Position numbers and translations under genes: made by a program
NCBI RefSeq assembly: GCF_002835465.1
Contig: NZ_PIZM01000002.1
Span: 62,001-126,000, forward strand
From: Psychromonas sp. psych-6C06
GTDB taxonomy: Bacteria > Pseudomonadota > Gammaproteobacteria > Enterobacterales > Psychromonadaceae
Direction: 5' to 3'
Length of the DNA stretch: 64,000 nucleotides
The notes under the pieces: generated by a model
What the model saw: the letters and a program-made list of their open reading frames with translations, nothing else
Databases searched by the model: none
Told to the model about the DNA's origin: nothing
In this document: positions 1 to 64,000 of the stretch, piece after piece
Layout of the letters: the number at the start of each line of letters is the position of its first letter
Numbering within the stretch: position 1 is the stretch's first letter

Positions 1-1
1 C

Positions 2-667
2 GCTATCTGCGCAGCGGAGCAAGGTGAAGGCGTCACCAGCCTTGCTTTTGCATTAGCGCAACGTAATTTATTAGCAGGTCATTCAACACTGTTGGTCGAC
101 CTTAACCTTTATCGCCCTTCAATAAAAAGTTTACTTACGTTTCAGGCCGACCCGACAACCTTCGCGGGTCAAACGAATAAACACAGTAAACGATCGTTAT
201 TAGGTTTACCGCAGTTAGTCTGTAGTGAGCAGAACAGCGCTGTACTCAATGGCGTGATTGCACCAAATAAGCGCCAACATATTATGAAGCTTCGTCAGCC
301 TGGAGTTTTAGAACAATGTATCGAGGAGTGGCTTGAAGAATACGATACGGTGATCATTGATACTTCGCCACTCAATAGAATTAATGCACAAAATATTCCC
401 CCAGAGCGAATTGCAGCTGCCTGTGATGGTGCAATATTGTGTGTACTTGCAGGGCGTACTCCTGAAGCGGCTATCGATAATGCCATGGTAAAATTAAACA
501 GCACCCAAGCTCAATTATTAGGTTGTGTATTTAATGATCGCGACAACCCGACCTTAAAACAAGAGTTATTACGTGAAGTCGACCGTATCAAACCTATGCT
601 TAACTTTATCAGCAGACCATTAAGAAATATGATCAATAAGAGCCGCTTACTGGCATTGGAAGTGTAA
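2..667 (+). CDS. CpsD/CapB-like P-loop ATPase (SypD-like), 5' end outside window
   Basis: This is the 3' part of a polysaccharide co-polymerase/BY-kinase-type ATPase; the start lies left of the window and the frame is open from base 2. Visible are a P-loop position reading GEGVTS (bases 23-40), a Walker A' segment LLVDLNLYRPS and a Walker B segment VIIDTSPLN, in the order and spacing of CpsD/CapB/Wzc cytoplasmic domains. The P-loop lysine of the usual GEGKST is valine here, and no tyrosine-rich tail is seen at the C-terminus, so autokinase activity is doubtful. It ends one base into the start of the next gene (TAATG), so the two are translationally coupled. Followed by SypE-, SypF- and SypG-like genes, it matches sypD of the Vibrio fischeri syp order. 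Confidence 0.7.
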   Translation, partial: AICAAEQGEGVTSLAFALAQRNLLAGHSTLLVDLNLYRPSIKSLLTFQADPTTFAGQTNKHSKRSLLGLPQLVCSEQNSAVLNGVIAPNKRQHIMKLRQPGVLEQCIEEWLEEYDTVIIDTSPLNRINAQNIPPERIAAACDGAILCVLAGRTPEAAIDNAMVKLNSTQAQLLGCVFNDRDNPTLKQELLREVDRIKPMLNFISRPLRNMINKSRLLALEV

Positions 668-2202
668 TGATGGAAACGATTATAATAGAAATATTTAAAC
701 CTGTTTCAGAGAATATTGCCCGTGAATGTCGACATGCGCTACAAGAAAGCTTTGCAGAGCAAATCCCCAACACCATTGCATCGCGTATTTTACTCTGCGT
801 CTCTGAAGCCGTCACTAACTTAGTTGAACATAACAAGCCAGCCCCTACAGACATAGGAGTTCGTTTTTTACGAATAACAAATGGCTGGCAACTTACCGTA
901 TTTGATAACGGCCAGACATGGGATCCGACAGCCAATTTAAATGACGACCTACTTACCGAATTTAGTGATATAGAAAGTGGCAGAGGCATCGCCCTATTGC
1001 ATGCCCAAAGTGATGCAATTAAATACCAAGCCAGTAGCAAGTTCCATGCATTTAACCAACTACAGCTATTCTGGTCACAGCCACTGCCTACCCCTAAACA
1101 AACGATTTTACTTGTTGAGGATAACAACAGTCTGCGCTTATTGTACCAAGCGTACTTGGATAAAAAGTATCATATTGTCACGGCAAGTAATGGTTATGAA
1201 GCGCTTGATAAACTCAACCAGCAACATATTGATTTGGTGTTATCAGATATTAAAATGCCTCAAATGAATGGCCTTTCACTGCGTAAAAAAATTAACCAGC
1301 AAACTAAAAAAGCATTGCTCCCCTTTGTTTTTTTAACGGCACAAGATGATGATCTCGTTCAGCAACAGGCCTCACAATTGGGTATCGATGATTACCTTAT
1401 CAAACCCGTTAACAAAGCACGTCTTTTAACCGTCATTGCGCGTGTACTTGGTCGAACACAACAGGTATACCATGGTTTGACAGAGCGCATTGATCAACAA
1501 ATTAGTGACTCATTACAACCGACATTACCAACAACTTGTGATGGCTGGAATATACAAGTAGCGACACGCAATACAGGCTCTGGTGGAGGAGATTTATTAC
1601 TGCATCACCGCCTAGAAAATATGACACAATTATTATTAACTGACATTATGGGCCATGATGATAGTGCTAAGTTTTTCTCGCATGCATATGGTGGTTATCT
1701 TCACGGGTTACTGCAATCGGTGCACAGTACACAACATGCTGGGACTATTTTAGAACAGCTATCTAATTGCGCTGCGCAAGACAAACTACTATCACAGGTA
1801 ACACTCACCTGCTGCTCGGTACAATTATTAAAAGAAGGGATCATTTCTTTTGCCAGTGCAGGACACCCAGCCCCACTACTCATTTCAGAACAGGGCATAA
1901 GTACAGTCGAAGTATCTGGCATGCTACCTGGCTTGATGGAAAACACTCAATACCAAAGTCATCAAATAACCCTGAGAAAAGGACAGCGTATTGCTCTATT
2001 CACAGATGGTTTATTTGAGTCCGCTGAAAATAACCAAGCACGCCAACAACTCCAACAGCAAATAAGTGCTGAACTATTAGCTACGCGACAACAACCCATA
2101 GCCCAAGCAATACAGCAGGTAATGTCACGCTTTGACCAATTAACAGGTGCACAACCAAGTGATGATACATTGTTACTGTTGCTTGAGCCAATTCAGTACT
2201 AA
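667..2202 (+). CDS. sypE: SypE-like regulator: RsbW-type kinase, receiver, PP2C phosphatase
   Basis: A 511-residue three-domain protein. Residues 1-125 form an anti-sigma-factor-type HATPase (N-box SEAVTN with N51; VFDNG; ESGRG). Residues 146-262 are a receiver (acidic pair E151/D152, phospho-acceptor D194, K247). Residues 290-511 are a SpoIIE-type PP2C phosphatase (GGD 307-309, D326, SAGHP near 398, TDG with D447, SDDT near the end). This serine kinase/receiver/serine phosphatase order is that of SypE of Vibrio fischeri, which controls phosphorylation of the STAS protein SypA and so biofilm polysaccharide production. All key residues of both enzymatic domains are present. No STAS partner is in the window; it would be expected to the left, as sypA is. 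The start ATG overlaps the previous stop by one base. Confidence 0.8.
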   Translation: MMETIIIEIFKPVSENIARECRHALQESFAEQIPNTIASRILLCVSEAVTNLVEHNKPAPTDIGVRFLRITNGWQLTVFDNGQTWDPTANLNDDLLTEFSDIESGRGIALLHAQSDAIKYQASSKFHAFNQLQLFWSQPLPTPKQTILLVEDNNSLRLLYQAYLDKKYHIVTASNGYEALDKLNQQHIDLVLSDIKMPQMNGLSLRKKINQQTKKALLPFVFLTAQDDDLVQQQASQLGIDDYLIKPVNKARLLTVIARVLGRTQQVYHGLTERIDQQISDSLQPTLPTTCDGWNIQVATRNTGSGGGDLLLHHRLENMTQLLLTDIMGHDDSAKFFSHAYGGYLHGLLQSVHSTQHAGTILEQLSNCAAQDKLLSQVTLTCCSVQLLKEGIISFASAGHPAPLLISEQGISTVEVSGMLPGLMENTQYQSHQITLRKGQRIALFTDGLFESAENNQARQQLQQQISAELLATRQQPIAQAIQQVMSRFDQLTGAQPSDDTLLLLLEPIQY

Positions 2203-2224
2203 TATCAATAACAAAGGAGAGCTT

Positions 2225-2608
2225 ATGTTATTTTGGAATACACAAAAAACCATCCTCATCATTGATGATGATCGCACCTTATTAAGGCGAGTTTCCTTTC
2301 ATTTAAATAAATATAAAGGCATTGAAAGTATTGTTTTCGACAATGCTACAGAAGGGTTAGCAGCCGCCACTAGTTTAAAACCCAACCTGATTATTCTTGA
2401 TTGGACCTTACCGGATATCGAGGGTATTGATGTGCTTGCTAAACTTAAAACAGCGGCAGAAACAAAAAATATTCCAGTCCTGATGCTTACAGGGCATAAC
2501 AAAATTGGCAACATTGAAGATGCGTTTGAAATCGGGGCAGAGGCTTATATGGTTAAGCCCTTTGAACTTGAAAAGCTCGCAAAAAAATCTTTAAGTTTAA
2601 TGAAGTAA
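2225..2608 (+). CDS. stand-alone receiver-domain response regulator
   Basis: A 127-residue CheY-like single-domain protein. The acidic pocket is at IIDDD (13-15), the phospho-acceptor is D59 (LIILDW), and the conserved Thr and Lys are in LMLTG and K111 (MVKPF). No output domain follows, so it works by protein contact or as a phosphate sink. The ATG at 2225 is chosen because AAAGGAGAG lies just upstream; the frame is open further upstream but would run into the previous gene. It sits 22 bases after the SypE-like gene and before the binding protein/hybrid kinase pair, so it is a likely phospho-acceptor from that kinase's HPt. I know of no equivalent at this place in the V. fischeri syp locus. 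Confidence 0.85.
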   Translation: MLFWNTQKTILIIDDDRTLLRRVSFHLNKYKGIESIVFDNATEGLAAATSLKPNLIILDWTLPDIEGIDVLAKLKTAAETKNIPVLMLTGHNKIGNIEDAFEIGAEAYMVKPFELEKLAKKSLSLMK

Positions 2609-2644
2609 AAAGATCATGGATATGCGTCACTCAAAGGATTGGAT

Positions 2645-3451
2645 ATGAAAAAATTTATTTTTAGCCTACTGTTGGTATTTAACAGTACTTACCTCAATGC
2701 AGAGCCCCTCACATTTGCAGTAGTGCCACAGCAGTCGCCCACTAAATTAGCAAAATTATGGCAACCTATTATTGAAAAAATTTCACAACAAACAGGCCTA
2801 TCAATAAAATTTGCCACAGCTCCCAATATTCCAACCTTTGAAAAACGTTTGGCACAGGGGAAATATGATATCGCTTATATGAACCCATACCACTTCGTAG
2901 TTTTTAATCAGTCCCCAGGTTACCAAGCGATTGCAAAAGCCAAAAACAAAAGAATTAAAGGTATTATTGTGGTCGCCAAAAAGAGCCCAATAACGCAATT
3001 AAGTGAACTCAATAACGCTACATTAGCTTTTCCTGCACCAGCGGCATTTGCGGCAAGTATATTAACTCAATCAGAGCTAAGCCAACATCAGGTGAAATTC
3101 ACCGCTAAATATGTATCCTCACATGACTCAGTTTATTTAACCGTAGCCAAAGGAATTTACCCTGCTGGCGGGGGAATTTTACGTACCTTTAACAATGTTT
3201 CTGCAGATATCAAAGCCAAACTTAGGGTATTGCATACAACTCCCGGTTATACACCACATGCAATAGCAGTACACCCAAGAGTCAATGCACAACAAACAGA
3301 AAAAATTCAGCAAGCATTAATCAACCTTACAGATGATGAACAAGGTGAAAGATTAATCAACAATATTAACATTAAAGGTTTTCAGGGCGCGGTCAATAAA
3401 GACTGGGATGATGTTCGCAACTTAAATTTATCGATACAGGTGACTCAATGA
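2645..3451 (+). CDS. PhnD-type periplasmic substrate-binding protein
   Basis: A 268-residue exported protein: the N-terminus MKKFIFSLLLVFNSTYLNA is a typical signal peptide, followed by the PhnD/phosphate-phosphonate binding-protein fold (opening LTFAVVPQQSPTKL, then YDIAYMNPYHFVVF, then a Ser/Ala-rich hinge segment). The start ATG at 2645 has AAAGGA six bases upstream; an in-frame TTG at 2639 is less likely. There is no ABC permease or ATPase next to it. Instead its stop overlaps the start of a membrane hybrid kinase by four bases (ATGA), which points to a sensory role: the ligand-loaded protein docks on the kinase periplasmic domain, as TorT does with TorS or LuxP with LuxQ. The ligand cannot be told from sequence. 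Confidence 0.85.
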   Translation: MKKFIFSLLLVFNSTYLNAEPLTFAVVPQQSPTKLAKLWQPIIEKISQQTGLSIKFATAPNIPTFEKRLAQGKYDIAYMNPYHFVVFNQSPGYQAIAKAKNKRIKGIIVVAKKSPITQLSELNNATLAFPAPAAFAASILTQSELSQHQVKFTAKYVSSHDSVYLTVAKGIYPAGGGILRTFNNVSADIKAKLRVLHTTPGYTPHAIAVHPRVNAQQTEKIQQALINLTDDEQGERLINNINIKGFQGAVNKDWDDVRNLNLSIQVTQ

Positions 3452-6400
3452 GCTTTCGTTTAAAGATTATTCTAGGTATTGCGTTTATTGAATCAGCATT
3501 ACTCATTTTACTCATTCTCAGTGGCATGAGCTTTCTCAGTGATACCAACGAAGCGCAACTTAAACACCGTGCTGAAGCCACCTCCCTTTTATTTGCAAAA
3601 GCAGTTAAAAACCCCCTCATATCTTCCGACTTAGCAACGCTTGAAAGTTTTACACAAGATATCCTAACACTACCTGAAATCGCTTATGCACGTATTAGTA
3701 ATAACGACTTTATTTTAGCAGAGGGTGGTATAGCTGAATTCCTTAATCGCCCACATGTTGCAGATAATAGCCTTGCAGAGGTTGATGACGGTACCTTTGA
3801 TATTGTAATTGACATCACTGAGGGAGGTACTGTTTTCGGTACTGTCGAAATTGGGTTGTCAACAGATGCCATTAAACATTCGATCTATCAGGCACAAAGC
3901 AGAGCAATTGTCATTGCATGCCTAGAAGTCCTGTTAGTTGGCATATTCTCTTTCATGTTAGTTACTTACCTAACGCAGCAGCTACGCGAGTTAAAAAAAG
4001 CATCTGATAAAATATCAATATCAGGCCCTGGTCATCAGGTAAAGGTGACTGGAAAAGATGAAATTGCGGAGGTAGCCAACGCCTTTAATAGCATGTCATC
4101 CACCCTTGCTTCAAATTATCAAAAACTCTCTGAAAGTATTGATGCAGAGAGAAAGATGAGTGCCATTGCAAAACGTAATCAAGCACAAAACCATGCGATT
4201 CTTAGTGCTTCATTAGATGCATTAATAACTATCGATCAAGCAGGAAAAGTGGTCGATTTTAATAACGTCGCTGAAGTTACTTTTGGCTGGAAGTACGATG
4301 AAATATTTGGAAAAAATCTTGCTGATTTTATTATTCCCAAAAATAAACGCAGTGCTCATCATGCTGGTATGCAACATTTCATTCTTAATAAAGAATCCCC
4401 CGTCATTAATCAACGTTTACAGCTTAACGCATTACATAAATTGGGGCATAGCTTCCCAATCGAGATAAATATAGCACCAATCGAAACTGAACAGGGCTTA
4501 CTCTTTACTGCATTTATTCGTGATATTAGTACGCGCTTAGAAGCTGAAGCAGAGCTGCGCATTGCGGCACAAACCTTTGAGTCAAGTGAAGCGATGTTTA
4601 TTAGCGATGCACAGGGAAATATCATACGTGTTAATCACGCATTCACCAATATAACCGGTTATGGCGAACAGGATGTACTTGGTCAAAACCCGAAAATATT
4701 ATCATCCGGCCTACATCCCACAACGTATTATCAATCGATGTGGACGACATTAGTTGAGCAAGGGAAATGGAGCGGTGAAATTTACAATAAGCGTAAAAAT
4801 GGCGAAATATACCCTGAATACCTTAACATCTCAGCAGTGAAAGATGAAAGTGGTGAAACTAGCCATTACATTGCGCATTTTATGGATATCTCTGAACAAA
4901 AGAATAATGAAGAAAACCTTCGTAAAGCGCGATTAGAAGCAGAAGCAAGTAATGAATCTAAAAGTCGTTTCTTAGCCTCTATGAGTCATGAAATACGCAC
5001 CCCCATGAATGCTGTTTTAGGCATCTTAGATCTACTAAAAGATACACAATTAACCGAAAAACAATTAACTCTGATCTCTACCGCGCGTGACTCTGGTGAA
5101 CTATTGATGACCATCATTAATGATATTCTTGATTTCACAAAAATGGATATCGATGAAAAAGTATTACAATTATCAGTATTTGACCTACACCGACTGCTAA
5201 ATAACTGTACCTCATTACTCAAACATCTTGCTGATAAAAAAGCACTTAATCTGCGAATAGAGCAATCATCAGACTTGCCACAATTTGTTCAAGGCGATCC
5301 CGATAGAATTCAGCAAATACTCATCAACCTCATTAACAATGCCATTAAATTTACTGAACAGGGCGAAGTTAGTATCATCGCAAGCCTCGACTCCGAGATA
5401 GATGGAAAATTCATTTTACGTATAAAAATAAACGATACAGGTATTGGCATTGCGCAAGATAACCAAGCTATCCTGTTTGAAGAATTTACCATGGTGGATC
5501 AAAGCCACTCTAGACGCTACGAAGGAACTGGACTCGGGCTGGCTATTTGTAAACGATTAATTACCTTGATGAATGGCGAAATTAAAGTTTGTAGTGAACT
5601 CGGTAAAGGCAGTAGCTTCGAATTTACAATCATGCTTGATAAGGCCGATGAAAATAATATTCAACAAACAATCGAGCGGGTGAAACCTCAAAAGCCTCGA
5701 TCCAATATTCGCCTTTTGCTGGCTGAAGATAATCTTGCAAATCAGATGGTTATTAAAAGTATTTTAGAATTTTCTGGCTTGCAAGTTGATGTCGTCAACA
5801 ATGGCTATGAGGCATTACAAGCGGTGCAAAAATCAGAATATGATATTGTTTTAATGGATATTTCTATGCCTGAAATGGATGGGATGAGCGCAACAAAAGC
5901 GATACGAGCACTTTCCTCGCCGGTCTCACAGCTTCCCATTATCGCACTGACGGCACACACACTTAGTGGCGATAAAGAGCGCTTTATTGAAGCGGGTATG
6001 AATGATTATTTAAGCAAACCCATCAATCGAAGCGCTACACTTAGTTGTATTGCACGTTGGACAGAAAGAAGACTAGAGCCACGCGATGAAACGCAAAATA
6101 CTGCGCAGGCTGATGAGTCCGATAGCCAATATGTCGATGAATCTATATTAATACAGTTAGTTAATGATACCGATGCGGAAATCGTGCCAGAGTTAATTCG
6201 CTTATATGTTGAAGATAGCGAACAACGAATGCAAAAAATCGAATTAGCGATCACAGAAAGTGATATTGCCACACTTGAATTTGAGACTCATACCATCGGT
6301 AGCAGCGCAGTTGCTCATGGCAATGCTAAGCTTTATAAATTAGCAAGAAGCATTGAGCATCAATGCAGAGAAAATGAACATGAACAAGCACTTAAAGATG

Positions 6401-6474
6401 CAAAACAATTATTACTGGTTGCTAAAAAATCTTTTTCTTTACTCACAACACGTGCACAAAAAGGGTTTGGGTAA
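3448..6474 (+). CDS. SypF-like hybrid sensor histidine kinase with PAS, receiver and HPt
   Basis: A 1008-residue inner-membrane kinase. TM1 is at about 7-29, followed by a periplasmic domain of about 120 residues, TM2 at about 153-175, HAMP at 175-230, two PAS domains (about 245-360 and 370-485), HisKA with H514 (SMSHEIRTP), HATPase with N-box NLINNAIKF and GTGLGLA, a receiver with D804 and K857 (about 753-872), and a C-terminal HPt domain with H948 (THTIGSS). SypF of V. fischeri has the same kinase/receiver/HPt output. The four-base overlap with the binding-protein gene suggests the two are made in fixed ratio and work together. H948 is the likely donor to the receiver of the sigma54 activator downstream, the SypE-like receiver and the stand-alone receiver. 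Confidence 0.85.
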   Translation: MSFRLKIILGIAFIESALLILLILSGMSFLSDTNEAQLKHRAEATSLLFAKAVKNPLISSDLATLESFTQDILTLPEIAYARISNNDFILAEGGIAEFLNRPHVADNSLAEVDDGTFDIVIDITEGGTVFGTVEIGLSTDAIKHSIYQAQSRAIVIACLEVLLVGIFSFMLVTYLTQQLRELKKASDKISISGPGHQVKVTGKDEIAEVANAFNSMSSTLASNYQKLSESIDAERKMSAIAKRNQAQNHAILSASLDALITIDQAGKVVDFNNVAEVTFGWKYDEIFGKNLADFIIPKNKRSAHHAGMQHFILNKESPVINQRLQLNALHKLGHSFPIEINIAPIETEQGLLFTAFIRDISTRLEAEAELRIAAQTFESSEAMFISDAQGNIIRVNHAFTNITGYGEQDVLGQNPKILSSGLHPTTYYQSMWTTLVEQGKWSGEIYNKRKNGEIYPEYLNISAVKDESGETSHYIAHFMDISEQKNNEENLRKARLEAEASNESKSRFLASMSHEIRTPMNAVLGILDLLKDTQLTEKQLTLISTARDSGELLMTIINDILDFTKMDIDEKVLQLSVFDLHRLLNNCTSLLKHLADKKALNLRIEQSSDLPQFVQGDPDRIQQILINLINNAIKFTEQGEVSIIASLDSEIDGKFILRIKINDTGIGIAQDNQAILFEEFTMVDQSHSRRYEGTGLGLAICKRLITLMNGEIKVCSELGKGSSFEFTIMLDKADENNIQQTIERVKPQKPRSNIRLLLAEDNLANQMVIKSILEFSGLQVDVVNNGYEALQAVQKSEYDIVLMDISMPEMDGMSATKAIRALSSPVSQLPIIALTAHTLSGDKERFIEAGMNDYLSKPINRSATLSCIARWTERRLEPRDETQNTAQADESDSQYVDESILIQLVNDTDAEIVPELIRLYVEDSEQRMQKIELAITESDIATLEFETHTIGSSAVAHGNAKLYKLARSIEHQCRENEHEQALKDAKQLLLVAKKSFSLLTTRAQKGFG

Positions 6475-6572
6475 TGTATGGCAACAAATATTGCATTGGA
6501 TACCCAGACTTTAAGTTAGTTAAGTAAACGCGATAAAGTAAGCAGTGCATTATCATCATTAAGGAAGGTTTA

Positions 6573-7970
6573 ATGAATAAAAAGCCCAGAATATTAATTG
6601 TTGAAGATTCCGCTCCACAGTCACGATTATATGAACAATATTTAAAAGGGGATGATTTAGATATTAGCGTTGTTACGAATGGCTCTGATATGCAAAAATT
6701 CATTAAAGCAACGCCACCCGATCTTATTCTTCTCGATTATAAGTTACCCGATATGGATGGCTTACAGATATTACAGTGGATGAAAAAAGATAAATTTAAT
6801 TGCTTTGTCATTGTAATTACAGCGCACAGCTCTGTTGATGTCGCGGTTGATATGATGCGAAGTGGCGCCAACGACTTTCTTGAAAAACCAGTATCCGCAA
6901 GTCGCTTGAAAACCTCTGTAAAAAATCTACTTGAGCGTGCACGTTTACAATCTTTACTAGAAAATTATCAAAATACCTTTGAACGAAAAAATTACCATGG
7001 TTTTATTGGTTCAAGTTTACCAATGCAAGCAGTTTACCGAATTATCGATGCGGCAGCTCCGAGTAAAGCAACAGTGTTTATCACCGGTGAAAGTGGCACC
7101 GGAAAAGAGGTTTGCGCAGAAGCTATCCATGCCCAAGGTAGTCGCGCTAAGAAATCATTTGTGGCATTAAATTGTGGTGCCATTCCACATGATTTAATGG
7201 AAAGTGAGATCTTTGGCCATGTCAAAGGTGCATTTACCGGGGCGGTTTCAGAGCGCCAAGGCGCAGCTTCACAGGCCGATGGCGGTAGCCTTTTTTTAGA
7301 TGAAATTTGTGAAATGAATTTAGACTTACAAACTAAGTTGCTACGCTTTATTCAAACAGGCACCTTTAAAAAAGTAGGCAGTAATAAGTTAGAAAAAGTC
7401 GATATTCGTTTTATCTGTGCCACTAATCGAGATCCCTTAGATGATGTGGCACAGGGGAAGTTTCGTGAAGATTTATATTATCGATTACATGTTTTACCAA
7501 TTCAACTCCCTCCTTTGCGAGAGCGCGGGAGCGACATTATTGAGATTGCTACGCGTTTCCTTACAGAGTATTCGCAGGAAGAGCAAAAAGCATTTGTTAC
7601 TTTTTCAGCAGAAGTTAAAACATTAATGACGGAGCAATATGATTGGCCAGGAAATGTACGCCAGTTACAAAATGTGATCCGTAATATTGTTGTATTACAC
7701 AATGATACTATGGTGCAATTAGCACATCTTCCAGCTCCGTTAAACAGCTTGCAACTTCCAGTTACGACTTCAATAGAGGGGACAGAAAACAGCGATATTA
7801 GACAAGCTTCTATTCAAGGATCAACTATTTCTATTAGACCGCTTGCGCAAGTAGAAAAGGAAACTATCGAAACAGCCATTAACTTTTGTGACGGCAATAT
7901 TCCCAAGGCAGCCGCCTTGTTAGATGTTAGCCCATCGACTATTTATCGTAAAAAGCAGAGTTGGGAATAA
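6573..7970 (+). CDS. SypG/LuxO-like sigma54-dependent response regulator
   Basis: A 465-residue NtrC-class activator: receiver 5-122 with D55, AAA+ domain about 143-375 (Walker A GESGTGKE 172-179, GAFTGA sigma54 contact loop 219-224, Walker B FLDE 241-244) and a C-terminal Fis-type helix-turn-helix ending in DVSPSTIYRK. The central domain and the C-terminus are strongly LuxO-like, and SypG is the LuxO paralogue found next to sypE/sypF. AAGGAAGG precedes the ATG by four bases. It should activate sigma54 promoters of polysaccharide genes when phosphorylated. In V. fischeri sypG is followed by glycosyltransferase genes; here a convergent chemoreceptor follows, so its targets are elsewhere. LuxO itself is the alternative reading, but no LuxU gene is adjacent. 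Confidence 0.85.
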   Translation: MNKKPRILIVEDSAPQSRLYEQYLKGDDLDISVVTNGSDMQKFIKATPPDLILLDYKLPDMDGLQILQWMKKDKFNCFVIVITAHSSVDVAVDMMRSGANDFLEKPVSASRLKTSVKNLLERARLQSLLENYQNTFERKNYHGFIGSSLPMQAVYRIIDAAAPSKATVFITGESGTGKEVCAEAIHAQGSRAKKSFVALNCGAIPHDLMESEIFGHVKGAFTGAVSERQGAASQADGGSLFLDEICEMNLDLQTKLLRFIQTGTFKKVGSNKLEKVDIRFICATNRDPLDDVAQGKFREDLYYRLHVLPIQLPPLRERGSDIIEIATRFLTEYSQEEQKAFVTFSAEVKTLMTEQYDWPGNVRQLQNVIRNIVVLHNDTMVQLAHLPAPLNSLQLPVTTSIEGTENSDIRQASIQGSTISIRPLAQVEKETIETAINFCDGNIPKAAALLDVSPSTIYRKKQSWE

Positions 7971-7990
7971 ACCTAGATAAAGTGGTAAAA

Positions 7991-8023
7991 TTACTTCAAA
8001 ATTTTAATTTAATTTCGAAGTAA
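7991..8023. terminator. AT-rich stem-loop between convergent genes
   Basis: TTACTTC at 7991-7997 pairs with GAAGTAA at 8017-8023, with further A/T pairing inside. It lies between the stop of the SypG-like gene (+) and the stop of the chemoreceptor gene (-), where a bidirectional terminator would be expected. There is no strong GC stem, so confidence is low. Confidence 0.35.
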
Positions 8024-8137
8024 ATTTACAGCAATAATAAATGATTGGAGTCAGGTGAGGATTTAAACTTACAGGCTCCTTGTATTAGGCTGTTTATTTT
8101 CAAGCTTTCACCGCCCAAAATTAACAGCCCATAGCAA

Positions 8138-10030
8138 TCAAATAATAAACTTATTCACCTCTGTATTAATACGCTCTCCGATACTAGAAAGCTCTTGAGT
8201 CGTATTAACCACTTCATTGGCGCCCTCGTAGGTTCGCTCTGTCGCATCTGAAATATTGGTGATATTACGTGCAATCTCTTCAGTCACATTCGTTTGCTCT
8301 TCAGAGGCTGTCGCAATCTGTAGGTTCATCTCAGACATACGTGATATCGATTGAGATATTCTTGCTAGTGATGCACTTGCCTCACCCGCTTTTTCAACAC
8401 TTACATCACTGGTTTCACGGCTTTTCTTCATCGACTCAACAGCGCGCAATGCACCATTCTGTAAACTCTCGATTTTGGCATTGATCTCTTTCGTACTTTC
8501 TTGGGTTTTACCCGCTAAACTTCTCACTTCATCTGCAACTACGGCAAAACCTCGTCCTTGCTCGCCGGCCCTAGCCGCTTCAATAGCCGCATTTAAAGCC
8601 AATAGGTTTGTTTGGTCAGCAATTCCTCTGATAACATCTAACACACTACTAATGCTTGCGACTTCATCCTCAAGCAACGCAATATCTTTTTCTGCTGAGC
8701 CTAAGCTTTCTGCTAAGCCAGTAATTGACGACATCGCATCTTCAACCACTTGATTGGCAACATTTCCCTCTTCATCCGCTTCATTTGACGCTTCAGCAGC
8801 TCCCTGTGCATTGCTAGCAATTTCAGAAGCAGCAGCAGACATTTCAGCAACGGCAGTGGCAACTTGCTCAGTTTCTTGTCGCTGTTGCCCCATCTCTAGC
8901 TTACTTTGGTCTGAAATTGTATTCATTTTTTGCGCAATGCTATTCATATCATCGGATTGGACTTTAAAATCCTGCATCATAATATGAATGTTTTCGACAA
9001 AACGGTTGAAGTATTTCGCTAGCTCCCCTAATTCATCTTTACTATCGACAGCTAAACGCTGTGTTAAATCTGCGTCACCTTCAGCGATATCTTTCATCGC
9101 CACTTTTAATTCACGTAAAGGTTTTGTTAAACGGTTTAATAACAGCGTCAATAACACCACTGCAATAATCACCGCAATAGGGGTAAATAATAAAGCGCTA
9201 TTACGAATGCTCCCCATTGATGCAAAAGCTTTTTGCTTATCCACCTCAACGGCTAAATACCAATCAACAGAAGAGACACCTTTAATTGGGTAATAACCCA
9301 CTAGGTAAGTTTTATCTGACCGTTGTTGCTCAACAAAATCAGATTGCAATGAGCCGTTTTGTCCTGAATAAATTTGTTGCACATTTTTGCCATTCATAGT
9401 GCTGTCGTTGTGTACCAGAATATCGCCTTTTTTAGACACTAAATAAACTTGCCCTTTACCTGAAAAATTAACCATTCCTAACACTTCACCAATATAATTT
9501 AAGGTCAAGTCAGACGCCGCAACACCAATAATAGTATTGTTATTTTTGATCGGAGTGGCGGACGAGATAAGAAGCTCGCCAGATGTTGCATCGCGGTAAG
9601 GTTCTGTAAAGGATGCATGGCCTAACTGTTTAGCTTGAGTATACCAAGGGCGACTTCGTGGATCATAGCCCGCAGGCAGTGTGTCCTGCGTTGCCTGATC
9701 ATGCATCACCATTGCGCCCTGTTCACTAGCAACATAAGTACCAAGAAAGTTATTTGCATTATTAATAAGCAACATATGCGAGCGTTCCATATCAGTTGAA
9801 ATCGCTGTCGTAGTATCAGCCAAAGACTGAATAGCTAATAACTTACTATTAAGCCAATTTGCAATATTAGTGGAGGCACCAAGCGAGGTTTCTTGTAAGT
9901 TTTCTTGTAAATTTTTCTGCAAATTTGTTTTTGCCACGCCATAACTGACCACTGATAAAGCCACTAAGCCGAGCATAATGATGGCCGCTGAGGCGACTGT
10001 TATTTTTTGAGAAAAGCTTAAGTTCGTCAT
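8138..10030 (-). CDS. methyl-accepting chemotaxis protein with dCache sensor
   Basis: A 630-residue chemoreceptor. The start ATG at 10030 is chosen because AAGGA lies five bases upstream and the protein then opens with TM1 (about 7-33); an upstream in-frame start would add 25 residues with no purpose. A periplasmic double-Cache domain (about 40-275, with the DPRSRPWY motif typical of Cache sensors) is followed by TM2 (about 280-303), HAMP, and a cytoplasmic signalling hairpin whose tip reads [20 protein letters not shown] near residue 480. It reports ligand occupancy to CheA/CheW at the cell pole. The DPRSRPWY segment is shared with amino-acid-sensing Cache domains, but the ligand is not determined. 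It is a single-gene unit convergent with the syp-like module. Confidence 0.93.
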
Positions 10031-10281
10031 AATATTCCTTGAGTACACATTTACATGTTGTTGATTGATATCAAAGGAAACTATAGAAGAGATTAAGTAT
10101 TTCACCGTTATTTAGCCTTGTTTTATGCGCAATAAGGGTTATTGATCTCAATAATTAGTAATATTTAGTGAATTATTATTCAATCTTAGTTTGCATCGGA
10201 AAATAAGTACCCAAATACTAGGATCTGTTGATCTTTCGAGTTTATTTTTGCAACAATTTGTTGGCTATTGCTGTAATGACT

Positions 10282-10331
10282 TCGTCTAACGCAATACAAA
10301 ACGAAAAGACGTTTTGCTATACGTTAGACGA
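10282..10331. repeat. long interrupted hairpin (22-base arms)
   Basis: TCGTCTAACG (10282-10291) and CAAAACG (10297-10303) pair with CGTTTTG (10310-10316) and CGTTAGACGA (10322-10331), separated by a five-base internal loop and a six-base terminal loop. It lies in the 490-base gap between the chemoreceptor start and the HlyD-like stop. The remainder of that gap shows no gene. The structure resembles a REP-type intergenic element rather than a terminator, since no T-run follows on either strand. Confidence 0.6.
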
Positions 10332-10476
10332 AACTCGCTTAGAGTGCCTAAACTACGTTCCATTTGCCTTTTCCAAAATGCGTTGTGTTGAACAAAATTA
10401 AACGGTAAAGATCAACATCCTCTCGGCATGAAATAATTGAGATCAAAGTGAAAGGAGAGTGAATTAAGCAAGCTAG

Positions 10477-10512
10477 CCTGTATCACTAAGTAACGCGATA
10501 CAGGTTGTTTTT
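10477..10512. terminator. hairpin downstream of the HlyD-like gene
   Basis: CCTGTATC (10477-10484) pairs with GATACAGG (10497-10504); TTGTTTTT follows on the + strand. The T-tract is on the wrong side for the minus-strand operon that ends at 10521, and no plus-strand gene reads into it. It is either an mRNA 3'-end stabilising hairpin or a decayed terminator. Confidence 0.35.
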
Positions 10513-10520
10513 AACTCTAG

Positions 10521-11552
10521 CTATAATGCACTTAAGTATGACTTTAGCGCTTTTAGGCGCACTGTAGCACCACCGATAATATCCATAAAGCCTAAAACTG
10601 GCATTGGTTTTTCAGCAGAGATCCATGCAGATCCTGTTGCGCCAATTGGTATGTTGTACCCTTGTGGCTCAATAAATTCGATAATCACTGTACGTCCATG
10701 AGATCCAGCATTGTTACCAACATGTTGCCTTACTTGTTGCTCTGATGCGCGGTTATTCAACATTGCCTCACCGGTTCCGGCAGTTAAACTGTGTACACGA
10801 CCACGAAATATTTCTCCCGGAAAAGCATCAACATAAAACTCAGCAAACTGCCCGACTTTGATATAGCGGTATGCCTGATCCGGAATACGCATCTCTAGGA
10901 ACTTTTTACTCGTATCATAAATATGTAGATTACCTAATCGAGTACCATCAGCTAAGGTCGTTACAGACATCTGTCCATCAAAGGGAGCACGAACGACTTT
11001 ACGATCGTTACTCCATTTGGCTGCATTAATGTCAGCGTTTAATTTATTAATATCTGCTTCACCAACAATTAAATTAGCTTCCGCTGTTTCAATTTTAGCC
11101 AGTAAATCATCTCGACTTGACTCACTTGCAAAATCATTGAGTCGAGTTAATCGGCTAAGGTTTTTATAATCATTTTTAATGGTCACTTTTAACGATTCGA
11201 TAGATGCTTTCTTAGCATTGACCTGTGCAACGAGGGCTTCAATCTTTTCATCGCCATCTGTAGAAACCAATTTATAAATTACATCACCTTTTTTAACTAC
11301 TTGATTATGGACAACATGAACTGAATCTACTTCCTCACCAAATAAAGGACTTAATACCGCATGAGGCGCCTTGATAGTCGAACTATCAGTAAGGTCGGCA
11401 GGAGACCAAAATCGATGAGCAGTAAATAGCATCAGCGATAAAAACAGGCCTATTCCAACATAGATCACCGCATTACGAAGTGTCCACTGGATAACCCCCG
11501 TTTTAACTAATACCCAAATAATAAAGATATAAGGTAACATTATCTCCTTCAT
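10521..11552 (-). CDS. HlyD/EmrA-type membrane fusion protein
   Basis: A 343-residue periplasmic adaptor anchored by N-terminal membrane segments (about 5-20 and 28-46). Next come a biotinyl-lipoyl-like half-motif (VLSPLFGEEVDSVHVVHNQV), a coiled-coil hairpin (about 110-185), the second half-motif RAPFDGQMSV and beta-barrel domains. Such proteins link an inner-membrane transporter to an outer-membrane channel. The ATG at 11552 is preferred because GGAGAG lies upstream and it overlaps the previous stop by four bases, showing coupling to the small membrane protein. The double N-terminal helix and a small membrane partner recall YiaV/YibH-type proteins of E. coli. No ABC or MFS pump gene is adjacent, so the partner transporter is unknown. 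Confidence 0.8.
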   Translation of the reverse strand: MKEIMLPYIFIIWVLVKTGVIQWTLRNAVIYVGIGLFLSLMLFTAHRFWSPADLTDSSTIKAPHAVLSPLFGEEVDSVHVVHNQVVKKGDVIYKLVSTDGDEKIEALVAQVNAKKASIESLKVTIKNDYKNLSRLTRLNDFASESSRDDLLAKIETAEANLIVGEADINKLNADINAAKWSNDRKVVRAPFDGQMSVTTLADGTRLGNLHIYDTSKKFLEMRIPDQAYRYIKVGQFAEFYVDAFPGEIFRGRVHSLTAGTGEAMLNNRASEQQVRQHVGNNAGSHGRTVIIEFIEPQGYNIPIGATGSAWISAEKPMPVLGFMDIIGGATVRLKALKSYLSAL

Positions 11553-12046
11553 TTTTTCTCTCCTGTACGGCCATTAGCAATGATTTCCGAAATTTTATGT
11601 GCCAGTAAATCCCAACGTGTAAATGCGATAATGACCGCTAATACCCACCACGCTTTATGGATAAACAAACCACACAAAGACAGTGCAAATACGAGTTGTA
11701 TTTGCTGACTAGCCATCGCTTGCGCTTTATGAACCGCCACCTCATGTAATCCCCACAGTAACCAAATAACATAAACTACAATGGTCAGAGTGATAACAAA
11801 AATAATGCCCATAAATAGCTCAGAATCAAGTAACCCCAATATGCTCGGATAGCCGTTGATAAAGTACTCTGCTGGGATCTGTTTACCATGAATGGTCGCA
11901 AGCTTTGAAATAATCACTGATATGCCAATAAAGACAGCAAAATATGTGATAGCCTTAATCGTTTTTAGCAATCCGCTCGCAACTTTCTGTCCGAATGATT
12001 TTTGTGGCGCGATAACTGCAACCGCTTCATTCATAGTATCTTTCAT
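11549..12046 (-). CDS. small inner-membrane protein of unknown function
   Basis: A 165-residue protein with about three to four predicted membrane helices (around 28-48, 72-96 and 108-136) and a basic, charged C-terminus. I do not recognise the family with certainty. Its position, coupled by a four-base overlap to a HlyD-like adaptor, is like that of the DUF3302 protein YiaW beside YiaV in E. coli, but it is longer than that family. GGGGG stands five bases before the ATG. It lies 15 bases downstream of the FadL-like gene, so fadL-like, this gene and the adaptor form one operon. It could be the inner-membrane partner of the adaptor. Confidence 0.6.
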   Translation of the reverse strand: MKDTMNEAVAVIAPQKSFGQKVASGLLKTIKAITYFAVFIGISVIISKLATIHGKQIPAEYFINGYPSILGLLDSELFMGIIFVITLTIVVYVIWLLWGLHEVAVHKAQAMASQQIQLVFALSLCGLFIHKAWWVLAVIIAFTRWDLLAHKISEIIANGRTGEKK

Positions 12047-12061
12047 AATTCCCCCTTTAAA

Positions 12062-13165
12062 TTAGAAGCTTAGCGATGCGGTAATAAAGTGGATACGATT
12101 GTTACTGTATTCCCCATTTAATGGGCCTGAGCCTGATATTTGCGCATCGCCTAATGATTGGTACTGATATGCTAGCCCCAATACCATGTTGTTTTTTAGC
12201 TTTTTCTCAGCACCAAGGCCGAATCGCCATTGCGTATCTAGCGGCAATGCATGACCACGATTATCTGCAGCTAGCGGACTACTGTCTGCACTTATCCCCG
12301 AGTGCAGTCTCCAGCTATCTAGTTGATAACTCATGGCAACACCACCACCATATGTATCATCGTAACCGTTATTGAACTGGCTCCATTGTTGCCAATTCAC
12401 ACTGGCCATCATGCTTAGTTGTGCAGTAAGTTGGTGTTGTAAGCCGAATTCAACACTTTGTGGCCAGTTAAACGACTGCTCAACAGATCCTTCTAATATT
12501 GAAAAGGCCAAATCATGCTTTGCCCCCGCGTTGTAATTCACGCCAACATGTGTGCTGTCATTGATTTGATACAGTGCAGATAATGCAAAGGAAGGAGTCC
12601 AATCATCGGCCTCAATTTCAGTATTCTTTGTAGCTGCGGAAAGCGTGCTATTAACGGCTGCATACTGGGCAATGATAGAGCCACCTAAGGATAAATTAGC
12701 GTTCACTTGGTAAGAAGCAGAAGCCGTTAAATTTATCGTCGTAATACTGCTTGTATCAACCAGACCTAAACCAGTAAGACCATTATCATAATCAAGCCCT
12801 AAACCACCTGGAGCATGAAGTGCAACACCGGTCACCCACTGCTCATTGAGTCGCTTCGCGTAGGAAATATGCGGTATTATTGCACCATCACTGCCGTTAC
12901 TAGTGAGTTCATTTTCGCTTGCTTGGAAGTCATTATTTACATCTAAATATTGCACGCCAAACATAAAGCTTGAATCGTCAATACCAGACAAAGCAGCCGC
13001 ATTGCTGACCGTAGCAGAGGCATCTTGGTTGTTAGTAACATTACTCACGCCAGCTGTTGCAGTGCTTTGAGTCGTGCCAATTTGCGACAAACTCAACCCA
13101 CCAGCATGACTCAAAGAACTGAGGGACAATAGTGCAATTGAAAAGGGATAGTTAATTTTTATCAT
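12062..13165 (-). CDS. FadL/OmpP1/TodX-family outer-membrane transporter
   Basis: A 367-residue outer-membrane beta-barrel. A signal peptide (cut after SLSHA) is followed by the FadL N-terminal hatch-like segment with an NNQDASATVSNAAALSG stretch equivalent to the family's NPAAL motif. Next come alternating amphipathic strands and a C-terminus ending in aromatic residue F (HFITASLSF), as barrel proteins do. The family moves hydrophobic molecules such as long-chain fatty acids or aromatics across the outer membrane by lateral diffusion. At 367 residues it is shorter than E. coli FadL and nearer the OmpP1/short FadL group. AGGT lies ten bases before the ATG. It heads the operon with the small membrane protein and the HlyD-like adaptor, suggesting import or export of a lipophilic compound. 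Confidence 0.85.
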   Translation of the reverse strand: MIKINYPFSIALLSLSSLSHAGGLSLSQIGTTQSTATAGVSNVTNNQDASATVSNAAALSGIDDSSFMFGVQYLDVNNDFQASENELTSNGSDGAIIPHISYAKRLNEQWVTGVALHAPGGLGLDYDNGLTGLGLVDTSSITTINLTASASYQVNANLSLGGSIIAQYAAVNSTLSAATKNTEIEADDWTPSFALSALYQINDSTHVGVNYNAGAKHDLAFSILEGSVEQSFNWPQSVEFGLQHQLTAQLSMMASVNWQQWSQFNNGYDDTYGGGVAMSYQLDSWRLHSGISADSSPLAADNRGHALPLDTQWRFGLGAEKKLKNNMVLGLAYQYQSLGDAQISGSGPLNGEYSNNRIHFITASLSF

Positions 13166-13181
13166 AAGAGACCTGTATAAA

Positions 13182-13237
13182 TTGGTAACCGGAGCTTATT
13201 TTAGGCCTCATTCCCTTGCTTTATAGCGCGTTACCAA
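13182..13237. promoter_or_regulatory. spaced dyad TTGGTAAC ... GTTACCAA upstream of the fadL-like gene
   Basis: TTGGTAAC (13182-13189) is repeated in inverted orientation as GTTACCAA (13230-13237), 40 bases apart, inside the 200-base region upstream of the FadL-like gene. Two identical half-sites about four helical turns apart could bind a looping regulator. No regulator is assigned. Confidence 0.3.
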
Positions 13238-13367
13238 GAATGTTTATGCCGTTAACGAGATTGAATAAAGTATTTTAAAAGGTGTTAAACAAAATAAGCA
13301 CGCTAACCAGCGCTTTAACTGATTAGCATGCGCAACCTAAGCGTTGTTAAACAACAGCTTTAGAAGG

Positions 13368-14939
13368 TTATTTCATTACTTTTTGACGAACTTGCTCAAG
13401 TTGTTGCAATTTACCCTGCAGCATATAAGTGTTCTGATTAAAGTTACCCGGATTTAAAACTTGGCTTTCTTGACGTGGGTAATCTGGTAATGTACCGATA
13501 AACTCTTGGACCTGATTACCAACGGGGACAAATAACCACATATTGTCAGCCATCCAACGCAAGTACATACCAGATTCATGTGGTGCTTTTTCAAATGGGT
13601 CGGCGCGTAAATGTACTACTTGTGGCCAGTTTGATTGGAAACGAACGGCATCTGTAATGTTACCTTCCATCGTTGCAAAAGAAACTTTAAAGTCACCTGT
13701 ACGCACTGCGTTTAGTTCAGCATTGGCCGAGAAATATAACATCCCGTCACGTGGCCCTTCTGCCTCTTTACCTTCAAAGTATGGCAAGAAGTTATAGCCA
13801 TCCATGTGGACACGCCAGTTCGTGCCGTTATAGTTCGCACCTTTATCAGATTTTAATTTCTCAACGACTTTGTCATCTCCTGCGGCAGCCATTAGCGTTG
13901 GCAACCAATCTTTATGAGACATAATATCGTTAATCTTAGTCCCCGGCTTAATCACCCCCGGCCAACGCACTAACTGAGGAACACGCATACCACCTTCAAA
14001 TGTCGTTCCTTTTTCACCATGGAAGAACGTTGCACCTCCATCAGGCCATGACACCGTTTCAGCACCATTATCGGTAGAATAGATAACGATAGTATTGTCG
14101 GTAATACCTAACTCATCGATTTTATCTAATAAAATACCAACATGGTCATCGTGCTCTATCATTCCATCAGCATAAATAGAGATACCTGAGATACCTTGAT
14201 ATTTCTCCTGTAAACGTGTCCAAACGTGCATACGTGTGGTGTTATGCCAAATAAAGAATGGCTTCTTTGCTTTCACCGCTTTTTCCATAAAGGCAAGCGA
14301 TTCTTCTAAAAACTCTTCATCAGCGTTTTCCATGCGCTTACGCGTCATTGGGCCGGTATCTTCAATCTTGCCATCAGCTGTCGACTTAATAACGCCACGA
14401 GGGCCATATTTCTTAACGAATTCAGCATCTTTAGGGTAATAGTAAGTTTCAGGCTCCTCTTCTGCATTGAGGTGATAGAGGTTACCAAAGAACTCATCAA
14501 AACCATGTGCAGTAGGAAGGTGCTTATCTTGGTCACCCATATGGTTTTTACCAAATTGCGCAGTCATATACCCCTGCTCTTTTAGAAGGTCAGCAATAGT
14601 GGGTGTCCAATCGGGAATACCCGCTTGCGATCCCGGCATACCAATAGTCAATAAACCGGTACGAAATGGTTCTTGGCCTGTTAAAAATGCAGCACGACCA
14701 GCGGTACATGATTGCTGACCATAGTGGTCAGTAAACAGTGCACCTTCGTTAGCGATACGGTCGATGTTTGGCGTTTGGTATCCCATCATGCCATTGTTGT
14801 AAGCACTGATATTAAAGATACCAATATCGTCGCCCCAAATAGCAAGGATATTAGGTTTATCAGCGGCATTTGCAACCGTGGTTGCGGCTAACAAGCTAGT
14901 GCATAAGGCGGTTTTATTAAAGCGATATGATTGTGCCAT
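13368..14939 (-). CDS. periplasmic arylsulfatase-type sulfatase, Cys-type CTAGR active site
   Basis: A 523-residue exported sulfatase. The signal peptide is cut after VANA, then PNILAIWGDD supplies the metal-binding acidic pair D37/D38. The sulfatase signature C78-T-A-G-R lies at 78-82; C78 is the residue converted to formylglycine. The downstream QFGKNHMGD block carries the conserved Lys and His, and STDNGAE the later metal ligands. The +2 position is Ala rather than Pro, which fits modification by an anSME radical SAM enzyme such as the one at 24049-25338 better than by aerobic FGE. It would remove sulfate from an ester in the periplasm; the substrate is not identified. GGAG precedes the ATG. 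It is divergent from the MoxR/Bat operon, with a palindrome between them. Confidence 0.92.
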   Translation of the reverse strand: MAQSYRFNKTALCTSLLAATTVANAADKPNILAIWGDDIGIFNISAYNNGMMGYQTPNIDRIANEGALFTDHYGQQSCTAGRAAFLTGQEPFRTGLLTIGMPGSQAGIPDWTPTIADLLKEQGYMTAQFGKNHMGDQDKHLPTAHGFDEFFGNLYHLNAEEEPETYYYPKDAEFVKKYGPRGVIKSTADGKIEDTGPMTRKRMENADEEFLEESLAFMEKAVKAKKPFFIWHNTTRMHVWTRLQEKYQGISGISIYADGMIEHDDHVGILLDKIDELGITDNTIVIYSTDNGAETVSWPDGGATFFHGEKGTTFEGGMRVPQLVRWPGVIKPGTKINDIMSHKDWLPTLMAAAGDDKVVEKLKSDKGANYNGTNWRVHMDGYNFLPYFEGKEAEGPRDGMLYFSANAELNAVRTGDFKVSFATMEGNITDAVRFQSNWPQVVHLRADPFEKAPHESGMYLRWMADNMWLFVPVGNQVQEFIGTLPDYPRQESQVLNPGNFNQNTYMLQGKLQQLEQVRQKVMK

Positions 14940-15043
14940 AGATACTCCGGTAAAGTGTTTAGTGACTGATTTAAGAATATATAGAATCTATTTCTTAGAC
15001 GATTGGATTATATGAAGTTGGGAACTTTAGTCACTGAATAGAC

Positions 15044-15064
15044 GGTATAACCTTTGGTTATACC
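15044..15064. promoter_or_regulatory. perfect palindrome between sulfatase and moxR genes (candidate operator)
   Basis: GGTATAACC (15044-15052), three T, then GGTTATACC (15056-15064): a perfect nine-base dyad in the 190-base divergent promoter region. The right half with flanks, TTTGGTTATACCTAA, recurs with one change at 25439-25453 in front of the sulfatase-maturase gene. It is therefore a candidate binding site for a shared regulator, possibly the LysR protein encoded between the two regions. Confidence 0.5.
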
Positions 15065-15129
15065 TAAGCAGGGTAGGAATAGTTTAAGATGAGCATTACA
15101 AATAAATTAACTGATTTGGGAGAGATATC

Positions 15130-16122
15130 GTGGACACACCCTTAGCAAAAATTAACGCTGTTATCGCGCAAGTTCAACAGTCTGTGATTGGCCAGCCTCA
15201 GGTTATTAACGCCCTCGTCATTGGATTGCTAACCAAGGGGCATGTTTTGCTAGAAGGCCTGCCAGGTACCGCCAAAACACGCTCTATAAAATCATTAGCA
15301 ACCTCTATCAATGCTTCGTTTGGCCGTGTGCAATTTACGCCCGATTTATTACCCTCCGATATTACAGGGACCATTCAATATCAAGATAATAACGGCAAGC
15401 CACTCTTAACTTTTCAACAAGGGCCTTTATTTAATAACCTCGTGTTAGCCGACGAAATAAACCGCGCGCCCGCTAAGGTACAGGCAGCATTATTAGAAGC
15501 AATGGCTGAAAATACCGTAACCGTTGGCGATAGTAGCCATAAACTCGGTGAAATGTTTATGGTATTAGCAACACAAAATCCCGTTGAGCAAGAGGGGACT
15601 TATCCGTTGCCTGAAGCGCAAATGGATCGCTTTATGATGAAAGTGACTGTCGACTATCCCAATGATGATGTCGAGCTCGATATTATCCGCTTAATGCGAC
15701 TTGAAGAAAATTCACAGCAAAATACACAGCCCCCTATAAAGCAACAAGTAGATCATAAAATAGATCCACAACTATTTTTTACTGCACGCCAACAAGTAAG
15801 TGAGGTTCGTGTATCTGACATCATCGAGCGATATATGGTTGCACTAGTAATGGCAACACGTGATCCACAACGTTACCCAAATACATCATTAGCCAACTGG
15901 ATAAAAACAGGCTCTAGCCCACGCGCAACGATTGCACTAGATAAATGCGCGCGCGCCCATGCTTGGTTAGCCGGACGTGATCATGTACTACCAGATGATG
16001 TCCGTAGCATTGCACATGCAGTCTTATCTCACCGTATTACCTTAAGTTATGATGCTTTAGCAGAAGATATCTCTAGCCAACGCGTGGTGGATACCCTATT
16101 AGATAACGTACTCATTGGGTAA
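15130..16122 (+). CDS. MoxR-family AAA+ ATPase
   Basis: A 330-residue MoxR ATPase with Walker A GLPGTAKT (43-50), Walker B LVLADE (104-109), the sensor-1 segment [18 protein letters not shown] and the family's C-terminal AAA_lid domain. The start is GTG at 15130, four bases after GGGAGAG. MoxR proteins act as chaperone-like ATPases that load or activate partner proteins together with von Willebrand A proteins. It is the first gene of six transcribed rightward (MoxR, DUF58, DUF4381, VWA, VWA/TPR, BatD-like) and is divergent from the sulfatase gene. That context suggests a role in folding, metal loading or surface handling of periplasmic enzymes, with the sulfatase the nearest candidate client. 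Confidence 0.92.
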
Positions 16123-16127
16123 AGGCC

Positions 16128-17072
16128 ATGACTAGATTTATGCGTGACAATGCGAACACAGAAGCAAAAGATCAACGTATCTACACTGATTATCGGCGTT
16201 TACTTGCACTTCAGCCGTTAAGTCACTCCTTTCGTTTACTGCCAAAATGGCAAGCGAAAAGCTTAATGACTGGTCGCCATCAGTCACAGTTTCGTGGTCG
16301 AGGCTTAAACTTTGAAGAACTGAAACATTATCAAGTAGGCGATGATATTCGTAATTTGGATTGGAAAGTTACCCTTAGAACCGGTCAACCTCACGTGCGT
16401 TTATACAGCGAAGAAAAAGATCGTAATGTGGTGGTATTGGTTGACCAAGGCGCAAACATGTTTTTTGCTTCAACTCATACTCTTAAATCCGTGGTCGCGG
16501 CAGAGGTTGCTTCATTAGTTGCATGGCGTGTCTTGCGTGAAGGAGATCGTATCGGCTTTTTAATCAAAGAAAGCGATAATCACCAATGGTTTGCACCAAT
16601 GCGTGGCCAGCAACACCTTTTGCACCTGCTAAAAAAACTAAGTGAAAGTAATCAAAGGTTGAATGCTCAATCCGACACTAAAATATCTTTTTCCGAGACT
16701 TTAATACAATTATCGAAGCGCGATTTACGCCAAGCAACGGTGATTTTACTGAGCGATTTTTTAACTCTCAACGAAACAGATATGCGCACTTTAAAAAGTA
16801 TTCAACGCAGTAATGATCTATTAACCATTCGAATATCCGACCCAATGGAGCACAGTATTCCTGAGCAGCTACAGTGGGTCATGGGAGATGGGCAATCTCA
16901 GTTTAACCTTGAGCAGCAACAAATAACCAAGGTTAACCAACATTTTTCCCGCACCACCAGCGAACAAGCTAAAAAGCTAAACCAGTTAATGGCGCGCCAT
17001 AATTTACCATTACTTGAGCTAAGTACTGACGGTAACCATTTAAACCAACTAAAACGTTTAATTGGAGGTTAG
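16128..17072 (+). CDS. DUF58 domain protein
   Basis: A 314-residue cytoplasmic protein of the DUF58 family that regularly accompanies MoxR ATPases. The diagnostic block RGRGLNFEELKHYQVGDD followed by IRNLDW lies at about residues 58-82. It is followed by a VWA-like fold whose MIDAS-like start VVLVDQGANM lacks the usual DxSxS serines. The start ATG at 16128 is five bases after the moxR stop, with AAGG just before it. It probably acts as an adaptor between the MoxR ATPase and the membrane VWA proteins. No enzymatic function is known for the family. Confidence 0.88.
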   Translation: MTRFMRDNANTEAKDQRIYTDYRRLLALQPLSHSFRLLPKWQAKSLMTGRHQSQFRGRGLNFEELKHYQVGDDIRNLDWKVTLRTGQPHVRLYSEEKDRNVVVLVDQGANMFFASTHTLKSVVAAEVASLVAWRVLREGDRIGFLIKESDNHQWFAPMRGQQHLLHLLKKLSESNQRLNAQSDTKISFSETLIQLSKRDLRQATVILLSDFLTLNETDMRTLKSIQRSNDLLTIRISDPMEHSIPEQLQWVMGDGQSQFNLEQQQITKVNQHFSRTTSEQAKKLNQLMARHNLPLLELSTDGNHLNQLKRLIGG

Positions 17073-17073
17073 T

Positions 17074-17655
17074 ATGCAACACACACCACCCTCAACTTAT
17101 ATTTTACGAGATCTTATCGATGTGCAAGCGGCCCCCTCAGTATCGTGGTGGCCGGGTTTTGAACAATTACCCATTGGTTGGTGGTTTTTAATTGCGCTTG
17201 CATCTCTTTTGATATTCGCTCTTTCTGCAATGGCATTGAGGCATATTTATAAAAATCGATATCGTCGTGAAGCCTTAAATGCAGTACGTGACATTATGCT
17301 TAACGCGCAATATAACAACGCAGGTAAACATCCACAAAATCAAAATCAACAGATTTCTGAGCAACTTTTTTATACCTTAAAACAGGTGCTATTTTATCTT
17401 GATCCGCAAACCGCAAAGCTGAACGATAATGCGTTTTTTAACAAACTCGATGCATGCTGTCATCAAGGTGAGCAAGGGATCTGGCAAACAACCTTAACAG
17501 AACGTTGGATGAATAGTTTGTATCATCCCAATAGCGATTTAAACGATGCCGATATCAGCTGTTTAGTAAAAAAAAGCAAACAATGGATAAAAAATCACCG
17601 TAATCATTTCCCATTACGAAGCAACTTTTTATCAGTTCTTTTTAGGGAGCAATAA
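17074..17655 (+). CDS. DUF4381 single-pass membrane protein
   Basis: A 193-residue protein with a short periplasmic N-terminus, one membrane helix (about 34-54, rich in Leu/Ala/Ile) and a cytoplasmic helical domain. The order N-terminal IxLPxxPSWWP-type segment, then WWFLI helix, is characteristic of DUF4381, found only in MoxR/VWA operons. The ATG at 17074 is chosen because GGAGG (17064-17068) precedes it; a TTG twelve bases upstream lies inside the DUF58 stop region. The DUF58 stop at 17072 is one base before this start, so translation is coupled. It probably anchors the complex at the inner membrane. Confidence 0.8.
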   Translation: MQHTPPSTYILRDLIDVQAAPSVSWWPGFEQLPIGWWFLIALASLLIFALSAMALRHIYKNRYRREALNAVRDIMLNAQYNNAGKHPQNQNQQISEQLFYTLKQVLFYLDPQTAKLNDNAFFNKLDACCHQGEQGIWQTTLTERWMNSLYHPNSDLNDADISCLVKKSKQWIKNHRNHFPLRSNFLSVLFREQ

Positions 17656-17656
17656 G

Positions 17657-18727
17657 ATGTTTTCAATCACGCTTGCATATCCATGGATGCTACTATTACT
17701 CCCACTTCCAGTGTTGGTAATGCAATTTACGCGCGCCTACAAAAGCAAACAAACAGCAATCAAAGTGCCCTTTTTTAATGCACTTATCAACAGCCTTGGC
17801 GAGCAACCAAGCGAAGGAGCGAGTTTACTTAAAGCGCGTCTTTGGCAGCGTATTGTTTTAGTACTGAGTTGGAGCTGTTTAATTGTTGCAATAGCAAAAC
17901 CGGTGCAATTAAGTGAACCACAATTACGTGAACAATTAGGCCGAGATGTAATGATTGCTTTAGATTTATCTGGGTCAATGAATGAACAAGACTTTATTAA
18001 CGACAACGATAAAGCCGATAAAAACGCAACAAAAAAAATGAGTCGTATTGATGTTGCGAAACAAGTACTGGAAGATTTTTCAAACACACGTCAAGGAGAT
18101 AGATTAGGCCTTATTCTTTTTGCCGATGCTGCTTTTTTACAAACCCCGTTTACTGCAGACATTGATGTTTGGCAAACTCTATTAGCTCAGTCAGATACAG
18201 GGATGGCAGGTCAAAGCACGCATTTAGGAGATGCAATCGGCCTTGCAATTAAGGTATTTGAACAGGCGGAGCAAGATAAACAAAGTCAGCCAAACAACAA
18301 TGAAAAGGTGCTTATTTTATTAACCGATGGTAACGATACAGGCAGCTTTGTCAGCCCAATTGATGCAGCTAAAGTCGCTGCAGTCAAAGGTATTCGCATA
18401 CATGTGATCGCCATGGGCGACCCACAAACAGTTGGTGAGCAAGCCTTGGATATGCAGACTATTAAACGCATCGCAAAAGAGACCGGCGGTCAAACTTTTG
18501 AGGCACTGGATAAACAACAACTCACACAGGCCTATGAAACAATCTCAGCGTTAGAGCCACAACTCTTTAACAGTACCAGTTATCAAATAACGCAGACACT
18601 ACACCACTACCTTGTGCTTTTTATTCTCGCGCTTTATTTAATCGCCTTTAGTGTCAGCTTAGTGTTTTCTAGGCAGAGAGATAACGCTAAGACACTTGTA
18701 GCACAATCAGTAAAACAGGGAGAATAG
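17657..18727 (+). CDS. BatA-like membrane protein with von Willebrand A domain
   Basis: A 356-residue protein: N-terminal BatA-type helix (about 7-25), a second helix (66-85), a VWA domain (about 95-305) with an intact MIDAS metal site D103-L-S105-G-S107 and later TDGND, and a C-terminal helix (about 315-335). The topology places the VWA domain in the periplasm. In the Bacteroides Bat (aerotolerance) system and other MoxR loci, paired VWA proteins form a membrane complex with BatD; the molecular role remains unsettled. AGGGAG precedes the ATG, one base after the previous stop. All metal-binding residues are present, so it should bind Mg/Mn-dependent ligands. Confidence 0.88.
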   Translation: MFSITLAYPWMLLLLPLPVLVMQFTRAYKSKQTAIKVPFFNALINSLGEQPSEGASLLKARLWQRIVLVLSWSCLIVAIAKPVQLSEPQLREQLGRDVMIALDLSGSMNEQDFINDNDKADKNATKKMSRIDVAKQVLEDFSNTRQGDRLGLILFADAAFLQTPFTADIDVWQTLLAQSDTGMAGQSTHLGDAIGLAIKVFEQAEQDKQSQPNNNEKVLILLTDGNDTGSFVSPIDAAKVAAVKGIRIHVIAMGDPQTVGEQALDMQTIKRIAKETGGQTFEALDKQQLTQAYETISALEPQLFNSTSYQITQTLHHYLVLFILALYLIAFSVSLVFSRQRDNAKTLVAQSVKQGE

Positions 18728-18728
18728 A

Positions 18729-20402
18729 ATGTTTGATAACACTTTTATCAACCTATTATGGACCAATTTTCATTTTATTCGCCCACAAGTTTTACTGCTA
18801 TTGTTGCCATTTTCAGCCATTATTTATTTACGTTGGCAACGTGTTCAAGCGGCCACATCACAACAACATTTACCACCTCATTTACAAAAGGTGTTGACGG
18901 TTGGAGAACAAGGTTGGCGAAAAATGCTGCCACTTAAAATACTCAGTTTGTTGTTGTTATTAACCATAATCAGTAGTGCAGGCCCAACATGGACGCGTGC
19001 AGAATCGCCCTTCAATGAAGATAAAGGCGCCTTAGTGGTGATCGTGGATCTAAGCGAATCGATGCTCGAAAACGATATAGCGCCTAACCGATTAATACGT
19101 GCTCAACATAAAATAATCGACCTGATAGAACAACGTGATGGTGGCAAAACTGCGCTTATCGCCTATGCGGGATCAGCACATGTTGTGATGCCATTAACTT
19201 CAGATAAACAAGTATTTATGCCCTTTGTGAGCGCCCTTTCTCCAGAAATAATGCCTCGCGAGGGAAAACAAGCAGAACAGGCATTACCTTTAGTTGATCG
19301 CTTGTTAAGCGACGAAAAGAGCGCCAGTATTCTATTAATAAGCGATGGCATGCCACCAGAAACAATTTCCGCATACGAGCAATACTTTGATCAGTCAGAT
19401 CACCAATTATTACTGCTCGGCGTCGGCGATAATAAGCGTGAAGCGACCATTCCATTCGATTTACGTTCATTGCAAAATTTAGCGGATAAAACCAACGCTA
19501 GTTTGCATTTACTAAGCATCGATAACCAAGATATAAAGTGGTTACTCAGACAGATACAACGCCATATACAAATTAGTAGCGATAGCATCATGCCTTGGCA
19601 AGATATGGGATATTACCTATTGTTTCCCATCGCTCTCTTATTGCTACTTTGGTTCAGAAAAGGCTGGCTTGTTCAGTGGTCGCTATTACTGATTATTTCC
19701 GCTAATGCAGTGATGCTACCTAGCACTAGTTATGCTTCACAAGTGCAACAAAGTGCACAACTTGAGCAAAGCTTATGGTCTGAAGGTAAACAGTTTTGGT
19801 CTAATCTTTGGTTGACCCCAGACCAACAAGGAGAGCGCGCGTTTCAAAATAAAGACTACTTAAGCGCTGCGCAGCATTACCAAGATCCTCTGCGTAAAGG
19901 TATTGCATATTATTATGCAGCTCAATTTAAAGCGGCTCATATCAGCTTTATGCAACAACCAACCGATCTCAGTCTTTTTTATGCGAGCAATGCACTCGCA
20001 AGGCAAAGGGAATATATTGCGGCCAGAAACTTACTCGTCGACCTTGACAAGAAAATGGAGCAAGAGCACCTCACTTCTCAATTGGCGTTACATACAAAAG
20101 TTAGGAATAACTTACAAGCAATTCAAGCGATTATTGATGATATAAACCGTTATAGCGAAAGCCAAAAAGGCACCACAGATGGCCTTGAAGAATCCTTTGA
20201 GGTAGGTAAGGACGATCCTATTACCTCCGATGGATATGACGAAATTTCACCCGAAGAAGTTTTAAATAAAGAAACATTAAATGCACGTGAAATCTTGGGC
20301 AGTGAAGCATTGGCTGACAAATGGTTAAAACGTGTACAAGCGGATCCGAAACGGTTTTTACAAGCTAAGTTTTACCTGCAACATCAAGCACAGGAGCAAT
20401 AA
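18729..20402 (+). CDS. BatB/BatC-like membrane protein: VWA domain plus TPR region
   Basis: A 557-residue protein: membrane helices at about 20-36 and 70-86, a VWA domain (about 100-280) with MIDAS D107-L-S109-E-S111 and a later SDG, one or two helices at about 290-335, and a C-terminal periplasmic TPR-like region (about 350-450) followed by an acidic tail. Fusing a BatB-like VWA domain to a BatC-like TPR domain is a common gammaproteobacterial arrangement. GGGAG precedes the ATG, and the gene starts one base after the BatA-like stop. The TPRs probably recruit client or partner proteins in the periplasm. Confidence 0.87.
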   Translation: MFDNTFINLLWTNFHFIRPQVLLLLLPFSAIIYLRWQRVQAATSQQHLPPHLQKVLTVGEQGWRKMLPLKILSLLLLLTIISSAGPTWTRAESPFNEDKGALVVIVDLSESMLENDIAPNRLIRAQHKIIDLIEQRDGGKTALIAYAGSAHVVMPLTSDKQVFMPFVSALSPEIMPREGKQAEQALPLVDRLLSDEKSASILLISDGMPPETISAYEQYFDQSDHQLLLLGVGDNKREATIPFDLRSLQNLADKTNASLHLLSIDNQDIKWLLRQIQRHIQISSDSIMPWQDMGYYLLFPIALLLLLWFRKGWLVQWSLLLIISANAVMLPSTSYASQVQQSAQLEQSLWSEGKQFWSNLWLTPDQQGERAFQNKDYLSAAQHYQDPLRKGIAYYYAAQFKAAHISFMQQPTDLSLFYASNALARQREYIAARNLLVDLDKKMEQEHLTSQLALHTKVRNNLQAIQAIIDDINRYSESQKGTTDGLEESFEVGKDDPITSDGYDEISPEEVLNKETLNAREILGSEALADKWLKRVQADPKRFLQAKFYLQHQAQEQ

Positions 20403-20403
20403 C

Positions 20404-21780
20404 ATGAATCATTTATTATCAATGAACGGCTGTCGCTCCTTAATTTTGCTATTGGCTATGTTAATCACCCCCACAACCCTATGGGCGATAAGTATTAGTG
20501 ATTTGCAGCAGGACAAATTGTTAAGTATTGAAACGTGGTTATCTACTGAAACAACCGCTAACCGTGACACAGAAAATAAACAGGGCAGTGCACAAAACAA
20601 AATACTTACCGCGGCAATTGGTGAGCAAGTTGTTTTAAATATACAGTTAGGTACAAATCGCTGGTTTACTCGCGCGCCAAACATTCCTGAAATTGAAATT
20701 GCAAATGTGATGAATCGTCAGCGTCAGCCTTTTTCGGTACATAGTAGCAAACGAATTAATGGCGAAACGTGGTCATTTCAATTGTGGCAAATATCACTAC
20801 TGCCTCAGAGCTCAGGCCATTATGAACTCGGAGAGTTAGCGCTAGATATCGAAGTGATGTCACCTAATGATGGGAAAGTTGCTGGTACGGTGCGAACTCA
20901 GGCACAAGGTTTCAAAGTAATATTACCCGATGCAAACTTGGTTGAAGAAAACTGGTTTAGCGCCTCACAGGTAAACATTAAACAGCAATGGCACCAATCC
21001 AATAACAAGATAATGGTCGGCGATAGCATTCGTCGCGACGTTACCATTGAGGCTTCAAATACTTTATCCGTATTACTTCCGAATGTTTTACAACAGCAAG
21101 AAAATACACAATTTCAAACTTATGAGACACCCGCTGTTTTACAAGACCATGAACATCGTGGCGATTACCTATCAACACGCAAAGAGCAACAAACCTATAT
21201 CCTGCAACAAGGCGGAGAAGTCTCGTTTCCCGATATCGTCGTTACTTGGTGGGATACAAAAAATCAACAACTGGTAAAACAGGTAATACAAGGTAAAACG
21301 ATCAACGTCACCCACACATTGTCGTCGTGGTTACAACACCATCGTCGCATTTTAGTTTTCTTTACCATCGCCTTGCTATTTATATTGGCATCTATTTTAA
21401 AGTTACGTCAGCACCTAAGGCGCCATGGCAAACCAACATGGTGGTTATACTTCAAAGCAGTTAATGCACAAAATTGGTCATTATCACTCGCATTACTGTA
21501 TAAAAAAATTCGTAATAATAGTGGTCAACTCACCCTTAAAAGAGGGATCACTTCATCTCAACAACAATCAGCTAAAAATTTGCAACAAACGATCAGTCTG
21601 CCAGATAATAATCATCAGATAGCTAAACGCTGTGTTTTTTCGATGTGGTTTGCAGTGCGTCAACAACATCGAAATGTAAACAGTGCCTTCAAAATATGGC
21701 GTCATGGCATACTCCCACGCGCTCTGCCTCAACTAAAAAGAGGCCTTCAAAAGCGAGGGATAGATAAACTAAAACGATAA
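20404..21780 (+). CDS. BatD-like protein
   Basis: A 458-residue protein with an N-terminal signal (hydrophobic to TTLWA), two periplasmic immunoglobulin-like BatD segments (about 40-320; e.g. IGEQVVLNIQLG and VGDSIRRDVTIEA), a membrane helix at about 318-338 and a basic cytoplasmic tail of about 120 residues. BatD is the usual partner of the paired VWA proteins in MoxR/Bat operons. ATG 20404 is selected since CAGGAG lies nine bases before it and it follows the previous stop by one base; an in-frame start 72 bases upstream would overlap the VWA/TPR gene. It is the last gene of the operon. Confidence 0.82.
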   Translation: MNHLLSMNGCRSLILLLAMLITPTTLWAISISDLQQDKLLSIETWLSTETTANRDTENKQGSAQNKILTAAIGEQVVLNIQLGTNRWFTRAPNIPEIEIANVMNRQRQPFSVHSSKRINGETWSFQLWQISLLPQSSGHYELGELALDIEVMSPNDGKVAGTVRTQAQGFKVILPDANLVEENWFSASQVNIKQQWHQSNNKIMVGDSIRRDVTIEASNTLSVLLPNVLQQQENTQFQTYETPAVLQDHEHRGDYLSTRKEQQTYILQQGGEVSFPDIVVTWWDTKNQQLVKQVIQGKTINVTHTLSSWLQHHRRILVFFTIALLFILASILKLRQHLRRHGKPTWWLYFKAVNAQNWSLSLALLYKKIRNNSGQLTLKRGITSSQQQSAKNLQQTISLPDNNHQIAKRCVFSMWFAVRQQHRNVNSAFKIWRHGILPRALPQLKRGLQKRGIDKLKR

Positions 21781-21848
21781 AAGTGGCCATTAACTTAACA
21801 GGTCAGTAAAAAAATAGTTTATGCTTAACAGTCAATGAGTTGAATGAA

Positions 21849-22772
21849 ATGAGCGCTATGAAAAATACTGATCTGAACCTTATCCCTATCTTTGTCGCTA
21901 TTTATGAAGAGCAGAGTTTATCGAAATCAGCGGATCGTTTAGGAATTACGCAACCTGCGGTTAGTAAAGCATTAAAACGATTGCGTGATATTTATAATGA
22001 CACTCTATTCCTGCGTGAAAACAGCAGCATGTTACCCACGCCTCGCGCCATTGATATTTACCCAGCTATATCAGCGGCATTAACCAATTATACGAGTACA
22101 ATCAATAATGAAGGTACTTTTAATCCGGCTACCGCTGAACGGGTTTATTCCTTTGCAGTTATCTCTGGTTTAGGGCACACCTTTTTACCCGCTTTTTTCA
22201 GTAAACTGCGCGAACATGCACCACACCTACATTTTGAAATTCACCCTAAGTTCTCTAAAGATACTGAATTAGATTTACGTCTACAGCGCTATGATTTTGT
22301 TATCGATGCCGAACATTTTGCACCGACATTTATTAAATCACAGCACCTCTTTGATGAAGAGATCGTCGCGGTGATGAATGCAGACCACCCAAGAATTGCA
22401 GATGAGATGAGCCTTGAGCAGTTTTTAGCAGAACAACATACTGTTGTATCAGGTTGGCAAGCCCGCAGTAGTATGATGAGTGGTGCACAAATTTCAGAAT
22501 TAGACTCACGCAAAATTGTCTATCGTAGTAGCGCGATTACTGAGTGTTTACCACTTGTAGAACAAACCGATATTCTTGCTTTGTGTTCAAAACGTATTGT
22601 CGAAAAACATCTATCTGTTTATAACATCAAAGCATTACCTGTACCGCTTGATATAAACAAAATCAGTATCAACTTGTATTGGCATCCATCAAGAAATACC
22701 GACCTTGGCCATGTGTGGCTTCGAAAATTATTAATCAAAGAAGGGATCGCGTTTAAAAATTCAACGATGTAA
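21849..22772 (+). CDS. LysR-family transcriptional regulator
   Basis: A 307-residue LysR regulator. The N-terminal winged helix covers about 8-66 (DLNLIPIFVAIYEEQSLSKS, then GITQPAVSKALKRLR), followed by a LysR substrate-binding domain (about 95-300). The start is uncertain: ATG at 21849 or 21858 (three codons shorter), neither with a strong ribosome site. It follows the BatD-like gene by about 70 bases on the same strand and lies between the sulfatase/Bat divergon and the maturase/lipoprotein divergon. It is the only classical transcription factor in this region, so it is the leading candidate to bind the shared TTGGYTATA palindromes. The effector is unknown. Confidence 0.9.
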   Translation: MSAMKNTDLNLIPIFVAIYEEQSLSKSADRLGITQPAVSKALKRLRDIYNDTLFLRENSSMLPTPRAIDIYPAISAALTNYTSTINNEGTFNPATAERVYSFAVISGLGHTFLPAFFSKLREHAPHLHFEIHPKFSKDTELDLRLQRYDFVIDAEHFAPTFIKSQHLFDEEIVAVMNADHPRIADEMSLEQFLAEQHTVVSGWQARSSMMSGAQISELDSRKIVYRSSAITECLPLVEQTDILALCSKRIVEKHLSVYNIKALPVPLDINKISINLYWHPSRNTDLGHVWLRKLLIKEGIAFKNSTM

Positions 22773-22811
22773 TTTCCCAGGGGTAAAAGAGCGTAATAAA
22801 GCAACAATGGA

Positions 22812-22973
22812 TATACCAATTACAGTAAATAGCTGTTCTATTTTACAGCTTTAAACAACTGACTTGCACGCTAACATTTTGCATTATTAAACAGAAGCTT
22901 ACGTAAATAACACCTTGAATAAAGCTGTTTTTCTACATCAAGTTTAAAGCGCATATTTAATGTAATTGGTACT
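22812..22973. repeat. MITE-like intergenic repeat, copy A
   Basis: An element of about 160 bases bounded by inverted ends TACCAATTACA (22814-22824) and TGTAATTGGTA (22961-22971). Read on the minus strand, it matches the element at 32060-32224 over much of its length, including the shared blocks GTAAAATAG and CAGCTATTTA near one end. It codes for nothing visible and lies between the LysR gene and the convergent HEAT/TPR gene. Confidence 0.65.
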
Positions 22974-23008
22974 CGTGAAAACGATTATATCCCTCTTATA
23001 AAAGTGAT

Positions 23009-24013
23009 TTAATTAAGCAACTTTTCATGCAAATCATCGATCACTTCCGGCGGTGCAATATCTGCTAAGGTGTTAATGCACTGTTCACTGTCTTGATGCT
23101 TATTACGCGCATAAATATCACACAATGCATATAAATTTTCAGCTGAACCTGACACGAGATAAGCATGTTTGAAGGAATTAATGGCCAACTCCGTATCAAT
23201 TGGCTCCTGTAATACGCCATTTAAATACCAATAATAAGCGTTTTCCGGCGAAAACTGTGTCGCTTTTTGCATCGCAATAGCCGCTCTACCTTTTTGCTCT
23301 AGACGTACCAGAGCCAGTGCTTGAGCATAATATAAAGCTGCGTTTTGGTTATCAAAATTAATCCCTTGTTCAAGGATACTAAGGGCATTGTGTTCATCCC
23401 CTAGCGCATGATAATTCAGCGATGCATTTAAAAATAACGTTGCATTCTTTTGCTCTGATTCAAGCAGGTTTTTATAAAGGTGTTGCGATGCCTCAAAACG
23501 AAAGGTCAAACGATAGATATCTGCGAGTAAAAGTTGCTCTGAATAACTCTTCTTATCACTTAATTGCATGACTAATTTATCAGCATGCTGTGTTAGTTGC
23601 GCCTGCTCATCCATAGCCAATAAGTCATAGTCTTTAAGTAAATACACAAGTGCATCACCACGGACTGATTGCACGGGATCATTTAATAAAGGCGAAACCA
23701 TGCGGTAACGATGCTTTAATGGATACGGGCTTGCGCCAGCAATAGCCGCTTGTCGAATTAAAGCGTGTTCATCCTTGAGTGCTCTAGCAACGGCTACAAG
23801 GCTATTTTGATTGGGATGTTGACTAATAAAGTGTAATGCTTGAACACGTTTTTCAACAGGTTCATTACTGTTTTGCGCAATGAATGCCATGCTCTCTGGT
23901 GTTGTTTCCGCAGTTGTCATTGACGTTGCACGCGCAGTTAGGCTCATACTTAATAACAGTAAACAGCTGATAACAAAGGACGCAGTACTAAACATTGGTC
24001 GGTTAAATATCAT
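23009..24013 (-). CDS. periplasmic HEAT/TPR-repeat protein
   Basis: A 334-residue exported helical-repeat protein. A signal peptide (about 1-30, ending LTARA) is followed by HEAT-like repeats (about 38-125, e.g. LVAVARALKDEHALIRQAA and DPVQSVRGDALVYLL) and TPR units (about 155-310, e.g. LFLNASLNYHALGDEHNALS and AALYYAQALALVRLEQKGRA). ATG 24013 is chosen because GAGGT stands seven bases before it; a GTG three codons upstream lacks a site. It is 35 bases downstream of the sulfatase-maturase gene and co-transcribed with it. Such repeats bind proteins, so a chaperone or scaffold role for the matured sulfatase is plausible but not shown. Confidence 0.75.
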   Translation of the reverse strand: MIFNRPMFSTASFVISCLLLLSMSLTARATSMTTAETTPESMAFIAQNSNEPVEKRVQALHFISQHPNQNSLVAVARALKDEHALIRQAAIAGASPYPLKHRYRMVSPLLNDPVQSVRGDALVYLLKDYDLLAMDEQAQLTQHADKLVMQLSDKKSYSEQLLLADIYRLTFRFEASQHLYKNLLESEQKNATLFLNASLNYHALGDEHNALSILEQGINFDNQNAALYYAQALALVRLEQKGRAAIAMQKATQFSPENAYYWYLNGVLQEPIDTELAINSFKHAYLVSGSAENLYALCDIYARNKHQDSEQCINTLADIAPPEVIDDLHEKLLN

Positions 24014-24048
24014 AGTGAACACCTCGAAATAGGGACTTATGTAGTGGG

Positions 24049-25338
24049 TTAGTGATTTTGCATTATTTGATCGTTGTATTTACCGTGTGCAACGCGATGC
24101 CCAGTATGGCGAAGAATATGTGCAAGTGGTTTATCGATATAAGCAAAAAACTTTTTCCAGCCAGCACAAAGGTAGTTAAGACCTGGCTCACCATCACGAT
24201 TACTGATGAAACGATTTTTAGGGCATTCACCATAACAAGCAAATTGATATTCACAACGCTGGCATTGCGAATTCATATCGCGCGATTTTGCAAAACCAAA
24301 TGCCTGCTGTTTTTTAGAAAAAGCCATTTTATCCAGCGCAGTTTCATTAATGTTCCCAATTTTATATTCTGGATAAACGTAATGATCACATGCAAACACA
24401 TCACCATTAGGCTCTAACGCGAGCCCTTTTCCGCAAACTTCGCCCAACGTGCATAATGGGTTCTTGTTGCCCATCCAAGCCTCTACACTGGCTTCAAAAT
24501 ATTGCACCATCACTTTACCAAAATCGTTTAACACCCACTCATTAAACACCGTGATTAAAAAATCCCCCCAAGCGTGATCAGACACACACCATGGTTCCAT
24601 GATGGACTCAGCGTGATCTGGCGCTAGACGCGCATCACCTTGACAATATTGCGCAGCCTGTTGATTGCTTTGTGGCGCTTGGGTACGAAAACTCTTTTGT
24701 TCAACAATTGGGATAAACTGCATCTGTGGAGACTTCACCACATCTCGTAAAAAACGGTATAACGCCAAAGGATTTTTACTGGTGACGTCATTAACACAAG
24801 TGAGTGTGGCAAAGCGCACCTCATACTTATGGAGCAACGCCACAGCGGCCATTACCTGCTTAAAAGTACCGCGACCAGCACGATTAGTTCGATAGGTATT
24901 ATGCATCAGCTCAGGGCCATCGATACTTAAGCCCACAAGAAAATTATTTTCTTTTAAGAAAATACACCATTGCGCGTTCAGTAATGTGCCGTTAGTTTGT
25001 AAATCATTAGAGATAGCTACCCCTTCTGGGCAATACTTGTGCTGTAACTCAACCACTTTTTTAAAGTAGTTAAGACCTAACATTGTAGGCTCCCCACCCT
25101 GCCATGAAAAAATTATTTCCGGCGTATTTTGCTGTTCAATATATTGTTTAATATAGGTTTCAAGCAATGCTTCATCCATTTCCGGCGAGCAGCCTTTTTT
25201 GTACTCTAAGAGATCCTGCTTGCTCAAATAGTAGCAATAATCACAATCAATATTACATACTGCACCGATAGGTTTAGCCATCACATGCATACGCTTTGAT
25301 GCCTTACCGTTATATTGTGGAACGTTAATTATGGTCAT
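24049..25338 (-). CDS. anaerobic sulfatase-maturing enzyme (radical SAM, SPASM)
   Basis: A 429-residue anSME. The radical SAM motif C28-NID-C32-DY-C35 binds the catalytic [4Fe-4S] cluster. SWQGGEPT is the SAM-binding GGEP motif. The C-terminal SPASM region has the spaced cysteines CTLGEVCGKG, FACDHYVYPE, CQRCEYQFACYGEC and a final C for two auxiliary clusters. These enzymes oxidise the active-site Cys or Ser of sulfatases to formylglycine in the cytoplasm before export, without oxygen. The ATG at 25338 follows AGGGG; a start ten codons upstream would lack a site. The obvious client is the CTAGR sulfatase at 13368-14939. It precedes the HEAT/TPR gene in an operon and is divergent from the FGE-like lipoprotein. 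Confidence 0.93.
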   Translation of the reverse strand: MTIINVPQYNGKASKRMHVMAKPIGAVCNIDCDYCYYLSKQDLLEYKKGCSPEMDEALLETYIKQYIEQQNTPEIIFSWQGGEPTMLGLNYFKKVVELQHKYCPEGVAISNDLQTNGTLLNAQWCIFLKENNFLVGLSIDGPELMHNTYRTNRAGRGTFKQVMAAVALLHKYEVRFATLTCVNDVTSKNPLALYRFLRDVVKSPQMQFIPIVEQKSFRTQAPQSNQQAAQYCQGDARLAPDHAESIMEPWCVSDHAWGDFLITVFNEWVLNDFGKVMVQYFEASVEAWMGNKNPLCTLGEVCGKGLALEPNGDVFACDHYVYPEYKIGNINETALDKMAFSKKQQAFGFAKSRDMNSQCQRCEYQFACYGECPKNRFISNRDGEPGLNYLCAGWKKFFAYIDKPLAHILRHTGHRVAHGKYNDQIMQNH

Positions 25339-25438
25339 ATCAACCCCTATTAATATCTTTACAAACAAGCCAGTGCACTTTATTTACGTACTTTATGAGC
25401 TAAATTGTAAGTGAATAACCCCATCACCATAAGCCCTA

Positions 25439-25462
25439 TTTGGCTATACCTAATATAACCAA
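25439..25462. promoter_or_regulatory. TTGGCTATA-N5-TATAACCAA dyad between maturase and lipoprotein genes
   Basis: TTGGCTATA (25440-25448) and TATAACCAA (25454-25462) form a nine-base dyad with one mismatch around CCTAA. The 15 bases TTTGGCTATACCTAA match the sulfatase/moxR site (15054-15068) at all but one position. It lies in the 195-base divergent region and probably serves both genes. Confidence 0.5.
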
Positions 25463-25533
25463 TAGTTTGCTTATCAGACGCGCCAATCTGCTTATAATCA
25501 TGGTTCATCACATTGCTGCCACTAGGGGTTAAT

Positions 25534-26352
25534 ATGCAACGCGCTAAGACTAATTTATTCAACAGATATTCAAGCCAATTTATGCCCATACTCATTTCAA
25601 TGGCATTATTTATATTGGCCGGTTGTAGCCACTCTAACGCCACACCAGAGCATCCAATTGCAGCTCAAATCATGTCTGATATGGTACTTGTTGAGGGGGG
25701 CACATATATGATGGGCTCAGATTTGCCACAGGCAAAAAAATCTGAACAGCCAGCGCATCAGGTGAGTGTTGATAGCTTTTATATCTCTAAATTTGAAGTG
25801 ACTCAGGGTTTATTTGAATCGGTAATGGGGGGCTCTAACAGTTTTTTTGTGGATGAGAATGTACCGGTTAATAATTTAAGTTGGCAACAAGCGATATATT
25901 TTATCCAACGGCTCAATACTCTTACGGGTGAAAACTTTCGTTTGCCGACAGAAGCAGAATGGGAGTTTGCAGCCATCGGGGGCAACCAGTCAAAAGGCTT
26001 TAAATACAGTGGCTCAAACAATATTGATGATGTCGCATGGTATTCGGAAAACGCCAATAACAGCGCTCATGCAGTGGGTTTAAAAGCGCCCAATGAGCTC
26101 GGTTTGTATGATATGACAGGTAATGTTGGTGAATTTGTCATTGATCAGTTCGATGAAAATTTTTATAAAAACTCTCCCCTAAACAACCCTAATAATGCCC
26201 AACATTCCGACATTAATTTAACCCATAAAACTACCCGTGGGGGGAGTTTTGCTTACGGTGAAGATGAGTCTGAAAACTTCCGTAGAGATTTCGCAAGCCA
26301 ATCAATATTGATGTCCGACTTAGGCTTACGTTTAGCCAAAGATATTAATTAA
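25534..26352 (+). CDS. lipoprotein with FGE/SUMF1-fold domain lacking the catalytic cysteines
   Basis: A 272-residue lipoprotein. A long signal ends in lipobox LAGC (C31 region), followed by an FGE-sulfatase/SUMF1 domain: VEGGTYMMGSD at the start, FYISKFEVTQ, FRLPTEAEWEFAA, GLYDMTGNVGEFV and TTRGGSF near the end. In active formylglycine-generating enzymes the segment after RGGS carries two cysteines that bind copper; here that segment (RGGSFAYGEDESENFRRDF) and the rest of the mature domain contain none, so it cannot be an FGE. Related folds bind ligands or assist enzymes. ATG 25534 follows AGGGG. It is divergent from the anSME gene and shares its palindromic control region. It may hold or guide the sulfatase at the membrane. 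Confidence 0.85.
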   Translation: MQRAKTNLFNRYSSQFMPILISMALFILAGCSHSNATPEHPIAAQIMSDMVLVEGGTYMMGSDLPQAKKSEQPAHQVSVDSFYISKFEVTQGLFESVMGGSNSFFVDENVPVNNLSWQQAIYFIQRLNTLTGENFRLPTEAEWEFAAIGGNQSKGFKYSGSNNIDDVAWYSENANNSAHAVGLKAPNELGLYDMTGNVGEFVIDQFDENFYKNSPLNNPNNAQHSDINLTHKTTRGGSFAYGEDESENFRRDFASQSILMSDLGLRLAKDIN

Positions 26353-26519
26353 TCTCGCTATTAACCTTTCCTGACTATCGCTTTAAACCGCCCTTCGCAA
26401 GGGTATAAAAAGCGATCGCTGAAGAACTAATGACAATACAATGCGTGGAGATGACAATCGCCAGCAGTGATATCGAAAGCAATCAGGTACCACATAGCAG
26501 AGCAGTAAAGCCGAGAGCA

Positions 26520-26786
26520 ATAATCATCACCCTCAATGCTTGGGCGATGTATATATCCTGTTCTCCGAACGAAAGTACATCAATAATTTAGAGGGCTCAA
26601 AACAGGGTTCACCATGGCGTTATGGTACTCATGTCGCTATTATTTTTGCAGGCCATGACATTACAAAAGTAGCGTATAGCTCGCGAAGTAATGGCCTATG
26701 ATATAGCTCCAATACGGTCTAATAAAATACGAATTACTCTACCTAGTGGCGCAACAGGTGCAGTTTGGGAAGAGGTGAGCCATTAA
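26520..26786 (+). pseudogene. remnant of an alkaline-phosphatase-superfamily gene (C-terminal part)
   Basis: No intact gene lies between 26353 and 27063. Reading the frame of base 26531 gives PQCLGDVYILFSERKY, then GSPWRYGTHVAIIFAGHDI (26606-26662), matching the C-terminal consensus of PafA/type I phosphodiesterase-like alkaline phosphatases (GDIYVVFSP..., HGSPWRYDTHVPIIFAG). After a stop and a frame change, bases 26691-26786 read MAYDIAPIR...ITLPSGATGAVWEEVSH, which is the family's VDVAPTLA...PSGATGK..EV end. Upstream parts are too eroded to follow. It is a decayed phosphatase gene of the same superfamily fold as sulfatases. Confidence 0.7.
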
Positions 26787-26810
26787 GCTTAACCATAAAT
26801 TAATAATCAG

Positions 26811-26843
26811 GTATCAAGATTATAAAAAACGCTATCTTGATAC
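26811..26843. terminator. perfect 10-base stem-loop downstream of the phosphatase remnant
   Basis: GTATCAAGAT (26811-26820) pairs perfectly with ATCTTGATAC (26834-26843) around a 13-base loop. It lies 25 bases after the remnant's stop. There is no T-run, so it is a weak terminator candidate or an operator. Confidence 0.4.
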
Positions 26844-26853
26844 ACTCAATCCC

Positions 26854-26890
26854 TTTAACAATGGTAGCTTTAACAATGGTAGCTTTAACA
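26854..26890. repeat. 15-base tandem repeat
   Basis: TTTAACAATGGTAGC occurs twice in tandem (26854-26868, 26869-26883) and a third partial copy, TTTAACA, follows. It is non-coding and just downstream of the stem-loop. Replication slippage is the simplest origin. Confidence 0.7.
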
Positions 26891-27063
26891 ACAGGGGTTA
26901 ACAAAAAAGACCATACACAGAATCTTTTAAGCGTTGATATATAAAACGACCTTCGTAGCAAATCATTCATAAAACATACACTTACCCATCACATTTAAGT
27001 CACAAAACTGTCTTTTTAAATCTTTATAGTCGCTATAACCTTTCTAATTAGCGAGTAATAAAC

Positions 27064-29097
27064 ATGAAAAAAAGTTCTTTATATGTAGCACTATTCTGCA
27101 CGGCAAGCACACTCATTGGTTGTAATAGTTCCACTGATGACGTTACTGTGAACACACCTAACTCAACGTTAACCGAGCCAGCAGAAGGCACTCAACTTAA
27201 AATACGTTTGTTAGAAACAACTGATATTCACGCCAACCTCTTAAATTACAATTATTTTTCAGATAAACAAGATGACAAAGTTGGCTTAGTCAAGACCGCA
27301 ACCTTAATTCGCGCAGCCCGAGATGAAGTGAGCAATACGATACTCGTCGATAATGGTGATTTAATCCAAGGTAGTCCACTAGGGGACTATATGGCCAAGG
27401 TTAAACAGCTTCAGCCAGCGCAAGTACATCCTGTTTATAAAGCAATGAATACCCTTGATTATGATGTTGCGAACATAGGAAACCATGAGTTTAATTTTGG
27501 CATCGCGTTTTTACAGGAAGCGATCAACGATGCTAACTTTCCTTATATTTCCGCGAATACCTTCGTCGATGATGGTGACAATAATCCAGACAATGATAAG
27601 CCACTCTTCGCACCTTACTTAATTCAAGAAAAGTCTTTCATTGATAACCAAGGTAAACAGCACAACCTTAAGGTTGGCTTTATCGGTTTTGTTCCACCGC
27701 AAATTATGCAGTGGGATAAAGCGAATTTGAGTGGCAAAGTGATCGCCAAAGATATTGTTGCCATGGCTAATAAATATGTCCCAGAAATGCAAGCTGCAGG
27801 AGCTGATTTAATTATTGCGATCCCTCACTCAGGTATTGATACCTCAGAGCCCCTGCCACTTGCTGAAAATGCCAGTTACTACCTGTCTCAAGTCGATGGC
27901 ATTGATGCGATTTTGTTTGGCCATTCACACGCTAACTTCCCAGGAAAAAATTACGCTGATATGCAAGCTTTTGGAATCGATAATGACAAAGGTACAATCA
28001 ATGGCGTAGCAGCGGTAATGCCTGGTTTTTGGGGTAATCACTTAGGTCAAATAGACTTATCTCTAGAATATACAAGCAACAGTTGGCAAGTAACCGATTC
28101 ACAATCAAGCCTACAAGCGATTTATAAGACAGACGAAAATCGAATGACTATTTCGCTGGTTGAAAACGATGGTGCGGTCGAAAGTGAAGTAATGGTTGAA
28201 CACGATGAAACCCGCACTTGGGTTAATCAACCCTTTGCAAAGGTTTCAGGCCCAATCAACAGCTATTTTGCATTGGTTAACGATGATCCTTCCATTCAAA
28301 TTGTCACTGATGCACAAACTTGGTATACGCAAAAAATAATACAGGGCACTGAACTTGATGGGTTACCTATTCTCTCTGCTGGTGCACCTTTTAGAGCTGG
28401 TCGAGGCGGTTCAGATGATTACACCGCCATTGATGCCGGAGAGATTGCTTATCGAAATGTGGCAGACTTATACATTTACCCAAATATCTTAAAAGTGTTG
28501 AAGTTAAACGGTGCACAGGTAAAGCAGTGGTTAGAGATGTCTGCCGGCCAATTTAATCAAATTGATACCCAATCAGCACAACAACAAAACCTGATCAATG
28601 ATGATTTTCCCTCCTACAATTTTGATGTAATTGATGGTGTAAATTACCAAATCGATATCACGCAAGCAGCAAGGTATAACAGTAAAGGAGACAAAATATC
28701 TGATGCTGAACGAATTAAAGCGCTTACTTATCAGGGAAATCCTGTGACTGATGAGCAACTTTTTTTAGTCGTTACAAACAACTACCGTGCATCTGGTGGC
28801 GGTAACTTCCCCGCAATCACTTCCGATAAAATAGTGATTGATTCCCCTAATGAAAACCGCCAAGTAGTGGCTGATTACTTAACCGAGCAAACACGACTCA
28901 ATAGTGAAAATGGGCTTGATCCCGCAGCCGATATGAATTGGTCTTTCAGCCCGATTGCTAATGTAAACATTCTGTTTAAAAGTGCCAACAACGCTGATGC
29001 GAAAAGTTATAGCCAACAATTTAGCCATATTCAAACCACTGCAGAGACCACCAGTGATGGTTTTGCTATTTACTCTTTAGATTTAAGCCCAAAGTAA
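27064..29097 (+). CDS. CpdB-like 2',3'-cyclic-nucleotide phosphodiesterase/nucleotidase lipoprotein
   Basis: A 677-residue lipoprotein (lipobox LIGC, C20) with the calcineurin-like metallophosphatase domain followed by the 5'-nucleotidase C-terminal domain. Metal-binding motifs are TTDIHANL, DNGDLIQGSPLGD, GNHEFNFG and GHSHANFPG. The substrate-binding GGSDD/NYRASGGGNFP segments in the C-terminal half are those of CpdB. It hydrolyses 2',3'-cyclic nucleotides and 3'-nucleotides in the periplasm to recover phosphate and nucleosides. The lipid anchor differs from the soluble E. coli CpdB. It is followed 76 bases later by a secreted OB-fold protein on the same strand. The upstream sequence contains GCTATAACC, a half-site resembling the sulfatase palindromes, but this may just be a -10 box. 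Confidence 0.88.
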   Translation: MKKSSLYVALFCTASTLIGCNSSTDDVTVNTPNSTLTEPAEGTQLKIRLLETTDIHANLLNYNYFSDKQDDKVGLVKTATLIRAARDEVSNTILVDNGDLIQGSPLGDYMAKVKQLQPAQVHPVYKAMNTLDYDVANIGNHEFNFGIAFLQEAINDANFPYISANTFVDDGDNNPDNDKPLFAPYLIQEKSFIDNQGKQHNLKVGFIGFVPPQIMQWDKANLSGKVIAKDIVAMANKYVPEMQAAGADLIIAIPHSGIDTSEPLPLAENASYYLSQVDGIDAILFGHSHANFPGKNYADMQAFGIDNDKGTINGVAAVMPGFWGNHLGQIDLSLEYTSNSWQVTDSQSSLQAIYKTDENRMTISLVENDGAVESEVMVEHDETRTWVNQPFAKVSGPINSYFALVNDDPSIQIVTDAQTWYTQKIIQGTELDGLPILSAGAPFRAGRGGSDDYTAIDAGEIAYRNVADLYIYPNILKVLKLNGAQVKQWLEMSAGQFNQIDTQSAQQQNLINDDFPSYNFDVIDGVNYQIDITQAARYNSKGDKISDAERIKALTYQGNPVTDEQLFLVVTNNYRASGGGNFPAITSDKIVIDSPNENRQVVADYLTEQTRLNSENGLDPAADMNWSFSPIANVNILFKSANNADAKSYSQQFSHIQTTAETTSDGFAIYSLDLSPK

Positions 29098-29173
29098 CTC
29101 CAAGTATGAATGAACTGCCACAGTTCATTTTAGTTAACGTTTTAAAATCATTAATTTAACAGGAATTAAAAAT

Positions 29174-31342
29174 ATGAATGACAAGATGTTTACGCACAAC
29201 TCTCAACTGTCCGCATTAATTATCGCATTCGGATTAAGCATATCGCCACAGCCCCTGCAAGCCACAGAGGCCTATACTTGGAATAATGTTATTCCCGTAA
29301 AAGTCCCCTCTGCAAATACCGATAATGGGAAAATCGTACTCTTTGATACCTCTCATGGCGGTGTCGAAGGGAATGCAGACTGGGTTATTGATGGTGCTTT
29401 CTCAGACTTTGCTGATGCATTGGTTGAAGAGGGATATCAAGTTCAAGAATATCGTGGCATTGATTTAAATAACGATGGAGCCATTCGCTACTTTGATAGT
29501 AAAAGTACAAATCAAAATGAAGCGATCATTACTTATCAAGGAATCAGCCATGCAGATGTATTCGTCTTAGCAGAAACAAACCGACCTTTTACTCAAGGTG
29601 AGCAACAAGCACTCGAACAGTTTGTGGCAGCAGGGAAAGGAATATTCTTTATTGCCGATCACTACGATGCCGATCGTAATTTAAATACCTGGGATGCAAC
29701 AGAGGTTTTTAATGGTTATAACCGTTCAGCTCTTCCTAAGTATGAGATGAGTGGCGAATACGGTGACTGGCGCAACCCTAAAATGGCTAATGCAGGTTGG
29801 TTAGTAGAAAATTTTGGTATTCGATTTCGTTTTAATAGCATCGATTATAAACAGGGTGTGAGTGGTATTGTCTCGCCACAACAAAGCGAAGGGATAACTC
29901 AAGGAGTTCAGCCTATCTTAATGGCTGGTGGCGCGACACTGGCTATCGTGAATGAGCAGAAAGCCAAAGGGTTAGTATACTTTTCAGAATCAGATACGCC
30001 GGTAAAATGGAATTATGCAAAAGATAAAGGGCTCTATTTTGGTGGTGAAGCAGAAGGCCCCTATGTTGCAATAGCTAAATCTGGCGCAGGTAAAGCCGCT
30101 TTTATTGGTGACTCGTCCCCGATAGAAGATGCAACCCCTAAATATAAACGCCAAGATAACGGGCAAAATAAAAGAACCTATCCGGGTTGGACAGACTCTG
30201 GCAACGCCGCTACTTTATCGGTCAATCTTATTAATTGGCTATCCACACCAGAAAGCTATCAATACTTTGATAATCAAAATGGTCACTTAGTCGGTATTGC
30301 GACCCCTAATGCAATGGCGCAAGAAGAGATGTCCGATCCAAATAATGGGCAGCCATGGGGAGATCGCGCAAGTGGTTTTAATCCAAATGACACTAACAGT
30401 TACCAAAATAACAGTTACAACGCTCCCTATGGGGATGGGGGCACTACCTCAACCCCAATGCCACAAAACAGTGTTTCAGTGACACAAGCGCTTGCTTCAG
30501 CACAGGGCACACTACTTACAGTCAGAGGTAAAGTCAGTGCTGAAGTAAACGGTATATATGGCTTAATTTTAAACGACATTAATGATCCCACAACAGCAAT
30601 CTACGTTAAATTAGAAAGCGATCAACGTACAGACTTTAATCCGCAACTTAATCCTGAAATATTAAACCAAAGCATCATCGTCACCGGGGTACGTTCAAGT
30701 TATATGAACGAAGCTGGAATCCGTGACGTGAGTGATATTCAAATTGCACCAAGCACTTTATCGGTAGCGCAAGCGTTAGCGACAGCAAAGGGAGAGGCGA
30801 TTGAATTTACGGGTAAAGTCATAGCACCATTAAATGATATTTATGGTTTATTGCTCGCAGACAATAACGATCCGAGCCTTACTATTAATGTAAAATTAGA
30901 GAGCAATCAGCGTGAGCAATTTAGTCCACAATTAAACCCAGACTTACTAGATTCGTCACTTACTATCAAAGGAACACGTGATAGCTACATGGGCGAAGCA
31001 GGCATCCGTCAAGTTGTGAGTATTGAATTGCTAACCGATACTCAGCCTAGCAATATGGATCTGTCGATCAATGAAGTATTAGGTATGGAAAATGGAACGC
31101 CTGTAGTATTAAGCGGACAGATTAAGGGCAAGGTATTTGGTAAACGCGGTATTGAGTTAATTAACCCGGAAAATCCAAACAGCCATATATACATCAAACT
31201 AAAAGTGGCGCAACGCGCCGACTTTAGCCCAAAAATCAACCCAACATTAATAGGAAAAAAACTCAGAGTAGAAGGTATTATCAAACCATTTAGAGGCCAT
31301 GATGGTATCAAACGCGTCACAAAATTAACCTTACTAGACTAA
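29174..31342 (+). CDS. secreted protein: glutamine-amidotransferase-like domain plus three OB-fold repeats
   Basis: A 722-residue exported protein. After the signal peptide (to LQA), residues about 40-390 contain a Rossmann/GATase-1-like domain (KIVLFDTSHGG, then GISHADVFVLAETNRP, then GKGIFFIADHYDADRN). Residues about 433-722 hold three tandem repeats of about 90 residues, each with an initial LSVxxAL, a GKV strand, IYGL-IL, a YVKLES-QR-FxPQLNP block and a final GIR-V. These resemble the OB-fold nucleic-acid-binding repeats (DUF6359/YhcR type) seen on extracellular nucleases and nucleotidases. A Gly/Asn/Tyr-rich linker joins the halves. No nuclease motif is seen. With the CpdB-like gene just upstream, a role in binding extracellular nucleic acid for phosphate scavenging is a reasonable inference. 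Confidence 0.65.
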   Translation: MNDKMFTHNSQLSALIIAFGLSISPQPLQATEAYTWNNVIPVKVPSANTDNGKIVLFDTSHGGVEGNADWVIDGAFSDFADALVEEGYQVQEYRGIDLNNDGAIRYFDSKSTNQNEAIITYQGISHADVFVLAETNRPFTQGEQQALEQFVAAGKGIFFIADHYDADRNLNTWDATEVFNGYNRSALPKYEMSGEYGDWRNPKMANAGWLVENFGIRFRFNSIDYKQGVSGIVSPQQSEGITQGVQPILMAGGATLAIVNEQKAKGLVYFSESDTPVKWNYAKDKGLYFGGEAEGPYVAIAKSGAGKAAFIGDSSPIEDATPKYKRQDNGQNKRTYPGWTDSGNAATLSVNLINWLSTPESYQYFDNQNGHLVGIATPNAMAQEEMSDPNNGQPWGDRASGFNPNDTNSYQNNSYNAPYGDGGTTSTPMPQNSVSVTQALASAQGTLLTVRGKVSAEVNGIYGLILNDINDPTTAIYVKLESDQRTDFNPQLNPEILNQSIIVTGVRSSYMNEAGIRDVSDIQIAPSTLSVAQALATAKGEAIEFTGKVIAPLNDIYGLLLADNNDPSLTINVKLESNQREQFSPQLNPDLLDSSLTIKGTRDSYMGEAGIRQVVSIELLTDTQPSNMDLSINEVLGMENGTPVVLSGQIKGKVFGKRGIELINPENPNSHIYIKLKVAQRADFSPKINPTLIGKKLRVEGIIKPFRGHDGIKRVTKLTLLD

Positions 31343-31363
31343 ACACTTACCATTTTAATTATA

Positions 31364-31391
31364 AAGAGCAACGTGATTTGCGTTGCTTTTT
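31364..31391. terminator. rho-independent terminator, bidirectional
   Basis: AGCAACG (31367-31373) and CGTTGCT (31381-31387) form a seven-base stem with a seven-base loop, followed by a run of five T and preceded by A-rich sequence. It sits between the convergent OB-fold protein gene and the alkB-like gene, so it can serve both. Confidence 0.65.
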
Positions 31392-31423
31392 AACACACTT
31401 AAAAATGATTTAGTTTAACCACT

Positions 31424-32038
31424 CTAATCTGCTGGCATTAACCGAAAGGTTAAGTTAATACGTTTATTCATAGGCCGTTTGCTTTTAGGGATAGTATGCT
31501 TCCAATTCTCCTGTAGGCAACCATCCATTAATAACAGTGAGTTATTCCTTAAATCCACCTTTAACGTCGATACACTATTTTGATTATGTTTGATCAAAAA
31601 GCGCCTTGTTTCACCTAAACTATATGAGGCAATCACAGGGTTAACACCTAAAATAGCTTCATCGTCTGCATGATAACCAACACCATCATGCTCATCACGA
31701 TATAGATTGGCCAAAACACAATTAAATCGATAACCGGTTTGCGCCTCTATTTTGTCTTTTAATAACAATAAATTATCCGTTAAAGGCTGTGCACTGGTAC
31801 GTTCTTGATAGCCACCATCTGCACGCATGCCAAATTCCCCATACCAACAGGTTAAGCGTGGCTGTTGATAGCGTTTTCCGTATACCGATATCTCCTCAAC
31901 CTGCCACTGACTGTTTAACAATAACTCATCGAACAACGCACTGGCTATGTGTTCATCTAGAAAGTGAGCCCAATAAATCACACGACCATCGTGATCAACC
32001 AAGGTAATGGGATCACTTTCAAAGTTAAACAGTTGCAA
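31424..32038 (-). CDS. alkB: AlkB-family 2-oxoglutarate/Fe(II) dioxygenase
   Basis: A 204-residue dioxygenase of the AlkB family. NLYRDEHDGVGYHADDE carries the family signature with iron ligands H123 and D125; the third ligand is H181 (WKHTIPK). R193 and R199 in RINLTFR bind 2-oxoglutarate. It repairs N-alkylated bases such as 1-methyladenine and 3-methylcytosine by oxidative demethylation; the sequence is closer to the ALKBH2/3-like bacterial group than to E. coli AlkB. The start is TTG at 32038 with AGAGAG before it; an in-frame stop twelve bases upstream excludes a longer form and no suitable ATG follows nearby. It is a single-gene unit next to a MITE-like repeat. Confidence 0.88.
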   Translation of the reverse strand: MQLFNFESDPITLVDHDGRVIYWAHFLDEHIASALFDELLLNSQWQVEEISVYGKRYQQPRLTCWYGEFGMRADGGYQERTSAQPLTDNLLLLKDKIEAQTGYRFNCVLANLYRDEHDGVGYHADDEAILGVNPVIASYSLGETRRFLIKHNQNSVSTLKVDLRNNSLLLMDGCLQENWKHTIPKSKRPMNKRINLTFRLMPAD

Positions 32039-32059
32039 AATATCTCTCTACCTTTACTT

Positions 32060-32224
32060 TATACCAAACGAAATAAATAGCTGAACTATTTTACGGATTA
32101 AAGCAACTTACCTGTTCGTTGAAACTTTCAGCTATATAACAATCACTTACGTTAAGCTTCGCCTTGAGTTAAGTCACTTTTCCTACGCAAAATTTAGATC
32201 ACATACTTAATTCGATTGGTATTA
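32060..32224. repeat. MITE-like intergenic repeat, copy B
   Basis: Bounded by TATACCAAAC at the left and GATTGGTATT at the right, about 165 bases. Its minus strand matches copy A (22812-22973) in several blocks and matches the left 75 bases of copy C (37145-37222), including GTAGGAAAA and a TCAAGGCGAA stretch. It is non-coding and lies between the alkB-like gene and the acetyltransferase gene. Confidence 0.65.
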
Positions 32225-32256
32225 TTCAATATTAATTGAAATTAGAAACCCATTGT

Positions 32257-32808
32257 TTATTCGCCATTAAGTAAGCGAATTAATTTTGCAGGCATTCCAC
32301 CAACAAGCGTATCCGGTAAGACATCCTTAGTCACAACCGAACCAGCTGCAATAACCGAACGCGCCCCGATAGTTACTCCTTGACAGATAACCACATTTCC
32401 ACCAATCCAAACATCATCTTGCACTGTAATAGGCAAGCACTGAACCTCCCATTTTCTGCGTTTTTGATAATTTAACGGGTGTGTCGGTGTATAAAACTGT
32501 GTGCTAGGCCCAATCAAAACATTATTACCAATACTAATAGGTGCATTATCTAACATCGTGACCCCCATATTAATAAACGTATCACGCCCAACAGAGATAG
32601 TTTTACCATATTCACATAAAAAAGGAGGACAGATAACACTATTTTCGCCAACAGTTTCGAGTAACTTAACCACAAAAGGTTTCGCCTCTTCAAATTGACG
32701 CTGATTAATCTCTCGTAATAAATCAAAGGCACTTTTTCTAAGCACAGTAAACTCAGGGCTTGTTGCATCATAGTCGAGACCTAAGCACATTTTTTTAAAT
32801 TCACTCAT
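32257..32808 (-). CDS. maltose/galactoside O-acetyltransferase family hexapeptide enzyme
   Basis: A 183-residue acetyltransferase. The N-terminal Mac domain (MSEFKKMCLGLDYDATSPEF) is followed by left-handed beta-helix hexapeptide repeats (about 60-175, with the PTHPLNYQKRRK loop carrying the catalytic His, and VIAAGSVVTKDVLPDTLVGG near the end). Family members such as Maa and LacA acetylate sugar hydroxyls with acetyl-CoA in the cytoplasm. GGAGGTATGT precedes the ATG. It is monocistronic and divergent from the LacI-fold kinase gene, with a palindrome at 32997-33014 between them. The natural substrate is not clear. Confidence 0.88.
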   Translation of the reverse strand: MSEFKKMCLGLDYDATSPEFTVLRKSAFDLLREINQRQFEEAKPFVVKLLETVGENSVICPPFLCEYGKTISVGRDTFINMGVTMLDNAPISIGNNVLIGPSTQFYTPTHPLNYQKRRKWEVQCLPITVQDDVWIGGNVVICQGVTIGARSVIAAGSVVTKDVLPDTLVGGMPAKLIRLLNGE

Positions 32809-32996
32809 ACATACCTCCGATAGACGTGATTGATGTTCTCACCAATTAAAATTACTCGCCATACCCGCATTGCTATTTCAATCCATCATGGCGTTATATT
32901 AGTGTGTTTATCTTTATAGATTATGGGCACCAGTTGCTATATTCACGACAGTATCCACAATGATCTGTTTTTTTATTTATCATAAGTCACAGAAAC

Positions 32997-33014
32997 TACC
33001 TGTTGTTACAGGTA
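32997..33014. promoter_or_regulatory. perfect palindrome TACCTGT-N4-ACAGGTA (candidate operator)
   Basis: TACCTGT (32997-33003), TGTT, ACAGGTA (33008-33014) lies about 120 bases upstream of the LacI-fold kinase start, in the 324-base divergent region that otherwise shows no gene. The half-sites resemble a lux box (ACCTGT/ACAGGT), but the spacing is four bases instead of eight. No binding protein is assigned. Confidence 0.4.
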
Positions 33015-33132
33015 AATATGTTAATTACCGCTAATTTTATAGCTTCTAAAGTCAGCAACAATGATTAACATTTTTTTCTTTAACTGCATAGCCTATACTG
33101 TTAAACACCATTTATGTTCTGTGCGAGAAACG

Positions 33133-35631
33133 ATGAAAAAACGATACTCCTTTGCCTATTTAACGTCATTATTTACTAATCAAATGGGCCGAGAATTGTA
33201 TTTGGGAATGAAGGAGGCTTTACAGGATAAAGAGGTCGATTTAACGGTTTTTGTGGGCGGGGCTCTACAAGGAAAAGAGACGCTTTGTTCCGATCTTGCA
33301 GATAATACAGCCTATGAACTTGCTCAAAAAGGAGACTTTGATGGCATTATTATCTATGGTGGTGCGATTGGGCAATTAATAAGTAAAGAGGAGGTAGAAG
33401 CCTTTTGTAATAGTTTTAGTCCCATTCCTGTTGTTAATATCTCCTTACAATTACCCAATATCCCCTCCGTTGTTATTTCTAATTATCAAGGTATGTATAA
33501 GCTGACAGAGCATTTAATAAGCGCCCACGATTGTAACAACTTTGCCTTTATCAAGGGCCCAGAGACACATGAAGAAGCAGAACAACGCTTTAATGCTTTT
33601 CATGATGCATTAGCGGATAACCAAATAAGCATTAATGAAGAGTTTATTCTGCCGGGTAACTTTTCCATGGAAGCGGGTGTCGCTGCGGTTGCAGAATTAA
33701 TGAAAAAACCTAAAAGTTGCTTACCCGATGCGATCGTTTGTGTCGATGATGACACAGCCTTAGGCGTAATAAACGCCTTAAAAGAACAAAAAATCTCGGT
33801 GCCTTCAGAAATTATCGTCACAGGCTTTGATGATGCTCGTTTTGCTAAAAACTGTGTTCCATCAATAACTAGCGTGCAACAACCCTTTCAGAAGCTTGGC
33901 CAAACAGCAGCTTTACAGTTATTCGAAAAAGTAAATGGTAATCCGATTGCACAGTTGATAGAAGTTGAATCATTGCCAGTCATCCATGAGTCCTGTGGTT
34001 GTTATGGTCATCAGCAATTTCCTTTTATAGCGAGAACAGAAAACGAAGAAAATGATGACAACATGTTTATCGATAGCATGATTGGCAGTTACCAAGAAAA
34101 TCTAACGATTAACAGCTTACTGCTAATGCAGCTGTTAAGCAGTTTAGAAAAAGTCTGCAATGGAGAAACTGAAGTCGTTTTCTATAACGCTTTTAGTTTA
34201 TTTATGGACAACCAGAGCGCCCCGCAGGAAAAAATCCCCTTCATTTTAAACTTATTAGCAAACTTGAAAAATCATGTGCAACACAAATTTGAAGAGCGTT
34301 TATTAAATGCAATTTTCCAACAAGCCGCACTTAATGCCCACTCCATCATTCAACGTACCTCTGCACTAGCGCAATATCAAACAGAAGAAAATTACAATCA
34401 ACTCAACTTCGTTAATCAAAAATTACATCAAGCGACCAGCTTGAAACAGTTCTATGAGATGAGTCACAAGCTATTAGGCAGTCAATATATCAACCGCTGT
34501 GCCATTTTACTGTATCAAGAAAGAGGGAAGAAACTCGATAATTTGCGCATGACTTTTTCTTATAATCAACAACAATTATCGATCCCTTCAGAAGCAAGCC
34601 CAATCTGTTTAACTAGCATATTTGATGACTTTTTCCAGCGTGGTAAGAGTAATGCCATCGTCATGCCATTAACATTAAGCCGTGAAAAAATAGGTATCGT
34701 GCTCTTAGATTTGAATAATGATATTTTGGATTTAAGCCAAACATTGAGCTGGCATTTCAGTAGCATTTTAAAACGCTTACAAACCATATCAGAAAATGAG
34801 CAAAAAAGAGGGCAACTTGAAAGCACCTTACAAGATTTACAAAAAACACAACAACGACTTATTGAAACAGAAAAACTTGCGGCATTGGGAAAGCTAGTAG
34901 CAGATGTAGCCCATGAGATGAACACACCGCTTGGTGTAAGCATCACTTACTCCTCATTGATCGTTGATACTACAGAAAAAATAGAACAACTCATTAATAA
35001 CGGCCCTGTCAAGAAAAGTGAGTTAAATGCACAACTGGCATTACTTAATAAAGCAGGTAAAGCGAATTTAGTTAATTTAGGGCGCTCTAGCGACTTAGTA
35101 AACAGTTTTAAAAACTTAGCGATTGAGCATGATCCTACGCAATTACGGACGCTCTTTATCAAAGAAACCATTGAAGATGCGATCGTACCAATGCGTAACC
35201 GCCTCAATAAAGCTCATCACCAAGTGACAATCAACAGTCCTAGTAAGCTGGTTGCTTATAGTTACCCGAGATCACTGGTTCAAGTGTTAATGGCATTTAT
35301 TGATAATTCGCTATGTCATGCTTATAAGCTCGATGAAAGAGGCTGTATCACCATTTCAGCAGAGCAAGATGAAGAGCAGATTATGATAATTTATGAGGAT
35401 GATGGTTGTGGTATTTCTGACCACGATCGTAACCATATACTTGAGCCTTTTTTCACCACTAAACGGAACCAAGGACACGTGGGCTTAGGATTAACAACCA
35501 TTCATAATATTGTTCGAAAAAACCTTCATGGAAAGCTAAAAATTTGTAACGTGGCTCAAGGTACTAGAATACAGCTAAGCTTTCCTGTTGATATAAAAAA
35601 AGCACTTAGCACAGATCAAGATATCAATTAA
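33133..35631 (+). CDS. cytoplasmic LacI-type ligand-binding domain fused to a histidine kinase
   Basis: An 832-residue protein with no signal peptide, no membrane helix and no helix-turn-helix. Residues about 4-295 form a LacI/GalR-type periplasmic-binding fold (FTNQMGRELYLGMKEAL; FDGIIIYGGAIGQL; DAIVCVDDDTALGVINAL; VTGFDDARFAKNCVPSITSV). A helical/GAF-like region (about 310-540) and a coiled coil (about 545-590) follow. Then comes HisKA with H594 (ADVAHEMNTPLGVS), and an HATPase domain with DNSL, DDGCGI and GLGLTTI. The kinase domains are of the metal-responsive/soluble HWE-free HisKA type. ATG 33133 (MKKRYSF) begins the LacI fold directly; an upstream ATG would add 24 unrelated residues. 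No response regulator is adjacent. It probably senses a cytoplasmic sugar or nucleoside and signals to an unlinked regulator. Confidence 0.85.
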   Translation: MKKRYSFAYLTSLFTNQMGRELYLGMKEALQDKEVDLTVFVGGALQGKETLCSDLADNTAYELAQKGDFDGIIIYGGAIGQLISKEEVEAFCNSFSPIPVVNISLQLPNIPSVVISNYQGMYKLTEHLISAHDCNNFAFIKGPETHEEAEQRFNAFHDALADNQISINEEFILPGNFSMEAGVAAVAELMKKPKSCLPDAIVCVDDDTALGVINALKEQKISVPSEIIVTGFDDARFAKNCVPSITSVQQPFQKLGQTAALQLFEKVNGNPIAQLIEVESLPVIHESCGCYGHQQFPFIARTENEENDDNMFIDSMIGSYQENLTINSLLLMQLLSSLEKVCNGETEVVFYNAFSLFMDNQSAPQEKIPFILNLLANLKNHVQHKFEERLLNAIFQQAALNAHSIIQRTSALAQYQTEENYNQLNFVNQKLHQATSLKQFYEMSHKLLGSQYINRCAILLYQERGKKLDNLRMTFSYNQQQLSIPSEASPICLTSIFDDFFQRGKSNAIVMPLTLSREKIGIVLLDLNNDILDLSQTLSWHFSSILKRLQTISENEQKRGQLESTLQDLQKTQQRLIETEKLAALGKLVADVAHEMNTPLGVSITYSSLIVDTTEKIEQLINNGPVKKSELNAQLALLNKAGKANLVNLGRSSDLVNSFKNLAIEHDPTQLRTLFIKETIEDAIVPMRNRLNKAHHQVTINSPSKLVAYSYPRSLVQVLMAFIDNSLCHAYKLDERGCITISAEQDEEQIMIIYEDDGCGISDHDRNHILEPFFTTKRNQGHVGLGLTTIHNIVRKNLHGKLKICNVAQGTRIQLSFPVDIKKALSTDQDIN

Positions 35632-35765
35632 CGATCAGTTATTTTAATTAGCAGATAAATTGTGCAAGAAAAGAAAAGAACTTGAATATAGAACGGTGTG
35701 GCTCGTATCAAGAAATGGAAGTGAGGAGATACAAGTCAATATCACCATTAGCGAGCAAGTAAAAG

Positions 35766-35803
35766 TAATGATTAGCTAATATACGCAAACTAGCTAATCA
35801 TTA
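35766..35803. other. perfect 13-base hairpin between convergent genes
   Basis: TAATGATTAGCTA (35766-35778) pairs perfectly with TAGCTAATCATTA (35791-35803) around a 12-base loop. It lies in the 310-base gap between the kinase (+) and the Kazal lipoprotein (-), a place for transcript ends. AT-rich and without a clear T-tract; the rest of the gap holds nothing recognisable. Confidence 0.45.
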
Positions 35804-35941
35804 ATTCGAAGGCGTTCAAAATTCTGTGATGCTGCTTAATCATTATCAGTAAATTTAGTTTCAGCTTAGAAGCAGTTTTGCTTTTAATTCAAACATCAGC
35901 GCCCTTCTCGTCAGGTAACGAGTATCTACCAAACATAAAGG

Positions 35942-36187
35942 CTATTGACACTCTCCTTCATGATACGCAACAACTTGAGCATCTGCGCAAGCAGTACAAC
36001 CCGTCGCATAGGTTTGAGTTTCGCCTTTGTTATCAGTGCCACATACGGGTGCATATTCCATTGTACAAACTTCCGGTCTCGGCTCTGTACATTGCTTAAG
36101 GCCTTCATCCTGTGCACTCTGATTCGATGTACAAGAAAACAGAAAAAAACACGTGGATAACAAACCTAATTTAATTAAATATTTCAT
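35942..36187 (-). CDS. small lipoprotein with Kazal-type protease-inhibitor domain
   Basis: An 81-residue lipoprotein: signal peptide with lipobox FLFSC (C19), then a single Kazal domain at about 33-80. Six cysteines (C33, C41, C49, C64, C67 and C80) are spaced as in short Kazal domains, around the core PVCGTDNKGETQTYATGC. Kazal domains block serine proteases through the loop before PVCGT, here EVCTMEYAPVCG, with M/E around the P1-P1' position. Bacterial examples are uncommon; they may protect the envelope from secreted or foreign proteases. AGGT lies four bases before the ATG. It is monocistronic. Confidence 0.8.
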   Translation of the reverse strand: MKYLIKLGLLSTCFFLFSCTSNQSAQDEGLKQCTEPRPEVCTMEYAPVCGTDNKGETQTYATGCTACADAQVVAYHEGECQ

Positions 36188-36371
36188 AAATACCTACTTA
36201 TAAGTGTGGGTTAGACAATAAAGGGTTAAAAAGTGCCGTACTGCAAATAAAAACGTTATCAGTACATATTATACGATAGCACTGTCTGTCAAACAGATAA
36301 TTTACACAACATTATAAAAATGCTAAAACCTAACATCACTAAAAGAGAGTACTTTAATAGCGCCACAATAT

Positions 36372-36716
36372 TTATAACTGATTAAATATAATTTTAAGAT
36401 CGTGGGTCGAGGTTGAATTATTAACTTTAGCAATAAGCTGACCTGTAAAGTTACCTTTACGTATTACGATAGACTGCTCATCAGCCTCATAACGAAAAGC
36501 ATAACGTTTCCCATTAGTAGTAAACCAAAGCATATTGCCTGTTTCAGTGTCACCACTTCTCACCTGAATATCTGATTGTTCATCCATGGTTAAGATGATA
36601 AATCCAAGAAGAGGATAGATGATTTCATTTACATTGGTGGAGAGATGCTCAGATCGCTCGACCACTTTTAAAAAATGCTCTTTTAATACTTCAACTTCGT
36701 TTACGCTAACAGCCAT
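36372..36716 (-). CDS. conserved-looking small protein of unknown function
   Basis: A 114-residue soluble protein that I do not recognise. AAGGAG stands eight bases before the ATG, and composition and codon use fit a real gene. The N-terminal half is helical (EVEVLKEHFLKVVERSEHL) and the C-terminal half beta-rich (MLWFTTNGKRYAFRYEADEQ), with no signal peptide, membrane helix or cysteine. It has no operon partner. I see no catalytic motif. Confidence 0.55.
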   Translation of the reverse strand: MAVSVNEVEVLKEHFLKVVERSEHLSTNVNEIIYPLLGFIILTMDEQSDIQVRSGDTETGNMLWFTTNGKRYAFRYEADEQSIVIRKGNFTGQLIAKVNNSTSTHDLKIIFNQL

Positions 36717-37144
36717 TATTACAACTCCTTTTGATTTATTGCATCATCAACTTACCTTGTATGCGCCGATGACAGCCTAGTTTATCCGTTAAATACTTCG
36801 CTAGTGAGGTAAATTAAATCACGCGCATCCATTACAGCGTGTAGGATATGCTCTTATCATTCCCTATTTTATCAAATTTGCAACAGGAATTATTGCTACC
36901 AAGGATGATAAGCAAGCAGGGAAGCTTTAAATACAGTTGGAAAGCTGATTTAGGAAAATTATCACTATTAATATACGAGTAGCAGGAGATAGTTATTCTC
37001 ACTTCAAAACACGTAGCGTAAATTTTAACAAGTAATACCGACCTAGATAACTATCTGATCAATATTGCTGGTAAAATCAATGATTATGCCATTATTTTCA
37101 ATTCCAATAGCCAGCTATTTCCCAATCAAACGCCTTATTTTTAT

Positions 37145-37222
37145 TATACCAATTCCACTAATATAGAGATCAAATATTACGCAGGAAAAAGGAGTTAGTT
37201 CAAGGCGAAAATTGATTCAAAT
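37145..37222. repeat. MITE-like intergenic repeat, copy C (partial)
   Basis: Starts TATACCAATTCCA and matches the minus-strand end of copy B through ACGCAGGAAAA and GTTCAAGGCGAA, then diverges. It lies in the 760-base gap 36717-37479, which otherwise shows no gene, only AT-rich sequence with scattered stops in all frames. Confidence 0.55.
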
Positions 37223-37479
37223 GGTTGTTCCCTTTACAAACATTTTAACGAAGAGATTGGTTTCTTTAACCAGTAATATAGGTTTATCGTTTGCTATCAA
37301 CCGTAATAGAAATAATAAAAGGAGTAAATTAGGATCTTTGGGAAGGATAGTTAATTCTTAGCTGAAAATTATATTTATATATAAAAAAGCTTTTTAAACT
37401 TTATCAGTATTTATTAGCGCTTGAAGGTTGAGAGTTAGGTATTGATTTGGAGTTTTATAGAAATAATTTACAGTGATAT

Positions 37480-37553
37480 TGGTTGCGAGAGCAGGATTTG
37501 ATAAACATACTACGATCTTCGCTTGTTTATGAAGAGCTAGCCCGACGAACTAC
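37480..37553 (-). pseudogene. decayed initiator tRNA-Met copy 1
   Basis: On the minus strand the 3' end of tRNA-fMet (T arm and acceptor, ending CCA) is kept at 37480-37501. The rest carries insertions and lacks a proper anticodon arm and 5' end. ATAAACA and TGTTTAT near the insertion points can pair. It is followed by an AT-rich block that also recurs after copies 2 and 3. Confidence 0.7.
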
Positions 37554-37632
37554 AAATCAAATAATAGATAAATCTATTTTATGTTGTCGGTTTTTTTTTG
37601 GGGGGGGGGATTAGGAATATGTTACTTGAAGT

Positions 37633-37724
37633 TGGTTGCGAGAGCAGGATTTGAACCTACGACCTTCGGTGATAAACATACTACGACCTTCGCTTGTTTA
37701 TGAAGAGCTAGCCCAACGAACTAC
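37633..37724 (-). pseudogene. decayed initiator tRNA-Met copy 2
   Basis: The 3' region (37633-37669) matches the intact tRNA-fMet through the variable loop. The sequence then repeats a second ACGACCTTCG block and continues as in copy 1. No complete cloverleaf can be drawn. Confidence 0.7.
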
Positions 37725-37805
37725 AAATCAAATAATAGATAAATCTATTTTATGTTGTCGGTTTTTTATTTTTTTGGGGAGGATTAGGAATATGTTACTT
37801 GAAGT

Positions 37806-37879
37806 TGGTTGCGAGAGTAGGATTTGATAAACATACTACGACCTTCGACTGTTTATTAAGAGCTAGCCCGACGAACTAC
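37806..37879 (-). pseudogene. decayed initiator tRNA-Met copy 3
   Basis: Nearly the same as copy 1 (37480-37553), with a few base changes, including one in the acceptor-proximal region. It is the last degenerate copy before the first intact tRNA at 37963. Confidence 0.7.
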
Positions 37880-37962
37880 AAATAAAATAATAGATAAATC
37901 TATTTTATGTTGTCTGTTTTTTATTTTTTTGGGGGGGCTATTAGGAATATGTTGCTTGAAAT

Positions 37963-38039
<77 letters not shown>

Positions 38040-38082
38040 TCCGTTATTGGTGTTTCTTTTCTAATACTTTGCAAATCAAAAT

Positions 38083-38159
<77 letters not shown>

Positions 38160-38202
38160 TCCGTTATTGGTGTTTCTTTTCTAATGCTTTGCAAATCAAA
38201 AT

Positions 38203-38276
38203 TGGTTGCGAGAGCAGGATTAATAAACCTACCTACGCCCTTCGCCTATTTATGAAGAGCTAGCCCGACAAGCGGT
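38203..38276 (-). pseudogene. decayed initiator tRNA-Met copy 4
   Basis: Only the 3' 18 bases match the intact tRNA; after them the sequence follows the degenerate copies with further changes. It separates the intact tRNAs at 38083 and 38302. Confidence 0.65.
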
Positions 38277-38301
38277 CATTACTTTTCTAAAAGTCGAAAG
38301 T

Positions 38302-38378
<77 letters not shown>

Positions 38379-38396
38379 TCCGTTATTGGAATATCA

Positions 38397-38472
38397 TGGT
38401 GGGCGATACTGGGCTTGAACCAGTGACCCCCGCCTTGTAAGGGCGGTGCTCTCCCAACTGAGCTAATCGCCC
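38397..38472 (-). tRNA. tRNA-Val(UAC)
   Basis: 76 nt with encoded CCA; acceptor GGGCGAT/ATCGCCC, anticodon stem CCGCC/GGCGG with loop CTTACAA, anticodon TAC. Fourth and last of the valine copies in transcription order. Confidence 0.95.
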
Positions 38473-38529
38473 ATGATATAATTGTAGTGATTTTACTTCG
38501 AAATACAATAGAAGATCTAGTATATGATG

Positions 38530-38605
38530 TGGTGGGCGATACTGGGCTTGAACCAGTGACCCCCGCCTTGTAAGGGCGGTGCTCTCCCAACTGAGCTAAT
38601 CGCCC
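38530..38605 (-). tRNA. tRNA-Val(UAC)
   Basis: Identical 76-nt copy with the same cloverleaf and encoded CCA. Spacers between copies differ, so the tRNA bodies are kept identical by selection or gene conversion. Confidence 0.95.
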
Positions 38606-38633
38606 ACATTACATACACTAAACATTTTAATTA

Positions 38634-38709
38634 TGGTGGGCGATACTGGGCTTGAACCAGTGACCCCCGCCTTGTAAGGGCGGTGCTCTCCCAACTGAGC
38701 TAATCGCCC
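38634..38709 (-). tRNA. tRNA-Val(UAC)
   Basis: Identical 76-nt copy with encoded CCA, 28 bases from its neighbour. Confidence 0.95.
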
Positions 38710-38763
38710 ATAATTAAAATAACAACTCTTTATTCTCTTGTTGTTAAGAGGTGTAAATTGAAT

Positions 38764-38839
38764 TGGTGGGCGATACTGGGCTTGAACCAGTGACCCCCGC
38801 CTTGTAAGGGCGGTGCTCTCCCAACTGAGCTAATCGCCC
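38764..38839 (-). tRNA. tRNA-Val(UAC)
   Basis: Identical 76-nt copy with encoded CCA; the first gene transcribed from the array promoter. Confidence 0.95.
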
Positions 38840-38888
38840 AATTCAATATAACGCTGTTCTTTTTGGCATTGCCTTGGGAACGAGGCGA

Positions 38889-38917
38889 ATAATATAGAAC
38901 CTGATTGGTTGATGCAA
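38889..38917 (-). promoter_or_regulatory. sigma70 promoter of the tRNA array with GC-rich discriminator
   Basis: On the minus strand TTGCAT (38912-38917) and TATTAT (38889-38894) are separated by 17 bases and followed by the GC-rich discriminator TCGCCTCG. That is the form expected of a stringently controlled stable-RNA promoter. It is about 50 bases upstream of the first tRNA-Val. Confidence 0.6.
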
Positions 38918-39003
38918 GCACTTTATTAAAATCAATTTGTCGACTGCTCAACTCTTAAACAACCTGATTATTATGCCTGCATAAAGGTTAATGATTAAAC
39001 GGA

Positions 39004-39963
39004 TTACCCCAGATAATGCTCTTCAACCTGTTTAATAAAATCGTTAAGCTGCTGGACAGGTAACGCATTAATACCAGCGGCAGCAGCTCGACCACCGCCT
39101 GTTGCAAATTTAATGCAGATATCCCCTGCCCCTTGTTTATTTTTTAGCGGTGCTCGCAGTGAAACAAGATAAGTACCGTCACTGTTTTTTGTTAACACAG
39201 CATGGGCGCTATCAACCGATTGATTGGCTAATAAGTTACCGTAAACCCCACTAATACGTCGAGACCAAGCTTCATTAGGCAATTCAAATACAGAAAGTAG
39301 CTCACTTTCATACAGAGCAGTAATTGATAGTGCGTTTTCCATATCCGATTTATAAGCTTTCTGAAGCTTATAAAAAGGTGAATTTAGATCAGCAATAAGA
39401 TCAAAAGGTGAAGGATATGCTAATAAAGCGCGATATAGATCAGCAGGATCAAAGTGTAAATCAGCAATAGAAGCGCCATAACCATTGTAATTAATTAAGG
39501 TACCAATCTCTTTTAACTGCTCTGCTTGCGCTCGTGTATACCCTGCTTGCTTTGATAGTTCGTCTGCTTTGGCAATTAAGTTATCACCGTAAGCGGCTGT
39601 AATAGCCCACGCATGGTATTTACCATCTAATAGCTTATCAACAATCAAACCAGTACAAGTATTTGCATCTAAATCGATATGTGCTTCAAGGTTTGTATGA
39701 TCAGGGATATCACCAGCGCGGTGGTGATCTGCATAAAAAACACAAGCGCCATTGTTTAAAGCATCATTAAGCCCTTGGATATTCTTTTCCATGGAAATAT
39801 CTAAAATTGTGAGTGTATCTCCCGCTTTGACATTCACTCCTTTTACCAGTTGAATATCACGCTTAACTCCAGTCACTAACTGACTATCAGCGGGGTTTGC
39901 TAGGCGTAATTGAAGTAATGCGATAATGCCATCTGCATCACCGTTAAAAATATCGTAAAACAT
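39004..39963 (-). CDS. DHH-family phosphoesterase-like protein
   Basis: A 319-residue protein of the DHH/DHHA1 superfamily. Metal-binding motifs are D9-A-D11-G (FNGDADGI), D55 and D79-H-H81, with the C-terminal DHHA1 signature GGGRAAAAGI near residue 296. Relatives include nanoRNases, cyclic-dinucleotide phosphodiesterases and RecJ; at this length with DHHA1 it is nearest the small oligonucleotide/nucleotide phosphoesterases. The exact substrate cannot be assigned. It lies 14 bases downstream of wecA and is probably the last gene of that transcript. Confidence 0.8.
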   Translation of the reverse strand: MFYDIFNGDADGIIALLQLRLANPADSQLVTGVKRDIQLVKGVNVKAGDTLTILDISMEKNIQGLNDALNNGACVFYADHHRAGDIPDHTNLEAHIDLDANTCTGLIVDKLLDGKYHAWAITAAYGDNLIAKADELSKQAGYTRAQAEQLKEIGTLINYNGYGASIADLHFDPADLYRALLAYPSPFDLIADLNSPFYKLQKAYKSDMENALSITALYESELLSVFELPNEAWSRRISGVYGNLLANQSVDSAHAVLTKNSDGTYLVSLRAPLKNKQGAGDICIKFATGGGRAAAAGINALPVQQLNDFIKQVEEHYLG

Positions 39964-39977
39964 AAGAATCCATGGTG

Positions 39978-41048
39978 TTATTTAATACGGCAAGATAAGT
40001 TACGCAGAAAAACCGTAACTTTCCAGATATGGGTGAAACAAAGATAATAACCTATAAAGGTGACTATAAAAGCAATAAACATAAACATTTCAGAGAGCTG
40101 CATAATTTCACCAATAACGCCGATTAAAGCGAACACAACCGCTATGCAACAAATCAATACCAGCGTTTGTATTGACGATAAACCAAGGCGCTCACAGACA
40201 TGGTGAATATGCTCACGGTCTGCTTTAAAGGGAGATTGTTGTTTTCGAATGCGACGCAACATGGTATAGGCCATATCCATCAATGGAATTGCAATGATCC
40301 AAAGTGCGGTGACAGGTTTGATTTGGTTGTCCATCTGTGGCCCAAACTCACGCTGACTTCCTTCTATTAATAACCAAATAACAGTAAAGCCAATAAATAA
40401 ACTTCCTGAGTCACCCATAAAGACTTTCATTTTTCGTTTCGGTATTAGCCCCAAATTACACAAAACATAGGGGATGATCGATACAATAATAACTGTATTA
40501 AATAACAATAAATTAGTCTGACCATTCAATGCAAATAAAACCGCCAACGCAGAAAATGTCACCATGGACAACCCCCCTAGCAGGCCATCGAGTCCATCGA
40601 CCATATTAAATGCAGTGACCGCACCAATAATGGCAATCACAGTAAACAATATCTCAGCATTATTTAAAAAAAGATCCCCGAAACCTATTAAATCACCAAG
40701 GTGATGAATTTTTATATCAGCAAAGACAACTAACCAGATAGAGATAGCGGTAATCAGTAGTACACGTATAAAAACACTTAAATCAAATTTGTCGTCGATC
40801 AAGCCAATTAATAACAGTAAGCCACTACAACAGATAAACACTTGGCTATTTGAGATTACATCGGGGACAAAAAAGAGCAGAATAACAATAGGTAAAAAGA
40901 TGGAAACGCCACCGATCAGAGGGATGTTACCTTGGTGAAGTTTACGAGAAGTTGGACGGTCCACAAAGCCAACTTTAATCGCAATAGGATACAAAATGCA
41001 AAGTGTAAAACTTGCAAGACAAAAAGCGAATAATAAGGTTAAAAGCAT
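39978..41048 (-). CDS. wecA: WecA: undecaprenyl-phosphate GlcNAc-1-phosphate transferase
   Basis: A 356-residue multi-pass membrane enzyme of the MraY/WecA family, with about eleven hydrophobic segments. Signature motifs are LIDDKFDL near residue 85 (Mg-binding Asp pair), NMVDGLDGL (about 150), FMGDSGSLF (about 213) and DREHIHH in the cytoplasmic loop that distinguishes WecA-type enzymes. It starts polymer synthesis by moving GlcNAc-1-P from UDP-GlcNAc to undecaprenyl phosphate at the inner membrane. With wecB and wecC at the right end of the window it implies a GlcNAc/ManNAcA-containing surface polymer. A dyad at 41092-41116 separates it from cysC. Confidence 0.93.
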   Translation of the reverse strand: MLLTLLFAFCLASFTLCILYPIAIKVGFVDRPTSRKLHQGNIPLIGGVSIFLPIVILLFFVPDVISNSQVFICCSGLLLLIGLIDDKFDLSVFIRVLLITAISIWLVVFADIKIHHLGDLIGFGDLFLNNAEILFTVIAIIGAVTAFNMVDGLDGLLGGLSMVTFSALAVLFALNGQTNLLLFNTVIIVSIIPYVLCNLGLIPKRKMKVFMGDSGSLFIGFTVIWLLIEGSQREFGPQMDNQIKPVTALWIIAIPLMDMAYTMLRRIRKQQSPFKADREHIHHVCERLGLSSIQTLVLICCIAVVFALIGVIGEIMQLSEMFMFIAFIVTFIGYYLCFTHIWKVTVFLRNLSCRIK

Positions 41049-41091
41049 AAAATCATTCTATGGAAATCTTAATAAAATATTAAACAAAAGA

Positions 41092-41116
41092 GTATAACCA
41101 CAGTTTATGGTTATAC
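41092..41116 (-). terminator. stem-loop between cysC and wecA
   Basis: GTATAACCA (41092-41100) and TGGTTATAC (41108-41116) form a perfect nine-base stem with a seven-base loop. On the minus strand it is followed by TCTTTTGTTT, so it can end the cysC transcript. Its stem also resembles the TATAACC/GGTTATA dyads near the sulfatase genes, which is a caution against over-reading that motif. Confidence 0.5.
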
Positions 41117-41162
41117 AATCTATGTGCTTTCTTTTTTATGCTTTATTTGAATTTCAATGCTG

Positions 41163-41798
41163 TTATTGAATGAATCCCTCACTTTTGAGATATTCAATAA
41201 CTTGCAATGCACAGTCTTGAATCGATTTCTCATCAGTTTTTACATGTACTTCTGGCGACACAGGGGCTTCATATGCCGAGTCGATACCCGTGAAGTTTTT
41301 AATCTCACCAGCACGTGCCTTTTTATATAACCCTTTCGGATCACGAGACTCACAAACCGATAATGGTGTATCGATAAACACTTCAATGAATTGCTTATTT
41401 GGTAATGACTCTCTCACCATTTCACGATCAGAGATAAAGGGAGATATGAATGCTGTAGAAACAAGCAACCCAGCATCAGCAAATAATTTTGCAACTTCTG
41501 ATACTCGGCGAATATTTTCAACACGATCGGCATCAGAAAAACCAAGATCTCCATTTAGACCATGACGTACATTATCACCATCTAACACATAAGTTTTTAC
41601 ATCCATCTGGTGCAACATAAGATCTACTGCATTTGCAACCGTTGACTTCCCTGACCCACTTAATCCAGTAAACCATAGTACAGCAGCTTTATGACCGTTT
41701 AGTTTGATATGATCTTCATGCGACACACTCGCATTATGCCAAACAACATCCGATGATTTTTCACCATCAACTTTTTTTTCTACGTAAGGGGTACTCAT
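41163..41798 (-). CDS. cysC: CysC: adenylylsulfate (APS) kinase
   Basis: A 211-residue APS kinase with P-loop GLSGSGKS (45-52), [10 protein letters not shown], the [15 protein letters not shown] block and [21 protein letters not shown], all standard for CysC. It phosphorylates APS to PAPS, the sulfate donor. ATG 41798 follows GGAGG by five bases; an in-frame TTG four codons upstream overlaps that site. No PAPS reductase gene (cysH) is seen; instead a sulfotransferase is encoded in the same cluster, so PAPS may be used mainly for polymer sulfation. Confidence 0.95.
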
Positions 41799-41974
41799 AA
41801 AATCCTCCAAAAAAAGCTAGAATGAAAACAGAGCTTGAAGGCTTAAAGGTTTTCACCCCCTCACCTCTAGCTATATCGCCTTACAGCATTTTTTATAATT
41901 AACAATAATAATGCACGTAGGATAAACGCACCTAGCGTTCCAGCCTTCGCGCTTTTAAGCCTTAAAGCTTATTT
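41799..41974. repeat. AAGGCTT-type intergenic repeats, spacer cysC/permease
   Basis: AGCTTGAAGGCTTAAAGG near 41833 and its inverted relative CTTTTAAGCCTTAAAGCTT near 41951 flank the spacer. Similar short units occupy the other three spacers of the cys operon (43703-43783, 45197-45244 and 45605-45701) and are not seen in other spacers of the window. Confidence 0.6.
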
Positions 41975-43702
41975 CTACAATCCAAAAACAACAACGATCA
42001 TCGTCACCGCAGTCAAGCTATAAGCAATGCTGACGGGAACGCCAATCTTAATAAAATCATTTAATTTATATTGCCCAGCATTAAATACCATTAAGTTTGT
42101 TTGATAGCCATAGGGGCTAATAAAGCTGGCACTTGCACCAAAAGCGACGGCCATGATAAAGGCCATTGGATTGGCATCAATACTCATGGCTAACCCATAA
42201 GCGATAGGAAAAACCAATGCAGCGGCAGCATTATTGGTTACTAACTCAGTCAATAACCAAGTAATAATATAAACCGCAATTAAGGCCATCAAAGGGCTAA
42301 ACGCTTGATTATTTTCGCTAATCAGTTGTGTAAAGCTATCGATAACGCCACTATTTTGTAATGCATAGGAAAGTACAATCGCAGATGAAATAATGACCCA
42401 AATATCTGTCGGAAAACGACGTAACAATTCATTGGTACTAAAACATCCCGTTAATAAAAGAATGCCAAGCAGCAATAAAACTGATTTAAACAGTGGAAGG
42501 ATACCAAGCGCAGAGACAACAATTGCAGTTAAGAACCCAGCAACAGCTAGCCATTCTTTCGCGCCAGACAAACGGGAGTCCAGTTCAACATCGGAGAGTA
42601 AAATAAAATTCTTACGAATATTACGACGCGATTTAAAATCTTCCCCCACAGCTAACACTAAAAAATCACCGGGCTTAATTTTTAAACGACCAATTTTGCC
42701 CGATACCTTCTCACCATCACGCTTAATAGCAACAACGGCAGCATCAAATAGCGAACGAAATCCCACCTGCTTAAGCGTTTTACGGGTAAGGATACTTTCC
42801 GGCCTAACTACCACTTCGCGTAAATTATCGATGGATAAACCATTGTTTTCTGCAAATATTGATAGGCCATCAAACATATTCAACTGGCTAACTTTTGAGA
42901 TATCGCCACTAAAAATAAGTTTATCGTTTGCTTGTAAAATTTCGCTAGGCGCAATTGCACTCAACAACCTTTCACCACGTAAAATTTCTACTAAGAATAA
43001 AGATTGCAAATGACGCAATCCATTTTGCTCAACACTTTTCCCTACTAAACTGGAGTCGGGACTAATTTTCGCTTCAATAAAATAGGATTCAGCCTTTACA
43101 TTTTGCGCTTTACGATCGGGCAAAAAGTGCCCACAAAAATAGAGCGTGAATCCACAGGCAAATACCAAACATAAACCGACTAGAGTGAAGTCAAAAAAAC
43201 CAAGAGAGGGTAAATTAGCGTCGAGTACTAAACTGTTTACAATGAGATTAGTAGAGGTACCTACCAAGGTTAATGTCCCCCCTAAAATAGCAGCATAGGA
43301 TAGAGGTATCAATAACTTACTTGCAGAGTGATGGGGGTTATTACGAATTGGCGCGAGCATAGTTGAGACGACAGCGGTATTATTAAGTAGCGCTGATGAA
43401 ATAACAGTAAAGCCAAATAAACGGGTCCAAGTTGCTTGATAACTTGGCTTAATAACTTTCATTGCAACTAAACGCAACAAACGCGTTTTTTCTAATGCAA
43501 TAGAGCATAGCATTAATAATATTAAGGTTAATAAACCTTGATTAGAAAGACTTTTTATCACTTGCTCAGTAGAAACCATATCGGTTGAAAATAAGGCTAA
43601 TAAAGCAATACCAAACACCAGACTAGGACGTTGTTGATATTTTATTAAACCGATAATAGTAGAAAGGAATACAGCGAGTACGAAATAGGATTGAAGTGTC
43701 AT
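41975..43702 (-). CDS. SLC13/DASS-type sulfate permease with TrkA-C domains
   Basis: A 575-residue transporter: about twelve membrane helices split by two cytoplasmic RCK/TrkA-C domains (about 205-285 and 295-375). Motifs SSALLNNTAVVS, GGTLTLVGTSTNLIVN and, in the second half, ELVTNNAAAALVFPIAYGL plus a PYGYQTNLMV element are the paired hairpin sequences of the divalent-anion/Na symporter family. Position between cysC and cysN makes sulfate the probable substrate; Na-driven uptake suits a marine cell. The frame starts at ATG 43702, inside a repeat-rich spacer. Confidence 0.88.
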   Translation of the reverse strand: MTLQSYFVLAVFLSTIIGLIKYQQRPSLVFGIALLALFSTDMVSTEQVIKSLSNQGLLTLILLMLCSIALEKTRLLRLVAMKVIKPSYQATWTRLFGFTVISSALLNNTAVVSTMLAPIRNNPHHSASKLLIPLSYAAILGGTLTLVGTSTNLIVNSLVLDANLPSLGFFDFTLVGLCLVFACGFTLYFCGHFLPDRKAQNVKAESYFIEAKISPDSSLVGKSVEQNGLRHLQSLFLVEILRGERLLSAIAPSEILQANDKLIFSGDISKVSQLNMFDGLSIFAENNGLSIDNLREVVVRPESILTRKTLKQVGFRSLFDAAVVAIKRDGEKVSGKIGRLKIKPGDFLVLAVGEDFKSRRNIRKNFILLSDVELDSRLSGAKEWLAVAGFLTAIVVSALGILPLFKSVLLLLGILLLTGCFSTNELLRRFPTDIWVIISSAIVLSYALQNSGVIDSFTQLISENNQAFSPLMALIAVYIITWLLTELVTNNAAAALVFPIAYGLAMSIDANPMAFIMAVAFGASASFISPYGYQTNLMVFNAGQYKLNDFIKIGVPVSIAYSLTAVTMIVVVFGL

Positions 43703-43783
43703 AAGAAAGCCTAAAAGCTTAAAGCAGGAAGGCAGGAAGGCTGGAAAGCAGGTTTTGCCTTCAAGCCTTCAAGCCCTATAGCC
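43703..43783. repeat. AAGGCTT-type repeats, spacer permease/cysN
   Basis: A dense cluster of GGAAGGC, GCCTTCAAGCC and CTTAAAGC units in both orientations fills the whole 80-base spacer; it can fold into a long imperfect hairpin. Confidence 0.65.
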
Positions 43784-45196
43784 TTAAAGCTTTGTTACGT
43801 CTTTTGCTTCCCAATGCGGGAAATGTTTACGAACTAATGCGTTAAATTCAACTTCAAACGCGCTGTAAGCGTGTTCTTGTTCTTGTTTAACTGCTTCAAT
43901 TGAGCCACGAATCATACCAGCACCAACCGTAGCATTGCTTAGGCGGTCAATAATAATGAATGCGCCTGTACCACGGTTTTCATTATATGCATCAAACTGA
44001 ACGTGTTCAGCGACCTCAAAGTTACAACTACCTATCTCATTTAATTCAAGTTGCGTAGCCGCGGTTTGCTCCATTGTATTTACATCAGTTTTAGAGTTAA
44101 TCGCAACCACAGAGCCAACTGTTGAGTTAGTACCGACTTTAACAATGTATTCACGATCAACATGTAATGCATTTTCATCCATCCAAACCACATCAGCAAC
44201 AAAGTTTTTGCTTGATTCAGGTTTTTCATGTGGACGAACAATCATGTCACCACGACTAATATCGATTTCATCTTCTAGCGTTAACGTGATCGCCATGCCT
44301 TCAAATGCAGACTCAATATTACCGTCAAAAGTAACAATCTCTTTCACTTTACTTTGCTTACCAGAAGGTAATGCTTCAATGGTATCACCTACACGAATTT
44401 CACCCGATGCGATAGTACCGGCAAAACCACGGAAGTTTAGGTTAGGGCGATTAACATATTGCACGCCTAAACGGAACTTTTCGTTAGTGTCGCTATTAAT
44501 TTGCACAGAATCTAACAAACGCATTAACGGAGAACCTGGGTACCAAGGCATATTGGCACTTTGGTTAACTACGTTATCGCCTTTCAATGCAGAAATTGGC
44601 ACAAAGCGCACATCAGCAATGTTTAACTGCTCAGCAAACTCACGGTAATCAGATTTGATTTTTTTGTAAACTTCTTGATCGTATCCAACCGCATCCATTT
44701 TGTTCACAGCGATAACAACGTGCTTAATACCCAATAGCGAACAGATATAAGAGTGACGACGCGTTTGAACTTGTACACCGTGACGCGCATCGATTAGAAT
44801 AATCGCTAAATCACAGGTAGAAGCACCGGTGGCCATGTTACGTGTATACTGCTCATGCCCAGGAGTGTCCGCAATAATAAATTTGCGTTTCTCAGTTGCA
44901 AAGTAACGGTATGCAACGTCAATAGTAATACCCTGTTCACGCTCTGACTGAAGACCATCTACCAATAACGCTAAATCAAATGATTCATCGGTCGTATTAA
45001 ATTTCTTTGAATCTTTTTCAATAGCGGCCATGTGATCTTCAAAAATCATCTTACTATCGTATAACAGACGACCAATCAGTGTTGATTTACCGTCATCTAC
45101 GCTACCACAAGTGATAAAACGCATCATATCTTTGTTTTCGTGTGCGCGAAGATACCCTTCGATATCTGTCGCTAATAAATTTTGCTCATTAGACAT
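43784..45196 (-). CDS. cysN: CysN: sulfate adenylyltransferase GTPase subunit
   Basis: A 470-residue EF-Tu-like GTPase: G1 GSVDDGKS (31-38), G3 DTPGHEQY, G4 NKMD, followed by two beta-barrel domains. With CysD it forms ATP sulfurylase, making APS from sulfate and ATP driven by GTP hydrolysis. It ends without a fused CysC domain, matching the separate cysC gene downstream. AAGGA precedes the ATG. The normal cysD-cysN adjacency is broken by a four-helix-bundle gene. Confidence 0.95.
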
Positions 45197-45244
45197 TTTA
45201 AATTCCTTAAAACAAAGGCGAGAAAGCTATAATGCGTAAAGGCA
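45197..45244. repeat. AAGGCATT-type repeats, spacer cysN/four-helix-bundle gene
   Basis: A short run of AAGGCGAGAAAGC, GTAAAGGCATTAAGGC units directly borders the four-helix-bundle stop; same family as the other cys-operon spacers. Confidence 0.5.
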
Positions 45245-45604
45245 TTAAGGCAAATTCTTCGCATCCTCATTTATTCTCTTTATTAAGCCAGATAACATAG
45301 CTGCAATATGGCGCGTTTTATCGAGCCATTGTTGCCCAGCTTCGCTACCGATATAACCGATATCAATACCAATATAAACTTGCGTTCTTAATTCAGCACA
45401 AGAGGCTTTGGCAATCACTAAAAAGTGGCATTTATCTTTCGCCGTTTTGCGTGACATACCTTCAGCAATATTACTCGGTATCGATAAACCTGAGCGTGTT
45501 ATCTGATCTTTAAATCCATAATCTCGAGAGGTTTGAAAGTGAAGGTATAATTCAACAGCCAGTTGCTTTGATTCCTGCCATACACTTAACTTCTCAAAAT
45601 CCAT
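45245..45604 (-). CDS. four-helix-bundle protein (S23/IVS-encoded family)
   Basis: A 119-residue helical protein with the family signature RSGLSIPSNIAEG (about 38-50) and the opening DFEKLSVWQESKQLAVELY. The family is named from ORFs in 23S rRNA intervening sequences; free-standing copies are scattered in bacterial genomes, and the Avd protein of diversity-generating retroelements shares the fold. ATG 45604 follows GGAG by five bases. It is inserted between cysD and cysN on the same strand and is flanked on both sides by AAGGC repeats. Its job here is unknown; RNA or nucleic acid binding is likely from the family. Confidence 0.85.
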   Translation of the reverse strand: MDFEKLSVWQESKQLAVELYLHFQTSRDYGFKDQITRSGLSIPSNIAEGMSRKTAKDKCHFLVIAKASCAELRTQVYIGIDIGYIGSEAGQQWLDKTRHIAAMLSGLIKRINEDAKNLP

Positions 45605-45701
45605 TAACACTCCAATACAAATCTAGAAGGCTGTAATGCTTGAAGGTTTTGCTTTCTTGCCTTCTAGCTTTGAGCCTTTTAGCCTATCTCTAAGCCTTCG
45701 C
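45605..45701. repeat. AAGGCTT-type repeats, spacer four-helix-bundle gene/cysD
   Basis: AGAAGGCTGTAATGCTTGAAGG, in one orientation, is followed by GCCTTCTAGC, GCCTTTTAGCC and GCCTTCGCTTAG in the other. The spacer forms a long interrupted inverted repeat next to the inserted gene. Confidence 0.6.
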
Positions 45702-46610
45702 TTAGAAGTAACCTTCCATCTTTTTCTTTTCCATTGAACCAGCTGAGTCATTATCGATAACACGGCCTTGACGTTCAGATGTCGTAGTTAATAACATCTC
45801 TTGGATAATTTCAGGTAATGTTTTAGCTTCAGATTCAATGGCACCTGTTAATGGGTAACAGCCTAACGTACGGAAACGGACGCTTTTCATTTCAGGGACT
45901 TCACCTTCTTCAAGTGGCATACGATCATCATCTACCATAATAAGTGAGCCATCACGTTCAACAACAGGACGAGGCGCAGAGAAGTACAGTGGAACCATCT
46001 CAATCTCTTCTTGATAAATGTACTGCCAGATATCAAGCTCAGTCCAGTTAGAAAGCGGGAATACACGAATACTTTCACCACGGTCAACTTTAGAGTTATA
46101 GATATTCCAAAGCTCAGGACGTTGGTTTTTAGGATCCCAACGGTGCTTCTTGTCACGGAACGAATATACACGCTCTTTAGCACGAGATTTTTCTTCGTCA
46201 CGACGCGCGCCACCAAAAGCAGCATCAAAACCACCCGCATCTAAAGCCTGTTTAAGACCCTGTGTTTTCATCACATCGGTATGCTTAGCGCTGCCATGTG
46301 TAAAAGGTCCCATACCCATTGCTAACCCTTCAGGGTTTTTATGAACAAGCAACTCAAAATCATATTTTTTCGCTAAGTTATCGCGAAATTCAATCATCTC
46401 TTTGAATTTCCAGTCTGTATCTACATGCAATAAAGGAAATGGGATTTTACCTGGGTAAAATGCTTTACGTGCTAAATGCAGAAGTACTGAAGAATCTTTA
46501 CCAATTGAGTAAAGCATTACTGGGTTATCAAATTCAGCGGCTACTTCGCGCATAATTTGAATTGACTCAGCTTCCAATGCTTTCAGGTGAGTTAATCTAT
46601 TTTTATTCAT
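45702..46610 (-). CDS. cysD: CysD: sulfate adenylyltransferase subunit 2
   Basis: A 302-residue PP-loop ATPase subunit with [11 protein letters not shown] as the PP-loop, the [13 protein letters not shown] and [16 protein letters not shown] segments, and the conserved C-terminus [17 protein letters not shown]. It adenylates sulfate together with CysN. AAGGAAAG precedes the ATG. It heads the cysD, four-helix-bundle, cysN, permease, cysC run and is downstream of the kpsT-like gene by about 190 bases. Confidence 0.95.
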
Positions 46611-46804
46611 GACTTTCCTTCGTTAAACATGATGTAGTTGCGAATGATTATGCCCTAATGTGCCGACATAGTTAATAATATCAAGGGAGTTTATTGATGT
46701 TAGAATGCTATAACATAGAATTTTTTGTCATTAAGCAACAAAAGCAATTAGTTATAATAGTTTTAAAAGCGATGATTCAAACTAATTAACTAAAAAAAGA
46801 TAAA

Positions 46805-47455
46805 TTAAAGTTCCCTATAGATAGCAATAGCTTCAGCGAGATCGGAATAAAAAGTTAATCCCCCCTGGTGTAAAATAATTGCACTATCACAAAACTCTTC
46901 AATCTCTTTAATATCATGGCTTACCATGATCACATTTGCAGTTTTACTTTTATCAAGTAATGCTTGACGGGCTTTTTTGCGGAATTTTTGGTCTCCGACC
47001 GATGTTGCTTCATCGATAAGGTAAACCTCAAAGTCGATTGCAATACAACAACCAAAGGCAAGACGTGAGCGCATACCACTTGAGTAACTTTTTACTGGTA
47101 GATCATACTTTATTCCTAATTCAGCGAAGTTTTTCACCTTCTCTTCATATTCATCTAAATCTGCAACGCCATTCACGCGACCGATAAAACGTGTGTTTTC
47201 ACGCCCAGTCATTTGCGGATGAATACCCGTTGCTAAAGCAACAGGCCAAGAGATAGCTTTATCAGTAATCACTTTGCCCTTATTCGGATATTCACTGCCC
47301 GCTAAAATACGAAACAACGTGGATTTACCCGCACCGTTTGACCCCAAAATGCCAATATTATGCCCTTCAGGAATGGTGAAGTTAATATCTTGAAATATAT
47401 ACTGATTACCTAAATCGGAAGGGTAATACTTGGTGAGATTTTGTAGTTTAATCAT
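46805..47455 (-). CDS. KpsT/CtrD-like capsule-export ABC ATPase
   Basis: A 216-residue ABC ATPase: Walker A GSNGAGKS, signature SYSSGMRSRLAFG, Walker B VYLIDEATS and the switch His in MVSHD. Length and the short N-terminus (MIKLQNLTKYYPS) match KpsT/CtrD/BexA, which power export of group 2-type capsules through a KpsM permease; members of the O-antigen Wzt family are longer. The ATG at 47455 is chosen over an in-frame TTG three codons earlier; neither has a clear ribosome site. No permease gene is adjacent, which is unusual. Confidence 0.85.
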   Translation of the reverse strand: MIKLQNLTKYYPSDLGNQYIFQDINFTIPEGHNIGILGSNGAGKSTLFRILAGSEYPNKGKVITDKAISWPVALATGIHPQMTGRENTRFIGRVNGVADLDEYEEKVKNFAELGIKYDLPVKSYSSGMRSRLAFGCCIAIDFEVYLIDEATSVGDQKFRKKARQALLDKSKTANVIMVSHDIKEIEEFCDSAIILHQGGLTFYSDLAEAIAIYREL

Positions 47456-47464
47456 AAGTTTCAA

Positions 47465-47694
47465 CTATCTATTTAAAATCAATCGCAGTGTTAACGCTAA
47501 TATAACAGCAAGCAATCTAATAAAAAACCAATTCACCACAGAGTATGCAGAGGGACACAGAGAAATAATGAGAAAAATTATTTTTTGAACCTTTTACTTC
47601 TTGTGTTTTCCTCTGTGTAAGCGAGGCGCTCTGTTGATGAATTCAAACCGAAACAACGTTTCGCAGTTGAATAAAGTGTGCGTGGTGATCGTCT
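47465..47694. repeat. CACAGAG-containing intergenic repeat
   Basis: CACAGAG occurs at about 47535 and 47557, and its inverted form CCTCTGTG near 47610, in the spacer between the kpsT-like gene and the metallo-beta-lactamase gene. Units of this type are scattered in many marine genomes. No gene is visible here. Confidence 0.4.
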
Positions 47695-49086
47695 TTAAAG
47701 AATTAAACCTTTATCACTACCAATTAGCGAACTTACACCTTCTAATGCAAGCTTCTCTGCCAATGCTTGCTTAGCACCATCATCACCGTGGACAATAATT
47801 ACTTGCTTGGGTTGGTGGCGTATTCGTTTAACAAAATTAACCAAATTAAATTGGTCTGCATGAGCAGAATAGCCAGAAATAGTATGAACCCCAGCCCTCA
47901 CATCTAACTTAACACCATCAATAAATACATAACCACCACTAGGCCCATAACGCTGAATATCAGCCCCTAATGTACCTCGCGCTTGATAACCTACAAACAA
48001 AACATCAGCGGTGGGTTCATTAATGAAACGTTGCAAATAATTAACCACACGGCCGCCACTACACATTCCACTCGCGGCAATGACAATCGCCGGTTTGTCA
48101 CGTTTGGCTAAATATTCAATGGTTTGTAAATGCTCTGCATGCGTATTTACCGTATACAAACTATCAAAGTTTAACGGCTGACGACCTTGTTTTACGCGCC
48201 GTTTCGCTTCGGCATCCCAAAGTTTTTGAAAGTGTTGGTAATGTTCAGTGAATTTAGCTGCCATTGGCGAATCAACAATCACCTCAATATCAGCAAGCTT
48301 TTGATATTTTGATCGCCCCACTATCTGCTCTAGTTCATACAACAACTCTTGCGTACGACCAATACTAAACGCAGGAATAATCACCACACCATTATCACTA
48401 ATCGCTTTGACTAATACTTTCTCTAAACTTTTAGCGCGATCTTTTCGCCCTTGATGATTTTTATCACCATAAGTACTTTCAATAACAACAATATCAGCTT
48501 TATAGGGGCTTTTAGGCGCCGCAAGTAAAGGGGAATAGGTAGCACCGAGATCACCCGAAAAAACAATACGTTTCGCTTGCTGATTTTCGGGTTTAACATC
48601 AATTTCGATATAAGCAGAACCAAGAATATGTCCGGCAGGTTGAAACTTCACTTTGCCTTTGACCACACCTTGCAAATCAAGCGCAAACCATTTTTTATAA
48701 GGCACAGCAACGAGCTGTTTTTTTAACAATGATAAACACGCTTTAATAATCGAACGATTACGTGTAACACCAACCTTCAAAGCATCTTCAATCACCATCG
48801 GTAATAAAGCAGCCGTTGCTTCAGTCGCAATAATAGGCCCCGTAAATCCAGTAGCTAACAGGTAAGGAATGCGCCCAACATGGTCGATATGGCAATGGGT
48901 CACCAATAACGCTTGAACGGTGGAAATATCAAACTTAATGGAGAGCAAATCATCATCACCACGGCCAGAGGTTTCAGCGCCTTGAAATAGACCACAATCT
49001 ATCAAAAGGCTATTTTGCGAATCAATAACTAACTGGTGGCAAGAGCCTGTTACGCCATTAACAGCACCGAGATGAAGTATTTGCAT
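47695..49086 (-). CDS. metallo-beta-lactamase/beta-CASP ribonuclease-like protein
   Basis: A 463-residue protein with the MBL zinc motif H64-C-H66-I-D68-H69 and the beta-CASP/RMMBL regions (ESTYGDKNH; SGMCSGGRVVNYLQ; ISGYSAHADQ; VHGDDGAK). The family includes CPSF73/Ysh1-like RNA endo/exonucleases. It is complete and should bind two zinc ions. AGGAG precedes the ATG. Location in a polysaccharide cluster is unexpected, and it could be unrelated housekeeping RNA processing; the adjacent kpsT-like gene is about 240 bases downstream. Confidence 0.9.
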   Translation of the reverse strand: MQILHLGAVNGVTGSCHQLVIDSQNSLLIDCGLFQGAETSGRGDDDLLSIKFDISTVQALLVTHCHIDHVGRIPYLLATGFTGPIIATEATAALLPMVIEDALKVGVTRNRSIIKACLSLLKKQLVAVPYKKWFALDLQGVVKGKVKFQPAGHILGSAYIEIDVKPENQQAKRIVFSGDLGATYSPLLAAPKSPYKADIVVIESTYGDKNHQGRKDRAKSLEKVLVKAISDNGVVIIPAFSIGRTQELLYELEQIVGRSKYQKLADIEVIVDSPMAAKFTEHYQHFQKLWDAEAKRRVKQGRQPLNFDSLYTVNTHAEHLQTIEYLAKRDKPAIVIAASGMCSGGRVVNYLQRFINEPTADVLFVGYQARGTLGADIQRYGPSGGYVFIDGVKLDVRAGVHTISGYSAHADQFNLVNFVKRIRHQPKQVIIVHGDDGAKQALAEKLALEGVSSLIGSDKGLIL

Positions 49087-49127
49087 ACTAAGCTCCTATT
49101 ATTCAAGTAATAACAGATACAGGGGAA

Positions 49128-50315
49128 TTACATCTCTATTTTACTCATTACCGTTTTAGCCATCTGTTGCATGATAACTTTACGTGAAAACTGATCAATA
49201 AAAGACTGTCTGCTACATTTTTCAAGGCGTAATAACTTTAGCTTTTCAACCGCAGAATTCGGGTCGTTGGGTATAAAAACCTGCGCATTGTCAATTTCAG
49301 TTTCTATAAATTGTTGAGTAAATCCAGTTGCCCCACATAACATCGGTTTACCGCTGGCAGCATACTCAAACAGTTTAGAAGGGATAACATAACTTAACGA
49401 TTCACTACTGTCTAAATTCAGAAATAACACATCGGCACGCTGATAATAATAAGGCAGCTCATCACGAGCAACAGGGGGAATGACCTCAACATTAGTGACC
49501 TTTAGCGTCTCTAATTTAGCGATAAGCTTTGCCATTCGCCTGCCATCACCAATTACCTTAAACTTAACCGTTTCCCCTAATAACAGAGCAATTTTAGGAA
49601 TAACATTTTCTAATGTTTGCGCGCGACCTATATTACCAGCATATAAAACCGTTAAGGGAGTTTTAAAATTAGAAGAGGGAAAACGAGGGTTGTCAGCTAA
49701 AAAAACATCATCAATACCATTTGTATAAAAAGAACGAGAAGCACTAATATACTTTTTGGAAAAGAATGGCTTAAAACCAGAAGAAACTAGATTAATATGG
49801 GTAGCTTGTTTAAAGGTGTAATAATTTAAAAAAGTCAGCACAGGTAACAGAAAAAACTTCACTTTAGCTGAGAAAAAATCTTTTACATTTTCAGCAAACA
49901 AATCTCGAATATCAAGCACTAAAGGCGCATCTTTTTTACGTGATAAGTAACTAGCAACAGAGGCGGTTAATAATTTGGCTGAAGTCGCATAAATAAGATC
50001 ATACTTTTCTCGTTTGACTTTTTTTATAACTTGCCTGAAAAACGAACTGGCAGCAAAAAGTTCACCTATGAACCGCCCACTATGTGAAGGGATTGCAATG
50101 CGCGTAATCGTGACGTTATCAAAGTGGCTCATATTATTGATAGCCGGCTTAAATGAAGAATAACGAGATGGGGTTGTTGTGACCACCTCAAAAGTGACAT
50201 TAGGGTATTGTTCAGCAAGTGCAATAATTAATGCATGACTTCTAAATGAGCAAGCAGAAATATCTGGGGCAAAAAAGTAACTTAGGATTAACACTCGTTT
50301 TTTATTAACCATCAT
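49128..50315 (-). CDS. glycosyltransferase family 4 protein
   Basis: A 395-residue GT-B fold glycosyltransferase. The N-terminal domain opens ILSYFFAPDISACSFRSHAL, typical of WbuB-like enzymes; the C-terminal GT4 domain contains VLYAGNIGRAQTLENVI, FKVIGDGRR and the nucleotide-sugar block PSKLFEYAASGKPMLCG. It transfers a sugar from a nucleotide donor during assembly of the repeat unit on the cytoplasmic face. It overlaps the previous glycosyltransferase stop by four bases (ATGA), so the two act in the same pathway. Donor and linkage cannot be read from sequence. Confidence 0.88.
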   Translation of the reverse strand: MMVNKKRVLILSYFFAPDISACSFRSHALIIALAEQYPNVTFEVVTTTPSRYSSFKPAINNMSHFDNVTITRIAIPSHSGRFIGELFAASSFFRQVIKKVKREKYDLIYATSAKLLTASVASYLSRKKDAPLVLDIRDLFAENVKDFFSAKVKFFLLPVLTFLNYYTFKQATHINLVSSGFKPFFSKKYISASRSFYTNGIDDVFLADNPRFPSSNFKTPLTVLYAGNIGRAQTLENVIPKIALLLGETVKFKVIGDGRRMAKLIAKLETLKVTNVEVIPPVARDELPYYYQRADVLFLNLDSSESLSYVIPSKLFEYAASGKPMLCGATGFTQQFIETEIDNAQVFIPNDPNSAVEKLKLLRLEKCSRQSFIDQFSRKVIMQQMAKTVMSKIEM

Positions 50316-51565
50316 TTATAGAGAGCCTGTCGATAGAGTTCAACCAATTTATGCTCTTGCTCTTGCCAACATAAATGTGGAGCTGCCTTGACAGCATTAC
50401 CTTTATATACCTCTCGCAATTCAGGAGAACACACCAATTTATTTAACACAACCACTAGCGCATTAAGATCGTTGTCAGGAACAACTTCACCAACTTGGTA
50501 TTGTTGTACCACTTTACGAATCTCAGGAAAATTAGTCGCCACCACCGGTAGCTCAGCCAATATATATTCAAACAGTTTATTTGAATCGGTAGAAAAATGA
50601 TTCAAGCAAGTATTTTCAATCGGTTGAACGCCAATATCAGCTGAAGCGGTATACTCAGGTAGTTCGGCTAATGCCACTGTCGGAATGAACTTCACTCTAC
50701 CTGTCACACAAAGATGCTCTGCAAGTTGCATCAGTTCAGTAGTTTGGCGACCGCCGCCGATAAATACAAAATAAGCGTTCGGCACATTCGATGCACATTC
50801 AACTAACTTGGGTAAACCTCGCCCCTGTTGTAAGCCACCTTGATAAACAATAATAGGCCAATCATCATGCTTTAGTTCAAGTTCTTTGCGTAATCGATTA
50901 CTATTTACACTAGAGGTATAATTTTCAGACAAGCAAGGCCTATTTTGTAAAACAATAGGCCTTGCTATGCCGTAAGCACGCGCAAAAAATTTAGCACGCA
51001 TATCAGTCGTCGTTATAGTGGCCACCGCTTTTGGCATCAGTTTTTTTTCAACCCAGCCAACCACATTACGAAAGGCTTGGTAACCTTCACGGCTAGTGCT
51101 GATTTCATGGGCGTCGTACACCAATGGAACTCGGCATATTTTTGAAGCAAACCATGCAGTCGGTAGTACATTCACATCATGTGCATGAATGGCATCGGGT
51201 TTGCTTTTAACCATCTGATAACACAAACCAGCATGTGTTGATAAACGTGCAATTAGGCGAAGTATCTGACGATGGGTAGCGAGTGATTTGACTTTAACTG
51301 GCGTAACAACGTGCTTAGTATTATCAACATGTTTTTTATGTTTACCACGTAATTTCCAAAAAGGGCTGCGTGCAACACGCTGCACTTTCACACCACTCGC
51401 TAATATCTCTTTCTCTTGTGTTTTATTGGGGGTGTGTAATGCAAACACCGTAACCTGATAACCAACACCTTGCAAAGTTTGCGCTTCTTTTAAAACACGA
51501 GCATCGTTAAGAAACTCATTCCAAACGAGCATGTGAATTTTTTTATTGTTTTTATTTTTAATCAT
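50312..51565 (-). CDS. glycosyltransferase family 4 protein
   Basis: A 417-residue GT-B enzyme with the N-terminal GT4-like domain (MLVWNEFLNDARVLKEAQTL; DAIHAHDVNVLPTAW) and C-terminal GT1-type domain (VYQGGLQQGRGLPKLVE; FVFIGGGRQ; NKLFEYILAELPVVATNFPE). It is coupled to the downstream glycosyltransferase by the four-base overlap. The ribosome site before ATG 51565 is weak, and a 510-base non-coding gap lies upstream, so this may be the first gene of its transcript. Confidence 0.88.
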   Translation of the reverse strand: MIKNKNNKKIHMLVWNEFLNDARVLKEAQTLQGVGYQVTVFALHTPNKTQEKEILASGVKVQRVARSPFWKLRGKHKKHVDNTKHVVTPVKVKSLATHRQILRLIARLSTHAGLCYQMVKSKPDAIHAHDVNVLPTAWFASKICRVPLVYDAHEISTSREGYQAFRNVVGWVEKKLMPKAVATITTTDMRAKFFARAYGIARPIVLQNRPCLSENYTSSVNSNRLRKELELKHDDWPIIVYQGGLQQGRGLPKLVECASNVPNAYFVFIGGGRQTTELMQLAEHLCVTGRVKFIPTVALAELPEYTASADIGVQPIENTCLNHFSTDSNKLFEYILAELPVVATNFPEIRKVVQQYQVGEVVPDNDLNALVVVLNKLVCSPELREVYKGNAVKAAPHLCWQEQEHKLVELYRQALYK

Positions 51566-52075
51566 ACAGGGTACTTATAGACACGAATAGACACACACAC
51601 GATAGTTGGTCAAACCTTTAACACTCTTTTCGACTCAGTAAAAAATGATAAACTACTTTACCCACTGCATGTAAACTTACACTAAAAAATGATAGTAGAA
51701 ATAGTTTATCATAGCAGTAATCATCGAACTCAAGTGAATGTGGGGACTCTCGTCAAAAAATAGACAAGAAACAAGAAAAGAAAGGGGACATCCTAACCTT
51801 ATTTGAGAATTTTAACTCAATTGATAAGCCAAATGCACAAAAAACCAACTCCCCCGGCTGTTATAGATATGTAGTGGTTGGGCATGACGGCATAGGCACA
51901 GACTTCACTTGAAAAAACATTCGTTAAAAGCGAACGTGATCAATCATCCATTAACGACAATGTTAAAAACTTTGGACTTTATATTTAGCCATAGGTTGTC
52001 ATTGAAGTTACGTGAAAAAGGTTTGGGTGCCTTACTCTTTACTACTACTGCTTCTAAGGAGTGACCATATATGCC
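51566..52075. other. 510-base gap with possible gene debris
   Basis: No intact gene or RNA is seen between the DUF6270-like gene and the glycosyltransferase. Short open stretches on the + strand (for example YVVVGHDGIGTDFT at about 51863-51914, and a stretch ending LLFTTTASKE near 52060) and the phrase GGGGACATCC at 51784 look like remains of a mobile or older gene. I cannot name them. A promoter for the downstream glycosyltransferases would be expected here. Confidence 0.3.
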
Positions 52076-52804
52076 TTACCTTTCTCGCTTTTCTCTATTA
52101 AGCTCTATTTTCAATTTTTGTGCGGCAGTTAGTCGATAATCTAAAATATAATGAAATGGCGCTATACCCCATTTATGGTTAAAATCAGGTGTGAACACTT
52201 TTAGAGGGAAAGAATAAACTTGCTCTTTATCTAAAACACTCTCAATAACATTGTAAAGTTTATCCAAATAATCATTGCGTTCTTTAGTCTCGCATTTTGA
52301 GTATTTCCATTCCGAATTAGGGGGATTAGGGAAACACCAATAGACTTTATTAAGCCTTACTTTGTCTAATAAATTGAATTTTTTAAGCTCTTCAATAAAA
52401 TTATTCCATCCACGCAACCAATATGAAAAATGTTCCTCTGTCCCAGACCTAATGACCTGGAAATCTATTTCATTAAACAATTGCTTAAAAGAAGGTGACA
52501 TTGTAGCAATACTCCCATTTGATGAAACACATAAATCAAGACGCTCATCAATCAAATCAATTAAAATAAGATCTGGATTATAATTTTTTACTGTTTCAAA
52601 TAACTGCTTATTCAAATCAAACTCTACCATTTTGGCTTGGAACTTTGACTTTATAGATTCAGTATCGGGTATGTGCTCAAATTTATCTGGTAAAAAAGAA
52701 GCTAATGATGTTCGAGCGTGATAATTAATATTAAATAATTTTTTTATTTCAGAAACTTCAAAAATATCCCTAGTTACACAAGACCCAACAATAAGGCACT
52801 TCAT
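52076..52804 (-). CDS. DUF6270-like polysaccharide-cluster protein
   Basis: A 242-residue soluble protein. The opening MKCLIVGSCVTRDIFE, followed by YHARTSLAS and later DLILIDLIDERLDL, matches DUF6270, an SGNH-hydrolase-like family found in capsule and LPS clusters. The Gly-Ser of GSCVTRD and an Asp-His near the C-terminus (FTPDFNHKWGIAPFHY) could form the catalytic set of an acyl-esterase or acyltransferase, but no activity is established as far as I know. ATG 52804 follows TGGAG by six bases. Strongly AT-rich like its two upstream neighbours. Confidence 0.65.
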   Translation of the reverse strand: MKCLIVGSCVTRDIFEVSEIKKLFNINYHARTSLASFLPDKFEHIPDTESIKSKFQAKMVEFDLNKQLFETVKNYNPDLILIDLIDERLDLCVSSNGSIATMSPSFKQLFNEIDFQVIRSGTEEHFSYWLRGWNNFIEELKKFNLLDKVRLNKVYWCFPNPPNSEWKYSKCETKERNDYLDKLYNVIESVLDKEQVYSFPLKVFTPDFNHKWGIAPFHYILDYRLTAAQKLKIELNREKRER

Positions 52805-52898
52805 ATTACGCTCCACTTACTATTTTATGTTTCATATCTAGTCTTTAAATTTAATTTATCTGCCACTGTAAATCATGAACTCTGGGAGTATTCCAAGC

Positions 52899-53801
52899 TT
52901 AGAAAGTAACTTTCTTTAGCAAAAGATCAAAGTTTGAAATTTCATCAAAATTAGTAACAATGCACTTACTACCAAATAGTTTTTTTGTTACAGAGGTTAA
53001 ACGTTCTATGTCGTTAAGATCTGTAAATTCATCGTCAATCATCATATATTGGTAATTTTGAGTGTTACTAATCACAAAGATAATTCTTTTGGCTTTATCA
53101 CACAATTCAAACATTCTTTTTAGCCTTTTATTTAAAGTATCGCTAATATTTTTAACATTCAAATTTTTGTCATATATTCCTTTACTTTTATTTTTAGTTG
53201 CAAGTTTATGCCAGTTATAATGTGCTAATACATACCTATTTTTTACATCTAACGTATAATAACCAAATGTAGAGTCAAGGTAATTGTTGATTGTATCAAT
53301 ATTTGACGAGCTTACTAACTTATCAATTTCCTCATATGAACTAGAGATAAACTTGATTCCTTTCCCATGTTTATCATGTAGATGATTTTCATATTTCATG
53401 CAAACTTGATGGTTATTTAACTTTTCATTTGGGTATTTCAAAGCAATATTTTTATTCTCTAAAATATTTGCAATTGCATCAGGAGAGAAAAAACCACTAT
53501 CAAATGGTAAAGAAGCTTGTTTGATCCGTAATTCATCTTCCAGCAGCCCTTTAGTAAAGCACCTAAAACCGGCCGGAATAACAACTAACTCACCACTACT
53601 GAGCATACCTTTAACTTTTATTCTTTGTTCGGAATCAATTGAATCTAACGCCAACTTATATTCATCTAATTTTTTTTTTATAAAGAGTCCAGAGGGCCTT
53701 TCATTGTAAGCCATTGCCATTAAATCGTGAGACACTTGGATATTTATATCCTCAAGAAGACAAGCAGCATCCCTGATTAGATTAATATTTCTTGATTTCA
53801 T
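52899..53801 (-). CDS. DUF1796-like (putative papain-like) protein
   Basis: A 300-residue protein that I recognise only loosely. The N-terminal third is helical; VVIPAGFRCFTKGLLED, then QASLPFDSGFFSPDAI, recalls the GxxCxxxxxL...xPFDW core of DUF1796 proteins, described as putative papain-like cysteine peptidases, with C112 as the candidate nucleophile. Lysine- and asparagine-rich composition sets it apart from the flanking wec and cys genes. GGGG precedes the ATG. It is downstream of the deacetylase/sulfotransferase gene, probably in the same transcript. A role in polymer modification is only inferred. Confidence 0.5.
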   Translation of the reverse strand: MKSRNINLIRDAACLLEDINIQVSHDLMAMAYNERPSGLFIKKKLDEYKLALDSIDSEQRIKVKGMLSSGELVVIPAGFRCFTKGLLEDELRIKQASLPFDSGFFSPDAIANILENKNIALKYPNEKLNNHQVCMKYENHLHDKHGKGIKFISSSYEEIDKLVSSSNIDTINNYLDSTFGYYTLDVKNRYVLAHYNWHKLATKNKSKGIYDKNLNVKNISDTLNKRLKRMFELCDKAKRIIFVISNTQNYQYMMIDDEFTDLNDIERLTSVTKKLFGSKCIVTNFDEISNFDLLLKKVTF

Positions 53802-53862
53802 ACCACATTCCCCTTCAAAATAAACACCTTAACTTCAAAAAAAAAATTATAAAAAGAAGCGT

Positions 53863-55977
53863 TTACATATTTTGTATGTGTTCATTCCATGTTTTCCATA
53901 AGTTATTGTCTAATGAAAAACGTTTAATAAATTGATTGATATCAGATTCTAATAACCTAAAAATATAGCTTTGATCTGATTTATTGAAAGTGACTTTATC
54001 CGCACCTAGTACCATTCTTCTTGGATTACTTTTCTTTAAAGGCGTATACCGATCAAACGTTGAAATACAGAGGAAGTCTTCTATTTTTTGTAATGTATTT
54101 TTATGATCTGCAATTAACTCTTCTAACGATATAACTAAAATATTGTTTTTTCCTAATTGCTCTACATATGGATCTATGCGTTGATTGTAAAGAGATAGAT
54201 TAAATAAATGTGTATTTTCCTTCCACCTATTATCAGCTAATAAATCACTACTTAACTCTCCCCTTGAAATATGATGAGCTAATTGTGACTCAAGCCTCTT
54301 AATCGGGTCTCTGACTAAATAAATAATTTTAGCGTTAGGCGCAATGGCTTTTATTTGAGTAGCAGCAGTATTAGAGGCCGGAAACTTGGAGTAATGGGTT
54401 GAAGCTTCAAAAATAACTTTATTTTTCTTGGTAAATTTATCCCATGGCCACAGTGAGTAATATTCATTTTTACTGAGCAGATTTAAATCTCTCACCGCAA
54501 AATAACTTGGCTCTTTTACTGAGCATGGAAGCACTTCAGGGTGCTGACTTAACATATCCCATAACGTGCTAGTACCGCACTTCATTCCACCAATACAAAT
54601 AACAGGGAGTAAGCTGAAATCAGGTTTTTTTTTGTTTTTATTGAAATTCATTGCTTTCGCAATTGCTCGTTCCCAAAGGCTAACAGAAGCTTTTTTAGTT
54701 AAACTTTCATCACTAGATGCACCTGTTACCTTAGCAGGCTTGTTTTGGTTATTAAACTCATTAACAACCTCATAACGAGCAGATATATCGCTTTCAATGT
54801 TCATTGTGCCAGTCGAAATTGTGATACTTTGCGCAATACCATCAGAAACATTTCGTTTAGTGTACTCAGGCCTTACTATTTTTCCATTAAGCATAAAAAA
54901 GGTATTAAATGGGTCATCAGTATAAAAAGTAACTCCTTCCAGCTCCTTTATAATAAGATCTACACTCTTTCCTAAAACGGGGTCGTTTATTGACGTAATA
55001 TTAATAATACAGCCTTTTTCTAAACGAATAACCTCATACTCTAAAAATTCATTGACACGGTTATAGTTGAGTAACTTAGAAGTCGAAACCACATTAATTT
55101 TAGATTTAGAATAATCAGAAAGTTTTTTTAATGCAGCGATAGCTTCTGGCGTAAATTTATTATTAGTATCTTTGATATTACCAAAATGCTGAGTAACAAT
55201 AGCGTACTGCTGATTGACAAAAAGCGACTCAAGCCTTTCTGTGGTTAACTGTAAATCCAATAAAGAAGGATGCCATAATACAGCTTCATTCTTATCTTTC
55301 CCCCAAAAAATAGCTCCTCGAGCTTCATAATATTTTTTTTCATCAGCATTAACAAAGTAACTATGAAAACGAGGAAAGCCCCATATATTTTCTCCATTTT
55401 TTAATTTTAATGGTGAAAGCATTGAGGAATGCCCAAATATATCTCTTTGTTTAGGGTTCCATATATATTTCACCCCAATTTTTTTACATATATCGTAGTG
55501 ATAAGAAGCATCATCAGGGGTAGCTCCTTGCATATAAGAGTAAGCGCCTAAATTCTGTGTATTATTTTCATCACCATGATTAACCCAAACATCAAAGGTG
55601 AGCTTGTGTTTATCTAAAAATTCAAACGATTTAAGTGCATAATCTCTATTAAAGTTATTAGATGCCTCTGTCTGTGAAAAATTTCCATATGTATGTAACG
55701 TATCAATCCAATCTTTATTTATATAATATTTTAGTTTTCGCCAATACGGTGCCAGCTTTTCCGTTCCCATATCAAAAAAAGCTAGCTGCTTACCAGATTT
55801 AGCATTACTTGCAAACATCCAAATAGAATCAGAAAAATTTAATTCTATTTGATGTCTAGGGTGCTTGATTAGGTCATGGATATATTCAAAATTTTCTGGT
55901 GTTGTCGAATCAATATCGCTCGAGATAGCTAGCATTGCTTTGTAAGGATACGGAAATTTTCTTAATTTAATATTCAT
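53863..55977 (-). CDS. fusion: polysaccharide-deacetylase-like domain and PAPS sulfotransferase
   Basis: A 704-residue two-part protein. Residues 1-310 look like a NodB-type beta/alpha barrel: AMLAISSDID gives an acidic pair D21/D23, and later HTYGNFS and VWVNHGDENN supply His residues. Residues about 310-440 are a beta-rich linker ending in a charged region. Residues about 455-704 are a sulfotransferase, with the 5'-phosphosulfate loop GGMKCGTSTLW (about 460-470) and the 3'-phosphate motif YLVRDPIKRLESQ (about 548-560). It would sulfate, and perhaps deacetylate, the polymer made by the cluster, using PAPS from CysDNC. Its ATG is two bases after the stop of the giant glycosyltransferase gene. 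Confidence 0.75.
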   Translation of the reverse strand: MNIKLRKFPYPYKAMLAISSDIDSTTPENFEYIHDLIKHPRHQIELNFSDSIWMFASNAKSGKQLAFFDMGTEKLAPYWRKLKYYINKDWIDTLHTYGNFSQTEASNNFNRDYALKSFEFLDKHKLTFDVWVNHGDENNTQNLGAYSYMQGATPDDASYHYDICKKIGVKYIWNPKQRDIFGHSSMLSPLKLKNGENIWGFPRFHSYFVNADEKKYYEARGAIFWGKDKNEAVLWHPSLLDLQLTTERLESLFVNQQYAIVTQHFGNIKDTNNKFTPEAIAALKKLSDYSKSKINVVSTSKLLNYNRVNEFLEYEVIRLEKGCIINITSINDPVLGKSVDLIIKELEGVTFYTDDPFNTFFMLNGKIVRPEYTKRNVSDGIAQSITISTGTMNIESDISARYEVVNEFNNQNKPAKVTGASSDESLTKKASVSLWERAIAKAMNFNKNKKKPDFSLLPVICIGGMKCGTSTLWDMLSQHPEVLPCSVKEPSYFAVRDLNLLSKNEYYSLWPWDKFTKKNKVIFEASTHYSKFPASNTAATQIKAIAPNAKIIYLVRDPIKRLESQLAHHISRGELSSDLLADNRWKENTHLFNLSLYNQRIDPYVEQLGKNNILVISLEELIADHKNTLQKIEDFLCISTFDRYTPLKKSNPRRMVLGADKVTFNKSDQSYIFRLLESDINQFIKRFSLDNNLWKTWNEHIQNM

Positions 55978-55979
55978 AT

Positions 55980-58900
55980 TTAACCTAGTTTTATTACATT
56001 TAACTCTAGAGTCGCGATACTTTCCTGCGAACGACGCTGTTTAATATTCTGAGATGATAGCTGTGATCTGTTTTCAAAATCACCATCAGTCATGACTATT
56101 GATTCAATCGCATTTGCAATTTCTACATAATTTTCTGCGGTAGCAAGATATCCTTCATCGTCATTTAAAAACTCAGGAATTGCAGCTACCGAATTAGTTA
56201 CCGGCACTAACCCCGAAGCCATCGCTTCATCCCGAGACACCCCCTGTGTATCCATCCGACTTGGACATAAGAACACTCCATACTCTTTATGCAACTTTGC
56301 AATTTCATCTTGAGTTAAGAACTTCTGCTCTATTTTAACATTGCTAAAATGTTTAATCGGCGCTAACACTTCATCAAATAAAGGCCCATCGCCAACAAAA
56401 TGAAACTCTAACTCACTAAAAAACGTTTTCTTAGATAACTCAAGAACTGCAGAAACCGCTAAATCATTTGCATATATTTTGCTTGCATAAGGGCGAATTG
56501 ACAGAATCTTTTTACGTTGATGCGCCTCTTTTTCTTGATAAGTAAAAAGGTCTGTATTGATCGGATTTGATATTATTGAATAGCTTAGTTCATTACCGTC
56601 AACGCTATAATCCTCCATTGTTGTATCAGCTAAATAATTTGAAACAAAAACAAAGTGAAGATTTTCAGATTTATACTTTAATACTGTATTCCAAAGAAGC
56701 TTTTTCTCTTCGAACTGAGCTTCGCCCACTGCAATTTTATCTTCAGTATCAAAGAGCACTTTGCGTCTATACCATGGCTGCACTTCTGCACCATGCACCC
56801 AAACGGTCACTTTAATTTTATCAATAAACTCCGACAACACTTCCCACATCTGCGCATCTAAAAAGTGCACCAGTACATGTTTATACTGCCCTGATTTCAG
56901 CATTTTTCTTAAAGCAGCTTGTGCACCGGTGATCACATTAATATTCTGAAATTCGTGCCAACTGATCGGTTCACCTTGGCGCAATCTAAAGATATCAACA
57001 TTGACATGATGCTCTTGATACGCTTTAGCGCGGCTGTGTACAAACCCATTACGGTATAAATCATCATAGCTTGGGTAATGGTTAGTTAAAATCAGAAACT
57101 CCGATTGGCCAAACACTTTTTCTGGTTGTAAGTCTTTATGCCCAAAAATAAGCGACTTGATTTTAGCCTCACCGCTCGAAAGCACACGCAGGCCAAAACG
57201 GATAAATTCAGTTTCAAAAGGTAAGTCGACAGTGTGGTTACGGTTTGCCTGCAAAATATGGTGGCTAATACGTTGTTTATTAGCATCAAGATATAGCAAT
57301 ACGATAGATATATTTAAACCGGGTTCAATATCAAAATGTATCGGCAATGTAGCATTAACTTCAGCTTCAGAAAAATCAACACGCGCGATATCCTGATTTG
57401 CATATAAATAATCATGCTTTGCATCGGCCAACGTAGAGTGAACATTTAAACCACCCTGTTCAGCTTCAAGTTTCACTTGTTTAGCATCTTTAATTTTAAG
57501 TAGCTCAGTAAACTGCTCTCCTTTAATCGACATACAATTATCAGCTTGACTGAGTACAGGTTGTATTTTTTCTGCCTCATCGAGTAACTCATTTAAGCTT
57601 ATCCCTGTATTAAATGGCAAATCTGCGACTTTGGTTTCTACTCCAGCTATGTCAGCATCATACAGTTCTAGCCCCCTGTTCAAACAATAGTTATATGGGT
57701 CGATCGAAAGTTGTTCAGGGTATTGATAAGCGCATTCACTGACTGTTTTCAACCATTGTTTACAGGATACATCATTCAATAAAGTGAGCGATATAATTGC
57801 ACTACGCGCACTTAATTTATTAGCAGATTGGTAAAAAATATTCGTTTTCGGCTCAATCAGGTGTCCTTTTTTCCATTCGAAACAAGCCCCTTTACCGATA
57901 ACTTTTGCACAACTATAACGTGTGGCTAATACTAAATCGTGTAAGTATGCTTGCCCCACATAGTCATGAACAGAAAAGTAAGTTATCCAACTTGCCTCAG
58001 TGAATAGCTCTGCCAGAGCATGCTGATTAAATTCAGAGTGTAATAATAACGTTGTCTTAAATGGTGCTTGCTTCAGCCCCTCTTCAAGTTCTTGCTTAAC
58101 CTTTTTACTATTAACAACAACGACTAATTCTGTTGAGACATGCTCCTGCTTATTTACGTTATTAAGTAAAATCTCTAATTGCGCACTATTTTTTATTTTA
58201 CTGACGATACCTATTGTTGGTAATGTCATTGTTAGCGGTTTATTTAATACTTTGTTTTGAACATAATTGAGTCTGTCTTGATAAGTGTGCTCAGACATCA
58301 CTTTACGAAGCGCAATCAATTTTAATCGTTCAATACCATGTGCCATGCCTTCAACTTTTTGTAGCCTACTAACCGCCTCTTTACCATCATCAGTGGTAAT
58401 AACGAGATCAGCAAATAACAGCCTCACCCCCTGTGAAAAATTACTAATCGTAACGGTATTGCTTGCTAATAACTCATAAACTCGACGCGCAAACATCGAC
58501 TGTGATTGTTTTATCGAGTTTAAATTGATCGCATAATCATAACCTTTATAGGCTTTATCGATCTCTTTAAAGGGTAATGTGCCAACAATATAAGGGTTAT
58601 ACACCTCAGGAAATTGGTAGTTACTATCCTGTTTACCATAGTTCCTATCGTAAATATCTAATGTTTTAAACTTTGGTAAGTCTTTAACAAATGATTCGAG
58701 ATCCTTTGTTCTTTCGGGGTATTTAACGTAATAAGCGCCTGCAAAACTAACAGCAGACTTACGTTGATACTTTTCTAATGGATTATTAGTTAGTGGTTGA
58801 CAAGCAAAAGGTAAAAAATATACGTTTTCATGCTTTAACGCGGCTTTATAGCGTTGAATACAATCAATATCTGTTGTGAATACATGGTCAAATCGCTTCG

Positions 58901-61900
58901 CCGTATTTAAAAACGTTTCAAAATGAATCGGATCTTCTTTATTCCAAAATGCCGTCGGCACGTTATGTGCATTACACCACTTTATGATGTTTTTTACTTC
59001 ATCGCTGAGGTGGCCAACTTTACTCCCCCAAAGCTCATCTTTTCCGCGCCAAGCAGACTCAATAAATAACATTTCAGGTTGAAATTCTTGCAACTCTTTT
59101 TGCCAATTAGCTGGCGTTAATTGCTGTAATTCACATTCGGGCAAATAAGATTGATAAGTAAAATTATCCATGATGCAAGCAACTTTTAGGTTACTATTTT
59201 TTATATGATCATTAAGATACAGTGCGCTAATATCATCGGCATTTGAGTGTAACTCGATCGTCACAGTATTCTCTTTTCGCTCAAATGCAGGTGATGTTTT
59301 CAACGAATGACTTATTTTGCTTTCTAGGGGCGTAACTGGCTTTGCTCTGTTTGTTGATTGTTTATAGAGTCGCCAAAGCCCAACAGGTAATTTAGCCCAG
59401 CCAACCGGCGTTTTAATATGTTTTTTTAATAAGGTTCCAGCTTTAAAAGTATTGCTACTTCTAATCGCAAGTACGCGCTTTTTAGCGAGAACATTTTCAT
59501 TATTTGCTTTTTTTAAGCTTTCCTTTAATTGCTCTACCTCTAACTGTAATTTCCTACGATGTTCAAGCTCAGCTTCCCATTTATTTTTTAATTCAGGTAT
59601 TTGCTCTGCAGTCGCCGTTCGGTACTTTTGATTGGCGTTATCGAGCAAGCGCTCCAGTTGTGAGCTGTAATTATTAAGCCTATCTATCTCTTTTTTAGCA
59701 TCCGCACATTGTAGTGCCAAAGTTAGTTGCGCATCTTTACTTTGTTCAATCATTAATGCTTTCTCTGCAAGTTGCTTTTCTAGTTCAATAACATTTGATT
59801 TGTCATCTGCATTAGTTTTTTCTAAATGTTCACTTTTGATATGGGCACTGCTGAGTTGTGCTTGAATATTACTGTATTCAACCTTGAGTAATCGTATTTT
59901 TTCACTCTGCTCAGATAGCTCTGTACTTAGTAGTTGTAGCCTTTCATTGGCAACGTTTAAGCTAATCGCTGACTTATCGAGTTCAATTAACGTTTCCTCA
60001 TGTTCATCCCATAAATCAGATAACTCAACATTTAAAGATTCATTTCTTTGCTCAAGCAAGTCTTTCTCTTCAGATAAAGCGCTAACCGAAGCTTGGTATT
60101 GCTCGGCTAAGGTGACTTTATTAGCATTTAAAATCTTTAACTCATTACGGAATTCAGCAGACAATTTATCCATTTTTACTGTTATTGCTTTCTTCGATTC
60201 TGACTCAGTAACTAATGAAGCCTCAAGTTGCGTTACTTCATCAAATAAAGTAGCTACTTCTTGTTCCAGATCTGATTTTTCTTGCTTTATGAGCGTCAAG
60301 CTTGCTAAAGATTGCTCTAATTGTTGACCCACTTCTTGTAATTGAAGTTTATCGTCCTGCGCCGATAACTCTAGTTCATCAAAATTAGCCTTAACTTCTT
60401 TAAATACAATTGTACTTTCTGTTAGTTTTCTTTCTGTTTCAGATAAATATTCAGTACAAATAGCATAGCGTTCGCTTAAATCCTGTTGCTGTTGATTTAG
60501 AGACGATAGCGTATCAGTCAGATGTGTAACCTCAGCACCTAACTTGCTATTTTCATCGCTAGATGCCTGTAAATTTTTATCCTTTACTTCCATCGACGAT
60601 TGTAAAGCAATCACTTCTCTCTGAAGAGACTCCTGTTCACTTAGTTTTTGTTGTTCGATTAAAATTAATTTATTTTCTAACTCTGCAATACGTTGAATAT
60701 GAGTAGATTGCTGTTCAACTAACTCATTTATACGCTGATTCTCTTGTAACTCCTTTTTTAATAGAGTAACCAGCTCTGACTTTTGAGCCTTTAACTCTTT
60801 TTTTAAACTTTCGATTTGTAAAAGCCCCGTACTTAGCTGCTCTTGAAGTACTGACTCATTTTCTTGCGATGAAAGGATTATGCTAGCTTTATCATCATTG
60901 AGTTGTTTTAAATCATCAATGCGCTGACAAGCCAATCTATATTTCTCATTTGCGGCATCAAGCTTCGCATGCACTATAGAAAGTTGCTCTTTTTCTTGCT
61001 CAATATTTCGTAAGCTTTCATTTAACTTTAAAAGCTCTTGCTCTAAGGATTTATTTTGCGCTCTTTCTTGCTCAATAGTATTTGATTGCTTACTAACTGC
61101 ATCATACTTTTCTTGCAATACTGACAATTCAATTTGTCGCTCATTTGCACTTTGCGTTACATTGCGGTATTTGAGGTTGCATTCATGAAGCTGCTTTCTT
61201 AACTGCGTGGCATCCATTTGCGCACTGTATAGTTCGCGTAAATTTTTTGTAACAATATGATTGATTTTATCATCCAGTGATATTTTTTCATTGGCGATAT
61301 AAAGATGTGTTGGGGAAGCATTAAAAGTATCCCAGTAACTATATCCAAACTCAGTTAATAAATTACTAATAGTTGTGAAATCAGTTTCTGATAAACACTC
61401 AATATAGATATCAGGCTTATCACGAAGAATTAAGGCCTTACCACCTTTTAAAACTTCGAGTTCAAACCCTTCGACATCAATTTTAATTAGGGAAATTGGA
61501 GCTTTCCAGTCGAAACTATCTAAGGCTTTTACATCAAAAGTTTCAATATCGGCTTCGTCAGTAATTTCGATGCTTTGCCCACCTAAATTGTCATTGTTGA
61601 TAGCCTCAAAACAAGCTTTTTCTTCTTTAGCCCCTAATGCACAATCATGAATAGTAACTTTATTCTCTAACCTATTTTCAGTACGGCTGACTTCCATCGC
61701 TTCACAAAGGGATTTATTAGGCTCAAACGCATGCACGTTGCACTTAACTACGCTCGCTAGGTAAAGAGTATGATTACCAACATTGGCACCTACATCAATT
61801 ACATTATCGCCTTCAGATAAACGGGATCGCATATCTTCTAACATAGATAATTCATAAGGCACTAAAGCGGTTGCAATCTTCTTTTGAATATAGTCAGTTT

Positions 61901-61967
61901 CTTTATGCGGTAAGCAAATCGTATAATCAACACCGTGCTCTCGCAGTAAAACAAGGTTCTTCGTCAT
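55980..61967 (-). CDS. giant FkbM methyltransferase / coiled-coil / multi-glycosyltransferase protein
   Basis: A protein of 1995 residues from ATG 61967 (TTG 61979 is the other option). Domains in order: FkbM-type SAM methyltransferase (about 35-220; SAM loop DVGANVGNHT 58-67; LIKIDVEGFELEVL); a coiled coil of roughly 600 residues (about 235-835); a basic GT linker; a CgeB/DUF3880-type glycosyltransferase (about 915-1235; FSFAGAYYVKYPERT, MFARRVYELLAS); a degenerate GT2-like domain (about 1245-1420); a beta-sandwich-like segment (about 1480-1610); and a C-terminal GT4 domain (about 1620-1990; EMKK-type RPYASKIYANDL, FVGDGPLFDE, DTQGVSRDEAMASGLVPV). No membrane helix. It probably elongates and methylates a polysaccharide chain, the coiled coil perhaps acting as ruler. 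Confidence 0.8.
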   Translation of the reverse strand: MTKNLVLLREHGVDYTICLPHKETDYIQKKIATALVPYELSMLEDMRSRLSEGDNVIDVGANVGNHTLYLASVVKCNVHAFEPNKSLCEAMEVSRTENRLENKVTIHDCALGAKEEKACFEAINNDNLGGQSIEITDEADIETFDVKALDSFDWKAPISLIKIDVEGFELEVLKGGKALILRDKPDIYIECLSETDFTTISNLLTEFGYSYWDTFNASPTHLYIANEKISLDDKINHIVTKNLRELYSAQMDATQLRKQLHECNLKYRNVTQSANERQIELSVLQEKYDAVSKQSNTIEQERAQNKSLEQELLKLNESLRNIEQEKEQLSIVHAKLDAANEKYRLACQRIDDLKQLNDDKASIILSSQENESVLQEQLSTGLLQIESLKKELKAQKSELVTLLKKELQENQRINELVEQQSTHIQRIAELENKLILIEQQKLSEQESLQREVIALQSSMEVKDKNLQASSDENSKLGAEVTHLTDTLSSLNQQQQDLSERYAICTEYLSETERKLTESTIVFKEVKANFDELELSAQDDKLQLQEVGQQLEQSLASLTLIKQEKSDLEQEVATLFDEVTQLEASLVTESESKKAITVKMDKLSAEFRNELKILNANKVTLAEQYQASVSALSEEKDLLEQRNESLNVELSDLWDEHEETLIELDKSAISLNVANERLQLLSTELSEQSEKIRLLKVEYSNIQAQLSSAHIKSEHLEKTNADDKSNVIELEKQLAEKALMIEQSKDAQLTLALQCADAKKEIDRLNNYSSQLERLLDNANQKYRTATAEQIPELKNKWEAELEHRRKLQLEVEQLKESLKKANNENVLAKKRVLAIRSSNTFKAGTLLKKHIKTPVGWAKLPVGLWRLYKQSTNRAKPVTPLESKISHSLKTSPAFERKENTVTIELHSNADDISALYLNDHIKNSNLKVACIMDNFTYQSYLPECELQQLTPANWQKELQEFQPEMLFIESAWRGKDELWGSKVGHLSDEVKNIIKWCNAHNVPTAFWNKEDPIHFETFLNTAKRFDHVFTTDIDCIQRYKAALKHENVYFLPFACQPLTNNPLEKYQRKSAVSFAGAYYVKYPERTKDLESFVKDLPKFKTLDIYDRNYGKQDSNYQFPEVYNPYIVGTLPFKEIDKAYKGYDYAINLNSIKQSQSMFARRVYELLASNTVTISNFSQGVRLLFADLVITTDDGKEAVSRLQKVEGMAHGIERLKLIALRKVMSEHTYQDRLNYVQNKVLNKPLTMTLPTIGIVSKIKNSAQLEILLNNVNKQEHVSTELVVVVNSKKVKQELEEGLKQAPFKTTLLLHSEFNQHALAELFTEASWITYFSVHDYVGQAYLHDLVLATRYSCAKVIGKGACFEWKKGHLIEPKTNIFYQSANKLSARSAIISLTLLNDVSCKQWLKTVSECAYQYPEQLSIDPYNYCLNRGLELYDADIAGVETKVADLPFNTGISLNELLDEAEKIQPVLSQADNCMSIKGEQFTELLKIKDAKQVKLEAEQGGLNVHSTLADAKHDYLYANQDIARVDFSEAEVNATLPIHFDIEPGLNISIVLLYLDANKQRISHHILQANRNHTVDLPFETEFIRFGLRVLSSGEAKIKSLIFGHKDLQPEKVFGQSEFLILTNHYPSYDDLYRNGFVHSRAKAYQEHHVNVDIFRLRQGEPISWHEFQNINVITGAQAALRKMLKSGQYKHVLVHFLDAQMWEVLSEFIDKIKVTVWVHGAEVQPWYRRKVLFDTEDKIAVGEAQFEEKKLLWNTVLKYKSENLHFVFVSNYLADTTMEDYSVDGNELSYSIISNPINTDLFTYQEKEAHQRKKILSIRPYASKIYANDLAVSAVLELSKKTFFSELEFHFVGDGPLFDEVLAPIKHFSNVKIEQKFLTQDEIAKLHKEYGVFLCPSRMDTQGVSRDEAMASGLVPVTNSVAAIPEFLNDDEGYLATAENYVEIANAIESIVMTDGDFENRSQLSSQNIKQRRSQESIATLELNVIKLG

Positions 61968-62006
61968 CTTTTTTATCAACTTATTGTTTGAGTTAACATT
62001 AATGGG

Positions 62007-63272
62007 TTAGCCCCAAACACCACGGGTATCGATTAAATTTTTGAGTTTACTGCCTTGAACTGTCGCATTTTTAAATTCTTTATGATCAACCAGCAAGACT
62101 GAAATATCAGCTTGCTCAAAAGCAACATCCATATTTACAAGGGTGCTATTAGCGAGTTTATTAGCAGGGAGGGAGTCAATATTAGGCTCAACAATGAGTA
62201 CATTTCCTGCATGAAATGCATCAATTTCTGTGGTAATTTGTAAAGCAGGGCTTTCACGCAGATCATCAATATCAGGTTTGAAGGCAATACCATAACAAGC
62301 GATGGTGACATCTTTAGCCGATTTTTCAGGGTTAGCCGATAAGAATGAAGCCAGTTGTAATTTCACCTGCTCGATCACCCAATGCGGTTTACTATCATTC
62401 ACTAAACGTGCAGTGTGAATCAATTTTGCTTCATCAGGTGTTTTAGCAACGATAAACCAAGGGTCAACGGCAATACAATGCCCACCAACACCGCAGCCAG
62501 GCTGTAATATATTGATACGCGGGTGACGATTGGCAAGCTCAATTAACTCCCACACATTAATATCTAACTTATCGCAGATAATTGAAAGCTCATTGGCAAA
62601 GGCAATCTGTACATCACGACAGCTATTTTCTGTCAGCTTTGCCATTTCTGCAGTACGTGCATTAGTGATCACACACTCCGCTTTAACAAAAGTTTTATAG
62701 AGTAAAACAGCTCGCTCAGAGCATTTTGCAGACATTCCCCCTATCACACGATCATTTTCGACTAATTCACGCACTACGTGCCCGGGTAATACACGTTCAG
62801 GGCAATGGGCGACATTTACATCAGCCACATCACCGACTTGTTGAGGAAAAGAAAGATCTGCTCTTGCTTCAGCTAGCCATTGAGCTACGCTCTCCGTTGC
62901 TCCAACAGGTGAGGTAGACTCTAAAATAACCAAGTCACCTTTTTTCAACACAGGAGCAATCGCATCACAAGCAGACTTAATATAAGTTAAATCAGGTTCA
63001 TTTTTCCCTTTAAACGGCGTAGGCACCGCAATCAAGAATGCATCCGCAGGCTCAGGTGTACTAACCGCTTTTAAGTACCCTTCGGTTACCGCCGCATGTA
63101 CTAAAATATCAAGCTCTGGCTCAACAATGTGGATTTGACCTTGGTTGATGGTATCGATTGCATGTTGATTAACATCTACACCAATCACTTTAATCTTGCG
63201 AGAGGCAAACATTGCGGCAGTTGGTAAGCCAATATAACCCAGTCCGATAACTGATATTGTTTCGAATGACAT
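62007..63272 (-). CDS. wecC: WecC: UDP-N-acetyl-D-mannosamine dehydrogenase
   Basis: A 421-residue nucleotide-sugar dehydrogenase: Rossmann motif GLGYIGLP (10-17), VPTPF, STSPVGATE, the catalytic-cysteine block GCGVGGHCIAVDPWF and a C-terminal UDP-binding domain. The VAHCPERVLPGH and HPRINILQPG segments separate WecC from UDP-glucose dehydrogenases. It oxidises UDP-ManNAc twice to UDP-ManNAcA. It lies about 100 bases downstream of wecB and about 40 bases upstream of the giant glycosyltransferase gene. Confidence 0.93.
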   Translation of the reverse strand: MSFETISVIGLGYIGLPTAAMFASRKIKVIGVDVNQHAIDTINQGQIHIVEPELDILVHAAVTEGYLKAVSTPEPADAFLIAVPTPFKGKNEPDLTYIKSACDAIAPVLKKGDLVILESTSPVGATESVAQWLAEARADLSFPQQVGDVADVNVAHCPERVLPGHVVRELVENDRVIGGMSAKCSERAVLLYKTFVKAECVITNARTAEMAKLTENSCRDVQIAFANELSIICDKLDINVWELIELANRHPRINILQPGCGVGGHCIAVDPWFIVAKTPDEAKLIHTARLVNDSKPHWVIEQVKLQLASFLSANPEKSAKDVTIACYGIAFKPDIDDLRESPALQITTEIDAFHAGNVLIVEPNIDSLPANKLANSTLVNMDVAFEQADISVLLVDHKEFKNATVQGSKLKNLIDTRGVWG

Positions 63273-63370
63273 TTTATTCCCTTAGTTTTATTTTTTTGAA
63301 TTAAGCTTGTTATTATTTTTATGCTTATTTTCATATAATGATTAAATTAGTAAACCCACCGGCTTTATAT

Positions 63371-64000
63371 TTATAATGACAGCGTATCCAGAATACGTTG
63401 ACATGCTTCCCCGTCACCATAAGGGTTATGAGCAAAGCTCATTGTCTGGTAAGCAGTTTCATCTGTTAACAACTGGTTTAAGTTTTTTACGATTGTATCA
63501 ACATCTGTCCCAACCAGTTTCACTGTGCCTGCTGACACCGCTTCAGGACGCTCAGTTGTATCACGCATTACCAGTACCGGTTTCCCTAGAGAAGGCGCTT
63601 CCTCTTGAATGCCACCAGAATCGGTTAAAATAATATGTGATCGATTCATCAAATAGATGAAAGGTAGATACTGCTGTGGTTCAATCAGAAAAACGTTGTC
63701 AATTCCAGCTAAAATACGATTTACAGGCTCCCTAACATTCGGATTTAAATGCATAGGATATAAAATTTGAACCTCAGGATGTGCTTTAGCTGTTATCGCA
63801 AGTGATTCACAGATACGTTCAAAACCACCACCAAAACTTTCTCGTCGATGACCTGTCACTAAAATCAACTTTTTAGATTCATCTAAGAACGGAAATTTTT
63901 TTGCTAACTCACCGTTAAGTTCAATATCGTTTACTATTTTGTCTTTGACTAATAACAAGGCATCAATCACCGTGTTACCAGTGATGGTTATGGTTTTATC
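63371..64000 (-). CDS. wecB: WecB: UDP-N-acetylglucosamine 2-epimerase (N-terminus outside window)
   Basis: The C-terminal 209 residues of a non-hydrolysing UDP-GlcNAc 2-epimerase; the frame is open to the window edge ([13 protein letters not shown] is the normal internal sequence). Visible motifs are [17 protein letters not shown], the [13 protein letters not shown] block, [20 protein letters not shown] and RPEAVSAGT, all diagnostic. It converts UDP-GlcNAc to UDP-ManNAc for WecC. First gene seen of the minus-strand polysaccharide cluster. Confidence 0.93.

Follow-up and report, generated by a model that had tools for sequence, protein, structure and literature searches.

We know of no client for many MoxR/Bat operons, and the locus described here raises the question of whether a sulfatase might be one, and of how that sulfatase would acquire its formylglycine. 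The window analysed is a stretch of 64,000 nucleotides from Psychromonas sp. psych-6C06. A first-pass annotation read positions 12062-26352 as an island for sulfatase maturation and handling, comprising a sulfatase, a MoxR/Bat operon, the maturase anSME, a HEAT/TPR repeat protein and a lipoprotein of FGE fold. The genes are real, but the island so drawn begins with a FadL-type protein and leaves out a LysR gene. On balance we favour reading it as one form of a recurring sulfatase-biogenesis module, in which the MoxR/Bat complex would remodel the sulfatase and anSME would make its formylglycine. A search of openly licensed PMC papers found no description linking MoxR, or multiheme or octaheme proteins, to a sulfatase.

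Genes of the island

The open reading frame at 12062..13165 (minus strand), previously taken for the start of the sulfatase, encodes a FadL/Toluene_X-type outer-membrane protein (PF03349, E 7e-33). FadL matches are absent from 13 compared island stretches, two of them breaking off within the sulfatase gene, and we regard the protein as a neighbour that position alone would place in the module. The sulfatase itself occupies 13368..14939 on the minus strand (PF00884, E 5e-51). It is a Cys-type S1 enzyme with the sequence SCTAGR, in which CTAGR conforms to C/S-x-A/P-x-R and puts the formylglycine position at Cys78. Residues D37, D38, D290 and N291 stand where calcium ligands are expected, and all four columns are invariant across 12 sulfatases; by comparison with the P. 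aeruginosa sulfatase, these would be calcium-binding positions. The N-terminus appears signal-like by eye, and a hydrophobicity scan flagged no signal segment in the protein. Orthologs in four genomes (G009, G021, G065 and G114) are 85-89% identical.

Divergent from the sulfatase across a gap of 190 bp, as first described, a single run of plus-strand genes encodes a MoxR AAA+ ATPase (15130..16122; PF07726, E 8e-60; Walker A GLPGTAKT, Walker B LVLADE), a DUF58 protein (16128..17072; PF01882), a DUF4381 protein with one hydrophobic segment (17062..17655; PF14316), a BatA-like VWA protein with three hydrophobic segments (VWA1, 17657..18727; PF00092), whose BatA model score falls below the model cut-off, a second VWA protein (18729..20402; PF13519) and a BatD-like protein with two hydrophobic segments (20404..21780; PF13584). 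The BatD reading frame is listed from 20332, its start near 20404 being deduced from the translation. Pfam recovers every family that had been assigned to this operon, but the TPR part of the second VWA protein has no Pfam match. A MIDAS scan limited to DxSxS found the motif in both VWA proteins (DLSGS in VWA1, DLSES in the second). MoxR, DUF58, VWA and BatD form a gene set held in common with other Bat operons. The LysR-type regulator lies 3′ of the operon (21840..22772, plus strand; PF03466 and PF00126) and has homologs 43-49% identical in seven islands.

The plus-strand lipoprotein gene (25513..26352; PF03781, E 6e-39; lipobox LAGC) stands at the far end. Its product has a single cysteine, Cys38 of the lipobox, and so lacks the FGE cysteine pair (C-x4-C), which is absent from all orthologs read as well; its best NCBIfam model is GldK, at 89 bits against a cut-off of 350. 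The protein was accordingly rejected as an FGE. FGEs that keep the cysteine pair do occur in four other genomes, beside members of this sulfatase family. Among 197 genomes of the order, clear orthologs (E 3e-50 or better) occur in 14, the window's own counted, and any match at E 1e-3 in 74; none of the 12 same-genus genomes has the lipoprotein. In seven of the 13 other genomes with an ortholog, sulfatase, Bat operon, LysR, lipoprotein, anSME and TPR protein lie within about 25 kb, while many sulfatase/Bat loci are without the lipoprotein, which we consider a putative accessory of the module and, in the role of guide first proposed for it, no more than a candidate. A part in anti-phage defence was also considered and rejected: PADLOC returned nothing for eight of nine proteins and weak viperin matches for anSME.

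The HEAT/TPR protein and its octaheme relatives

The anSME gene (24049..25368, minus strand) encodes a radical SAM/SPASM sulfatase maturase, as had been recognised. It is a member of the known anSMEs by family, scoring 479 bits against TIGR03942 (cut-off 349), matching PF04055 and PF13186, and carrying both the CxxxCxxC motif (CNIDCDYC) and a SPASM domain. Sitting 26 bp behind it is the gene for the short HEAT/TPR protein (23009..24022, minus strand; TPR matches, N-terminal hydrophobic segment). This protein had been cast as a mere periplasmic guide, a description that its full-length relatives do not bear out, being octaheme proteins that accompany sulfatases of Cys type. In alignments with 18 octaheme proteins the short protein matches their C-terminal portion, and it contains no CxxCH motif; by sequence, it is the C-terminal part of an octaheme cytochrome-HEAT/TPR family (OCT), minus the heme domain. 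The same genome has an OCT gene outside the window, beside a second sulfatase.

OCT proteins bear eight CxxCH motifs, with a beta-rich insert separating hemes 1 and 2, and their C-terminal half consists of HEAT/TPR repeats; in 46 of them the eight motifs are invariant, together with only six further histidines. Because a fold search with the whole model was swamped by TPR proteins, the heme domain was folded alone. The predicted domain superposes on OcwA (Z 18.4, 330 residues, 24% identity) and less closely on the sulfite reductase MccA (Z 8.4), and heme 2 aligns with heme 2 of OcwA, probably the open heme there. The model thus predicts a fold of the OcwA/MccA/NrfA type, common also to cytochrome c554, whereas the eight CxxCH motifs, the insert and the HEAT/TPR half distinguish OCT from all four. 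The searches made found no kinship of OCT to anSME or FGE.

These proteins are partitioned by sulfatase nucleophile. Within 12 kb, anSME is present near 12 of 62 Cys-type sulfatase matches, and all 12 have the short TPR protein too, which upholds the earlier grouping of anSME, HEAT/TPR protein and Cys-type sulfatase as a set; none of 15 Ser-type matches has the short TPR protein nearby. OCT lies within the same distance of 28 of the 62 Cys-type matches, and anSME is near none of these 28. Across the 197 genomes, with the four or five best OCT candidates scored in each, 29 have a Cys-type member and 28 of these carry OCT, which is found in none of the nine with Ser-type members only and in 7 of 157 without the family. 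Six distant sulfatase-family matches were left unread, and G082 and G098 have OCT together with distant members of unread type. Neither anSME (one query protein, E 1e-20) nor a true FGE, taken as a PF03781 protein that has the cysteine pair (31 of 32 matches read, G134:C1:3405650 being the unread one and G157 left out), was found in 11 of the 29 Cys-type genomes, and all 11 have OCT. Seen from the other side, the commonest neighbour at the best 80 of at least 299 OCT loci is a sulfatase-type gene (35/80); the 52 sulfatase-type matches at these loci comprise 45 of Cys type, seven unreadable and none of Ser type.

Routes to formylglycine

To our knowledge anSME and FGE are the two known formylglycine systems, and the partition makes OCT a concrete candidate for a route beyond them. 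We entertain tentatively, short of belief, that OCT generates formylglycine in exported Cys-type sulfatases. The repeats would grip the sulfatase, an open heme would oxidise the cysteine thiol and the other hemes would remove the electrons; in the window anSME would carry out the oxidation and the repeat domain alone would be left. The distribution across Cys-type and Ser-only genomes, the presence of OCT in all 11 Cys-type genomes of the order that yielded neither anSME nor FGE, the absence of anSME beside OCT-linked sulfatases, the Cys-type neighbours of OCT and the likeness of its heme domain to OcwA and MccA all favour this proposal. So does a class-level sample outside the order, where only 12 genomes have the sulfatase family: OCT is in 5 of these 12 against 7 of 210 others, and a true FGE stands beside the sulfatase in four of the seven that have no OCT (69 of 90 rows of a further PF03781 listing were read; the sole row is unread in G425, G430, G433 and G437, and G428 has none). 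One named strain with OCT, Microbulbifer guangxiensis L3, gave no anSME match, and the FGE cysteine pair is missing from all three of its PF03781 matches.

Against it, the co-occurrence has exceptions. Outside the order, G205, G272 and G300 have Cys-type sulfatases, yet OCT, anSME and FGE were all not found there, and G385 has both OCT and FGE. Within the order, 17 of the 28 OCT genomes have anSME as well, and six islands of one family (f21) hold OCT and anSME together, with their sulfatases more than 12 kb from anSME. No sulfatase is visible at 45 of the best 80 OCT loci, many of them on short contigs. The tree offers only four switches between Cys and Ser, so that a sign test cannot reach 0.05. 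Passages of one paper (PMC8379841) suspect E. coli, which lay outside the OCT searches, of a third formylglycine system.

We give similar weight to a different role, in which OCT would keep the cysteine of the exported sulfatase reduced, or would accept electrons from the desulfated product, another enzyme making formylglycine. Proteins that resemble the heme domain in structure act as reductases or electron conduits, which suits such a role, as do the many OCT loci without a linked sulfatase. However, a place in the substrate pathway does not predict the nucleophile split, seen for instance where G060 (Cys-type, OCT), on a long branch, differs in both traits together from the sister pair G047/G175 (Ser-type, anSME), and the neighbour clusters, part of which were annotated, yielded no further redox protein that we recognised as recurrent.

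With a shade more reserve we suggest a fuller scheme, in which a third formylglycine system would exist beside FGE and anSME: exported OCT would oxidise the cysteine of exported sulfatases and pass the electrons to a periplasmic redox chain, alongside a sulfatase-linked MoxR/Bat complex that loads metal. The anSME and short HEAT/TPR protein of the window would then be the derived state, a cytosolic radical enzyme having replaced the heme domain. If OCT does make formylglycine, it would explain how Cys-type sulfatases are activated in these bacteria, perhaps after export, and could provide a new aldehyde tagging tool. Such a role for OCT is compatible with the sulfatase-biogenesis module that we favour, in which formylglycine would be made by anSME in the window and possibly by OCT elsewhere.

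The MoxR/Bat operon and its proposed client

For the sulfatase-biogenesis module we infer the following steps. anSME, to judge from its family, would convert Cys78 to formylglycine in the cytosol, and the sulfatase, given its signal-like N-terminus, would then be exported. A cytosolic MoxR ring and the membrane-bound VWA, DUF4381 and BatD proteins would together form a complex, a topology that is predicted, and would remodel the sulfatase, most likely for loading of the active-site calcium, by analogy with the MoxR/VWA systems that supply metal to methanol dehydrogenase and nitric oxide reductase. The short HEAT/TPR protein, homologous to the repeat half of OCT, may act as a sulfatase-binding adaptor. 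The Mxa system of methanol dehydrogenase and the NorQ/NorD, CoxD/E, CbbQ/O and RavA/ViaA systems likewise place MoxR and VWA partners beside a metalloenzyme client; here the proposed client is a sulfatase, and the operon contains DUF58, DUF4381, two VWA proteins and BatD. Passages of two papers report MoxR/VWA pairs as metal inserters elsewhere (PMC12657314, PMC9976466).

The client itself, first proposed from the gene layout, is supported by linkage in the 197 genomes, scored as the same sulfatase family within 15 kb of VWA1. Among the 35 VWA1 matches at E 1e-60 or better, a type delimited by E-value alone with a cut picked after inspection of the list, 24 are linked, the window's included, where about 0.6 would be expected by chance; the weaker matches listed are linked in 4 of 115 cases. 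The linked operons occur in several families and in several gene orders. Within the type, VWA1 proteins are 40-62% identical to that of the window, which is 39% identical to the copy in a second Bat operon of the same genome (C1:213574), the two being assigned to different types by E-value alone. The linkage is not exclusive. Bat operons without a nearby sulfatase had been named in advance as evidence against a sulfatase client, and this objection applies in part, because 11 of the 35 operons and nearly all of the weaker matches are of that kind. The sulfatase is nevertheless the likely client of this MoxR/Bat type, judged by gene neighbourhood, and the operon so gains a candidate that can be assayed by a simple sulfatase test in cultured bacteria. 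It is very improbable that a housekeeping Bat operon has by coincidence come to lie next to a horizontally transferred sulfatase island, as the patchy spread, with the lipoprotein missing from the same-genus genomes, and the 11 unlinked operons might suggest, given 24 linked operons of varied family and gene order and another Bat operon elsewhere in the genome.

Of the 62 Cys-type sulfatase matches, 28 have MoxR within 12 kb, and so do 6 of the 15 Ser-type ones, three of these six (G112, G129 and G140) having only weaker VWA1 relatives; in the stretches compared, 43 of the 77 matches have no MoxR within that distance. Since MoxR is found near both types, this MoxR/Bat complex probably serves a step common to Cys- and Ser-type sulfatases and not the formylglycine chemistry. 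The unlinked operons have recurrent neighbours of their own: three of the 11 lie next to a gene from a DUF1254/DUF1214 cluster, of which a single member was checked by Pfam, and four lie behind a gene that we take, reading the sequence by eye, to be clpB-like; the label sodium/alanine symporter was likewise given by eye.

Gene content and conservation of the sulfatase island

The gene set reported for this island in the first-pass annotation is as described in content, but the sulfatase does not start at 12062. A sulfatase starting there is ruled out, as 12062–13165 encodes a FadL-type outer-membrane protein; the sulfatase itself lies at 13368–14939 on the minus strand. Its N-terminus looks signal-like by eye and was unflagged in the hydrophobicity scan. 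Divergent from it run genes for MoxR, DUF58, DUF4381, two VWA proteins and BatD, followed by a LysR gene, past which, on the minus strand, lies the anSME gene (above its equivalog cut-off) followed after 26 bp by the gene for a TPR protein. The PF03781 lipoprotein gene is divergent from anSME. The view that this FGE-fold lipoprotein is inactive as an FGE is borne out, because its one cysteine is that of the lipobox.

Some match to the lipoprotein at E 1e-3 occurs in 74 of 197 genomes of the order, and clear orthologs (E 3e-50 or better) in 13 other genomes among the 197, including none of the 12 genomes of the same genus. In the 27–40 kb stretches read around these 13 orthologs, the whole set falls within about 25 kb in seven genomes. 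In two the Bat operon, sulfatase and lipoprotein are clustered but anSME is absent, one has the lipoprotein with the sulfatase, one the lipoprotein with anSME and the TPR protein, and two the lipoprotein alone.

Elsewhere in the window, 41975–43702 encodes a CitMHS transporter that also matches a sodium:sulfate symporter. At 53863–63272, partly of low GC, a sulfotransferase-domain gene adjoins a 1999-residue open reading frame that combines domains of FkbM methyltransferases and glycosyltransferases. A UDP-glucose/GDP-mannose dehydrogenase gene is also present; this is perhaps a sulfated surface polysaccharide locus.

Linkage of the Bat operon to sulfatases

Relatives of VWA1, the BatA-like first VWA protein of the operon (17657–18727; 150 listed rows out of a larger number), were compared with relatives of the sulfatase (83 rows in 40 genomes) across the 197 genomes. 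Of the 35 VWA1 rows at or below E 1e-60, one of them the window's, 24 have a sulfatase within 15 kb, against about 0.6 expected; this cut was chosen after the list was inspected. Among the matches listed, 4 of 115 weaker rows lie within that distance of one; most of these seem to represent a generic copy present once per genome, in the source genome at C1:213574. The proposed co-occurrence therefore holds for most operons of the window's type but fails for 11 of the 35, which have no sulfatase of this family within 15 kb (a DUF1254/DUF1214-type gene flanks three of them, and four follow a clpB-like gene), and the sulfatase is the main, though not the exclusive, partner.

At the first three of these (L075, L076 and L077, in genomes G077, G114 and G055) the operon adjoins a DUF1254/DUF1214 cluster, one member of which was checked; this is possibly another client family. 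At the other four, L066, L068, L069 and L083 (family f2), the operon occupies a constant site, with upstream genes that by eye are clpB-like and sodium/alanine symporter-like, and no sulfatase was found in the 20 kb read.

The future formylglycine residue was read in 77 sulfatase rows (the 83 minus six distant ones) and is cysteine in 62 and serine in 15; neighbours were counted up to 12 kb away within the stretch retrieved. MoxR is found near 28 of the 62 Cys rows and 6 of the 15 Ser rows, the VWA1 relatives at three of these six being weaker ones. Because MoxR accompanies both types alike, the Bat complex probably serves, and would act at, a step that Cys- and Ser-type sulfatases share. In the window, formylglycine would be made by anSME, and the repeat protein would be the sulfatase-binding part. 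The window sulfatase keeps DD and DN, the calcium ligands of the P. aeruginosa sulfatase. Insertion of calcium into methanol dehydrogenase (PMC12657314) and of iron into nitric oxide reductase (PMC9976466) is reported for MoxR/VWA pairs. By analogy, our best guess is that the Bat step would be calcium loading or coupled remodelling of the sulfatase. We found no published description, in the open-licence literature, of a link from MoxR, or from a multiheme or octaheme protein, to a sulfatase; the sulfatase-linked operon is a new form within the known Bat/MoxR systems.

An octaheme cytochrome that tracks cysteine

The window's 337-residue TPR protein, used as a query, found 46 rows, 27 of them in open frames of 747–814 residues that carry eight CxxCH motifs (seven in one more distant relative) followed by HEAT/TPR repeats. 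Judged by sequence, the window protein corresponds to the repeat half alone of this octaheme cytochrome, here called OCT. The source genome also has the full-length form: at C8:186437–190777 (L094) a second Cys-type sulfatase is followed by OCT and a PF01663 phosphodiesterase-family protein, and the 20 kb read there holds no MoxR operon.

Around Ser-type sulfatases, anSME is present in 14 of 15 rows, the short TPR protein in none and an OCT relative in one (seven hemes, 6 kb off). Among the 62 Cys rows, 28 have OCT, none of them with anSME, 12 have anSME, all with the short TPR protein, and 22 have neither OCT nor anSME within 12 kb. This separation is affected by the 12-kb limit, because in six f21 islands OCT and anSME share an island in which the sulfatases lie more than 12 kb from anSME.

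The same 197 genomes were searched for OCT, with the five best candidates scored per genome. Of the 29 genomes that hold a Cys-type member, 28 carry full-length OCT; of the nine Ser-only genomes none does, and all nine have anSME (Fisher p 6e-8 for OCT, related genomes not being independent). The sole Cys-type genome without OCT, G157, has anSME and the short TPR protein beside both its sulfatases. OCT is also present in 7 of 157 genomes without this sulfatase family, and in G082 and G098, whose distant members are of unread type. With the window's anSME as query (E 1e-20), 11 of the 29 Cys-type genomes gave no match, and none of 31 PF03781 matches read, out of 32 in the 28 Cys-type genomes other than G157 (one of G134 unread), has the FGE cysteine pair. 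Thus no known maturase was found in 11 Cys-type genomes, all 11 of which have OCT.

A tree of 76 sulfatases requires four changes for the Ser type, on well supported branches. Of 4 independent pairs, about 3.6 join anSME with serine and about 3.0 set genomic OCT against serine; both trends run in the right direction, over too few changes for significance. An explanation of OCT through the substrate pathway is spoken against by G060 (Cys, OCT; on a long branch), which is sister to G047/G175 (Ser, anSME). The association of anSME with the short TPR protein may be one event, because the rows that have both within 4 kb group in one clade of 10.

Among 223 genomes sampled from the class, 12 that lie outside the order carry the sulfatase family; all sites read are Cys, none of the 12 has anSME, and OCT is present in 5 of them and in 7 of 210 others. 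An FGE with the Cys pair stands beside a sulfatase in four genomes without OCT (G210, G342, G343 and G372), and G385 has such an FGE as well as OCT. In three with Cys-type sulfatases, the searches turned up neither anSME nor an FGE pair nor OCT: G205 (L345) and G272 (L346), which are fragmented assemblies, and G300 (L344), which is 99% complete. In G205 and G272 a PF01663-type gene adjoins the sulfatase.

At the best 80 of at least 299 OCT loci, a sulfatase-type gene is the commonest neighbour (35 loci) and a MoxR operon occurs at 11; the 45 loci without a sulfatase in view include many short contigs. The 52 sulfatase-type rows at these 80 loci comprise 45 Cys (L217 included), seven unreadable and no Ser. 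Of 25 isolate genomes picked from these loci, six have anSME, and no FGE pair was seen among the PF03781 matches read, the only match being unread in four. A HAD-family phosphatase (L087:1496–2506) has relatives by OCT or sulfatase genes at 9 of the best 80 OCT loci, and also in G178, G009, G083 and L182.

Fold and possible function of the cytochrome

A model of the Vibrio renipiscarius OCT has a mean pLDDT of 89.9 (84.6 for the heme domain modelled alone). In fold searches the heme domain matched OcwA best (Z 18.4 over 330 residues, 24% identity), followed by an undecaheme cytochrome (Z 13.0) and the sulfite reductase MccA (Z 8.4), with weak matches to NrfA and c554 (Z under 6); the repeat half matched TPR proteins. 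OcwA is reported to have open distal sites at hemes 2 and 5, to reduce nitrite and to oxidise hydroxylamine (PMC6703420). Across 46 OCTs the eight CxxCH motifs are invariant and only six further histidines are, so an invariant second histidine is possible at six hemes at most. Heme 2 of OCT aligns with a CxxCH of OcwA, probably its second. Open-site heme chemistry in OCT is plausible.

Where anSME was not found, we recognised no recurrent redox protein beside these sulfatases other than OCT, which tracks cysteine. FGE and anSME are described as the two main known systems, with a third, unidentified one suspected in E. coli (PMC8379841). We tentatively put OCT forward as a candidate for a further formylglycine system in bacteria other than E. 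coli, a possibility we consider real but rather less probable than its failure; if true, a formylglycine maker of this kind would be categorically new. Between heme 1 and heme 2 the OCT model also has a beta-rich segment (about residues 78–154), and rows aligned only around there had Z of 4.9 or less.

Follow-up and report, generated by a model that had tools for sequence, protein, structure and literature searches.

We found that a single open reading frame (ORF) in the marine bacterium Psychromonas sp. psych-6C06 joins a deacetylase-like barrel to a sulfotransferase domain, and on balance we favour the view that its product is a cytoplasmic bifunctional enzyme which deacetylates an N-acetylated capsule sugar and then sulfates the glycan. 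The ORF lies within a stretch of 64,000 nucleotides that was analysed as a whole (the window). It begins with ATG, has no internal stops, and is uninterrupted on an 835-kb contig in the whole-genome search. The chain is divided as follows:

53863..55977, minus strand: deacetylase-like barrel/sulfotransferase fusion ORF, 704 aa (ORF call, Pfam, AF2 models)
54805..55977, minus strand: N-terminal domain, residues 1-391 (AF2 model, VIA-align, family in genome collections)
54616..54804, minus strand: linker, residues 392-454, ~60 aa (pLDDT <50 for 392-416)
53866..54615, minus strand: sulfotransferase domain, residues 455-704 (Pfam, invariant columns, AF2, VIA-align, profile)

The intact ORF, the Pfam matches of its C-terminal part and the confident AF2 model of the barrel bear out the preliminary description, which had proposed these two domains in one chain. 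Since residues invariant in the respective families are retained in both halves, the ORF is not a chance open frame. The highest 19-residue Kyte-Doolittle mean in the protein is 1.3, and because a strong hydrophobic segment is absent, the protein is probably cytosolic, where PAPS is.

AF2 modelling of residues 1-416 with 53 family sequences gave a pLDDT of 88.4 and a pTM of 0.89, with low confidence for residues 392-416, and the model shows a NodB-like (beta/alpha) barrel (about residues 6-311) followed by a small beta domain (312-391). In VIA-align, the top matches of the AF2 barrel were polysaccharide deacetylases or allantoinase (Z 12.6-13.4). The Z scores were 13.4 for 3s6o, 13.3 for 3cl6, 12.7 for 3rxz, 12.6 for 3qbu and 11.4 for ArnD, and 4dwe matched with a Z of 13.3 over 307 residues, spanning 1-411. 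Agd3 (Z 9.3), human NDST1 (8.4) and ChbG (8.2) ranked lower, and GH57 enzymes and chitin deacetylases also ranked below the top polysaccharide deacetylases. Foldseek by itself was weak (best E 1.6e-3), with a probability of 0.98 for the polysaccharide deacetylase 3rxz. The N-terminal domain is thus predicted to adopt the barrel fold of NodB and polysaccharide deacetylases.

Sequence searches of the same domain were negative: Pfam, NCBIfam and PHROGs returned zero matches, a PDB sequence search returned nothing with either the single sequence or the profile, the Polysacc_deac_1 (PF01522) profile was unmatched by the barrel family, and a Pfam scan of 53 family members gave zero matches to YdjC. 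Likewise, hhalign of the barrel family against CE4 and PuuE-type sets from related genomes showed nothing significant, with CE4 probabilities <1%. The TFDDG and H-[ST]-x-x-H motifs are absent; the barrel family has S20-D-x-D and H-[ST]-[YF]-G-[DN] motifs. Among profile-profile comparisons, only a bridging family, A8 (L149, L152, L153), tied the barrel family to CE4. A8 aligned with the barrel family at an hhalign probability of 98.5% (E 2.7e-15) and weakly, over the DD motif and that of the first His, with CE4 (E 5.7e-4). Its motifs are D-D-x-D, E-I-x-x-H, a later His and Y-T-H-F, and it retains equivalents of H95, H134 and H264 of the fusion, and not that of position 99. Taken together, these results support the earlier suggestion that the domain might be of NodB type at the level of the fold, but not as membership of NodB/CE4 by sequence.

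Four elements in the barrel were identified as a candidate active site:

55909..55917, minus strand: motif 1, D21-x-D23, candidate base/metal ligand (D23 in 67/67 sequences, D21 in 66/67)
55681..55695, minus strand: motif 2, H95 (candidate metal ligand)...N99 (H95 in 66/67)
55576..55578, minus strand: H134 in V-W-x-[DN]-H, proposed second metal His at the position of ChbG H125 (67/67; kept in A8)
55186..55188, minus strand: H264, proposed catalytic acid, equivalent of NDST1 H529 / ChbG H206 (67/67; kept in A8)

The 67-sequence alignment also shows D92 in all members and R203 in 66. In the AF2 model, D21/D23 come after the strand formed by residues 14-20, H95 ends strand 91-95, H134 comes after 130-132 and H264 after 258-263, and judging from these strand ends of the predicted model the proposed metal residues would lie close together in space. 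The HxxxH of CE4 and NDST is absent: position 99, four residues after H95, is N in the fusion and mostly D or N in relatives (D47/N12/E4/H3/K1 among the 67 sequences). H264 lies in Q-H-F-G in the fusion and mostly in Y-[ST]-H-L-G in relatives. NDST1 uses D319 as base, D320/H389/H393 for the metal and H529 as acid (PMC10864358). In ChbG, the metal is held by D11, H61 and H125, with D10 as base and H206 as acid, and H125, which overlaps the second CE4 His in space, does not align with it by sequence (PMC9402603). The D, D, H95, H134, H264 order of the barrel family fits this scheme, and a metal triad in the fusion, if there, would be of the ChbG type, formed by an Asp, H95 and H134. Either D21 or D23 may be the metal ligand, with the other as base, and the CE4 metal Asp aligns to D21 in the A8-CE4 alignment. 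As regards the Asp-His-His metal site to be sought by structure prediction, a D/D/H/H/H set lies after barrel strands, but the CE4-type HxxxH is missing.

The barrel may instead be another hydrolase of the fold superfamily (an O-deacetylase, another amidase or a glycosidase), or it may bind glycans without catalysing a reaction. The fold is common to GH57, GH38 and allantoinase, which are found among the structural matches, the triad is unlike that of CE4, and one family member (L049) has His instead of D21. However, D23, H95, H134 and H264 are essentially invariant across many phyla, which argues for catalysis, and the top structural matches are carbohydrate deacetylases, so we regard this explanation as rather improbable.

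The C-terminal part matched Sulfotransfer_3 (1.5e-14) and Sulfotransfer_1 (2.2e-11) in Pfam, and AF2 of residues 440-704 with 12 sequences gave a pLDDT of 84. K466, E489, R556 and S564 are invariant in the sulfotransferase alignment; the 5'-PSB is G463-x-x-K466-C-G-T, K488-E489-P provides the catalytic Glu position, and the 3'-PSB is R556...S564. In VIA-align, the sulfotransferase model matched 3-OST-3 (Z 24.6), 3rnl (24.4) and NDST1 (24.3), with the next group at 16. The profile search gave 2e-67 for 3rnl, 6e-35 for 3-OST-3, 7e-29 for NDST1 and 4e-10 at best for cytosolic sulfotransferases. By these measures the domain groups with the heparan-sulfate 3-O-/N-sulfotransferase clade, a grouping which may hold for many bacterial sulfotransferases, and it is slightly closer to 3-OST and the bacterial 3rnl than to NDST. 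Alicyclobacillus acidocaldarius 3rnl and human 3-OST have the same sulfotransferase fold and PAPS motifs as the fusion but, unlike it, carry no fused deacetylase-like domain.

The clade placement fits N- and O-sulfation equally well. The chain could therefore combine a deacetylase with an O-sulfotransferase, the two acting on different positions of the same glycan with no N-sulfate formed. This arrangement would resemble NodB and NodH, which deacetylate and sulfate one aminosugar oligomer, the rhizobial Nod factor. NodB and NodH are two separate proteins with 6-O sulfation, whereas the fusion is one chain. O-sulfation is in keeping with the 3-O-sulfotransferases and the bacterial sulfotransferase standing at the NDST level of Z, with the higher profile score for 3-OST, and with the standalone sulfotransferase of the sister cluster being of a more divergent type. 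On the other hand, the passing on of a freed amine is the simplest explanation for fusion to a predicted N-deacetylase. We consider O-sulfation a serious alternative, with the odds nevertheless against it.

The fusion gene lies in a capsule locus, in and near which the following genes were found:

63371..63970, minus strand: WecB-type UDP-GlcNAc 2-epimerase, 3' part; full gene at L104:371-1489 (Pfam Epimerase_2, NCBIfam wecB)
62007..63272, minus strand: UDP-N-acetyl-D-mannosamine dehydrogenase (WecC type), for UDP-ManNAcA (NCBIfam NF008286, 742.9 bits, over cut-off)
55980..61979, minus strand: 1999-aa FkbM methyltransferase / coiled coil / two glycosyltransferase domains (domain search)
52899..53801, minus strand: 300-aa protein of no family with an S-L-P-F-D motif, next gene downstream of the fusion (family search)
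52076..52816, minus strand: DUF6270 protein of capsule cluster (family search)
50312..51565, minus strand: GT4 glycosyltransferase (family search)
49128..50315, minus strand: GT4 glycosyltransferase (family search)
46805..47464, minus strand: ABC ATPase resembling polysaccharide-export ATPases (TagH/Wzt) (family search)
41163..46610, minus strand: sulfate activation genes, whole block (family searches)
45702-46610, minus strand: CysD-like (family search)
43784-45196, minus strand: CysN-like (family search)
41975-43702, minus strand: anion permease (family search)
41163-41810, minus strand: CysC, the sole APS kinase in the genome

The 1999-aa ORF is 2 bp upstream of the fusion gene, with the WecC and WecB genes upstream of it in turn; downstream of the fusion, the 300-aa gene sits between it and the DUF6270 gene, and both GT4 genes follow. 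The 1999-aa ORF, with its long coiled coil, is apparently one protein. KpsE-like, KpsM-like and Wza/EpsE-like export genes lie just beyond the window end (L104), and a HepT/MntA-type toxin-antitoxin pair is found between the KpsM-like and Wza-like genes, some 3 kb beyond the window end (L104:4044-4891). The locus uses Kps-type ABC export, in which the polymer is completed in the cytoplasm, and a cytosolic enzyme can therefore reach it. Since the locus has genes for UDP-ManNAc and UDP-ManNAcA, an N-acetylated polymer is likely. The suggestion that the substrate is a GlcNAc- or ManNAc-containing polymer thus gains support as regards the polymer, while action of the fusion on it is only presumed. 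We had considered the sulfate genes as a dedicated PAPS supply for the fusion and dropped this idea; they are probably ordinary assimilation genes, because the genome has no APS kinase other than the cysC found nearby. A gene for a four-helix-bundle protein (45245-45610, minus strand) lies between the cysD-like and cysN-like genes.

In the mechanism we propose, the barrel would act as a metal-dependent carbohydrate deacetylase in which one of D21/D23, together with H95 and H134, holds the metal, the other Asp serves as base and H264 as acid. The barrel would take the N-acetyl group off a ManNAc/GlcNAc-type capsule residue, and the tethered sulfotransferase would then move sulfate from PAPS onto the same glycan. 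The acceptor would most simply be the freed amine, as in NDST, or otherwise a hydroxyl, and both domains would work in the cytoplasm, the site of PAPS synthesis. Evidence against this mechanism comes from the missing direct CE4 profile similarity, the missing HxxxH, the presence of the fusion in one genome, and the Bacillota relatives of the barrel, most of which are signal/lipoprotein-like and have no sulfotransferase. The narrower reading is a one-chain bacterial N-deacetylase/N-sulfotransferase that arose independently of animal NDST, when a new NodB-fold deacetylase family was joined to a heparan-sulfate-type sulfotransferase, and that gives N-sulfated capsule aminosugars; this reading is tentative and less likely than not.

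The comparison with animal NDST confirms the order of deacetylase then sulfotransferase that had been noted before: in both proteins a single chain runs from a barrel of the deacetylase fold into a sulfotransferase, and their sulfotransferases fall in the same structural and profile clade. The Asp pair and acid-His logic of NDST1 also resembles that of the fusion barrel (PMC10864358). However, NDST has an N-terminal Rossmann-like domain, which the fusion lacks (its barrel begins at residue ~6), and NDST1 has HxxxH (H389/H393), whereas the fusion barrel has none and is from a different family. NDST is a Golgi protein, and the fusion is probably cytoplasmic and in a ManNAc(A)-type context. No match to the HSNSD family signature of Pfam was found in the fusion at E<=1, and the barrel-family profile matched no NDST1 chains in the PDB, whereas the sulfotransferase profile did. 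PF12062 likewise gave no match in 200 genomes or in the fusion's own genome, but the control of that search was silent too, so this negative carries no weight. The identical domain order and the shared sulfotransferase clade would suit a genuine bacterial NDST whose whole chain either came from the animal enzyme or gave rise to it, but the unmatched HSNSD-CE Pfam entry and NDST1 profile, the absent NDST N-terminal domain and the grouping of the barrel with Bacillota standalone proteins make such descent highly improbable. By these tests the fusion is not an NDST, and it resembles NDST without common descent as a whole protein. The proposed functional parallel with NDST thus holds for the layout and probably for the chemistry, with deacetylation and N-sulfation both putative.

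ChbG/YdjC shares the barrel fold with the fusion, and its D10, D11, H61, H125 (on a later strand) and H206 can be set against D21, D23, H95, H134 and H264. The Asp residues are adjacent in ChbG but D-x-D in the fusion, which is larger, has an extra C-terminal beta domain and has no Pfam match to this family. CE4/NodB (PF01522) proteins are the best structural neighbours of the barrel and have the motif-5-like His in common with it, but differ in their TFDDG and H-[ST]-x-x-H motifs and give no significant profile match.

Among the barrel-family ORFs checked, the two domains occur together only in the ORF of the window, and no other sulfotransferase fusions were found; the other Psychromonas genomes searched have the standalone form only. 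We found no report of a bacterial deacetylase-sulfotransferase fusion in the literature searched, the coverage of which was incomplete. The fused barrel clusters with Bacillota proteins in the tree (SH-aLRT 97), on a long branch and outside the gammaproteobacterial standalone clade, which includes the paralogue from its own genome (G000:C6, L002), a standalone protein with the same invariant residues. An assembly artefact or a decaying gene fusion would be in line with the single genome, the long branch and the GC content of the gene (33% vs 39% for the window), but the intact 704-codon frame on a long contig, the catalytic residues in both halves and the 2-bp gap to the upstream capsule gene leave this explanation hardly any probability. 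The gammaproteobacterial cluster is the only other clear link between deacetylase-like and sulfotransferase activities. In the sister clade locus L105 (10994-14784), the sulfotransferase, flippase and standalone barrel genes are in a row, and in the conserved Psychromonas/Alteromonadaceae cluster a separate sulfotransferase gene is two ORFs from the standalone barrel gene. The sulfotransferase is at an equal distance from the barrel gene in a dozen related loci, and the pairing counts once because this is one inherited cluster.

Should the fusion both N-deacetylate and N-sulfate, it would represent a bacterial counterpart of NDST that arose by convergence and could be put to use in heparin biosynthesis. 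Expression of full-length NDST is difficult (PMC12834895), and the fusion could offer a bacterial substitute. N-sulfated, glycosaminoglycan-like polymers have been reported from bacterial granules / extracellular matrices (PMC10788855), and the fusion would be a candidate enzyme and gene behind such polymers.

The barrel family is widespread, and the catalogues searched give it neither a name nor a function; its fusion to a sulfotransferase strongly hints at the function of the family as a whole. A single-sequence scan of the genome collection found no relatives, while a scan with the alignment recovered 67 loci, spread over Bacillota, Fidelibacterota (Neomarinimicrobiota), Zixiibacteriota, Bacteroidota, Planctomycetota, Omnitrophota and others. 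With the further members from phylum-level searches, the family covers at least ten phyla, usually as standalone proteins beside glycan-biosynthesis genes; across phyla, the adjoining genes on the same strand mostly encode glycosyltransferases, flippases, hexapeptide transferases and methyl-/formyltransferases. The N-terminus carries K-[FY]-P-Y-P-Y (the 'K-F-P-Y-P-Y' family). In the viral contigs and phages searched, there were zero relatives. A tblastn search found an Alicyclobacillus lipoprotein-like protein with 33% identity over residues 5-387. The Alicyclobacillus proteins are standalone members with the invariant residues of the fusion. By inspection, signal- or lipobox-like sequences are present in many Bacillota members, and the N-terminus of others carries a hydrophobic stretch or lacks one; many standalone members, unlike the fusion, thus look exported or membrane-anchored. 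The Alicyclobacillus members (L033, L034-L044, other Bacillota loci) are exported/lipoprotein-like and present in more than one copy per genome, and some were seen outside obvious capsule clusters on a plasmid. In Omnitrophota, one member is fused to an FkbM methyltransferase (L151:9-2129; Pfam 1.2e-7). In another genome (G622, L106:1296-6597), a 900-aa sulfotransferase/methyltransferase ORF, whose C-terminal part is NodB-like by eye with zero Pfam matches, adjoins a divergent barrel-family member of 914 aa, and this gene pair is a second possible deacetylase/sulfotransferase pairing.
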